The position numbers and the translations under genes are program-made. Under the pieces are notes generated by a model that was given only the letters and a program-made list of their open reading frames with translations, did no database searches and was not told the DNA's origin. DNA of 40,836 nucleotides from an uncultured Bacteroidales bacterium (GTDB lineage Bacteria; Bacteroidota; Bacteroidia; Bacteroidales; Muribaculaceae). The stretch lies in assembly GCA_946011725.1 (NCBI GenBank), contig CAMGBT010000012.1, forward strand, positions 1 to 40,836, read 5' to 3'. Shown here in pieces: positions 1 to 40,836 of this stretch (position 1 is its first letter; each line of letters opens with the position of its first letter).

Positions 1-44
1 CCTGCGGCAGCGGCCATGGCAACCGCAAATATTATCTTTTTCAT
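1..44 (-). CDS. SusD-like lipoprotein, 5' end only (cut by window edge)
   Basis: Directly downstream of the SusC stop codon, an ATG at 44-42 on the minus strand opens a frame reading MKKIIFAVAMAAAAG before the window ends. This is the basic start and hydrophobic core of a signal peptide. SusC genes in Bacteroidales are almost always followed at this spacing (24 bp here) by susD, so the gene is very probably the SusD partner of the SusC at 69-3185. Only 14 complete codons are visible, so the SusD identity rests on gene order, not on sequence of the mature protein. Confidence 0.6.
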   Translation of the reverse strand, partial: MKKIIFAVAMAAAA

Positions 45-68
45 TATAATCTATTGATTAAGAGGTGA

Positions 69-3000
69 TTAGAAAGAAGCGTTCAGGCCAAAAGTGATGC
101 TGGCGGGGATAGGATAGCCGAAGTTGGGGTTTTCGGGGTCGACACCGGTGAACGAAGCGGCGTGGATGGTGAGCAGGTTTTGGGCGCTCAGATAGAAGCG
201 CAGGCGCTGCAAGTGGATGCGCTCGGTGAGGCGCTCGGGCAGCACGTAGCCGATTTGGATATTGCGCAGCTTCAGGTACGAGCCGTTCTCCACGAAGTAG
301 GTCGACACGCGTTTTTCGTTGTTGACATCGGAGCGAGTCAGCGCGGGGATGTCGCTGTCGGGATTTTGGGGAGTCCAAGCGTCGAGCAGGCGTTCGCCCT
401 TGTTGAGGAAGCCGATATTGAGGCCTGCCCACAGGTCGGTTTCTTTCTTGAGGTCGGAGATAACGTCTTGACCGAAAACGCCTTGCCAGAACATGGAGAA
501 GTCGAAGTTGCGATATTGCAGGTATACGTTGAAGCCGTAAGCGAAGTCGGGCACGGGGCTGTAAATCCACTGTTGGTCCTTCTCGGTGATGCGGCCATCG
601 CCATCGAGGTCGCGCCAGCGGATGCGCCCTACCCCGGCGCCGTCTTGGATGGCGTGGTTGTCAACTTCCTCTTGCGAGCGGAAGATGCCGTCGGCCACGT
701 AGCCGGCTTGCGCACCGTAGGGGTGACCGATTACGCTGTACACGCCGTTGCCGCCGAAGGTGCCGTTAGCAGCCACGGTGGTGGGGATGTCGGTGATTTT
801 GTTGGAGTAAGTGGAGATGTTGGCAGTGAGGTCGTACTGCAGGCCCCAGTCGGTTTTGTCGCGCCAGCCCAGGTTGAGTTCGATACCTTTGTTCTCCATT
901 TCGCCGGCGTTGATCCATTGGGTGGAGCCTTCGCCCATGGCGGCGATGCCCACCATTTGCACCAAGATATCGGTGGTTTTCTTCAGGTAGAAGTCCACGG
1001 AGCCGTAGAAGCGGTTGCGGAGCATGCTCCAGTCGAGACCGGCGTTGTACTGAGTGGTGGTTTCCCACTTGATGTCGGGGTTGCCGATTTGGTCGCGCTT
1101 GAAGCCGGATTGGAGGATGGAGCCGCCGTTGGTGCCGGCGATGTCGTAGGAAGTGCCGTAGGATTGGCCGCCGGATTCGCTCACGCCGTAGTTAGGCACG
1201 TAGATGTAATAGCGGGCGGTGTTGGCGATTTCTTGGTTACCGGTCTGACCCCACGACAGGCGCAGCTTGAGGTCGTCGAGCCAAGAGTGGGTATCGGCCA
1301 TGAAGGCTTCGTTGCCGATGCGCCAACCTGCTGATACTGAGGGGAATGTGGCGTAGCGGTTGTTAGCACCGAAGCGCGAGGAACCGTCGTGGCGCACGGT
1401 CACGCCCAGCAGGTAGCGGCTGTCGAACGAGTAGTTGGCTTTGGCAAAGAACGACACCAGCGAGAAGCCGTCGCCCGAGCCGTAGGCTTGAGATGTGCCC
1501 ACACCGCTGTCGGGCCACATGAAGTCGGGTTTGAGCACCGAGAAGTCGGTTTTGTAAGCGGAGAACCATGAGGAGTTTTCGCGGTTGAGCTCCATACCCA
1601 CTAAGGCGTCAACGTGGTGCACGCCGAAGTCTACGTTGTAGTTAGCCACGAGGTTCCACATCCAGCGAGTCCAGTGCTCTTGCTTGGCTTCGACGGCGTT
1701 GGTGGAGTTGGCCACGTTGCCTTCGGTGATGGGATAGGTGAAGATGCGCTGTTGCTTTTGGGAGTAGTCGAGGCCGAAGGTGGTGCGGACGTTGAAGCCC
1801 TTGAAGGGGTTGATGTTGAGGTAAGCATCACCGAACAGGCGCCAGTAGGTGTAGCGGTTGTCCTTGTTGCGCTCCAAGCGTGCCAGCGGGTTCTCGCGGT
1901 CGGGATAGCCGCCAACAGGGCCGGCAAATTCGCCGGTGGTGGTGTATACCGGCAGCGAGGGGTTGAATTGCAGCACGTTTTCGAGGAAGCCGCCGGGGGC
2001 TTGCACTTCGGAGGTGCGGTTGATGGTGAAGTGTTCGCCGAAGGTCACCATCTTGTTGAGCAGGTTGTACTCGGTGTTCATACGAGCGGAGAGGCGTTCG
2101 AAGTCGGAGTACTTGATGATACCCATGTTCTTATAGTAACCCAATGAGAAGAAGGCGCTCATTTGGTCGGTGGAGCCGCTCACGCTCAGGTTGTAATTCT
2201 GGGTGACGCCGGTGCGAGTGGTTTCGTCGAGCCAGTCGGTGTCGGCCGAGGGAGTGGTGCCGGCAGCGTCGAGGTAGCGGTCCATGGTGATGGAGTGGAG
2301 CACCGGGTAGCCGGCGGCGTCGTAGCCCCAATTGTAGTTGTAGCCGAGGCCGTTGGTGTTGGGGTCTTGACCGTCGTTGACGTAAGCCTGCCACATGGCG
2401 CGGCCGTAGCCTTCGGCGTTGAGCACCTTCAGTTGGTTGGTGTAGAACTGGGCGGCCACCGATGCATCGAGGGTCACGCGCAGGTCTTTACCCTTCTTGG
2501 TGGTGATGATGATCACACCATTGGCCGCACGCGATCCGTAGATTGATGCCGATGCGGCATCCTTCAGAATCTGGATTGACTCGATGTCGTTGGGGTTGAG
2601 TTCGTGCATGCCGCTCTTGGTGGGCACGCCGTCGATGATGTAGAGGGGGTCGTTGTTGTTGAGGGTGCCAATACCGCGGATGCGCACGGTGGCGGCGCCG
2701 CTGGGCGAACCCTCAGCGCTGATGTTCATGCCGGGCACGCGGCCTTGCAGCGCTTTGATGGGGTTGTTTTCGTTTTGCTTGGAAATTTCGTTGACGTCGA
2801 CGGCTGTGATGGCGCCGGTCACGTCCACTTTTCGTTGGGTTGAGTAACCCACGGCCACCACTTCGTTCAGAAGCAAAGCGTCCTCCTTGAGGCGGACGGT
2901 CATACCGTCGGTGGCTTGTACGGTAGTGGTTTGAAAACCAATGTAAGAAATGGTGAGCTTCTCACCCGAGGGCACGGAGATGGTGAAGTTGCCATCATAG

Positions 3001-3185
3001 TCGGTGGTGACACCTTGATTGGCTGAGGCGGGCACCACGGATGCACCAATCAGCGGCTCATCGTCTGTGGCTGACAGTACGGTACCGTGCACGGTGATGT
3101 CCTGAGCCTGCAATGAATACATTGCAAAGAGCATCACCACGACGCTTAGAAGGCGCGTCAGATGGGGGGGGTAATTTGTACGCAT
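69..3185 (-). CDS. SusC-family TonB-dependent outer-membrane transporter (second SusC of the locus)
   Basis: The 1038-residue protein would import oligosaccharides through the outer membrane with energy from TonB. A signal peptide ending near SLQAQ is followed by a carboxypeptidase-D-like N-terminal domain (about residues 28-105), a plug domain with the SusC signatures DPLYIIDGVP and ILKDAASASIYGSRAANGV, and a long beta-barrel ending in an aromatic residue (GLNASF). The N-terminal domain is nearly identical to that of the other SusC in this window (VLSATDDEPLIGASVVPAS in both), while the barrels differ. Codons 5-8 contain a run of eight C on the coding strand just inside the signal peptide. 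It lies downstream of a LamG-GH32 gene and a hairpin and precedes the start of a SusD-like gene. The substrate is probably a fructan or fructo-oligosaccharide, inferred from neighbours. Confidence 0.93.
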   Translation of the reverse strand: MRTNYPPHLTRLLSVVVMLFAMYSLQAQDITVHGTVLSATDDEPLIGASVVPASANQGVTTDYDGNFTISVPSGEKLTISYIGFQTTTVQATDGMTVRLKEDALLLNEVVAVGYSTQRKVDVTGAITAVDVNEISKQNENNPIKALQGRVPGMNISAEGSPSGAATVRIRGIGTLNNNDPLYIIDGVPTKSGMHELNPNDIESIQILKDAASASIYGSRAANGVIIITTKKGKDLRVTLDASVAAQFYTNQLKVLNAEGYGRAMWQAYVNDGQDPNTNGLGYNYNWGYDAAGYPVLHSITMDRYLDAAGTTPSADTDWLDETTRTGVTQNYNLSVSGSTDQMSAFFSLGYYKNMGIIKYSDFERLSARMNTEYNLLNKMVTFGEHFTINRTSEVQAPGGFLENVLQFNPSLPVYTTTGEFAGPVGGYPDRENPLARLERNKDNRYTYWRLFGDAYLNINPFKGFNVRTTFGLDYSQKQQRIFTYPITEGNVANSTNAVEAKQEHWTRWMWNLVANYNVDFGVHHVDALVGMELNRENSSWFSAYKTDFSVLKPDFMWPDSGVGTSQAYGSGDGFSLVSFFAKANYSFDSRYLLGVTVRHDGSSRFGANNRYATFPSVSAGWRIGNEAFMADTHSWLDDLKLRLSWGQTGNQEIANTARYYIYVPNYGVSESGGQSYGTSYDIAGTNGGSILQSGFKRDQIGNPDIKWETTTQYNAGLDWSMLRNRFYGSVDFYLKKTTDILVQMVGIAAMGEGSTQWINAGEMENKGIELNLGWRDKTDWGLQYDLTANISTYSNKITDIPTTVAANGTFGGNGVYSVIGHPYGAQAGYVADGIFRSQEEVDNHAIQDGAGVGRIRWRDLDGDGRITEKDQQWIYSPVPDFAYGFNVYLQYRNFDFSMFWQGVFGQDVISDLKKETDLWAGLNIGFLNKGERLLDAWTPQNPDSDIPALTRSDVNNEKRVSTYFVENGSYLKLRNIQIGYVLPERLTERIHLQRLRFYLSAQNLLTIHAASFTGVDPENPNFGYPIPASITFGLNASF

Positions 3186-3238
3186 TAGCTAATAATTTTG
3201 GTTAGTAATTGAGGTTTTTTGGATTAAACAGTGTATTG

Positions 3239-3277
3239 AAAAGCGGAAGGGCGGGTGAAGGGCATCCGCCCTTCCGC
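3239..3277 (-). terminator. Intercistronic hairpin/terminator after the 787-residue gene
   Basis: The arms GCGGAAGGGCGG (3243-3254) and CCGCCCTTCCGC (3266-3277) form a perfect 12-bp stem. Read on the minus strand it is followed by four T (3242-3239), so it is oriented to end or attenuate transcription leaving the 787-residue gene before susC. No separate susC promoter is evident in the short gap. Confidence 0.65.
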
Positions 3278-3284
3278 GTGATGA

Positions 3285-5648
3285 TTAACGAATGATTACT
3301 TTGGAAGTTACGGATCCTTGGCGACGGATATAGATTCCGGGGGCGAGGTCGCCGCTGACGCGTTGGCCCTGGAGGTTAAAAAAATCTACGGGGGCATCGG
3401 GATCGAGGGCGGAGGAGTCGTCGTCGGTGGTTACATCGAAGATGCCGCCGGAGCCCTTGGGGTCGAGCACCCATGCGTTGAGCGAGCGCACTTCCACCGC
3501 GCCGTTGGTGGAGTACACGCGCACGCCGTCGGCATCAGCTTCGGTGGGGAAGATGCGCACCGACGATGCCCAGCGGTCGTTGACGAACACGTCCACGATG
3601 GAGTGGTCGATGAATACGTCGAGCTTCAACTCGCTGCCGGCTGAGAGGTACTCGGGCAGCGGCATGGTGTAGAGGCCGTTGAACGAGCCGCCGTCGTTGA
3701 CGATGCGGTACAGGCGCGAGCAGTCGAGCACCACGGAGTTGGATTGGGGATTGTAGTAGATGGATGCTTCGCCGTTAGCGCTCTTGAAGAACTTGAAGCC
3801 GAAGGGGTTGGAGCCGATGGTGAACACGCCGCAGAGTTCGATGGCGCGGCCGCTCACTTCGCCCAGCTCTTCGGAGCCGTTGAGCGAGAAGTCAGCCTTG
3901 GAGTAGGAGGTGGCGGAGTGCAAGCCGCTGAGACCGGAGTAAGGTTTCTGCACCAATTGGTCGCCGTCGAGGCTCCATTCGCGCGGAAGCGAGTAGCAGT
4001 GAGCCCAGCCCAGGCGATAGTTTTCATTACCGCCGAGGATGTCGGGCACGATACCCAAAGCGAGGGTCTTGCCATCGTGCTGATAGATGGTGGGCGACAG
4101 CAGGCCGAAGCCGTTGCCGTTGCTGAGTTCCACGGGGCGGCCGTGCGAGGAAGAGGCATCGGGGGCGAAGGTGCCGTCGTCGTTGATGGAGCCGGTCCAA
4201 TAGAGCGAGCGCACGCCGGAGGTGGCGCCTAAGGGGGTGGCGGTGAACAGCCATGTGCCGTTCTCCATCTTGGTAACGTTGCTCATTTCCCAGAAGATGC
4301 CATCTTGGGCGGAGTTGGAGCCGCGGAAGAAGATGGAGCCGTCGTTGCTCCAAGTGCCGTTCGAGGCATTGTAGCGGTGGAGGGTGCAAGCGCCCATACC
4401 GTCCTTGTTGGTGCCCACGATGATGTAAGCATTATCGCCGTTGCGGAAGAAGTAGGGGTCGCGGAAGTCATCCGACAGACCGTCGGGACGGTTGGGAATG
4501 AGCTCGCCCTGCTTGGTCCACTTGATGAGGCCATCGTTTTTGGGTGTAGCGCCGATGATGGACGCATGGCCGTAGTCCACACCGGTGTAGATGATGTAAG
4601 GCTTGCCGCCGCCGATTACCGGGTCGGTGAATACGGCGCCGCTCCAGCAGCCTTTGATGTCGTAATAGTCGCCGGGCATGATGGCCACGGGCTCTTCGCG
4701 CCAGTCATAAAGGTTCTCCGAGGAGATGTGACCCCAGTGGAGGCGGCACATGTACGGGCCGTTGGCATTCTTTTGGAAGAATACGTGGTAACGGCCGTTG
4801 GAGTAAACCATACCGTGGCATTCGTTGGTCCAGCCGGTGGCGGGCATGCCGTGGAAGCGGGGGCGAAGCAGGTCGTCGGCAAAGCGCGATTCAGGGATGG
4901 AGAGGTCGGCAGTGTTCTCGGCCTTCCACGATTGGATGGTGGCGAGGTCGACCACTTCGTTCCACACTTGCACCTCGTCGATGAGGCCGTTGAAAGCGGT
5001 GGTGCAGAACGGGCCGAGGTAGTTGTCGGTGGCGTTGTGGCCCACGATGAGTTTGCCGGGACCAAGCTTGAGCACGCCGTTAGCGCGGCAGCTGCCCACC
5101 TCTTCGCCATTGAGATAGAGGGTGATTTTGCGCGCTGAGTCGCAGTCGTACACAGCCACTAAGTTGTTCCATTGATAAGTGGGCATAGGCTTGTCGACGG
5201 CGATTTCCACCGGCCAACCGCCCACATAGGTCTTGAACGACCACTTGCCCTCGAAGCTGATGCCGAAAGCGAAGCCGCTCTTGTTGTCCTCGTCCAAGCA
5301 GCTGAAAATGTTCACCTTGTCGGTGCTGTATTGGTCGGGGTATACGATGGGATAGGTTTCGATAGCCACCCACATCGACACGGTCATTTGCTTGGTGTTC
5401 TCGGGCAGAGTGTTGGTGATAGAGCCGTTGATTTGAGTGGTGTAGCCATCAAATCGGAGGGCTTCACCCACAGCTCCGGCCACGTTCTCTGCCGGAAGGT
5501 GGCCCACAACGCCGAAGCGGTCGCCGGAAACTTGCTCAACCAAGCGGCTGGAGCGCAAATCCATCGGGAAGTGCATCACCAAGTCGGCCATGGCGGCGGG
5601 TGCGAGCGCCAAGCAGGCAGTTAGGAGTGAAAGTAAGCGCTGTTTCAT
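3285..5648 (-). CDS. Secreted LamG-GH32 protein with variant nucleophile motif (NECHG)
   Basis: The 787-residue protein has a signal peptide (residues 1-21, ending AMA), a LamG/concanavalin-like domain (about 22-215), a GH32 five-bladed propeller (about 262-560), the GH32 C-terminal beta-sandwich (about 580-735), and a C-terminal tail FFNLQGQRV...PGIYI. GH32 landmarks are present: WGH, the transition-state motif RDP (Asp397) and the acid/base region (WEMSN, Glu454). The usual WMNDPNG reads WTNECHG, placing Glu276 where GH32 enzymes have the Asp nucleophile. It closely resembles the LamG-GH32 part of the 1898-residue neighbour, so the two probably arose by duplication. The role is a fructan-active enzyme, or a fructan binder if the Asp-to-Glu change is inactivating. 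The absence of a lipobox suggests secretion or anchoring through the C-terminal tail. Confidence 0.85.
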   Translation of the reverse strand: MKQRLLSLLTACLALAPAAMADLVMHFPMDLRSSRLVEQVSGDRFGVVGHLPAENVAGAVGEALRFDGYTTQINGSITNTLPENTKQMTVSMWVAIETYPIVYPDQYSTDKVNIFSCLDEDNKSGFAFGISFEGKWSFKTYVGGWPVEIAVDKPMPTYQWNNLVAVYDCDSARKITLYLNGEEVGSCRANGVLKLGPGKLIVGHNATDNYLGPFCTTAFNGLIDEVQVWNEVVDLATIQSWKAENTADLSIPESRFADDLLRPRFHGMPATGWTNECHGMVYSNGRYHVFFQKNANGPYMCRLHWGHISSENLYDWREEPVAIMPGDYYDIKGCWSGAVFTDPVIGGGKPYIIYTGVDYGHASIIGATPKNDGLIKWTKQGELIPNRPDGLSDDFRDPYFFRNGDNAYIIVGTNKDGMGACTLHRYNASNGTWSNDGSIFFRGSNSAQDGIFWEMSNVTKMENGTWLFTATPLGATSGVRSLYWTGSINDDGTFAPDASSSHGRPVELSNGNGFGLLSPTIYQHDGKTLALGIVPDILGGNENYRLGWAHCYSLPREWSLDGDQLVQKPYSGLSGLHSATSYSKADFSLNGSEELGEVSGRAIELCGVFTIGSNPFGFKFFKSANGEASIYYNPQSNSVVLDCSRLYRIVNDGGSFNGLYTMPLPEYLSAGSELKLDVFIDHSIVDVFVNDRWASSVRIFPTEADADGVRVYSTNGAVEVRSLNAWVLDPKGSGGIFDVTTDDDSSALDPDAPVDFFNLQGQRVSGDLAPGIYIRRQGSVTSKVIIR

Positions 5649-5666
5649 CTTTTGTAGATTTAGGTT

Positions 5667-5703
5667 AAAAACCGAGGGGCGATGGGGGCTCGCCCCTCGG
5701 TTT
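5667..5703 (-). terminator. Intercistronic hairpin/terminator after the 1898-residue gene
   Basis: A perfect 14-bp stem (5669-5682 with 5690-5703, arms AAACCGAGGGGCGA and its complement) encloses a 7-nt loop. On the minus strand it is followed by five T (5671-5667), some of which are in the stem. It lies in the 62-bp gap before the 787-residue gene, which leaves little room for an independent promoter, so partial read-through is likely. Confidence 0.7.
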
Positions 5704-5710
5704 GGATTAA

Positions 5711-8700
5711 TTATTTAACGAGAAATTTAGTAGTTTTATTGCCTTGAATTAGAATATAAATGCCGGGGGTGAGGTTAGAACCGTCCACTTCGATACCTTG
5801 CAGGTTGAAGAAGCGAGCGGGACCTTCCTCAGCGGGTGCAACTTCCACATCCTCAGCGCCCGACACACCACCACTAACCGGATCCCAGTAGTAACCGGCG
5901 AGGTAGTTGAGCGAGTTGAGGGTGAAGATTTCCACATTAGTTTGATATTCTTCAACATTGCCATCGGTCCACTGGTAAGCGGAAGCGCCGCATGCTAAAA
6001 TACAACCCTGAACACTTTCTTTCTCATAGTCCGGATCGAACTGCACTACCGTGGGATAGGCGTCATCGGTGTTTTGGTGCCAAGTACCTAATAGACGATA
6101 GCGAGTAGCATCTTCACCAAGTGCGGTCAATGTGGATTTCTTCCAGAAGCAGTTGTAGTTGGTGGAGGTGGCACTGCCGCCAATCATCGGGAAGGATACC
6201 GATTCGGATATAGTGGTCAAGTTGTTGTAAATCGGGTGACGAGTTCCGCCGTCGAAGGCTTCGTTACCTTCAAAATCACACCTGATAGCCCATACATCTT
6301 CGTTGTCTTTGAGGACTGTTTCCCACAAATCGGGAAGCGCTGAGACGCGGCCTAAGCTCTTGGCGAAGACGTTGCCGTAGTTGGTAAGCAGGAAGTTACC
6401 TTTGGCAGCATAGTACGAGTTGAACGCCTCTTGCTTATCGAACAAAGATGTAGGCAGCGCAGAATCGCTATCATTTTCGGGACGGCTGAATCCGGGACGG
6501 CTGATGTTTACCCAAATGGTCTTGTAATTGGTGGTATTGATGACCGAGCCCGGGGTGTTGGTGGTGATGAACTCACCATGGCCGGTCGATACAACGGTTT
6601 CCATGAACCATTCGGCAGCATTCTTCTCTTGGGTAGAACCGATCTCAGCCACGTCAGCAGCATCAATCCACATACCGAGGTAGATCTTTTGGCGGTTGTT
6701 GTCAACCAAGTAGCGGAGACAGTTGTCGGAGAGACGTTCCATATTGGCGGTGTAAGCGTTGGCATCGTTCCATTGGTAAGCGGAAGCACCGTTGGCGATG
6801 ATGCGGCCTTTACCGTTGATGGGATAGAACTCAACCATTATGGCGGAAGCATCATCTTTTACGTGAGTCCAGGTGCCAAGCACTTTGGCCACGCAAGTTT
6901 CTTCGAACTTAACAACTTTGTTGACGCCATCGCCTTTCAAGCCGAGGCCTTCCGCAGCGAGATCCCAGCACCAGTTTTGGTCATAGCGCTGGATGGTTTC
7001 ACCGGTGTTGCAACCAATCAAAGGATATGTTTGGAATGGAGCACTTTGCAATGTGCCCATTTGGAGACCGGCAAATACCGGGTGAGAGGTATTGTCGCGA
7101 TACCAACCATGGGCGGCGATGCCATTGTAGTTGATATACGGGTTGATACCCCACCAGTCGTTAGGATCAGATATGGTTTCAGTGTTGTATTTAAGAACGG
7201 AAGTGGGCTTGAGGTCCGCGGTGATGCGGCCAAGCTTCACGAGCATATCGGTGGCCATCTTCGACAGATACAAAGCGCCGCCGGCATCGCAATAGCTTTG
7301 GAATGCGGGCCAATTATTGTTGAGGTAATCGGTCAGAGCATCCTTAGTGTAGCCGTTGCGGTCGAGGTTTACCCACACGCATGCGTAGTTGTCGGTGGTG
7401 ATGGTGGAGGCATCAGTTGTATTGGTGATAAATTCACCGGTGCCTTGGTATACCCATGCGCGCTTGAACCATTCGGCTGCGGAGCGTTCTTGCTGCGAAG
7501 CGATAGTCTTAACGCGGTCGGAGTCAATGTACATAGCCACCTTCGACTCGGGGTTGGTGTCGCCGGCCAAGAAGTTGATAGCATTGGCAGTGAGGCGTTC
7601 CACGTTGTCGATGTACAAGTTGTTGGCATCGTTGGTTTGCCATTGATAAGCGCCCACGCCGTTGGTGATGATGGTGCCGGATGTGCCGGTGGCGGGGAAT
7701 TCCACAATCAGAGCCACGGAACCATCGTTGTGGTCCCAAGTGCCGAGCACCTTGGCGCCGGTGCCGGAGAGTGAAGAGGCATTCCAACCGGTGTTGTGGT
7801 CTTCGCGGTAGAGTGTTCCCTCGCCGTTGCCATGCATACCGTAGGACAGATACGGGTTCGTGCTGAGCGTTTGGCTGTACAGACCGTTTGCCAAGAATTG
7901 AGCCGATGCATTTCCATCGGTGAACAAACGAATCCACCAGTCGCCGGTAGTTTCGCCACCGGCAGCATTGCCGGCTAAGTCTACATTCGCGGAAATGCGA
8001 CCGAGGTTGACCGCATACTGCGAAGCGGCCTTGGTGAGGTAGAAGTTATGGCCTTTATTATAATACTTCTTGAAGGCATCGAGGTTCTCAATCAGGTAAG
8101 CGGGAAGGGCGGAACTACCCACGCGGTCAACGTTAATCCAAACTACATCGTATTTGGCAGAGCCGTCCGACCAATAGAGTTCGGGAGCAGAAGCGTTGGT
8201 GATGAAAGCACCGGTGCCTTGTTCCACGTAGGTGGCTTGGAACCATTGTGCAGCAGCTTTTTCCTGCGGGGAAGTGATTTCGCCCACGGAGGGAGCATCG
8301 ATGAACATACCCACTTTCAGAGGTTCGCGAGTAGATTCGGAAGAGCCGCTACCGCTGCCGGAACCGCTTTCGGAAGAAGCTTTGGGGTCGAGCACCCAGG
8401 CGTTGAGCGACTTAACGGTAACATTGCCGGTGGAGTACACGCACAGACCATCGGCATCGTCGTTAAGGGGATAAACGCGCACCGACGAAGCCCAGCGGTC
8501 GTTAACGAACACATCCACAATGGAGTGGTCGATGAATACATCGAGTTTCAGCTCGCTGCCTTTGGCGAGGCTTTCGGGGATGGGCATAGTGTACAAGCCT
8601 CTCCAGTGGTCCCAGTCGTTGACTTCGCGGGCGAGAGTTGAACAGTTAAGAGTCACTGTATTGGTGGCCGGATCGTATGAGATCGAGGCTTCGTTGTCGC

Positions 8701-11407
8701 CGGTCTTGAAGAACTTAAAGCCGAAGGGAGCATCACCGATGGTGAATACACCGCAGATTTCGACAGAGCGACCGTTCACAGCGCCAAGCTCTTCTTCACC
8801 ATTATTAATAGTGAAATTGGATTTGGTGTAAGAAGTGGCGGTGCGGAGACCGGTGAGGCCGGAGTACGGCTTTTGGATGAGGGTTTCGCCTTCGAGGCTC
8901 AATTCGCGAGGCAGCGAATAGCAGTGAGCGGCGAAGCCGTGATTCTTACGAACAATTTGCGCCAAAATGTCGGGCACGATGCCCAGGCACAGGGTTTTGC
9001 CGTTGTGCTGATAAATGGTGGGCGAGAGCAAGCCGAAACCATTACCGGCGCACAGCTCCAAATTCTTACCGTTTGTGAAATCGGCAACGAATTTGCCGTC
9101 AGCGTTGATAGAGCCGGTCCAATAGAGCGTGCGAACACCTTTTCCTAAGACGTCGGCACAACCTAAAGGAGTAGTGGTGAAGAGCCACTTGCCGGTTGGC
9201 ATTAAGGTGACGTTGCTCATTTCCCAGAAGTCACCGTAGTCAGCTGCATTGGGGCTTTGGAAAAAGATGTCGCCTTCGTTGTTGCTCCAAGTGCCATCGG
9301 CGGCATTATAGCGGTGGAGAGTGCAAGCGCCGAGGCCGCCCTTGTTGGTACCCACGATGATGTAAGCATTATCTCCGTTGCGGAAGAAGTATGGGTCGCG
9401 GAAGTCGCCCGACAAGCCGTTGGGGCGACCGGGGATGAGTTCGCCTAATTTGGTCCAATTAACCAAATCTGCGTCTTCAGGCGATGCGCCTACGATAGAT
9501 GCATGGGTGTAGTCTACACCGGTGTAGATGATGTAGGGATTACCGGCACCGATGACGGGGTCGGTGAACACGGCTCCACTCCAGCAGCCTTTGATGTCGT
9601 AAGCATCGCCGGGCATGATGGCCACGGGCTCTTCGCGCCAGTCATAAAGGTTCTCCGAGGAGATGTGGCCCCAGTGCTGACGAAGCATCTCAGGGCAGTT
9701 GGCATTCCATTGGAAGAAGAGGTGATAACGGCCGTTGGAGTAAACCATGCCGTGACATTCGTTTGCCCAACCGGCGCCGGGCATGCCGTGGAAGCGGGGG
9801 CGCCACTTATCGTTAGCGAAGCGCGATTCGGGGATGGTGAGGTCGGCCTCGTTCTCGGGCTCCCAAGCTTGGATAGTGGAGAGGGGAATGACTTCATTCC
9901 ATACTTTCACATCATCAAGCAAGCCGTTGAATGCAGTGATACAGAACGGACCTTCATAGATATCACTTGCATTGTGGCCGACAATGAGTTGGCCGGGGCC
10001 GAGCTTGATGACACCGTTAGCGTTAGCGCTACCCACTTCCTTACCATTAAGGTAGAGGATTATTTTCGAGGCGGCATCGCAGTCGAGCACGGCCACCAAG
10101 TTGTTCCACTGATAAGTGGGCATGGGGGTGTCGACCGGGATTTCAACGAGGTTATCGCCCACGTAGGTCTTGAACGACCACTTACCTTCGAAGCTGATGC
10201 CGAAGGCGAAGCCGCTCTTGTTGGCATCGTCCAAGCAACTGAAAATGTTCACCTTGTCGGTGCTGTACAGGTCTTTTTTTACGATGGGATATGTTTGGAT
10301 AGCCGTCCACAGCGACACAGTCATTTGCCGTGAGCCCTCGGGCAATGTATTGGTAATGGTGCCGTTGATTTGAGTGGTGTAGCCATCGAAGCGGAGGGCT
10401 TGACCGGCGGCGCCGGGCAGGTTCTCGGGAGCGAATTGGCCTTCAACATGGAACTTGGTGCCGGTGACTAAGTCGTACACATACTTACTATTGTGCAACT
10501 CCATAGGGAAGTGCATTACCAAACCGGTGAAACCGGCCAAGTAGTTGAGCGTGTTCGAGGTCAGGCGCTCCACGTTGGAGATGTACTTATTGTTGGTGTC
10601 GGCACTTTGCCATTGATAAGCGGCCACGCCGTTGGTGATGATGGTGCCGGAAACGCCATCGGTGGCGGGGAATTCCACAATCAGAGCCACGTTGCCCTTG
10701 TTGTGGTCCCAAGTGCCGAGCACTTTACAGTTATAGGTAGATTCGAAAGTAGCTTTAGTTGCTTCAGCAGCACCTTCGTCTCCACCGTTATCCCAGCCCA
10801 CATTGTGGTTTTCGCGATACAGCGAAGTGTTGCCATCGCCGGTGCCATGTATATAGTAGGATGGATAGCCTTTGTCACCGAACTTAGTGTAAGTCAGGCC
10901 GTTAGACATGTATTTGGCGGAGGCATTTTCGGTAAATAAGCGAATGAGCCAGTCGTCATAGCCTTGGCCGCCGGCTTCGACATTACACATATTCACATCC
11001 TTTGTCATACGACCAAGGCTCACCGCATACTTGGTAGCGACCTTGGTGAGGTAGAAGTTGTGACCTTCGTTATAATACTTCTTGAATGCAGCGAGGTTGT
11101 TGGTGAGGTATGAGGGGAGGTTCGCATCACCAACGCGGTCCACGTTTATCCAAATAACATCGTATTTGGGCGTGCCGCCGGGCTGATACAGCACCGGAGC
11201 GGCATCATTGGTGATGAAGGCGCCGATGCCTTGGTCCACGAAAGCGGACTGGAACCACTGCGCGGCGGCCTTCTCCTGAGGCGAGGCTATGCCATCGACG
11301 GAGGTAGCGTCGATAAACATGCCCACTCGCAGCGGTTCGGCCCAGGCCGAACCGCCGGCGAGCAGAGCCAGCGTCAGGGTTAATATTTTTATTAAACTCT
11401 GTTTCAT
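5711..11407 (-). CDS. Giant secreted protein: four DUF4960-type domains with internal LamG-GH32
   Basis: The 1898-residue protein has a signal peptide (1-23, ending AWA), then copy 1 of a ~270-residue domain (24-293), LamG (about 295-515), a GH32 propeller and sandwich (about 535-1005), a Ser/Gly/Glu linker (about 1008-1026), domain copies 2 (about 1027-1285), 3 (about 1287-1565) and 4 (about 1572-1840), and a tail FFNLQGIEV...PGIYI. The repeated domain carries the marks EKxAAxWF, W(I/V)N(V/I/L)xR, L(S/T)xxxxxxxxxLGR, VLGTW and AYQW. It matches the SusE-position lipoprotein of this locus and a family I believe is Pfam DUF4960, found in the levan-binding BT1761. In the GH32 part, Glu550 sits in NECHG at the nucleophile position, Asp671 in RDP and Glu729 in WEMSN. 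The inferred role is fructan capture, with hydrolysis if the active site works. It starts 19 bp after the 354-residue gene. Confidence 0.85.
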   Translation of the reverse strand: MKQSLIKILTLTLALLAGGSAWAEPLRVGMFIDATSVDGIASPQEKAAAQWFQSAFVDQGIGAFITNDAAPVLYQPGGTPKYDVIWINVDRVGDANLPSYLTNNLAAFKKYYNEGHNFYLTKVATKYAVSLGRMTKDVNMCNVEAGGQGYDDWLIRLFTENASAKYMSNGLTYTKFGDKGYPSYYIHGTGDGNTSLYRENHNVGWDNGGDEGAAEATKATFESTYNCKVLGTWDHNKGNVALIVEFPATDGVSGTIITNGVAAYQWQSADTNNKYISNVERLTSNTLNYLAGFTGLVMHFPMELHNSKYVYDLVTGTKFHVEGQFAPENLPGAAGQALRFDGYTTQINGTITNTLPEGSRQMTVSLWTAIQTYPIVKKDLYSTDKVNIFSCLDDANKSGFAFGISFEGKWSFKTYVGDNLVEIPVDTPMPTYQWNNLVAVLDCDAASKIILYLNGKEVGSANANGVIKLGPGQLIVGHNASDIYEGPFCITAFNGLLDDVKVWNEVIPLSTIQAWEPENEADLTIPESRFANDKWRPRFHGMPGAGWANECHGMVYSNGRYHLFFQWNANCPEMLRQHWGHISSENLYDWREEPVAIMPGDAYDIKGCWSGAVFTDPVIGAGNPYIIYTGVDYTHASIVGASPEDADLVNWTKLGELIPGRPNGLSGDFRDPYFFRNGDNAYIIVGTNKGGLGACTLHRYNAADGTWSNNEGDIFFQSPNAADYGDFWEMSNVTLMPTGKWLFTTTPLGCADVLGKGVRTLYWTGSINADGKFVADFTNGKNLELCAGNGFGLLSPTIYQHNGKTLCLGIVPDILAQIVRKNHGFAAHCYSLPRELSLEGETLIQKPYSGLTGLRTATSYTKSNFTINNGEEELGAVNGRSVEICGVFTIGDAPFGFKFFKTGDNEASISYDPATNTVTLNCSTLAREVNDWDHWRGLYTMPIPESLAKGSELKLDVFIDHSIVDVFVNDRWASSVRVYPLNDDADGLCVYSTGNVTVKSLNAWVLDPKASSESGSGSGSGSSESTREPLKVGMFIDAPSVGEITSPQEKAAAQWFQATYVEQGTGAFITNASAPELYWSDGSAKYDVVWINVDRVGSSALPAYLIENLDAFKKYYNKGHNFYLTKAASQYAVNLGRISANVDLAGNAAGGETTGDWWIRLFTDGNASAQFLANGLYSQTLSTNPYLSYGMHGNGEGTLYREDHNTGWNASSLSGTGAKVLGTWDHNDGSVALIVEFPATGTSGTIITNGVGAYQWQTNDANNLYIDNVERLTANAINFLAGDTNPESKVAMYIDSDRVKTIASQQERSAAEWFKRAWVYQGTGEFITNTTDASTITTDNYACVWVNLDRNGYTKDALTDYLNNNWPAFQSYCDAGGALYLSKMATDMLVKLGRITADLKPTSVLKYNTETISDPNDWWGINPYINYNGIAAHGWYRDNTSHPVFAGLQMGTLQSAPFQTYPLIGCNTGETIQRYDQNWCWDLAAEGLGLKGDGVNKVVKFEETCVAKVLGTWTHVKDDASAIMVEFYPINGKGRIIANGASAYQWNDANAYTANMERLSDNCLRYLVDNNRQKIYLGMWIDAADVAEIGSTQEKNAAEWFMETVVSTGHGEFITTNTPGSVINTTNYKTIWVNISRPGFSRPENDSDSALPTSLFDKQEAFNSYYAAKGNFLLTNYGNVFAKSLGRVSALPDLWETVLKDNEDVWAIRCDFEGNEAFDGGTRHPIYNNLTTISESVSFPMIGGSATSTNYNCFWKKSTLTALGEDATRYRLLGTWHQNTDDAYPTVVQFDPDYEKESVQGCILACGASAYQWTDGNVEEYQTNVEIFTLNSLNYLAGYYWDPVSGGVSGAEDVEVAPAEEGPARFFNLQGIEVDGSNLTPGIYILIQGNKTTKFLVK

Positions 11408-11426
11408 CTATTTATCAATCAATCTG

Positions 11427-12491
11427 TTATTTTACAAGCACCTTGGCAGCGGTGTTGCCTTGTTGGCGGATGTAGAGGCCGGGGGTGAGTTCACCGGTGA
11501 TTTCTACGCCTTGGAGGTTGAAGAAGCGCACGTCACCTTCGGCGGCGGGAGCTTCGATGTCGATGGCAGCGGAGTTGTTCTTGGTCAGATAGTCGATAGT
11601 GTTGGCGGTGAGCTTAGTGATGTTGGAGTGGAAAGCGTTGGTGCCTTGGCGGGGAGCCCATTCGTAAGCGGCGAGGCCGTTAGCGATGATGGTGCCGGCG
11701 GTGGTGGCGGTGGGGTAGAATTCTACTACACCGGCCACAGCGTAGTCTTGCACGTGGCCCCAAGTGCCGAGGATTTGAGCATTGTTGTCAGCTTCGAATG
11801 TCACCATGGTGTTGGCGCCCTCTTTGCTGTAAGCGAAGGCGTTGAGGTCCCACATGCAGTTGTGGTCTTCGCGCCAGAGGCTGGTGGTGGGGTCGCCGGT
11901 GCCCAGCAGGGGGAAGGTGGGCCATGCGAAGTCGTTGTTAGAAGTCAAACCTTCGTAGATAGCGTGACCGGTGCGGTTGTAGATTTGTTCGGGGAAGCGT
12001 TCGCCAAGGTTGTCGGGGTTTTCCTGCCAGTAGCCGAGGTAAGCGTTGAGGTTCCAGTTGTCGGAGCCCATGCCGCCTTCGCCGTCACCGTAGATGTTGG
12101 GGTCGAATTTGGAGTCGATGCGGCCGATTTTGGAGAGCAGCTGGGTGGCTTGCTTGGTGAGATAGAGGCAGCCGCCGGCGTTCACGTAGTCAGTGAGCGC
12201 TTGGATGGTGGTGGCGGTGAACGACGAGGGGAGGTTGCCCTTGCCCACGGCGCAGCGGTCGATGTGGATCCACACGCAGGAGATTTCTGCGGGGTCGAGA
12301 TTGGTGACTTCCGATGCTTCGAGCACCACACCTTCGGGATAGGTGGCGGTGAACCATTGAGCGGCATCGTATTCTTGGAAGTCGAGATCATCGACGGGTG
12401 CAGCCACGATGATTGCAGGGTTGGCTGCGTAGGCTTGACCGGCTACGGATAAGCCGAGTGCCACGATTGCGGCGAGTACTGATTTGGTCAT
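11427..12491 (-). CDS. Secreted single-domain DUF4960-type protein with C-terminal sorting-like tail
   Basis: The 354-residue protein has a signal peptide ending GQAYA (about residue 22), one copy of the ~270-residue domain also found in the neighbouring 1898- and 396-residue proteins, and the tail FFNLQGVEI...PGLYI shared with three other proteins here. Diagnostic segments are DAAQWF, VWIHIDR, GGCLYLTKQATQLL, ILGTWGH and LAAYEW. It has no lipobox and no recognisable enzyme motif. It is first in a second block of minus-strand genes, behind a hairpin and two palindromes. A fructan-binding role is inferred from the domain and context. The domain's GGxLYL and VEFY...GxIIANG pattern resembles class I glutamine-amidotransferase-like or ThuA-like folds, which is only a suggestion. 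Confidence 0.8.
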   Translation of the reverse strand: MTKSVLAAIVALGLSVAGQAYAANPAIIVAAPVDDLDFQEYDAAQWFTATYPEGVVLEASEVTNLDPAEISCVWIHIDRCAVGKGNLPSSFTATTIQALTDYVNAGGCLYLTKQATQLLSKIGRIDSKFDPNIYGDGEGGMGSDNWNLNAYLGYWQENPDNLGERFPEQIYNRTGHAIYEGLTSNNDFAWPTFPLLGTGDPTTSLWREDHNCMWDLNAFAYSKEGANTMVTFEADNNAQILGTWGHVQDYAVAGVVEFYPTATTAGTIIANGLAAYEWAPRQGTNAFHSNITKLTANTIDYLTKNNSAAIDIEAPAAEGDVRFFNLQGVEITGELTPGLYIRQQGNTAAKVLVK

Positions 12492-12530
12492 GTTAAAAAG
12501 ATTTAGAAGTTATGATTAGGTTATTTTTTA

Positions 12531-12590
12531 TAGGTAAGAGTACCTATTGATTTTTTTTGGTTGGAATAAAGTAGGCAATGGTACCTATTG
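12531..12590. promoter_or_regulatory. Pair of 16-bp palindromes, candidate operator
   Basis: Site 1 is TAGGTA-AGAG-TACCTA (12531-12546, perfect dyad) and site 2 is TAGGCA-ATGG-TACCTA (12572-12587, one mismatch). Both are followed by TTG. They lie exactly 41 bp apart, about four helical turns, 40-97 bp upstream of the ATG at 12491. No clear TAnnTTTG box was found, so promoter position is unknown. The arrangement suggests binding of a dimeric regulator controlling the downstream block. Confidence 0.45.
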
Positions 12591-12621
12591 CATCCTTGAA
12601 TTTTGAGGTGAGAGTTTTTGG

Positions 12622-12659
12622 AAAATCACCGCCAAGGGCCGAGAGCCACTTGGCGGTGA
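12622..12659 (-). terminator. Hairpin/terminator after the SusE-position lipoprotein gene
   Basis: The arms TCACCGCCAAG (12626-12636) and CTTGGCGGTGA (12649-12659) form a perfect 11-bp stem with a 12-nt loop. On the minus strand they are followed by TTTT (12625-12622). This would end or reduce transcription of the operon that begins at 22631. Confidence 0.6.
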
Positions 12660-12680
12660 CTGCAAAGAGAGATCAGACTA

Positions 12681-13871
12681 TTATTTGAGGTAATTCAGAA
12701 TATTAGTGGTGAGGCCTTCGATGTTGCCTTGATAGAGGTTAGCACCGGAGTTTTGGTTCCATTCGTAGGCAGCCAAGCCATTGGCGATGCAACGGCCGCG
12801 GGTGTCGTCGGCATAGAATTCCACCATGGCGGCAACGCAGTGGTCGCGCACGTGGCCCCAAGTAGCGAGTACCAAGGAGTTGGTGGTCACTTCAAAGTTC
12901 TTGATTACGTCGGGATAAGCGCCACGGCCGTAGATGTTGCAGTCCCAGAGGCAGTTGTGGTCTTCACGTTCGCCGGGGCCGATGAGGGGCAGGTTGGGAT
13001 AGCCGTAGTTGTTGGGGTCTTCGAAGGTGAGGCCTTTGTAGATGTCGTGGGTGGTGCGGTCGTAGAAGCCTTGGTCGGAGCCTTCGCGGAAGTCCCAGCC
13101 CAGGTAAGCTTGGAGTACCCAAACGTCAGTGCCGGAACCGCCCATGCCGTTACCGTAAACGGTCGGGTTCATATTTTCGGGGGTATAGCCCAGAGGCACG
13201 GAGAGCTGAGTGGCGTGGTTCGACAGGTAGAAGCTACCGCCGTTGGCCGAGTATTCACGCAGAGCGGCGATGGTTTCTTCCGACACCAGTTCGGCGGGGA
13301 GGTTTTCCCAGCCCAAGGGGAGACCTACGCGGTCAACCATAATCCAGAGCACCGACACGGTGGCGGGGTCGAGGGAAGCGATTTCCGAAGGACGAACCAA
13401 CACGGTGTTGGGTTGAGCGGCAAACCACTTGGCAGCGGCTTGTTCGTCGTCATCGGGCAGTGCTTCGGGAGAATCGGCAAGCAGCACGAAGCCTACTTTG
13501 GATTCTACGAAGGGGATGGTTACTTTGGTGGAGATGCCTTCCGACACGTGACCATCGGCGTAAGCCACTTTCACGGTGTAGAGGATTTCCTTGTCCATGG
13601 GTTGACCCTTGAGGGTGAAGGTGGTGGCATCGGCGGGCAGCACGGTGGGGTTACCGCCATCGCGGCTTACCCATACGGCTTGGATGTCGCCTTGGGGCAG
13701 AGCCCAAGAGAGGGTGACGGTGCGGCCCGACACCTCGGCGGTGAGGTTCGTGGCTTTTGCCAACACGGGCACGGGATCGTAGCCGGTGGGCTCGAAGTCG
13801 GAGCATGAGTGGAGCGAGCAGCCTAATACCAGAGCCACTACCACGGTGAGATATAATGATATACGTTTCAT
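12681..13871 (-). CDS. SusE-position surface lipoprotein, putative fructan-binding (BT1761-like)
   Basis: The 396-residue protein has a lipoprotein signal with lipobox LHSC (Cys23), a fibronectin-III-like domain (about 35-125; TNLTAEVSGRTVTLSW), and the ~270-residue domain shared with the 354- and 1898-residue proteins (about 128-396; DDEQAAAKWF, VLWIMVDRVG, GGSFYLSNHATQL, VLATWGHVRD, LAAYEW). It follows susD by 20 bp, the usual place for SusE-type surface glycan-binding proteins. In the B. thetaiotaomicron levan locus the protein at this place, BT1761, is a levan-binding part of the outer-membrane utilisome; equivalence is inferred from position and domain. Unlike its relatives in this window it lacks the NLQG tail, as expected if the lipid is its anchor. 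Confidence 0.82.
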   Translation of the reverse strand: MKRISLYLTVVVALVLGCSLHSCSDFEPTGYDPVPVLAKATNLTAEVSGRTVTLSWALPQGDIQAVWVSRDGGNPTVLPADATTFTLKGQPMDKEILYTVKVAYADGHVSEGISTKVTIPFVESKVGFVLLADSPEALPDDDEQAAAKWFAAQPNTVLVRPSEIASLDPATVSVLWIMVDRVGLPLGWENLPAELVSEETIAALREYSANGGSFYLSNHATQLSVPLGYTPENMNPTVYGNGMGGSGTDVWVLQAYLGWDFREGSDQGFYDRTTHDIYKGLTFEDPNNYGYPNLPLIGPGEREDHNCLWDCNIYGRGAYPDVIKNFEVTTNSLVLATWGHVRDHCVAAMVEFYADDTRGRCIANGLAAYEWNQNSGANLYQGNIEGLTTNILNYLK

Positions 13872-13891
13872 TGCTTTAGTTTTGATAGTGA

Positions 13892-15574
13892 TTATTTATA
13901 GAGGTCGCCGGCGTTGTCAACTTGGTTGACGGGGATGGGACAGAAGATGTCGTCATCGCTCATGGAGGCGTTTTGGTAGTAGGAGTGTACTTTTGCTTCG
14001 GAAGCGTAGTATTTGTTCATGTGGTCGGCCACGTTGCCCCAGCGTACCAGGTCAAACCAGCGGTGGCCTTCCATGGCGAGCTCGATGCGGCGTTCCATGC
14101 GCACGGCGCGGCGAGCGTAGTCCTGATTCCAGCCTTCGGCGGGATATTCGGCGCAAGCGTAGGAAGCGAGCATGGGGTTGCAGTCAACGGGTGCGTAGTT
14201 GCCGTCAACGGAGTTCATGGCGCGGCGACGGATTTGGTTGATCAGATCGCGAGCTTCGTCCAAGTTCTTGTTTTGCTCGATCAGGGCTTCAGCCTTCATG
14301 AGCATTACGTCGGCGTAGCGGATGAGGCTCCAGTTGAGCGAAGAAGCGCCCCAAGGCACGATACCAACCTTAACGTAAGGCGATTCGGGTGCGGGATAAG
14401 GCTTCTTGCCGGAGTATTGGCCGTAGAGCTCGAGGTTGCGGCACCATTTTTCGTTGTAGGTGTGACCGCGCCAAGGCATACCGATGCGGCCGAGGGTGAA
14501 GTCCAAGCGGGGGTCAACGTTGCCGGGATAGTCGGCGCGGTCGATGTTCACGTCGTTGAAAGTACCGTCGAGGTAGGGCAGGCCGCGTTCGTCGGTGCGG
14601 AAGGAGTTCACAAGGTTTTGGGAAGCGAGATAGAAGTCGTCGCCGTTGCCGTAGAGGTTACCTTCGCTCCAGGTGCAGTTCAAGCAGTTGTTGAAGTTGT
14701 ATTGATTGGGAGCGTTGGCGCTGGAGAATTGGATTTGCATCACAGCTTCGTACATGTTGTTGTACTCGGGCTTGGACATATCGAGGAAGTTGGGATAGAG
14801 CTGGTATTGACCGGAAGCGATCACGTAGCCGGCGTATTCTTCGGCTTCAGCCCAGGAGGAGGTGAACAGGTCCACGCGGGCGAGGATGGCAGCTGCCACG
14901 TAGCGGTTGAAGCGGCCTACTTGTGCTTGGGTAGCGGGCAGGGCTTTGTAAGCTTGACGCAGGTCTTCTTTGATGAACTCTACGATTTGGTCGCGAGTGT
15001 ATTCATCGGCGCGGCAAGCGCTGGGGTCAACCACGGTTTCGTCGAAGTAGGGGAACTTCTTGAAGATGCGGTACATGTCGAAGTAGTAGTAAGCGCGGAG
15101 GGTCTTCATTTCGGCCACCATGATCACCTTGTCGGCGTCGGAGATGGCTGAGGAGCCCATGATGGCTTTGATAGCCACGTTGCAGCGGGAGATGGAGTAG
15201 TAGTTGTTGCGCCACTTGAAGTTGAGGATATCGTTGTCGGACTGCACGTTACCTACTTCCATTTGGTGCATGTAGGCTTCCATGGTCACACCGTCGCCGC
15301 CTTTGAGGGCGTCGTCGGAACGCACGTCGAATACCCAGTTGTTGATGGGGCCGGCGAAGGATTCGTTGTTGCCGAAGAAGTGGCACATCAGGGTGGCGTA
15401 AGCAGCGGTGAGCATATCCACAGCTTCTTCGTCGCCGATTTGTTCAGTGGTGAACGAGCCTTGGGGCTTGGTGTCGAGCAGGTCGTCGCACGAGGTGGCG
15501 CCGAAAGCCATGGCGGTCAATGCCACTGCGCAGGCTGCGTTCTTTATGATGGATTTCATATTGATTGATTTCAT
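13892..15574 (-). CDS. SusD-family outer-membrane lipoprotein
   Basis: The 560-residue protein has a signal peptide with lipobox ATSC followed by DDLLDTKPQGSFT, the typical SusD mature start. The SusD/RagB helical fold is indicated by MKTLRAYYYFDMYRIF (TPR-like region) and the C-terminal ERRIELAMEGHRWFDLVRWG motif near residue 520. It would act as the lid and binding subunit over the SusC barrel. It starts 18 bp after the SusC stop and is followed by the SusE-position lipoprotein. The first ATG is used here; a second ATG five codons later (15559) gives an equally good signal peptide. Confidence 0.95.
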   Translation of the reverse strand: MKSINMKSIIKNAACAVALTAMAFGATSCDDLLDTKPQGSFTTEQIGDEEAVDMLTAAYATLMCHFFGNNESFAGPINNWVFDVRSDDALKGGDGVTMEAYMHQMEVGNVQSDNDILNFKWRNNYYSISRCNVAIKAIMGSSAISDADKVIMVAEMKTLRAYYYFDMYRIFKKFPYFDETVVDPSACRADEYTRDQIVEFIKEDLRQAYKALPATQAQVGRFNRYVAAAILARVDLFTSSWAEAEEYAGYVIASGQYQLYPNFLDMSKPEYNNMYEAVMQIQFSSANAPNQYNFNNCLNCTWSEGNLYGNGDDFYLASQNLVNSFRTDERGLPYLDGTFNDVNIDRADYPGNVDPRLDFTLGRIGMPWRGHTYNEKWCRNLELYGQYSGKKPYPAPESPYVKVGIVPWGASSLNWSLIRYADVMLMKAEALIEQNKNLDEARDLINQIRRRAMNSVDGNYAPVDCNPMLASYACAEYPAEGWNQDYARRAVRMERRIELAMEGHRWFDLVRWGNVADHMNKYYASEAKVHSYYQNASMSDDDIFCPIPVNQVDNAGDLYK

Positions 15575-15592
15575 GTTTGTTGGTTTGAAGAA

Positions 15593-18500
15593 TTAGAACT
15601 GCAGGTTAACACCGAGGGTGAAGGTGCGAGGACGGGGATAAGCACCGTTGTCGACGTGTGCACCGTATTCGCCGGGGAGGATTTCGGGGTCGAGGCCGCT
15701 GTAACCGGTGAGGGTGAATACGTTCTCAACTTGGCCGTAAACGCTCAGTTGGCTTACACCTAACTTGGTGAGCAGGTTGGCGGGCACTGCGTAGGAGAGT
15801 TTGAGGTATTTCATCTTCATGTAGGAGCCGTCTTCCACGTAGTAGGTGGAGAAGCGAGCTTCGTTGTTGTCGTCGGTGAGGGTCAGCGCGGGGATGTCCG
15901 AACCGGTGTTGGTGGGCGACCATGCGTTGAGGATGTCTACGCCGCGGTTGGTGGCCAAGTTGCCGTAAGCCATGGAGTAGAGCTGACGTTTCATGTGGTT
16001 GATGATGTCGAAGCCGAAGTCACCGGCGAAGAACATATCGAGCGAGAAGTTGCGATAGTTGAGGGTCAGGTTGAGGCCGAGGTTCAAGTCGGGGTTGGGG
16101 TCGCCGATGATGCAGCGGTCGGATTCGTTGATGAAGCCGTCGCCGTTGAGGTCGCGGTAGATCAGACGGCCGGGAGCGGCGCCTTGTTGGATGGCGTGGT
16201 TAGCCACTTGCTCGGTGGTTTGGAAGATGCCGTCGCATACATAGCCGTAGTAAACGCCCATGGGCTGGCCGGGGATCAGGCGGATGTCGCCACCTACGAA
16301 GGCTTGGCGCGAGTTAAGTGCCACCACTTCGTTCTTGTATTGCGACAGGTTCAAGCTACCGCTCCACGAGAAGTCGCCGTACTTGCGGCTGTTGTAGCTG
16401 ATAGCGAGTTCCCAACCGTGGTTCTTCATGTCGCCGGTGTTGAGCCATACGGCTGCGTTTTCACCTGCTACGTCCAAGGCTGGCGGAATGGTGAGCATGT
16501 CTTTGGTTTTCTTGATGTAGTAGTCGGCGCTTACGCTGAGGGAGCCGTTGAGGAACCACATATCCAAGCCGATGTTGTGCTGTGTGGTAGTTTCCCATTT
16601 GAGGTCGGGGTTACCGGAAGCAGCCAGGGTGATACCGGAGGTAGTGCCGCTGTTGGTGCCGTCGATGTCGTAAGCACCGTTGCCGGTATTATAAATATAT
16701 GTGGAGTAAGCGGGATAGAGCGAGGGGATGTTGGCGTTACCGTTTTGGCCCCATGAGTAGCGGATCTTCAAGTCGGAGAGGATGTTGTTCTTCGGGAAGA
16801 AGGATTCGGAGGTGGGACGCCATGCTACGGATGCTGCGGGGAACACGCCGGCGCGGTTGTCCTTGGCGAAGCGCGAGTTTTCGTCGCGACGGATGGTGAA
16901 CGAAGCTAAGTAGCGGTCGGCGAAGTTGTAGTCGACTTTACCGAACAGCGAGAACACGCTCCATTGGGTTTTGCCACCGCCGGAGTATTGTTCGCCGGTA
17001 CCGGCACCTACTTGCATGAAGTCGGAGTCTTCGAAAGCGAAGCCTTCGCGCGAGCCGCTTACGTCCTTGAAGGTGTAGCCGATGGCTTCGGAGCCAACGA
17101 GCACGCCCAGATGGTGCACGCCGTTGAAGGTCTTCAGGTAGTTGGCGGTGTTGGTCCAAGTCCAGGTGTCGCCTTGGCCGTAAACGCTACCGGTGGAGTT
17201 AACGTCGCCGGGGTTAACGGTGCGGCCGTGGGTTACGTTGAAGTATTGGCTGTGCTCGATACCGAGGTTGGTTTTGAGGGTGAGACCGTCGATGGGTTTC
17301 ACTTCCAAGTAAGCGTTGCCGAGGATGCGCCAGGAGGAGAAGTCGTTGTCGGCAGCGTTGGCGATGAGCTGCATGGGGTTAGCCAAGTCGGAGGAAATCA
17401 GGGCCAAGGGACGAGTCCACGAACCGTCGAGGCCTTTCACGGGGATGGCGGGGTGTTGGCTCATAGCGGTGAAGGGGATACCGCGGTCGCCGGCTACGTC
17501 AACACCACGGTTGGTCCAGCGAGCTACCAACAGGTTTTCGCCTACGCTTACGTATTGGTTGAAGTTGTAGTGCGAGTTCACACGTGCGGAGTAGCGTTCG
17601 TAGAAGGTGTCTTGGATGTTACCGTTTTGGTTGATGTAGTTGAGCGAGAACAGGGTTGAACCCTTGTCGGAGCTGTTGGAGATCGAAGCGGTGAGGTTGT
17701 TGGTCCAAGCGGTGCGGTATACTTCGTCCTGCCAGTCGGTGTAGGTGGTAGGATAGTTGGGATCGCCGCAGTTGGGTTGGAGCACGGGGGTGTCGCCGTC
17801 GCCGTAGAGCACGTGCGAGGGTTTGATGCCGGAGTTGGCGGAAGCCACCCAGTAAGCTTGACCCCATTGCTCGGCGTTGAGCATTTCGTAGCGCTTGGCC
17901 AGAGTTTGGGCGCTCAGAGCGTAGTTCACGTTTACGGTGAGGCGGCCGGTGTTGCCTTGCTTGGTGGTGATGATTACTACACCGTTGGCTGCGCGCGAAC
18001 CGTAGATAGAAGCGGATGCGGCGTCCTTCAGCACTTGCATCGATTCGATGTCGGCGGGGTTGATAACGTTGATGTTATCGGTGGGCACGCCGTCGATGAT
18101 GTACAGAGGATCGTTGCTGGAGTTGGCGGTGGACATACCGCGCACGCGGATGGAGCCGGTGCCGCCGGGGGCTGCGTCGGGGATTACGTTCACACCGGCC
18201 AGCTTGCCCGAAAGGGAGTTGAGAATGTTACCGGAGGTTTCGCTCACGGGTTTCTTCATGTCCATCACCGACACGGCGCCGGTGAGGTCGGCTTTACGTT
18301 GTACCGAGTAACCCACTACCACCAGCTCTTGCAGAGCGGCCACGCTCTCGTTCAGGCGGATGGTCATGTTGGGCTGAGCTTTCACGGAAAGGGTTTCAAA
18401 GCCAACATAAGAAATGTTAAGAACTGTGTTCTCAGGCACGGAGATGGTGAAGTTGCCATCGTAGTCGGTGGTGACACCTTGATTGGTAGAGGCGGGCACC

Positions 18501-18628
18501 ACGGATGCGCCGATCAGCGGCTCATCGTCGGTAGCCGACAATACCGTGCCGTTCACGGTGATGTTTTGCGCTTGTGCGGTGATGAGTGCCATCAGCATCA
18601 TCAGGGCGCTAAGTAGGTAATGTTTCAT
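15593..18628 (-). CDS. SusC-family TonB-dependent transporter (first SusC, operon with SusD)
   Basis: The chosen start at 18628 gives a 1011-residue protein beginning MKHYLLSALMMLMALITAQA, a clean signal peptide. The frame stays open upstream for 109 codons, but that part is Arg/His-rich and overlaps the fructokinase gene, so it is not coding. Domains are a carboxypeptidase-D-like N-terminal domain (about 24-100), a plug with DPLYIIDGVPTDN and ILKDAASASIYGSRAANGV, and a beta-barrel ending in GVNLQF. It is 29 bp downstream of the fructokinase gene and 18 bp upstream of susD. It should import fructan oligosaccharides; BT1763 holds this position in the B. thetaiotaomicron levan locus. Confidence 0.95.
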   Translation of the reverse strand: MKHYLLSALMMLMALITAQAQNITVNGTVLSATDDEPLIGASVVPASTNQGVTTDYDGNFTISVPENTVLNISYVGFETLSVKAQPNMTIRLNESVAALQELVVVGYSVQRKADLTGAVSVMDMKKPVSETSGNILNSLSGKLAGVNVIPDAAPGGTGSIRVRGMSTANSSNDPLYIIDGVPTDNINVINPADIESMQVLKDAASASIYGSRAANGVVIITTKQGNTGRLTVNVNYALSAQTLAKRYEMLNAEQWGQAYWVASANSGIKPSHVLYGDGDTPVLQPNCGDPNYPTTYTDWQDEVYRTAWTNNLTASISNSSDKGSTLFSLNYINQNGNIQDTFYERYSARVNSHYNFNQYVSVGENLLVARWTNRGVDVAGDRGIPFTAMSQHPAIPVKGLDGSWTRPLALISSDLANPMQLIANAADNDFSSWRILGNAYLEVKPIDGLTLKTNLGIEHSQYFNVTHGRTVNPGDVNSTGSVYGQGDTWTWTNTANYLKTFNGVHHLGVLVGSEAIGYTFKDVSGSREGFAFEDSDFMQVGAGTGEQYSGGGKTQWSVFSLFGKVDYNFADRYLASFTIRRDENSRFAKDNRAGVFPAASVAWRPTSESFFPKNNILSDLKIRYSWGQNGNANIPSLYPAYSTYIYNTGNGAYDIDGTNSGTTSGITLAASGNPDLKWETTTQHNIGLDMWFLNGSLSVSADYYIKKTKDMLTIPPALDVAGENAAVWLNTGDMKNHGWELAISYNSRKYGDFSWSGSLNLSQYKNEVVALNSRQAFVGGDIRLIPGQPMGVYYGYVCDGIFQTTEQVANHAIQQGAAPGRLIYRDLNGDGFINESDRCIIGDPNPDLNLGLNLTLNYRNFSLDMFFAGDFGFDIINHMKRQLYSMAYGNLATNRGVDILNAWSPTNTGSDIPALTLTDDNNEARFSTYYVEDGSYMKMKYLKLSYAVPANLLTKLGVSQLSVYGQVENVFTLTGYSGLDPEILPGEYGAHVDNGAYPRPRTFTLGVNLQF

Positions 18629-18657
18629 TGAATTGATAGTTATGATTAGGTTTGATA

Positions 18658-19551
18658 TTACTTTTTCACGGCATTGCGCAGCTCGGCCGGCAGTTCGGGC
18701 ATCGGGCCGGCTTGGGTGCACACGAAAGCGGACACTTTCACTGCCAATTGGTGCGCTTCTTTCACACTCATACCGCCGAGGATGGCCGATACGAACGCTC
18801 CGGTGAAGCTGTCGCCGGCGCCTACGGTGTCGGCCACTTCCACTTTGGGGGTTTCCACGAACGACACGTTGCCGGGGGTGAACACGTACGAGCCGTTCAC
18901 ACCGCAGGTGAGGATGAGCATTTTCAGATTGTACTTGCCCAGGAGCAGCCAGCACTTATTCTGCAGATCGATGCCGGGGTAGCCGAACATGCGGGAGATA
19001 GCCACCAGCTCTTCATCGTTGATTTTCAGCACGTTGCACCGACGGATCGAGTCGGTCAAAATTTCCGGGGTGTAGAAGTCCTTGCGCAGGTTGATGTCGA
19101 ACACTTTCAGGATACCGTCTTCATTGGGAATGGAGTCGATAAAGTTGGTGATGGTGCGGCGCGACACTTCCGAGCGCTGAGCCAGCGAGCCGAAGCACAC
19201 GGCGCGGGTGCGCGATGCTAATTCTTCCAAGTCTTCGGTGAAGGGAATGTTATCCCATGCCACATCGCAGCAGATATCGTAGTTGGGAATGCCGTTGGCA
19301 TCGATTTCCACTTTCACGGTGCCGGTGGGGAAGGGCACGCGGGCAATGTGTGTATTGAGGCCGCGGTCGCGGAATTGAGCTACGATTTCGTCGCCCAGGG
19401 AGTCGTTGCCCACTGCGCTCACGGCGCAGGAGCTTAAGCCCATAGCACTTACATGGTATGCGAAGTTGGCCGGTGCGCCACCGAGTTTTTTACCGCCGGG
19501 GAGCATGTCCCACAAGGCTTCACCGATGCCTACTACTAAATTTCTTTCCAT
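18658..19551 (-). CDS. PfkB-family fructokinase
   Basis: The 297-residue cytoplasmic sugar kinase would convert fructose and ATP to fructose 6-phosphate. PfkB motifs are GGAPANFA near residue 30 (substrate contact) and DTVGAGDSFTGAF with catalytic Asp247. Length is normal for the family. It sits between the MFS transporter (41 bp gap) and susC (29 bp gap), the same position as BT1757 in the B. thetaiotaomicron levan locus, which favours fructose over other PfkB substrates. It is likely co-transcribed and induced by the divergent hybrid regulator. Confidence 0.92.
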   Translation of the reverse strand: MERNLVVGIGEALWDMLPGGKKLGGAPANFAYHVSAMGLSSCAVSAVGNDSLGDEIVAQFRDRGLNTHIARVPFPTGTVKVEIDANGIPNYDICCDVAWDNIPFTEDLEELASRTRAVCFGSLAQRSEVSRRTITNFIDSIPNEDGILKVFDINLRKDFYTPEILTDSIRRCNVLKINDEELVAISRMFGYPGIDLQNKCWLLLGKYNLKMLILTCGVNGSYVFTPGNVSFVETPKVEVADTVGAGDSFTGAFVSAILGGMSVKEAHQLAVKVSAFVCTQAGPMPELPAELRNAVKK

Positions 19552-19592
19552 AGTTATTAGGTTGTTTTGTCGTTTTGGTTATTGTTTAGGGA

Positions 19593-20777
19593 TTATCCTT
19601 TAATTCTTGAAATCATATATAATAGGTAAGCAACGCCCACGGAGATTACCACCACTGAGCCCACTTGCGAGCCCATGGCGTCCGAGGCAAAGCCCATGGC
19701 CAGCGGGAAGATGGTGCCGCCAAACAGGCCCATGATCATCAGGCCGGATGCTTCGTTGCGCTTGTCGGGAGCGGCGAACATGGCTTGCGAGAAAACGATG
19801 GAGAATATGTTGGAGTTGCCGTAGCCTACCAAAGCCACTGCGGCGTAGAGAATCCACGCTTCTTGACCAATGAACAGGCCTACCATCGATAGTACCATCA
19901 TCGCTACGCTGATGGTGAAGAACAATCGGGCCGAAATCAAGCGCAGAATCACCGAGCCGGACAGGCAGCCCACGGTACGAGCCACAAAGTATACGGAGGT
20001 CACGAACAGCCAGTCTTCCAACTTGTCACCGCCCAAGCGGTCAAAGAAGATTTTGGGAGCGGCGGTGTTGACGCCCACGTCGATGCCCACGTGGCACATG
20101 ATGCCGAGGAAGCACAGCAGGATGGCGGGGTTGCCCAAGAGTTTGAGGCATTGACCCACGCCGGAGGCCTTATCTTGCTTCTCCTCGCGGATGGGGGTGG
20201 CGGCAAGCAGAGCCACTGCCAAGGTGCTCACAATAGCGTAGATGGGGAAGAGCACGCGCCAACCCAAACCGAAGGTCATCGATGCCGAGGCGGCGCCCCA
20301 GCCGGCGATAATCGGCGCAAGGAACGAGGCGATAGCTTTAACGAACTGACCGAAGGTCATGGTCGATGCCAAGCGCGAGTCGTCGATAAGGTTCGACACT
20401 AACGGGTTAAGCGAGGTCTGCATAATGGCGTTGCCGATGCCTAACAGCGACAATGCCACTAACATCAGGTAGTAGCCTTCGCCGAAGATGGGGATCACCA
20501 ACGACACGGCGGTGATAACCAAGCTCACCAATACGGTATTCTTGCGGCCGATCTTGTTCATCAGCAGGCCGGTGGGCACCGAGAAAATCAAGAACCAGAA
20601 GAATACCAACGACGGGAACAGGTTGGCCTGAGTATCGCTCAGTCCAAGGTCGCCTTTGAGACAGTTGGACGCTGTGCCGACCAGGTCGACAAAGCCCATG
20701 GCGAAGAAGCAGAGCATCACCGGCACGAATTGCATCATCGTGGCGCGGGAGCCGGTTGAGGAGGTTGAATTTGACAT
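19593..20777 (-). CDS. MFS sugar transporter (FucP/GluP-like), probable fructose permease
   Basis: The 394-residue protein is built of about 12 hydrophobic segments in two halves, with MFS loop motifs such as NKIGRKN between segments 2 and 3. It resembles the fucose/glucose-galactose:H+ symporter group. It would carry monosaccharide fructose from periplasm to cytoplasm. It lies between the periplasmic-type GH32 gene (36 bp gap) and the fructokinase gene (41 bp gap), equivalent to BT1758. The specificity is inferred from this context. Confidence 0.88.
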   Translation of the reverse strand: MSNSTSSTGSRATMMQFVPVMLCFFAMGFVDLVGTASNCLKGDLGLSDTQANLFPSLVFFWFLIFSVPTGLLMNKIGRKNTVLVSLVITAVSLVIPIFGEGYYLMLVALSLLGIGNAIMQTSLNPLVSNLIDDSRLASTMTFGQFVKAIASFLAPIIAGWGAASASMTFGLGWRVLFPIYAIVSTLAVALLAATPIREEKQDKASGVGQCLKLLGNPAILLCFLGIMCHVGIDVGVNTAAPKIFFDRLGGDKLEDWLFVTSVYFVARTVGCLSGSVILRLISARLFFTISVAMMVLSMVGLFIGQEAWILYAAVALVGYGNSNIFSIVFSQAMFAAPDKRNEASGLMIMGLFGGTIFPLAMGFASDAMGSQVGSVVVISVGVAYLLYMISRIKG

Positions 20778-20813
20778 TATTACAATATAAGGTTAACGGT
20801 TAGATAATTGGGT

Positions 20814-22631
20814 TCAAAGTTTGATGGCGTTCACGCTCAAGTTGGTCACTGTGGCCTTGCCCCCGGCGGCTGAGATGCTCAGCGAAGTATATGGGGATAT
20901 TGGAAACACGGTATTGGTGAGGGCAAAGCGGCCGGCGGATTCAAACACTTCTACGGAGGAGCGGTCTACAAAGATTCGCAAGCTCACGGTGCCGTCGGCA
21001 TTGAATGTGGGTGCTACTGAGTTTACGGGGAATTGTTCGTTGAAAGCGGTCACGCCACTGTGTGTGCGGTCGAAGGTAAGAGTGGCGGCTTCAGGATTAA
21101 ATGTCATTTTCACGCAATCGCCGTCGACGTTACGCAGGGTCAGGTCCACGCTGTCGGCCTTGCCGGCGTCGATGGTAAGGTTGATTTCACACAAGCCGTT
21201 AGCGGGCAGAGCGTAGGTAACGGGCTGTGCGCCAACGCGTTTGCGTTTGGCTCTCGATACCACGGCACCGCGCAGAGCATCGCATTCGGGCGAGGGCACG
21301 GAAGCTAAGTAGAATTGGCCGTCGGCGCCGCGGAACAAGCTCAAGTCGCGCGGCAGTGTGTTGGCACTGCGATATGCCATGGTGGGCACTTCGGGAGCGT
21401 ATTGCCAGTTGCTCATCCAGCCGATGATGGTGGTGCGGCCTTCGGGAGCGTTGTAGAAGCTTACGGAAGCGTAGTTGTCCTTACCCCAGTCCATCCACTT
21501 GGTGGGCACTTGGCCGTTGGCATCGAGGTCGGGAGTGAATTTGGTGCCGTCGAATTCGCCCACAAAGTATTGTGTGGCGCTACCGCCGAAGGGGCCGCCG
21601 GGGTTGATGTTGCAAATCAGCACCCATTTCTGCTCGCCGGTGGCGGGGTCAGTCAGGCGGAACATATCCGGGCATTCCCACACGCCGTCTTGGCAGCCCA
21701 GACCCTTGCCGAAGGCGCTGGCCAAGGTCCAATGCTTCAAGTCGTCGGAGGTGAAGAATTGCATTTCATGCTCGAGGGCGTGGGCCAACATCAGCACCCA
21801 CTTGCCGCTCTCCTTATGGTAGAACAGGTTGGGGTCGCGGGCTTCGGTGGTTTGGCAGATCACCGGGTTGCCGGCATAGTTGGTGAAGGTCTTACCGCCG
21901 TCGTGGCTCACGGCCATCGATTGCTGCTGGGTGGCTCCGGCCGAGGTGTAGAACGACAATACTGCATCGGCGCCGAAGCCGGCATCGTTGCGGGTATCAA
22001 TCACAGAGCTGCCGCTGAACACTGCGCCCAAGCCGTTGGCTTCGATGGCGGTGGGCTGGGCTTCCCAGTGGATGAGGTCGGTGGAGGTGGAGTGACCCCA
22101 CGTCATGTTTTGCCACTTGCTGCCGTAGGGGTTCCATTGGTAGTACAGATGCCACACACCGTCTTTGTAGAACATACCGTTGGGGTCGTTCATCCAGCCG
22201 TAGGCGGGAGTGTGGTGGTAAGCGGGACGATACTGTTCCTCGGCGAAGCTGAAGGTGTCGGCCACGGAGAAGTGTTTCCATGCCACAAACGACGAAGCGT
22301 CGCGGCCGTTACTGCGGCCGGATTCGGTGTACACGTTCAGCGCCACTTGGTGGCCTGCGTATTGGCTCAGGTCGAACGGCACTTTGTAGTCGACCTTGCT
22401 GTTAGCCACGCGCACCACAATGGTGCGATCCAAGCGGCCGTCGACCAGTACTTCCACGCGGGCTTCCGGTCCGTTGTCTTCTACCGGCATCAGAAGATAA
22501 TGTCCGGCGTTTGCGTCTACTCGCACCAACGTGTTGCCGGTGCCCAAGTAGTCTATTTTTACATTACCGTCGGCCCACATTCCGGTGCCGCACAGCAACG
22601 CACTACATAGCATTAACGAAAATCGTTTCAT
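20814..22631 (-). CDS. GH32 fructan hydrolase (exo-type fructanase) with N-terminal DUF4980
   Basis: The 605-residue protein has a signal peptide (1-20, ending MWA), an N-terminal beta-domain of the DUF4980 type (about 22-130), a GH32 propeller (about 138-440) and the GH32 C-terminal sandwich (about 460-603). All three catalytic motifs are canonical: WMNDPNG with nucleophile Asp149, EARDP with Asp266, and WECPD with acid/base Glu319. No lipobox is visible, so it is probably periplasmic, where it would release fructose from imported fructo-oligosaccharides. It is the first gene of the operon, 201 bp from the divergent regulator gene. Whether it prefers beta-2,6 or beta-2,1 linkages cannot be read from sequence. 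Confidence 0.93.
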   Translation of the reverse strand: MKRFSLMLCSALLCGTGMWADGNVKIDYLGTGNTLVRVDANAGHYLLMPVEDNGPEARVEVLVDGRLDRTIVVRVANSKVDYKVPFDLSQYAGHQVALNVYTESGRSNGRDASSFVAWKHFSVADTFSFAEEQYRPAYHHTPAYGWMNDPNGMFYKDGVWHLYYQWNPYGSKWQNMTWGHSTSTDLIHWEAQPTAIEANGLGAVFSGSSVIDTRNDAGFGADAVLSFYTSAGATQQQSMAVSHDGGKTFTNYAGNPVICQTTEARDPNLFYHKESGKWVLMLAHALEHEMQFFTSDDLKHWTLASAFGKGLGCQDGVWECPDMFRLTDPATGEQKWVLICNINPGGPFGGSATQYFVGEFDGTKFTPDLDANGQVPTKWMDWGKDNYASVSFYNAPEGRTTIIGWMSNWQYAPEVPTMAYRSANTLPRDLSLFRGADGQFYLASVPSPECDALRGAVVSRAKRKRVGAQPVTYALPANGLCEINLTIDAGKADSVDLTLRNVDGDCVKMTFNPEAATLTFDRTHSGVTAFNEQFPVNSVAPTFNADGTVSLRIFVDRSSVEVFESAGRFALTNTVFPISPYTSLSISAAGGKATVTNLSVNAIKL

Positions 22632-22671
22632 GATATAAGTTTAAAGCGTTTTTAGGTGGTTTGAATTTTTC

Positions 22672-22751
22672 TGTTGCAAATTTATTACATATTATTTAAT
22701 GTCTGTTATGATTTTTGGCGCAGTTTTTTATAAAAAATCGCCTTTGCAACA
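22672..22751. promoter_or_regulatory. Candidate binding region of the hybrid regulator between divergent promoters
   Basis: Two symmetric signals lie in this AT-rich stretch: TGTTGCAAA (22672-22680) and its exact complement TTTGCAACA (22743-22751), and a 14-bp palindrome TTTTTTATAAAAAA (22724-22737). The first arm overlaps the -7 box of the operon. These are plausible operator sites for the AraC-type domain of the divergent regulator, but no consensus is known to me. Confidence 0.3.
22677..22684 (-). promoter_or_regulatory. -7 box of the fructan operon promoter (TAAATTTG)
   Basis: On the minus strand TAAATTTG matches the Bacteroidetes -7 consensus TAnnTTTG and gives a leader of about 40 nt before the ATG at 22631. 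No good -33 TTTG is seen at the expected spacing, which is common for activator-dependent polysaccharide-utilization promoters. Confidence 0.55.
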
Positions 22752-22793
22752 AAATTTACAGCCTTTTCAACATAATTTATAAGATTTTTTTAC

Positions 22794-22801
22794 TAAATTT
22801 G
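22794..22801 (+). promoter_or_regulatory. -7 box of the hybrid regulator gene (TAAATTTG)
   Basis: TAAATTTG fits the Bacteroidetes -7 consensus and lies 31 bp before the ATG at 22833. The -33 region is AT-rich without a clear TTTG. Confidence 0.55.
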
Positions 22802-22832
22802 CACCCGCGACACCAATAATAACCTTCTTCGC

Positions 22833-25595
22833 ATGACCAAATTTTTATCCTCCATATTCTTCACCCTGCTGTGCACTCTTCTGCTCTCGGCCTGCTCCGA
22901 AGAGCCAAAATACCATATCGGAGTGTCGCAATGTTCCGACGATACTTGGCGCTCCAAGATGAACGCCGAGATCGAGCGCGAAGCCCTTTTCCACGACAAC
23001 ATCGAGGTGGAAATCCGCTCCGCCGGCGACAACAACGAAAAGCAAATCGCCGACATCCGTTACTTCGTCGACAACGGATTCGACCTCATCATCGTCGCTC
23101 CTAACGACGCCGCAGCCCTCACTCCTATAATAAAAGAGGTATACGACAGCGGCATCCCCGTGGTGATCTTCGACCGCGGCGTCATCGGCGACAGTTACAC
23201 CATGTTCCAAGGCTCAGACAACGTCGAACTCGGGTACAGTGCCGCCAAATACTCCCAGCACCTTATCAAAGGCCCCATCCGAGCCATCGAAATCACCGGT
23301 TTGATGAGCTCCACCCCCGCCCAGAATCGCTACGAAGGCTTCCACCAAGTGAGCGACAGTGTGGCTGATTTTCAGGTAGTTGACTCCGCCGACGGCCGCT
23401 GGCTCGGCGCCGTGGCAGAAGTCAAAGCCGACTCGCTTTTAGCCCTCCACCCCGACGTCAACCTCATCTACGCTCACAACGACAACATGGCCATCGCCGC
23501 CGCCGAAGTAGCACGCCGCCGCGGCCTCAACGTCAAAGTGGTCGGCATCGATGCCGCTCCCGAAGTAGGCATCCAAGCCGTGCAAGATTCTATCATCGAC
23601 GCCACTTTCCTTTACCCCACCGAGGGCCACAAGCTGCTCCGAAACGCCATCAAAATCCTTGAAGGTGAGCCGTTTGAGCGCACTTACATCCTCCCCGCCG
23701 GCGAGGCCGTTGACCTTTCAAACGCCGAAATCCTTCTCTTCCAAAACCAGCAAATCCACGAAAGCACCAAGCGGGTGCAGCAGCTCAAAGGCCAAGTGGA
23801 CCTCTATTGGGAGCGACACAACATCCAAACGGCTCTGTTCTATGCCGTTATCGCTATCGCCGTACTGCTCAGCGGCGTCCTCTTCCTGCTCATGCGCGCG
23901 TTCTGGCAAAACCGCCGCACTCGCCATGTGCTCGAAGCCCACAACCGCCTGCTCTCGGAGCAGCACCGACAAGAGAAGGAGTTCAACCAGCGCCTCACCG
24001 AGTCGACCAACTCCAAGCTCCGATTCTTCACCAACGTATCGCACGACCTCCGAACGCCCCTCACTCTCATCGCCGAGCCCCTCGAAATGCTCGCCGACGA
24101 ACATAACCTCTCTGACCGTCAGCAACATCTGCTCAAAATCGCCCGCAACAACGTGGACATCCTCCACCGCCTCGTCGACGAAATCCTCGACTTCCGCCGC
24201 TACGAAAACGGCAAGCTAACGCTCCACCCCGTCGAAGCGGAATTGGACAAATGTATCACCCGCTGGCTCGAAGCCTTCAAACCGCTCGCCAAGCGCCGCA
24301 ATATCGACCTCTCGCTCTCCATTTCGCCCGATTTCAACTTCTCCATGGCCTTCGACGTGCCCAAAATCGAGCGCGTGGTGTTCAACTTAGTGTCGAACGC
24401 CTTCAAATACTCCCCCGACCGCGCTCGCATCGCCGTAAGCCTCTCTCACCGAGGCGATAACGAGGTCATAATCAAGGTCAGCGACACCGGCCGCGGCATC
24501 AGCGCCGACGCCATCCAAAACATCTTCGAACGCTTCTTCCAAGTGGACCAAGTCAACGCCAACGGCTCCGGCATCGGCCTCACACTCGCCAAAGCCCTGG
24601 TCGAACTCCACGACGGCTCAATTATGGTCGAAAGCCGCCAAGGCGAAGGCTCCACATTCACCGTCGTGCTCCCCATAACCCACACCGCCAACACCGAACC
24701 AAACCTCGAACCAACCATCACCGCCGCCGAGGACCCCCTCGTCGACAGCGACATAGCCGACGACAGCCAAGCTTCATTCAACCCCGACAAACCCATCGTG
24801 CTCGTGGTCGACGACAACATGGACATCCGCCTGCTCATGCGCGAACTCCTCGCCAACGACTACAACGTCATCATGGCTGCAAACGGCCGCGACGGCCTCG
24901 CAAAAGCCACCCGCTTCACCCCCGACCTCATCGTGGCCGACGTTCTCATGCCCGTGATGGACGGCCTCGAAATGTGCCGCCAAATCAAAAACGAAATCTC
25001 CACCTCTCACATCCCCGTCCTCCTGGTCACCGCCTGCTCCATGGACGAACAACGGGCCGGCGGTTACGAAGCCGGCGCCGACGGTTACATCTCCAAACCC
25101 TTCTCCCGCAAGCTCTTACTCACCCGCTGCCGCAACCTTATCGACAACCGCAAACGAATCACCGGCGCCACAGACCGCCCCGCCGACACACCCGAACGCC
25201 CCGCCGCTACCCTACCCCAAGGCGACATCGACAGCGAATTCTTCGCCCGCGTCATGGAAATCATCAACGCAGAAATCGCCAACCCCGAACTCAACGTCGA
25301 CGAACTCGCCTCCCGCATGGGCCTCGGCCGCTCACAATTCTACCGCAAAATCAAAGCCCTCACCAACGCCTCCCCCGTCGAACTTCTCCGCAAACACCGC
25401 CTCCGCCGCGCCCGCCAACTCCTCACCACCACCCAGCAATCCATCTCCGAAGTATGCTACGCCACCGGCTTCTCCTCCCCGGCCTACTTCTCCAAATGCT
25501 TCCGCGACGAATTCAACGAAACCCCCACCGACCGCCGCGACCGCCACACCAAACCCCCCACCCCCGGCCGCGGCCCGCGAGGACAGAATCAGTAG
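22833..25595 (+). CDS. Hybrid two-component system regulator, fructose-sensing type (BT1754-like)
   Basis: The 920-residue protein joins sensor and regulator. An N-terminal signal segment with lipobox-like LLSAC is followed by a periplasmic sugar-binding-protein domain (about 22-320; VSQCSDDTWRSKMN, APNDAAALTPI), one transmembrane segment (about 331-355), a histidine kinase domain with phospho-acceptor His404 (VSHDLRTPL), an HATPase domain (DTGRGIS, GSGIGLTLAKALVELHDG), a receiver domain (about 651-770) with Asp703 in VADVLMPVMDG, and an AraC-type helix-turn-helix pair (about 805-905). The periplasmic binding-protein input domain, rather than the usual beta-propeller sensor, is characteristic of BT1754, which binds fructose. 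It is divergent from the fructan operon it presumably activates. Confidence 0.95.
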   Translation: MTKFLSSIFFTLLCTLLLSACSEEPKYHIGVSQCSDDTWRSKMNAEIEREALFHDNIEVEIRSAGDNNEKQIADIRYFVDNGFDLIIVAPNDAAALTPIIKEVYDSGIPVVIFDRGVIGDSYTMFQGSDNVELGYSAAKYSQHLIKGPIRAIEITGLMSSTPAQNRYEGFHQVSDSVADFQVVDSADGRWLGAVAEVKADSLLALHPDVNLIYAHNDNMAIAAAEVARRRGLNVKVVGIDAAPEVGIQAVQDSIIDATFLYPTEGHKLLRNAIKILEGEPFERTYILPAGEAVDLSNAEILLFQNQQIHESTKRVQQLKGQVDLYWERHNIQTALFYAVIAIAVLLSGVLFLLMRAFWQNRRTRHVLEAHNRLLSEQHRQEKEFNQRLTESTNSKLRFFTNVSHDLRTPLTLIAEPLEMLADEHNLSDRQQHLLKIARNNVDILHRLVDEILDFRRYENGKLTLHPVEAELDKCITRWLEAFKPLAKRRNIDLSLSISPDFNFSMAFDVPKIERVVFNLVSNAFKYSPDRARIAVSLSHRGDNEVIIKVSDTGRGISADAIQNIFERFFQVDQVNANGSGIGLTLAKALVELHDGSIMVESRQGEGSTFTVVLPITHTANTEPNLEPTITAAEDPLVDSDIADDSQASFNPDKPIVLVVDDNMDIRLLMRELLANDYNVIMAANGRDGLAKATRFTPDLIVADVLMPVMDGLEMCRQIKNEISTSHIPVLLVTACSMDEQRAGGYEAGADGYISKPFSRKLLLTRCRNLIDNRKRITGATDRPADTPERPAATLPQGDIDSEFFARVMEIINAEIANPELNVDELASRMGLGRSQFYRKIKALTNASPVELLRKHRLRRARQLLTTTQQSISEVCYATGFSSPAYFSKCFRDEFNETPTDRRDRHTKPPTPGRGPRGQNQ

Positions 25596-25608
25596 GGACG
25601 CCCGGCTA

Positions 25609-25655
25609 CGAACGCGCGGAGAGCGTTGCTTTTTCGATAACACCACGTTGGCGCG
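25609..25655. repeat. Partial copy of composite repeat (GCGCGGA...CACCACGTTGG module)
   Basis: The segment from ACGCGCGGA through TTGCTTTTTCGATAACACC to CACGTTGG repeats the first module of the composite repeats at 26416 and 29712 with a few changes, then diverges. It starts only 13 bp after the regulator's stop codon. Confidence 0.7.
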
Positions 25656-25694
25656 CAGCGGCTCTGATGCGCCGGAGGCGCTATATCTTCGTTA

Positions 25695-25733
25695 ACCGTG
25701 GGTTGGTACCGCGGAGCGGTTCCTACCCACGGT
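25695..25733. repeat. Nested inverted repeat (hairpin)
   Basis: The arms ACCGTGGG (25695-25702) and CCCACGGT (25726-25733) enclose a second, imperfect dyad containing TACCGCGGAGCGGT. It resembles the GAACCGCG-centred palindromes of the nearby composite repeats. It has no T tract and so is not an obvious terminator. Confidence 0.6.
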
Positions 25734-25752
25734 CGAGGCGCCACCACCACCC

Positions 25753-25818
25753 GTTCCCCGGAGGGGATCTCTGCATCCGCCGGCGGCCCATCCTGCGCTG
25801 AGATCCCCTCTGGGGAAC
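25753..25818. repeat. Long inverted repeat, 19-bp arms with one mismatch
   Basis: The arm at 25753-25771 (GTTCCCCGGAGGGGATCTC) pairs with 25800-25818 at 18 of 19 positions around a 28-nt GC-rich loop. No T tract follows on either strand. It may stop or stabilise the regulator transcript, or belong to the local palindromic repeat family. Confidence 0.65.
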
Positions 25819-25854
25819 AAAAAACTATCCGCCCACCCCCACTCGCACGCGCAC

Positions 25855-25895
25855 AAAAATTCGGCCGCCGGACTTCTCAACGAGGTCCGGCGGCC
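25855..25895 (-). terminator. Rho-independent terminator of the candidate small RNA
   Basis: A perfect 11-bp stem (GGCCGCCGGAC 25863-25873 and GTCCGGCGGCC 25885-25895) is followed on the minus strand by GA and then TTTTT (25859-25855). It points away from the promoter-like box at 26149-26156. Confidence 0.65.
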
Positions 25896-26143
25896 CAAAT
25901 AAACACCTTTACCAAGTAAATTATGAGGAGATTTTTTTACAACTATTTTTCCTTTAAAAGAGAACGGCGGCACAACACCCTAAAGTCTAACACGCAACAA
26001 TTCAGAGGAAAGAGTCATGGTTAGTTGCGCCGCCGTTTTGAGACTATAAACTAACTAATACCTGAAAACTTATTTATGAAGAAACTGTGTTGTTCATGGA
26101 ATGAGGGAGGTTGCGAGTGAAGTATCTTTCATTTGTCTTTCGA
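25855..26143 (-). ncRNA. Candidate small RNA (~290 nt), unassigned
   Basis: A TAACTTTG box on the minus strand (26149-26156) and a T-tailed hairpin at 25855-25895 bracket about 290 nt with no coding sequence over about ten codons. Inside, AACGGCGGCACAAC (25963-25976 region) and GTTGCGCCGCCGTT (26025-26038 region) can pair over 14 positions with one wobble, closing a ~50-nt loop. It does not show the acceptor ends of tmRNA or features I recognise from RNase P or SRP RNA. Two tiny frames (7 and 10 codons) could be leader peptides, but no following gene exists before the terminator. Confidence 0.4.
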
Positions 26144-26148
26144 CACCG

Positions 26149-26156
26149 CAAAGTTA
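26149..26156 (-). promoter_or_regulatory. -7 box (TAACTTTG) of the candidate small RNA
   Basis: TAACTTTG on the minus strand is the best form of the Bacteroidetes -7 box and recurs upstream of hflX and nagB in this window. A TTTG on the same strand lies 15 bp upstream, shorter than the usual ~19-21 bp spacing. Confidence 0.45.
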
Positions 26157-26299
26157 CCACCTTTTCTCCACCAAACGTTAACAATTTTGATGCAAAACCT
26201 TGCAAAAATCGCCCAAATCCCCCAATTTGATAAAAAAATCCCCAAAAATACCACAAATCTCACGCAGATTTCGCAGATTTTTCCAGAGTGGAGGGGGGA

Positions 26300-26425
26300 T
26301 AGACGATTTCAACGATTTTTTACGATGGCCATCCGGGGTTAAACGAAGTTACGAAGTACGAAGGAACGAATTTTTTGGTGGGTGGGGTAGACGATTTCAA
26401 CGATTTTTTACGATGGCCATCCGGG
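26300..26425. repeat. Two identical 38-bp direct repeats
   Basis: TAGACGATTTCAACGATT... running to GGCCATCCGGG occurs at 26300-26337 and again, identical over 38 bp, at 26388-26425. The spacer contains degenerate tandem ACGAAGT units (about 26342-26370). Confidence 0.9.
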
Positions 26426-26632
26426 TGGAGCGTGGGGCCTACGCGCGGAGCGCGTTGCTTTTTCGATAACACCACGTTGGAGCGGAGCCTGCGGAGCGAC
26501 TACGTGGTGCACGCGATCCCCCCGACCACGAACCGCGGCGCGGTTCCTTACACGGGATGAGCGATAGGCAGATATAAGGAACCGCGCCGCGGTTGAGCCA
26601 TCCGGGTATGCCGCAGCAAGCCGCGGCACTAC
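26416..26632. repeat. Composite palindromic repeat, copy 1
   Basis: Modules in order: GCCATCCGG; GCGCGGAGCGCGTTGC; hairpin CACCACGT (26470-26477) with ACGTGGTG (26502-26509); GAACCGCGGCGCGGTTC, itself a palindrome, continued by CTTA (26530-26550) and repeated in inverse at 26575-26594; then GCCATCCGG...GCCGCAGCAAGCCGCGGC to CACTAC. A second copy with the same order lies at 29712-29941 beyond the 861-residue gene. Confidence 0.85.
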
Positions 26633-26739
26633 AGGTAGCCGATTGATTGTCAATTATTTATCCTGTCCTCCTATGACTTCCTCGCCCACCTCCGTCTAAA
26701 TCTGCAAAAATCTGCGTGAGATATCTGCTGCACCGGGCG

Positions 26740-26771
26740 AAAAAAGCTCCCACCTTTGGGGTGGGAGCTTT
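26740..26771 (-). terminator. Rho-independent terminator of the 861-residue gene
   Basis: AAAGCTCCCACC (26743-26754) pairs perfectly with GGTGGGAGCTTT (26760-26771) around a 5-nt loop, and on the minus strand the stem ends in a run of six T (26745-26740). It lies 36 bp beyond the stop codon of the 861-residue gene. Confidence 0.85.
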
Positions 26772-26806
26772 GATATCGGGGGGCGAGGCTCTATCACCTC
26801 GACGAA

Positions 26807-29392
26807 TTAGAAGCGCACTTTAGTAACGCTGCTGCCTTGGCGGCGGATGTAGATGCCGGGAGCGAGCTCGCCGTTAACACGTTGACCTTGGAGGTTGAAG
26901 TACTCAACAGGAGCTTCCTCATCCTCAATCATCACACCTTCCACACCGGAAACTTCGCTGCCGCCGTTAAAGGTAGCTACAGCTGCTACAGCGGTGCCCA
27001 ATACATTTTGGTAGCCGGTGCCCGACACGCGCATTTGGCCGCGGGTGGAAGCGGCGTTCACCATAAACGGATATTCGGGAGTGATGACAAAGTTGAAAGT
27101 CATCTTGTCTTTAACGGCATAACCGGTTTCGGTAGTGATAATGGGTACAACATTAGCTGCGCTGAAGGTGAAGCCGTTGGTTGACCATTCTACTTCGCCG
27201 GGGACAACTGCACCATTGTATGTGCATATAACGTGCGGCAGGTTGTACGCCCAATCGGTTGAAACAGTGAACGCTACCGACAGGATGCCATTTGCTTGGC
27301 CGGCAACCGGTGCAAAAACCGTAGGAATTGCTTTGGAGATTTTGAATTCCGGTTCGGCGGGCAGAGCGATGTTGATGGGCATAGAGGTGCTACCGACAGT
27401 GAGGGTGTAGTTGGAAGCGTAGGGCACGTTGGTGAAATTGCCATCAGTAGAGACAGCGGTGAAAGTGCCATTGGAGAGAGCGTAGCCACCGGTAACTGAA
27501 GAATAGTCACGTACCTTGATGGTCACCGACAGCTTATTAGCGTGCGAAGTGGTTGACACGGGGTCAACAGTAGCCGTAGCAGTAGCAGCCACCGCCGGGT
27601 TGATAAACATAACAGTCTTAGCCTCCGGGTCAAACACCAGAACATATTCTTTCTTGGCCAGTTCAGAATCAGCAGCGATTGCCCAATCTTGAACGCTATT
27701 TCCGGCCTTGATGACGCCAACTGATTTCACACCTAAACTCATATTATTATTAGAGGTTGAAGAGCAAGAAATCCAGCCATACTCATCGTTATTGTTATCG
27801 GGGCCCGTGTATTGGTTACCATCTTGGTCAAGCTTTTGGATACCGAAACGGCCTGCAACAAATTTTGTGGCAGCGGTGCGCCAAGTTCCATCAGGATAGT
27901 AAGTCATTTCGATGTTGCCCCAATCCTTGTTACCACCAATCTGACCATGTACGCGATAGGTATATTCGTGGGTGGGCGAGTACTTGTAACCGGTCTTAGA
28001 GTCGGAAGTGATTTTATTGTTATCTACGTAATACACAGTGTTATTCTCAAGTGCTACCGGGTCAGAGGTAGTAGAGCCATTGGAGAAAGCAATTTCAGCA
28101 CCTGCGACAGCATTGAAAGCATACTTAATCAAGCTACCATCAGCAACACCAATCACCTCAACACCACCAAGTGTCAAGTGCGGATTAGCCCAAGCGCTAC
28201 CCGACCGCACAGCATCAAAATAGATAGTGTAAGCAGTATTCACACCGGGATCGGGGGTGGAAGCTTTTTTGAAAGTAATGGTCATGTTTTTCTTATCGAA
28301 CACGATGGTGTAATTGCCGGTAAGAGTCGATGAAAGGTCACTACCGCCATCGTTATCACCGTTTTCGTATGCTACTGCGTAAGGAGTATTCGCACGGGAG
28401 ATGGTACCGGTGCCTTTCGCAGCGCGAATCCAGGCAGTATTGGTTTCGGTAGTGGCGGAAGGCAACTCTTTAATACCGAAAGAGCCGATAGTGAGGTTGG
28501 TTGCTTCGAAAGAATATGTGCCATCCTCGTTATCTTTCATAACCGCTTGAGTCTTCCAAGAGTCGCCCTCTGCGAAGATTTGACCGTGGAGACGGTAGTA
28601 GTAGGTGGTGGGAGTGGGATCGGGAGTGGCAGACTCATCGGTGATGGTGATGTATTGAGTGATAGCATCAAAAGTAATGACGGGATTGGTTACCTCTTTG
28701 GCAACTGTTATATTACTGCCGCCGGTTGAGGCTTTGTAGGGGGTGCCAACTTTCAAATCCTGGCCGTTGGTGCTATATTGAGTGCCGCCTTCCCAGCCGT
28801 TAGCATCTTTGTAAATTTTAAATTGTCTATTTCCAGTCAGGGAATATGATGTATCGGACAGGTCAAGGGTGTAAACACCGCCGACATCGTAAGTGAATTT
28901 AAATATGCCATTTTTACCGGGCTCTACCCATTCTGCACCAGAGAAATTGCCACTGATATATACCGAAGATTCCTCAAATTCCTCATTCTTGTAAACAGTT
29001 ATGGTAACTTTGTTGGTGCCATTGTCATTAACGAAATTGGAGAGGTAGATAATAGGGTAGGTAGCGTCTTCTTCCCATTGGAAATTTTGAGAGTCGGATG
29101 CGTTTTTGGCGCCGTAGGGAGAATTATAAGATAATTGATAATTGTTTTCCCAAGCGCCAATGTTTACCTCCCAATTGACGTTGTTTTCGTCGATCATACC
29201 GGCACAAATTTTGTATGGTTGGCCGGCGGTAATAGCTCCGGGGACTACAAGTTTATAAGTCCCATCACCTACAGCTTGGAACTTATAGGTCTCGTTAGTT
29301 TTCCATTCGTTCATTTGGCCTACTAAATAATAGTCGGCTTTTGCAGACAAGGCGAACAGAACCCCCACGAGTAAAAGTAGGAATTTTTTCAT
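26807..29392 (-). CDS. Secreted multi-module beta-sandwich protein, probable carbohydrate-binding
   Basis: The 861-residue protein has a signal peptide (1-19, ending SAKA). Its N-terminal module starts DYYLVGQMNEWKTN. A second module (VYISGNFSGAEWVEPG) resembles SusE/SusF-type units. Two modules are clearly homologous to each other (TYYYRLHGQIFAEGDSWKT and YTYRVHGQIGGNKDWGN, each about 115 residues), and between them lies a module starting YTIYFDAVRSGSAWANPHL, like starch-binding CBM25/26. The C-terminal part has Ig-like strands and the tail YFNLQGQRV...PGIYI shared with three fructan-locus proteins. No catalytic motif is seen. Its DNA looks AT-richer than its neighbours, and it is a lone gene between two direct copies of a composite repeat, which suggests acquisition. 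Glycan binding is inferred from fold resemblance only. Confidence 0.72.
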   Translation of the reverse strand: MKKFLLLLVGVLFALSAKADYYLVGQMNEWKTNETYKFQAVGDGTYKLVVPGAITAGQPYKICAGMIDENNVNWEVNIGAWENNYQLSYNSPYGAKNASDSQNFQWEEDATYPIIYLSNFVNDNGTNKVTITVYKNEEFEESSVYISGNFSGAEWVEPGKNGIFKFTYDVGGVYTLDLSDTSYSLTGNRQFKIYKDANGWEGGTQYSTNGQDLKVGTPYKASTGGSNITVAKEVTNPVITFDAITQYITITDESATPDPTPTTYYYRLHGQIFAEGDSWKTQAVMKDNEDGTYSFEATNLTIGSFGIKELPSATTETNTAWIRAAKGTGTISRANTPYAVAYENGDNDGGSDLSSTLTGNYTIVFDKKNMTITFKKASTPDPGVNTAYTIYFDAVRSGSAWANPHLTLGGVEVIGVADGSLIKYAFNAVAGAEIAFSNGSTTSDPVALENNTVYYVDNNKITSDSKTGYKYSPTHEYTYRVHGQIGGNKDWGNIEMTYYPDGTWRTAATKFVAGRFGIQKLDQDGNQYTGPDNNNDEYGWISCSSTSNNNMSLGVKSVGVIKAGNSVQDWAIAADSELAKKEYVLVFDPEAKTVMFINPAVAATATATVDPVSTTSHANKLSVTIKVRDYSSVTGGYALSNGTFTAVSTDGNFTNVPYASNYTLTVGSTSMPINIALPAEPEFKISKAIPTVFAPVAGQANGILSVAFTVSTDWAYNLPHVICTYNGAVVPGEVEWSTNGFTFSAANVVPIITTETGYAVKDKMTFNFVITPEYPFMVNAASTRGQMRVSGTGYQNVLGTAVAAVATFNGGSEVSGVEGVMIEDEEAPVEYFNLQGQRVNGELAPGIYIRRQGSSVTKVRF

Positions 29393-29474
29393 AGTAAGTT
29401 TGTTTTGGTTTGTTTTGTTTAGTTTGTATTAGTTTGTTTGTCTCGGTAAAAATTTGATAAGGATAGATTAAGTT

Positions 29475-29590
29475 ATCTCTGTCTTGGTTGGGCGACAATC
29501 TTCGGTAATGAAAATCGTCTATGTAACTGCTTGGTGGTCAACCTCCTAAAATCTCTGTCACAAATCGGAAAGCCGACCGAAATCTCTGTC
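29475..29590. repeat. Three ATCTCTGTC repeats in the leader of the 861-residue gene
   Basis: ATCTCTGTC occurs at 29475-29483, 29551-29559 and 29582-29590 between the proposed promoter and the ATG at 29392. Nearer the start codon the transcript is a nearly G-free run of AAC/AAAC units (about 29397-29445), expected to be unstructured. Function is unknown. Confidence 0.6.
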
Positions 29591-29617
29591 TAATTGTTTT
29601 GTCTAAAAATCTCGTTG

Positions 29618-29625
29618 CAAAATTA
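29618..29625 (-). promoter_or_regulatory. -7 box (TAATTTTG) for the 861-residue gene
   Basis: TAATTTTG on the minus strand fits TAnnTTTG and would give an unusually long leader of about 220 nt. No nearer match to the box was found. Confidence 0.4.
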
Positions 29626-29711
29626 CAACAATTTCCCCAAACCACAATGTTAAAAAAACATAAAAGTAAAAAGCAAGCAAAAAAGACGATTCCCCACGAT
29701 TGTTTCCGATA

Positions 29712-29941
29712 GCCATCCGGTGGCTTACGCGCGGAGCGCGTTGCTTTTTAGATAACACCACGTTGGAGCGGAGCCTGCGGAGCGACTACGTGGTGACAGA
29801 AGCGCCACCCCTACGGCCACGAACCGCGGCGCGGTTCCTTATGCAGGATGGGCGATAGGCGGATATAAGGAACCGCGCCGCGGTTCAACATAGCATATAG
29901 CCATAGCCATCCGGGTATGCCGCAGCAAGCCGCGGCACTAC
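29712..29941. repeat. Composite palindromic repeat, copy 2
   Basis: It has the same module order and mostly identical sequence as copy 1 at 26416-26632, including the 21-bp perfect inverted pair GAACCGCGGCGCGGTTCCTTA (29821-29841) and its complement (29866-29886). It is followed at 29977-30000 by the same end sequence that bounds copy 1 on its right side; the left end sequence is missing. Confidence 0.85.
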
Positions 29942-30017
29942 CGTTCCCCACTGTGAAACCTCTATCCACTCCGAAAAAATCTGCTTAATCTGCGTGAGAT
30001 TTCGGTGTACGGCGGGG

Positions 30018-30065
30018 GCCATCCGGCTGTTGCCGCAGCAAGCCGCGGCACTACAAGTAGCTAAT
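30018..30065. repeat. Third partial copy of the composite repeat (last module)
   Basis: GCCATCCGG...GCCGCAGCAAGCCGCGGC...CACTACA and AGTAGC match the final module of copies 1 and 2. The GCCGC/GCGGC arms form a short hairpin. Confidence 0.8.
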
Positions 30066-30135
30066 TATCATCTTTTTACCCTCCCTGTAGCCTTTCTCAC
30101 TTCCCTTTAGGGGAGGGCTGGGGTGAGGCTTCCGG

Positions 30136-31353
30136 TTATTCCAGCTCCTCGTAGGTCTGGAACAGAAAGTCATTGTACGGGAAGCGAGTCAGGTGGATCT
30201 CGCGGGCGCGGGCGTAGAGCAGCGAGCGCAACTCGTCCACGTTGGTGGCATTGCGGGCGGAGATGAACACGCAGTTGTCGCCCAAGCGGGCCATCCACGT
30301 GGCGCGAAGCTCGTCTAAAGAGATATTCTCGCGAGTGACGGCGGTGAGGTCGTCAGCGTCCTTCGGAGTGTAAGTGAACGCATCTATCTTGTTGAATACC
30401 AAGATAGTAGGCTTGTCAGCACCGTTGCACACCTCGCGCAACGTTTGGTTCACCACCTCGATTTGCTCCTCGAAATTGGGGTGCGAGATGTCCACCACAT
30501 GCACTAAGATGTCGGCTTCGCGCACCTCGTCGAGGGTGGACTTGAACGACTCGATCAAGTGGGTGGGCAACTTGCGGATGAAGCCCACCGTGTCGCTCAA
30601 CAAGAACGGCAAATTGTCGATGATAACCTTGCGCACAGTGGTGTCGAGGGTGGCGAAGAGCTTGTTCTCGGCGAACACGTCGCTCTTGCTCAGCAGGTTC
30701 ATCAGCGTGGATTTGCCCACGTTGGTATAGCCCACCAGCGCTATGCGGGTGAGCTTGCCGCGGTTCTTGCGCTGGATGCTCTTTTGCTTGTCGATGGAGC
30801 GAAGTTCCTCTTTCAGGCGGGCTATTTTATCGAGAATAATACGGCGGTCGGTCTCAATTTGGGTTTCGCCCGGGCCACGCATACCGATACCGCCGCGCTG
30901 ACGTTCGAGGTGGGTCCACATGCGGGTCAATCGGGGCAGAAGGTACTGATACTGAGCGAGTTCCACCTGCGTTTTGGCGTGGGCGGTGCGGGCGCGGTTG
31001 GCGAAGATGTCGAGGATGAGCGAAGTGCGGTCGAGGATTTTGACCTTCAACTCGCGTTCGAGGTTAAGTACCTGCTTGCTGCTCAAATCGTCGTCGAAAA
31101 TCACCATGGCAATGTCGTTCTCCTCCACGAAGGCGGCGATTTCCTCCAGCTTGCCCTTGCCCACGAAGGTGCGCGGGTTGGGGTAGTCGAGGCGTTGGGT
31201 AAAAGTGCGCACGCACACGGCCCCGGCGGTGTCGGCCAAGAAAGCCAACTCGTCGAGATACTCGCGCACGCGTGCCTCGTTTTGCGAGTCATTAATCAGG
31301 CCGACGAGCACGGCACGCTCGGCCACCGGTTGATTGAGTTCAGAAATTTTCAT
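30136..31353 (-). CDS. hflX: GTPase HflX (ribosome-splitting/rescue GTPase)
   Basis: The 405-residue protein has the HflX N-terminal domain (NPRTFVGKGKLEEIA), the glycine-rich linker GGIGMRGPGETQIETDRR, and a G domain with GYTNVGKST near residue 206, DTVGFIRKLP and NKID. HflX acts on stalled or stressed ribosomes in the cytoplasm. Length is normal for Bacteroidales. A good -7 box ends only 4 nt before the ATG, so the mRNA may be leaderless. The next gene upstream on the same strand, a membrane protein, ends 66 bp away. Confidence 0.96.
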   Translation of the reverse strand: MKISELNQPVAERAVLVGLINDSQNEARVREYLDELAFLADTAGAVCVRTFTQRLDYPNPRTFVGKGKLEEIAAFVEENDIAMVIFDDDLSSKQVLNLERELKVKILDRTSLILDIFANRARTAHAKTQVELAQYQYLLPRLTRMWTHLERQRGGIGMRGPGETQIETDRRIILDKIARLKEELRSIDKQKSIQRKNRGKLTRIALVGYTNVGKSTLMNLLSKSDVFAENKLFATLDTTVRKVIIDNLPFLLSDTVGFIRKLPTHLIESFKSTLDEVREADILVHVVDISHPNFEEQIEVVNQTLREVCNGADKPTILVFNKIDAFTYTPKDADDLTAVTRENISLDELRATWMARLGDNCVFISARNATNVDELRSLLYARAREIHLTRFPYNDFLFQTYEELE

Positions 31354-31357
31354 AGCG

Positions 31358-31365
31358 CAAAGTTA
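31358..31365 (-). promoter_or_regulatory. -7 box (TAACTTTG) of hflX, very close to the start codon
   Basis: TAACTTTG on the minus strand is separated from the hflX ATG (31353) by only four bases, so transcription would begin at or next to the start codon. Confidence 0.5.
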
Positions 31366-31419
31366 CGAATTTCCGCCCACATACGCAAAAAGAAATGCAA
31401 GAGCCATCTTAGCTATCGC

Positions 31420-32958
31420 TCACATGGTTTGTTTCTCCTTAAAGTCGCCGGTGATGCGCAGGTCGCCTACCGTGTGCACGTAGATGGGGTAGTAATCAAT
31501 GTAGATGTACACATAATCGCGGCCGTCGGCGCCGCGGAAGGGCATAAGCATGGCTTCGCTGCGGTAGCCGTCGAGCAGGGGCGAATCGATCTCGACGGCA
31601 CAGGTGTGCATGCGGCTGTCGGCAGTGATACCGGCGGGCGCCGGCGCCACTAACGCGTGCTCGTATTCCCACACCCCGCCGGAGGGCAATTGGCGCCCTA
31701 AGCCGTAGCGGTAGTGGCGCAACGACTCCGCCACAAAGCGGAAGTTGGCCTCCGGGCGAATGTGGTAGTAATCGTAGCCGGAAAGGTAATGGAGCGGAGT
31801 CTTTCCCGGCAAGCCCAGAGCCGCAAGCGGCTGCTGCGGGTACTCGGTGATGGGCAGAAATGCAACGGTGTCGACATTGCATCGGCGCGCATCCATAACT
31901 TGCTGATACTCAGCAATAACGCCATAGCACACGGGCAAAGCCACCGCCCACCGCGCCACTAACAGCGCGGCTGCCGCGATAGCGCCCACGCGGCGCACGC
32001 GCCCGGGCAAGCACCACTGCGCCGCCATCGCCGCTAAGCCGATGCAACCGACCACCTGACCGAACCATGAGGCACGCGGCGCAGGGCTTGCGAACATAAA
32101 CAGCGAGCCGCCCAAGGCCATCAACCACAGTGCCTGCCGCCGCACGTCGCCCATAAACCGCCACCGCCGGCGCAACGCGCCCACGCTCTGCAGCAGCAAG
32201 TACAGCAACCCGGGCCACGCGGCCACCATGCGCTCCACCGTCCTTTGCACCTCAAACGCATCGCCGCGGTCGGCCCACCGCACACCAATGCCGCGCGCCT
32301 TCAGCAGGAAGGCCGAACCGAGGGCCAAACCCGCCAACAGCCACAACACATGGTGCCGGCGCAAGCGCCGATGCACCACCATCAACCCGACAATGGTGCA
32401 GAAAACCGTCAGGCCGAAGGCCTCATGCCATCCGCCAAGGATGCCGCCTAAGCACAGCGCCCCGAAGCAGTTGAAACGCTGCCGACGGATCGCCACCCAC
32501 ACCGCCGCCAAAGCCATTGCCGTGGGATATATATAATTAAGGTAGAAATCAAGCGAAAGGATCATATCATACCATGCCGGACCCACCGACAGCAGCAGAC
32601 AGAGCAAGCCCACAGCACCCGGCCGCCGCAGCTCGATGCGCCCCAAGCGCATCGCAAAGCCGATCGACGCTGCAAACAGCCCCGCCGCCACCAAATCCGG
32701 CACCCACTTGGGCAAGTAGAAAGAAAACACGCATGCCATATTAGCCAGCCGAATGTTGTCATTCATATATCGCCAAGCCCAGCAGTCGTAAAAATGCTCC
32801 CAATCGATTGGTGACGGAATACCATCGACCGTCACCCGGAGAAATTCCATATACACGAAATCGTCGAAAGCATACGGCATCATCAGCAGCGCCGCCAAAA
32901 GCGCCACCGCCGTAAACGCAATCAAGCTGATACTCAACGCCTTACGCGACACATTCAT
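31420..32958 (-). CDS. Polytopic inner-membrane protein (DUF6056-like)
   Basis: The 512-residue protein has about ten hydrophobic segments in the first 370 residues, followed by a soluble C-terminal part (about 390-512). The N-terminal loop carries YAFDDFVYMEFL...WRYMNDNIRLAN, a pattern I associate with DUF6056 membrane proteins, which resemble the membrane part of GT-C glycosyltransferases. No catalytic assignment is possible. It stands alone between the M16 peptidase gene and hflX, all on the minus strand. Confidence 0.75.
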   Translation of the reverse strand: MNVSRKALSISLIAFTAVALLAALLMMPYAFDDFVYMEFLRVTVDGIPSPIDWEHFYDCWAWRYMNDNIRLANMACVFSFYLPKWVPDLVAAGLFAASIGFAMRLGRIELRRPGAVGLLCLLLSVGPAWYDMILSLDFYLNYIYPTAMALAAVWVAIRRQRFNCFGALCLGGILGGWHEAFGLTVFCTIVGLMVVHRRLRRHHVLWLLAGLALGSAFLLKARGIGVRWADRGDAFEVQRTVERMVAAWPGLLYLLLQSVGALRRRWRFMGDVRRQALWLMALGGSLFMFASPAPRASWFGQVVGCIGLAAMAAQWCLPGRVRRVGAIAAAALLVARWAVALPVCYGVIAEYQQVMDARRCNVDTVAFLPITEYPQQPLAALGLPGKTPLHYLSGYDYYHIRPEANFRFVAESLRHYRYGLGRQLPSGGVWEYEHALVAPAPAGITADSRMHTCAVEIDSPLLDGYRSEAMLMPFRGADGRDYVYIYIDYYPIYVHTVGDLRITGDFKEKQTM

Positions 32959-33009
32959 ACTAAACCAAAATTTCTCTCATCACTGCTGAGAGCATTCCAA
33001 AATTTTCTG

Positions 33010-33017
33010 CAAAAATA
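33010..33017 (-). promoter_or_regulatory. -7 box (TATTTTTG) for the membrane protein gene
   Basis: TATTTTTG on the minus strand fits TAnnTTTG and gives a leader of about 45 nt before the ATG at 32958. Confidence 0.4.
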
Positions 33018-33099
33018 GTTACACATATTATATATAGCACCCCACGCGCCCGCCTTGGGTTCTGTGGCGAGGCGGAAGCCGAGCTGCCGCGCGCCTGCT

Positions 33100-33133
33100 T
33101 TTTTGTATCGGCTCTGAGCTTCAGCGAAGCCCC
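33100..33133. repeat. 34-bp dispersed intergenic repeat, copy 1
   Basis: TTTTTGTATCGGCTCTGAGC... to GCGAAGCCCC is identical at 33100-33133 and 36829-36862. The preceding segment GTGGCGAGGCGGAA (33064-33077) recurs at the extreme right end of the window (40823-40836), suggesting a third copy cut by the edge. Confidence 0.85.
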
Positions 33134-33143
33134 CCGCCCCTGC

Positions 33144-34394
33144 TCAGTGCCCCGGGTCGGGGGTAGGCTCGTAGCTGAGGATCACCTTCGGCGTGGCGAG
33201 CAGGCGCGCGGCGAGCGACTGCACCGCGGCCACCGTGGTGCGCTGCTGGCGCGCCACCGCCTCGTTGATGTCCTCGCCGTGGAGGTGCTCCAAGGCAAGA
33301 TTGTACGCACGCGCCTGATAATCAAGGTTTTCCAGCGCGTGAGTGGTGGCAAAGCGGTTGAACGTGCGCTGCAACCGGTAGTCGGTCACCTCGCCCGGTT
33401 GGGCAAGCAGTTCCAACTCGTGGAGCATGGCCGCGGCCACGCGTTGCGGGTCGGCCTCGGCCGTGGTGCGGGCGTTGAATAGCACGAATCCGGGATGCTC
33501 GCTGCCGATAATCGAAGCGTCGGCGTCGATGATGGAGCCGTTGCCCTCGGCCACCAAGTGGCGGAACATGCTGCCGGAACGACCCGCCGACAGCAGGTCG
33601 GTGATGGTGTCGGCCGCGAAGTAGTCGGGCGTGCCGTATGGGTCCATTGGGATGGCTATCACCACCAACGGCGACGGCACCGGCCCGCGCATCGTCACAT
33701 GGCGATCCTCCGCCGGAAAGCCGCACGCCGGCAAGCGGCGCGGCGCTATGTCGCGCCGCGGAATGTCACCAAACCAATGCTCAACTCGCTGTCTACCAAG
33801 CTCATAGGGGATGTTACCACTGATGGCCAGCACCGCGTTATTCGGCGCATAGTGGGCGAAGAACCACCGGCGCACATCGTCGTCGGTCACATTGAGAATG
33901 TGCTGCGGTTCCAAACCAATCACCGGCCACGAGTAGGGATGCTCCGGGGCGTAGAGCGCCGCCCGCAGCCCGTGCATCAAGTCACCGTAAGGCCGATTGA
34001 GGCACTGCTGCTTGAACTCCTCCACCACCACCGACCGCTGCACCTGCAACGCCTGCGGATTGAACGACAGCGACAGCATGCGGTCGCTCTCCAAGTGCAA
34101 CGCGGTGTCGAAATTGGCCGCCGGCAGCTGGCAGTGGAAGTTGGTGAAGTCGGCCGAGGTCCACGCGTTGTTGTTGCCGGCCGCGGCAGTGAGTTCGCCG
34201 TCGTAATCGGGCACGTTGACCGAGCCGCCGAACATCAGGTGCTCAAACAGGTGCGCGATGCCGGTGAGCGAACGCCCCTCGTCACGGGCGCCCACATCGT
34301 AGAGCACATCCACCGCCACCATCGAGGTGGCGGGGTCGTAATTGTGCACTACGCGGAGCCCGTTGCCGAGCGTATACGTTTGATAATCAATCAT
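33144..34394 (-). CDS. M16-family zinc metallopeptidase
   Basis: The 416-residue protein has the inverted zinc motif HLFEH (His48, Glu51, His52) in LTGIAHLFEHLMFGGS, and the distal ligand region VVVEEFKQ near residue 125. No signal peptide is visible, so it appears cytoplasmic, or its export signal is not recognisable. M16 enzymes cut peptides inside a two-half chamber; this single half-length unit would need to dimerise. Its ATG overlaps the stop codon of the upstream cyclophilin gene (ATGA at 34394-34391), indicating translational coupling. Confidence 0.92.
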   Translation of the reverse strand: MIDYQTYTLGNGLRVVHNYDPATSMVAVDVLYDVGARDEGRSLTGIAHLFEHLMFGGSVNVPDYDGELTAAAGNNNAWTSADFTNFHCQLPAANFDTALHLESDRMLSLSFNPQALQVQRSVVVEEFKQQCLNRPYGDLMHGLRAALYAPEHPYSWPVIGLEPQHILNVTDDDVRRWFFAHYAPNNAVLAISGNIPYELGRQRVEHWFGDIPRRDIAPRRLPACGFPAEDRHVTMRGPVPSPLVVIAIPMDPYGTPDYFAADTITDLLSAGRSGSMFRHLVAEGNGSIIDADASIIGSEHPGFVLFNARTTAEADPQRVAAAMLHELELLAQPGEVTDYRLQRTFNRFATTHALENLDYQARAYNLALEHLHGEDINEAVARQQRTTVAAVQSLAARLLATPKVILSYEPTPDPGH

Positions 34395-35266
34395 TTCACT
34401 ACCGAAGCGGAAATGATGCGAATATCCTCTTTCGGGCGGTCGGAGCCGTCGGTGGCCACGCCTTCGATCGAGTCAATCACAGCGGTGCCATCCACCACTT
34501 GGCCAAACACGGTGTAAGCACCGTCGAGGTGCGGAGTGCCGCCCACGGTGGTGTACGCTTCGCGCACTTCCTCGGTGAGAGTGAGCGGGTTACGAGCCGC
34601 GATGGCCTCGGTTTCGGCGATGAGCGAATCGCGCAACGCGTTCAGCCCGGCTTGGTCCTGCGCCATTTGCAGTGCGCGGATGCGCTCCATATGTTGCTGA
34701 GCCAAACCGTTGAAAATGCTCTGAAGCTGCTGATTTTGAAGCTGTTGCGTAAGCTGCTCGAGTTGGGCCGGCAGCACGCGTTTGCCGGTCACGATGTAGA
34801 ACTGCGACCCGGAGGAACGCTTCTGCGGGTTCACCTGGTCGCCCTGGCGAGCCGCAGCGAGCGCATAGCGGCGGTGGAAGTGCTGCGGATAGTGGATTTC
34901 AGCCTCGAGGGTGTAACCCGGACCGCCGGCGCCGAGCCGCTGACCCGGTCGCGCAGTCTTGGAATCGGGGTCGCCGGTTTGAATCATAAATTGGTTGATC
35001 ACGCGGTGAAAAAGCACACCATTGTAGTAGCCTTCGTTCACCAACTTGATGAAATTGTCACGGTGAATCGGAGTGTCGTTAAACAGTTCAACGACAAAGT
35101 CGCCCGCCGAGGTCTCGAACTTGACCAAAGTCAGGGCAGAGTCAGGTTGTTGATTAGCCATAGAATCGTTTGATGTTTGAGAATCGGCTGAGGCGGCAGA
35201 ATTGCTGCAAGCGGCCACCGCCACCAACAGCGCCACCGCCATCATACCAAAAATTTTTCCTTTCAT
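34391..35266 (-). CDS. Cyclophilin-type peptidyl-prolyl isomerase, lipoprotein
   Basis: The chosen start at 35266 gives 291 residues beginning MKGKIFGMMAVALLVAVAAC, a lipoprotein signal with lipobox VAAC. The frame is open 20 codons further upstream, but that start would bury the signal. Cyclophilin motifs are FHRVINQFMIQTGDP and GSQFYIVTGKRVLP, then DGAYTVFGQVVDG. A Gln-rich helical stretch of about 65 residues is inserted before the last motif. It would aid folding of periplasmic or outer-membrane proteins. The gene overlaps the M16 peptidase gene by 4 bp. Confidence 0.93.
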   Translation of the reverse strand: MKGKIFGMMAVALLVAVAACSNSAASADSQTSNDSMANQQPDSALTLVKFETSAGDFVVELFNDTPIHRDNFIKLVNEGYYNGVLFHRVINQFMIQTGDPDSKTARPGQRLGAGGPGYTLEAEIHYPQHFHRRYALAAARQGDQVNPQKRSSGSQFYIVTGKRVLPAQLEQLTQQLQNQQLQSIFNGLAQQHMERIRALQMAQDQAGLNALRDSLIAETEAIAARNPLTLTEEVREAYTTVGGTPHLDGAYTVFGQVVDGTAVIDSIEGVATDGSDRPKEDIRIISASVVK

Positions 35267-35375
35267 ATAAATTAGGGAGATTAACGAAAATGCAAAAAAT
35301 CTTGAGCGTAAGTGCGCAAAAAGCATTACGACCTACGTTAAAAGCCATCTGCACGGCTCCCACCCGGGAAGCGGC

Positions 35376-35756
35376 TTACAGCCCTTCGGGGTTGGGGTAC
35401 AGACGCTTGTAGATGCGGCGGAAGATGTCGTCGGCTTGAGCCAAGTCCTCAGCACGCTCCAGATAATCCGCGCCATACAGCGCTTGCACCAACCCCGGCA
35501 AGAACGCGTGGTCGCGGTCCTTGTCGATTACCGCCGCAGCCAATTGGCGCACGTACGCGCCGTACTTCGCCGGGTCGATTGCCTCCAGATAGCGAGCAGC
35601 CGAAGCAGTGAACTGCCCCGTGCGGTCCACCGTGATTATGTTCTCGATCAGCATCGGAAGGTCAGCATCACACTCCTCGATGTGATTCGCTATGTATTCG
35701 TAAGTGAGCAGACCATCAGGGTCGCTTTTCAGATGTTTAAGGTCGTCAGAAGTCAT
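35376..35756 (-). CDS. Small hypothetical protein, 126 residues
   Basis: I do not recognise the family. The start at 35756 (MTSDDLKHLK) is chosen because the 28 codons upstream overlap the promoter-like box and are Phe/Lys-rich. The protein is acidic and mostly helical in appearance, with SAARYLEAIDPAKYGAYV and a Tyr-rich end (IFRRIYKRLYPNPEGL). There is no signal or membrane segment. It lies 109 bp upstream of the cyclophilin gene on the same strand and is divergent from nagB. Confidence 0.7.
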   Translation of the reverse strand: MTSDDLKHLKSDPDGLLTYEYIANHIEECDADLPMLIENIITVDRTGQFTASAARYLEAIDPAKYGAYVRQLAAAVIDKDRDHAFLPGLVQALYGADYLERAEDLAQADDIFRRIYKRLYPNPEGL

Positions 35757-35775
35757 ATCTTTCAAATTTTTCGGC

Positions 35776-35783
35776 AAAAATAG
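35776..35783 (-). promoter_or_regulatory. -7 box (TATTTTTG) of the 126-residue protein gene
   Basis: TATTTTTG on the minus strand fits TAnnTTTG and lies about 20 bp before the chosen ATG at 35756, supporting that start over the longer frame. Confidence 0.45.
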
Positions 35784-35846
35784 CGTTTTATTTTGGAATA
35801 AGCTAATTTTTTTTGAAAAAGGTTGGGAAAAGCGACACAAAATCGC

Positions 35847-35854
35847 TAACTTTG
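35847..35854 (+). promoter_or_regulatory. -7 box (TAACTTTG) of nagB
   Basis: TAACTTTG fits TAnnTTTG; a weak -33-like GTTG lies 20 bp upstream (35822-35825 region). The leader before the ATG at 35902 would be about 40 nt. Confidence 0.55.
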
Positions 35855-35901
35855 CACCATAATTATACCTATAGCTACTATAAACTAAAAATTTTCACTA
35901 T

Positions 35902-36711
35902 ATGCGTCTGATTATCGAACCCTCCTACGCTGAGGTATCACGCTGGGCCGCCAACTACGTTGCCGCCCAAATCAACAAAGCTAAACCCACCGCCGAACAC
36001 CCCTTCGTGCTCGGCTGTCCCACCGGCTCGTCACCCTTAGGCATGTACAAGCACCTGATCCAACTCTGCAACGAAGGCAAGGTATCATTCAAACACGTGG
36101 TTACCTTCAACATGGACGAATACTGCGGCATCCACCGCGACCACGAACAAAGCTACCACACCTTCATGTGGACCAACTTCTTCAACCAAATCGACATCGA
36201 AGCCGAAAACGTTAACATCCTCGACGGTAACGCACCCGACCTCGAAGCCGAATGCGCACGCTTCGAAGCCAAAATCGAATCCTACGGCGGCATCGACCTC
36301 TTCCTCGGCGGCGTAGGCCCCGACGGACACATCGCCTTCAACGAACCCGGCTCATCTCTCACCTCGCGCACCCGCCAAAAAACCCTCACCCACGACACCA
36401 TCATCGCCAACTCCCGATTCTTCGGCGGCGACATCAACGCCGTGCCCAAAACCGCCCTCACCGTTGGCGTCGGCACCATCATGGCCGCCAAGAGCGTACT
36501 CCTCATCGTCAACGGCCACAACAAAGCCCGCGCACTCCAACACGGCGTCGAAGAAGCCGTCTCCCAAATGTGGACCATCAGCGCCTTGCAGCTCCACCGC
36601 AAAGCCATCATCGTGGCCGACGAAGACGCCTGCGCCGAACTCAAAGTGCAAACCTACCGCTACTTCAAAGACATCGAATCCGCCAACCTCGACCCCGCCA
36701 CCCAACTCTAA
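35902..36711 (+). CDS. nagB: Glucosamine-6-phosphate deaminase
   Basis: The 269-residue cytoplasmic enzyme converts glucosamine 6-phosphate to fructose 6-phosphate and ammonia. Motifs are [13 protein letters not shown] (phosphate loop), FNMDEYCG with catalytic Asp72, and [20 protein letters not shown] with the catalytic Asp/His/Glu set. Length fits the hexameric NagB family. It stands alone with its own promoter and terminator. The product, fructose 6-phosphate, is also that of the fructokinase in the fructan locus, but no regulatory link is visible. Confidence 0.96.
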
Positions 36712-36732
36712 GCCACCAATCCACCCACATAC

Positions 36733-36768
36733 AAGCGGGGCGAGCCAAACTCGCTCCGCTTCCTTTTC
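36733..36768 (+). terminator. Terminator of nagB
   Basis: AAGCGGGGCGAG (36733-36744) pairs with CTCGCTCCGCTT (36750-36761) over 12 positions with one G-U, loop CCAAA, followed by CCTTTT. Confidence 0.7.
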
Positions 36769-36828
36769 CCCTTATTTTCCTCTCCGGCGCCGCAGCTTAG
36801 CTGCGAAAGCCCACGCGCCTCGCCCGCC

Positions 36829-36862
36829 TTTTTGTATCGGCTCTGAGCTTCAGCGAAGCCCC
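36829..36862. repeat. 34-bp dispersed intergenic repeat, copy 2
   Basis: Identical to 33100-33133. It is followed at some distance by GGGGGTAGGCT (about 36900), as is copy 1 (about 33159), so the wider repeat unit may exceed 60 bp with variable middle sequence. Confidence 0.85.
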
Positions 36863-36870
36863 CGCCGTAG

Positions 36871-38628
<1,758 letters not shown>

Positions 38629-38643
38629 TCCTATACACTACCA

Positions 38644-40686
38644 ATGGACAAGAACACAGTTTGGGGTTTGGTGCTCATGGCAGCCATCTTCTTCGGCTTC
38701 ATGTACTGCAACAAACCCTCCCAAGAACAAATCCAGCAGCAACAACAAACCGCTGCCACCACTCCCACCCAACAAGACCCCGCCCTCTCCGGCGCCGACC
38801 TGCTCGAGCCCGCACAAATCAGCCACCTCCGCCAAGCCGTGGCCGCCCTCGGCTCCGACAGCGTCTACACCGACCAAGCGCTCAACCTGCGCCTCACCAC
38901 AGCCGGCATCGAAGGCACCGTAACCGTTAACAATCAGCCCGTTAACCTCGCCGCCCTCACCGACACCGCATCCACACTCGACCCGGCCGTGCGCCGCCAA
39001 GCCGTTGCCACCGTCGAAAACCTCATCAACCGTAGCGCCAAATACGGACCCTTCGCCGCCGCACTCGCCGGCGAAAACACCCCCGTGGTCCTCGAAAACG
39101 ACCTCGTCAAAATCACCATCAACTCTCGCGGCGCCATGGTGGCTCAAGCCCAGATGAAGCAACACTCCTCCACCCGCAACGGCGACCCCGAACCCGTCAG
39201 CCTCTTCAAAGGGCCCAACGACGGCTACGGATTCATCTTCACCACCAACGACCAACGCCTCGACACCCGCGATTTAAACTTCAAAATCATAGAGCAAAAC
39301 GACTCCTCCGTCCTGCTCCAACTCCCCATCGCCACCGGCGCCACTTGGGGCATCCGCTACACTCTCTCGCCCGATAACTACCTGCTCCACACCGAGATAG
39401 TGCAACAAGGTATGGCCCTCGCCCTACCCGCATCCACCGCTTCCCTCGACTTCCAATGGCACCAAACCATGGCCCGAAACGAAAAAGGCCGCACATTCGA
39501 GGAACGCAACTCCGGCATACATTATAAATATGTAGGCGACTCCCCCGACGACCTCACCGCCACATCCGACGAATCCGAAACGCTCAACAACCGCGTAAAA
39601 TGGGTAGCTTTCAAAAACCAATACTTCTCCTCAATCATCATCGCCAACAACTACTTCGCCACCGCCGAAGTGTCGCACGCCCAAATCAAAGAAGGCGACT
39701 TCGTCAAAGACCTCAACCTGAAAGCATCCCTGCCTTATAACCTCAACGACGGCACCGCCGCCTCATTCGACTTCTACTTCGGCCCCAACGAATACGAACG
39801 CCTCTGCGACATCTCCGACTACATCCACTCCGACGAAGACCTCGACCTCGGACGCCTCGTGCCCCTCGGCTGGAGCCTCTTCCGCTGGATTAACACCCTG
39901 ATTATCATCCCCGTATTCAACTTCCTCGCCTCCTCCGGCATGAACATGGGCCTCGTTATCCTGCTCCTCACACTCTTCATCAAGCTCATCATCTTCCCCT
40001 TCACCTACAAGAGCCTCAAGGGTCAAGCTCGCATGCGCCTTCTCCGCCCCGAAATCGACGAAATCAACAAAAAATACCCCGGCCAGGAAAACATGCAGAA
40101 GCGCCAACAAGAAACCATGGCACTCTATTCACGCGCCGGCGCATCGCCCTTCTCCGGATGCCTCCCCATGCTCCTGCAGATGCCCGTCCTCGTAGCAATG
40201 TTCTCATTCCTGCCATCAGCCATCGCACTCCGAGGCCAATCATTCCTCTGGGCCGCCGACCTCTCCGCCCCCGACTTCATTGTTGAACTGCCTTTCTCCA
40301 TTCCATTCTACGGCAACGGCGTGGCCCTGTTCTGCTTGATGATGACCGTAGTTAACGTAATCTATATGCGCATCAACATGCAAAACCAACCCGGCGGCGA
40401 AGGCATGCCCGGCATGAAATGGATGATGTACCTCATGCCCGTCATGTTCCTCTTCTTCTTCAACGACTACGCCTCCGGCCTCAGCTACTACTACTTCCTC
40501 TCGCTGCTCATCACCATCGTCCAAACATGGGCATTCCGCCGCTTCATGAACCACGACAAAGTGCGCGCCGAGCTCCTCCAAAACCTCAAAAACCCCAAAA
40601 AGCCCTCCGGCTTCCTGGCCCGCCTCCAAGAAGCCCAGCGCCAAGCCGAAGCCGCCCAACGCGCCGCCGCCAAACGCAAAAAATAA
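38644..40686 (+). CDS. yidC: Membrane protein insertase YidC
   Basis: The 680-residue protein inserts and folds proteins in the inner membrane, alone or with SecYEG. An N-terminal transmembrane segment (about 7-22) is followed by a large periplasmic P1 domain (about 75-400), then the conserved core with five transmembrane segments starting at LGWSLFRWINTLIIIPVFNF, the cytoplasmic loop KGQARMRLLRPEIDEINKKYPG, the motif GASPFSGCLPMLLQMPVLVAMF, and a basic tail ending AAAKRKK. The Gln-rich linker after the first membrane segment and the longer P1 are usual for Bacteroidetes. It follows pyrG by 15 bp, a gene order common in this order of bacteria. Confidence 0.96.
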   Translation: MDKNTVWGLVLMAAIFFGFMYCNKPSQEQIQQQQQTAATTPTQQDPALSGADLLEPAQISHLRQAVAALGSDSVYTDQALNLRLTTAGIEGTVTVNNQPVNLAALTDTASTLDPAVRRQAVATVENLINRSAKYGPFAAALAGENTPVVLENDLVKITINSRGAMVAQAQMKQHSSTRNGDPEPVSLFKGPNDGYGFIFTTNDQRLDTRDLNFKIIEQNDSSVLLQLPIATGATWGIRYTLSPDNYLLHTEIVQQGMALALPASTASLDFQWHQTMARNEKGRTFEERNSGIHYKYVGDSPDDLTATSDESETLNNRVKWVAFKNQYFSSIIIANNYFATAEVSHAQIKEGDFVKDLNLKASLPYNLNDGTAASFDFYFGPNEYERLCDISDYIHSDEDLDLGRLVPLGWSLFRWINTLIIIPVFNFLASSGMNMGLVILLLTLFIKLIIFPFTYKSLKGQARMRLLRPEIDEINKKYPGQENMQKRQQETMALYSRAGASPFSGCLPMLLQMPVLVAMFSFLPSAIALRGQSFLWAADLSAPDFIVELPFSIPFYGNGVALFCLMMTVVNVIYMRINMQNQPGGEGMPGMKWMMYLMPVMFLFFFNDYASGLSYYYFLSLLITIVQTWAFRRFMNHDKVRAELLQNLKNPKKPSGFLARLQEAQRQAEAAQRAAAKRKK

Positions 40687-40708
40687 ATTTTCCATGCAAT
40701 AACTCCCC

Positions 40709-40744
40709 GAAGGCTTGCTCCCGCTCCGGCGTCAGCAAGCCTTC
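40709..40744 (+). terminator. Hairpin after yidC, possible terminator
   Basis: GAAGGCTTGCT (40709-40719) pairs perfectly with AGCAAGCCTTC (40734-40744). The following sequence is pyrimidine-rich (ACTCTCTTCTC) rather than a clean T run, so termination is likely but not certain. The remaining bases to the window end contain only dispersed-repeat sequence. Confidence 0.55.
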
Positions 40745-40836
40745 ACTCTCTTCTCTCCTCCCCGCGCCCGCGCCCCCACAGGCCGGCTCGGCGCAGCGAA
40801 GCGCCCGCCGCGGTGCGGTTCGGTGGCGAGGCGGAA

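Follow-up and report, generated by a model that had tools for sequence, protein, structure and literature searches.

Does one gene in a 40,836-nucleotide contig from an uncultured Bacteroidales bacterium (the window) encode both the fructan-binding and the fructan-cutting parts of a machine that Bacteroides thetaiotaomicron builds from separate lipoproteins, and, if so, what would such a protein bind, how would it leave the cell and where did its parts come from? The gene is a single open reading frame at positions 5711..11407 of the minus strand, without an internal stop, encoding a protein of 1898 residues (P0001). It lies in a fructan cluster with GH32, kinase, MFS transporter, SusC/SusD and regulator genes (Table 1), in which the intergenic gaps from SusC through P0006 are 18-189 bp; a simple promoter and terminator scan gave nothing usable. 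We read P0001, with somewhat better than even confidence and from sequence comparison, as an exported, multivalent, endo-type fructanase that arose by local copying of a neighbouring cassette into a DUF4960 array. The host is probably a gut bacterium. A second SusC gene stands at the contig end; its SusD partner, if any, would fall beyond that end.

Table 1. Features of the fructan locus and of P0001, with related genes elsewhere in the same genome (window positions unless a contig is named)
Feature	Position	Strand	Basis
P0001, signal peptide, residues 1-23 (MKQSLIKILTLTLALLAGGSAWA)	11339..11407	minus	sequence, by eye; no lipobox
P0001, DUF4960 copy D1, residues 24-292	10532..11338	minus	PF16324 76.5 bits
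P0001, LamG-like cassette part, residues 297-524	9836..10519	minus	inferred via P0006 (72% identity)
P0001, GH32 module, residues 525-1012	8372..9835	minus	Pfam GH32N/GH32C; triad columns of 24-row alignment
P0001, Ser/Gly-rich linker, residues 1013-1026	8330..8371	minus	sequence
P0001, DUF4960 copy D2, residues 1027-1281	7565..8329	minus	PF16324 78.1 bits
P0001, DUF4960 copy D3, residues 1285-1566	6710..7555	minus	PF16324 60.0 bits
P0001, DUF4960 copy D4, residues 1570-1838, most diverged (end branch 2.02)	5894..6700	minus	PF16324 60.8 bits
P0001, C-terminal tail, residues 1862-1898, like end of type IX type A sorting domains	5714..5824	minus	profile models, HHalign
Second SusC homologue at contig end, just past the fructan genes	69..3185	minus	Pfam
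P0006, LamG-GH32 + tail; apparently the source or the sister of the P0001 cassette	3285..5648	minus	Pfam, alignment, tree
P0002, signal peptide + one DUF4960 + tail, 354 aa	11427..12491	minus	Pfam, tail models
P0003, SusE-position lipoprotein, one DUF4960, no tail	12681..13871	minus	Pfam
SusD homologue	13892..15574	minus	Pfam; best PDB match SusD chains, E 6e-70
SusC homologue, true start probably inside the ORF	15593..18955	minus	Pfam
PfkB family sugar kinase, fructokinase-like	18658..19551	minus	
MFS sugar transporter	19593..20777	minus	
Classical GH32 (DUF4980-GH32), Asp nucleophile	20814..22631	minus	Pfam, alignment
Hybrid two-component regulator; N-terminal part a sugar-binding sensor by eye	22833..25595	plus	
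P0012, giant tail-bearing protein, 1771 aa as ORF	L054:2118-7433 (contig C45)		
324-aa protein, one P0012-type repeat + tail	L054:1128-2102 (contig C45)		
Type IX sortase-like gene	C35:19589-22852		825 bits
Type IX sortase-like gene	C2:27281-30544		484 bits

P0001 consists, in order, of a signal peptide, a first DUF4960 copy (D1), a LamG-GH32 cassette, a Ser/Gly linker, three further DUF4960 copies (D2, D3 and D4) and a C-terminal tail. The four DUF4960 stretches, about 255-287 residues long, score 237 bits in all (Pfam; cut-off 29.2), and each exceeds that cut-off alone in a whole-genome search (60.0-78.1 bits); GH32N (540-847) and GH32C (853-1004) score 143 and 64 bits. Pfam reports no LamG in P0001 itself, even at E<=10, and we assign this domain from an alignment that begins at residue 291 and in which 72% of positions (520 of 724 columns) are identical to P0006, whose LamG scores 69 bits. 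D1 and D2 are 65% identical, and the remaining pairs among the six copies in the window 25-43%. The other two copies belong to P0002 and P0003 (the latter with a weak fn3 match at 41-110, E 0.031), and a seventh copy of the genome lies on contig C45. By eye the N-terminus is an ordinary signal peptide, and no lipobox was seen. The original prediction of four DUF4960 copies with a LamG-GH32 between the first two, of six copies in three genes, and of enzyme and binding-type domains fused in one chain without a lipobox was borne out throughout (for LamG, by way of P0006); the C-terminal tail is a feature absent from its description.

A chain of this kind could also result from two genes being joined in assembly, and the layout is indeed found in one draft genome only (139 contigs): in the match list for 49 genomes from the genus, the one match spanning residues 1-1898 unbroken comes from the genome itself. 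Mis-assembly is nevertheless highly improbable, because the longest exact repeats are only 62 bp (shared with P0006) and 32 bp (within the P0001 gene); in addition, the window contains no N, the cassette differs from P0006 at about 24% of nucleotides, the open frame continues across all of the junctions, and relatives carry other DUF4960-GH32 fusions. P0001 is a real, lineage-specific form of the GH32/DUF4960 fructan apparatus.

We surveyed 297 genomes, 79 of which have DUF4960 among the matches listed, and fetched 20 DUF4960 stretches from 18 genomes (19 from 17 relatives and one from the genome itself). The fusions found in relatives (L038-L043, L045, L046, L048 and L049) have a LamG-GH32 followed by one to three DUF4960 in the stretches fetched. 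LamG-GH32 modules 48-56% identical to that of P0001 occur in 13 other genomes of the genus, among the matches listed for 49, and in those of the relatives' loci that were inspected (L050, L051, L055, L056 and L093) they are separate proteins. Long open frames, for example of 1342 and 1288 residues, resembled further fusions; those checked (G262/L056, G176/L093, G000) proved to be adjacent ORFs sharing one frame.

In a tree of 22 LamG-GH32 modules (the fragments L036, L037, L044_5557 and L046, comprising GH32 and LamG, were left out of alignment and tree), the cassette of P0001 and the adjacent P0006 are sisters with support of 100/100, and the pair sits within a clade otherwise made up of 11 unfused LamG-GH32 proteins (98/94). 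A single clade of all 10 fused modules was rejected (p-AU 1.2e-6), and the tree requires a minimum of two changes between the fused and unfused states. The grouping of the cassette with P0006, together with their amino acid identity (75.7% at the nucleotide level), indicates that the window fusion is local, and the tree and the rejected single clade indicate that it is separate from the LamG-GH32-DUF4960 fusions of relatives. Kinship between cassette and neighbour is thus evident from alignment and tree alike; the direction and time of copying we infer. The cassette begins near the mature N-terminus of P0006 (cleavage placed by eye) and ends before the P0006 tail, and D1-D4 form one clade (99/96) in which D1 and D2 are the closest pair (100/99), in a 69-row DUF4960 tree that carries a long-branch warning for D3 and D4. 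The mature LamG-GH32 part of P0006 or of its ancestor, stripped of signal and tail, would have been copied in-frame into an expanding DUF4960 array.

A profile of window and related DUF4960 sequences (A2, 13 rows) matches chain T of PDB entries 8a9y, 8aa0 and 8aa2 with an E value of 3e-22; this chain is the levan-binding protein of the B. thetaiotaomicron utilisome (SGBPlev, BT1761), a member of the same domain family. SGBPlev is described as binding through W297 and W359, and probably through N295, T350, Q352 and N384 (PMC7618045). We aligned 94 DUF4960 domains to the levan-binding reference, 29 of BT1761 type (reference included) and 65 of window type, the two groups being set by locus number (L009-L035, L054 and the reference versus the rest) and not by a test; N384, which maps to Ala in the printed chain, was left out of the comparison. 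The BT1761-type rows keep N295, T350 and W359 in 28 cases each and Q352 in 27, with W in 17, F in 11 and Y in one at the W297 column. T350, Q352 and W359 are kept in none of the 65 window-type rows, all six window copies included; the N295 column holds a gap in 64 of these and Ser in one, and the W297 column has W in two and mostly F or Y. A REDHNCxWD-like motif has its N and W invariant in all 65. Since the alignment is of low identity and uncertain in that region, we claim no more than that the known levan site cannot be recognised at the aligned positions; judged by these columns, the DUF4960 of P0001 is a subfamily distinct from the B. thetaiotaomicron levan-binding protein.

The SusD homologue gives a similar picture. 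It is identical to the levan SusD at 188 of 521 aligned positions, its nearest solved relative (the best PDB match is to chains named SusD homolog, common to utilisome entries 8aa0-8aa3), and it keeps one of eight levan-site residues of BT1762 (R368; site residues taken from PMC7782687). Contig C45 of this genome carries a levan-type locus of its own, which encodes a SusD, a BT1760-like GH32 and a DUF4960 lipoprotein of BT1761 type; the DUF4960 there keeps N295 and W359 only, with N at T350, V at Q352 and F at W297. With no recognisable levan site in the window and a distinct levan-type locus elsewhere, a levan machine is unsupported and another fructan is likelier. PMC5967196 describes an inulin-using B. 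thetaiotaomicron strain without BT1760 and BT1761 orthologues and gives SusC/SusD as deciding specificity; this, together with the DUF4960 site, the SusD site and the C45 locus, leads us to favour, short of proof, an inulin-type fructan over levan as the probable ligand of the window DUF4960, a reading limited by the low identity of the residue alignment, by a Glu nucleophile that does not alone fix specificity and by a SusD whose nearest relative is the levan SusD.

Levan as the ligand of P0001 is accordingly not borne out by these columns, and we rejected a levan-binding function carried over from the DUF4960 name because the site residues are absent from the window-type rows. That P0001 is nonetheless a levan capture-and-cut protein, a fused equivalent of BT1760 plus BT1761, would agree with the Pfam domain that its DUF4960 share with SGBPlev, with the best PDB match of the window SusD, and with the DUF4960 clone Lev-Lev5, which may belong to either subfamily and for which PMC10076258 reports levan binding at 10-20 nM and inulin binding weaker by a factor of about ten. 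We consider it unlikely, given the two altered sites and the C45 locus, and given that the P0001 GH32 differs in type from BT1760 (PF16346 12.9 bits against a cut-off of 31.4).

The acidic triad of the P0001 GH32 is filled (E550 at the nucleophile position, D671 and E729), with Glu replacing the usual Asp nucleophile. This replacement is general: in a 24-row alignment, Glu occupies the position in 22 of 22 LamG-GH32 modules and Asp in both of the GH32 without LamG, the other two catalytic positions (Asp and Glu) are kept in 22 of 22 LamG-GH32 modules, and a motif listing gives Glu for the fragments L036 and L037 as well. A nucleophile change of this sort, accompanied by the altered motifs WANECHG and WEMSN, might mean that the module has no catalytic activity and that P0001 as a whole is a binding scaffold. 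We think this quite improbable, as the triad positions are filled in all of the aligned LamG-GH32 modules and the endo-inulinase of A. ficuum, an active enzyme, has its Asp nucleophile replaced by Glu43 (PMC13416181). The Glu nucleophile, the filled triad and the A. ficuum parallel point instead to a GH32 that is active and possibly endo-acting. In one clade of long fusions from relatives (L038-L041 and L043), the RDP motif has become RDT or RDC, and another residue takes the place of the Trp that precedes the acid/base Glu.

The tail of P0001 follows the consensus xxxEYFNLQGxxVxxxxLxPGIYIxRxGxKxxKVxxx (corrected A5 model) and scores 67.9 bits with the A1 model, which contains a residue error in three of its 23 rows, and 60.0 bits with the corrected A5 version (window ORFs). 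The A1 model matches 45 places in the genome, whereas a class-wide sample of 98 further genomes gave no match; the tail occurs in 14 of 99 genomes of the order sample (the other 13 weakly, below 30 bits) and in 92 of 99 of the family sample. By HHalign it resembles the type A tails of the same genome (90%, E 1.5e-6, on four template rows only), and 50 column shuffles reached at most 1.5%. The genome encodes SprA (2673 bits) and gives two matches to the type IX sortase. In the order sample 94 of 99 genomes have SprA, and in the family sample 98 of 99 do; since it is nearly universal there, its co-occurrence with the tail in class, order and family does not discriminate. We also compared tails with lipoboxes in 65 ORFs by simple patterns, dropping five edge-cut ORFs and those with a best domain score below 45 bits. 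Among 19 proteins called lipoproteins, 16 have nothing beyond their last domain and three, with doubtful-looking lipoboxes, carry a tail, whereas 35 of 46 non-lipoproteins have a full or degenerate tail, four end at the domain and seven end otherwise. An 861-aa protein with the same tail (window 26807-29392, minus) has no Pfam match at E<=0.001.

We infer from these comparisons that P0001 is probably exported by the type IX route. The host belongs to the Muribaculaceae, of which we take S24-7 to be the older name. Type IX secretion has been described for the S24-7 family (PMC4936053). It is rather doubtful, though worth weighing, that the tail is no type IX signal and that P0001 is an ordinary secretory protein, periplasmic or released otherwise: its tail scores 14.4 bits against TIGR04183, below the curated cut-off of 23, and G063, a genome of the family sample, gives no SprA match despite its 24 tails. 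Such a reading has to contend with the shuffle-controlled resemblance to type A tails, the SprA and sortase genes, the rarity of the tail among proteins called lipoproteins and the little sense that an 1898-residue binding array would make in the periplasm. With type IX export as the preferred route, the expectation that P0001 is secreted or differently anchored stands as to the missing lipobox and is sharpened to a type IX-like tail; its anchoring probably differs from that of the B. thetaiotaomicron lipoproteins. The P0002 tail gives no match at all to TIGR04183, and the curated type A model mostly misses this short lineage-specific tail at its 45 places. Many type IX cargos of the host family may be unannotated.

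Contig C45 encodes a second giant protein, P0012, in which an unannotated repeat (about 240 residues, no Pfam match) occurs four times and which has the same tail as P0001. A BT1760-like GH32 is inserted inside its fourth repeat, and is 78.7% identical in amino acids and 81.7% in DNA to the mature part of the adjacent lipoprotein. Among 18 stretches fetched for comparison from 17 genomes of relatives, 15 contain the BT1760-like GH32, and the short single-repeat protein accompanies it in nine of these 15 (two copies in L081) and is absent from six (L086, a 4.4 kb contig, L087 and L089-L092); an ORF joining the GH32 to the repeat was found in none of the 18, and the P0012 layout is known from one draft assembly. 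P0012 resembles P0001 in being giant and tail-bearing, with a neighbour's GH32 embedded in a repeat array, and differs in its unrelated repeat, in its type of GH32 and in the place of the insertion, which interrupts a repeat where that of P0001 falls between two. The same design is therefore seen at two loci of this genome, built from unrelated repeats.

Three new facts stand out as the strongest: the kinship of cassette and neighbour, a DUF4960 subfamily that lacks the levan site, and the P0012 twin. As a working model, the DUF4960 modules of P0001 would bind a long fructan, for which an inulin type is more probable than levan, and its GH32 would cleave that fructan internally, while SusC/SusD, together with the DUF4960 lipoprotein belonging to that complex, would take up the fragments; ligand, activity, export route and cooperation of the parts are deduced from domain content and gene context. 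More tentatively, and with somewhat less than even confidence, we suggest that the two fructan loci separately made a neighbour enzyme into a module of a giant, type IX-exported array, which would overlay the SusCD utilisome with a second layer that is protein-encoded; the window copy would then be adapted to inulin-type fructan by its Glu-nucleophile GH32 and by a DUF4960 subfamily whose ligand site is new and REDHNCxWD-like. If so, local gene copying would on two occasions in this genome have turned a surface capture-and-cut machine, normally made of separate lipoproteins, into a single exported chain, with type IX export and SusCD loci cooperating in one fructan pathway. DUF4960 itself, proposed as a levan-binding family, splits into two subfamilies, one of which lacks the known levan site.

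One of the closest comparison systems is the B. thetaiotaomicron levan utilisome (BT1760 endo-levanase, BT1761 SGBPlev and BT1762/1763 SusDC), which has in common with the window a GH32 and DUF4960, SusCD, a fructokinase, an MFS transporter and a hybrid two-component regulator. The levan utilisome uses separate lipoproteins docked on SusC and one DUF4960, whereas P0001 is one tail-bearing chain with four DUF4960 of another subfamily, a LamG and another type of GH32; as to enzyme and binder being surface lipoproteins, P0001 has no lipobox and P0003 is a lipoprotein. In open PMC literature (titles and abstract starts), we found no description of the P0001 layout, of its P0012 twin or of type IX export in a fructan locus, and the term DUF4960 occurred in PMC10076258 only. 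That paper proposes DUF4960 as a levan-binding domain and reports its co-occurrence with GH32 in five of 103 Pfam sequences, so that this co-occurrence as such was already in print. Those Pfam proteins and the relatives' fusions have both domains in one polypeptide, as P0001 does; in the fetched relatives' fusions GH32 stands ahead of DUF4960, a DUF4960 in front is seen among them only in the window, and the P0001 cassette, unlike theirs, groups with its own neighbour.

The A. ficuum endo-inulinase INU2 (3RWK) is likewise a GH32 (phmmer E 5e-16 to P0006) and has Glu in place of the Asp nucleophile, as in the P0001 GH32 (PMC13416181); it is a fungal, single enzyme with the motif WMN(D/E)PN, where the LamG-GH32 modules here have W(A/T)NECHG. 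For the tail, the nearest parallels are the multi-modular T9SS cellulases of Candidatus Paraporphyromonas polyenzymogenes and the chitinase FjChiA (PMC5831590), big carbohydrate enzymes of several domains that bear type IX tails; P0001 is built on a similar scale and its tail is type IX-like. The genome encoding those cellulases is said to lack typical polysaccharide loci (PMC5831590), whereas P0001 lies inside a SusCD locus and carries a tail that is short and lineage-specific.
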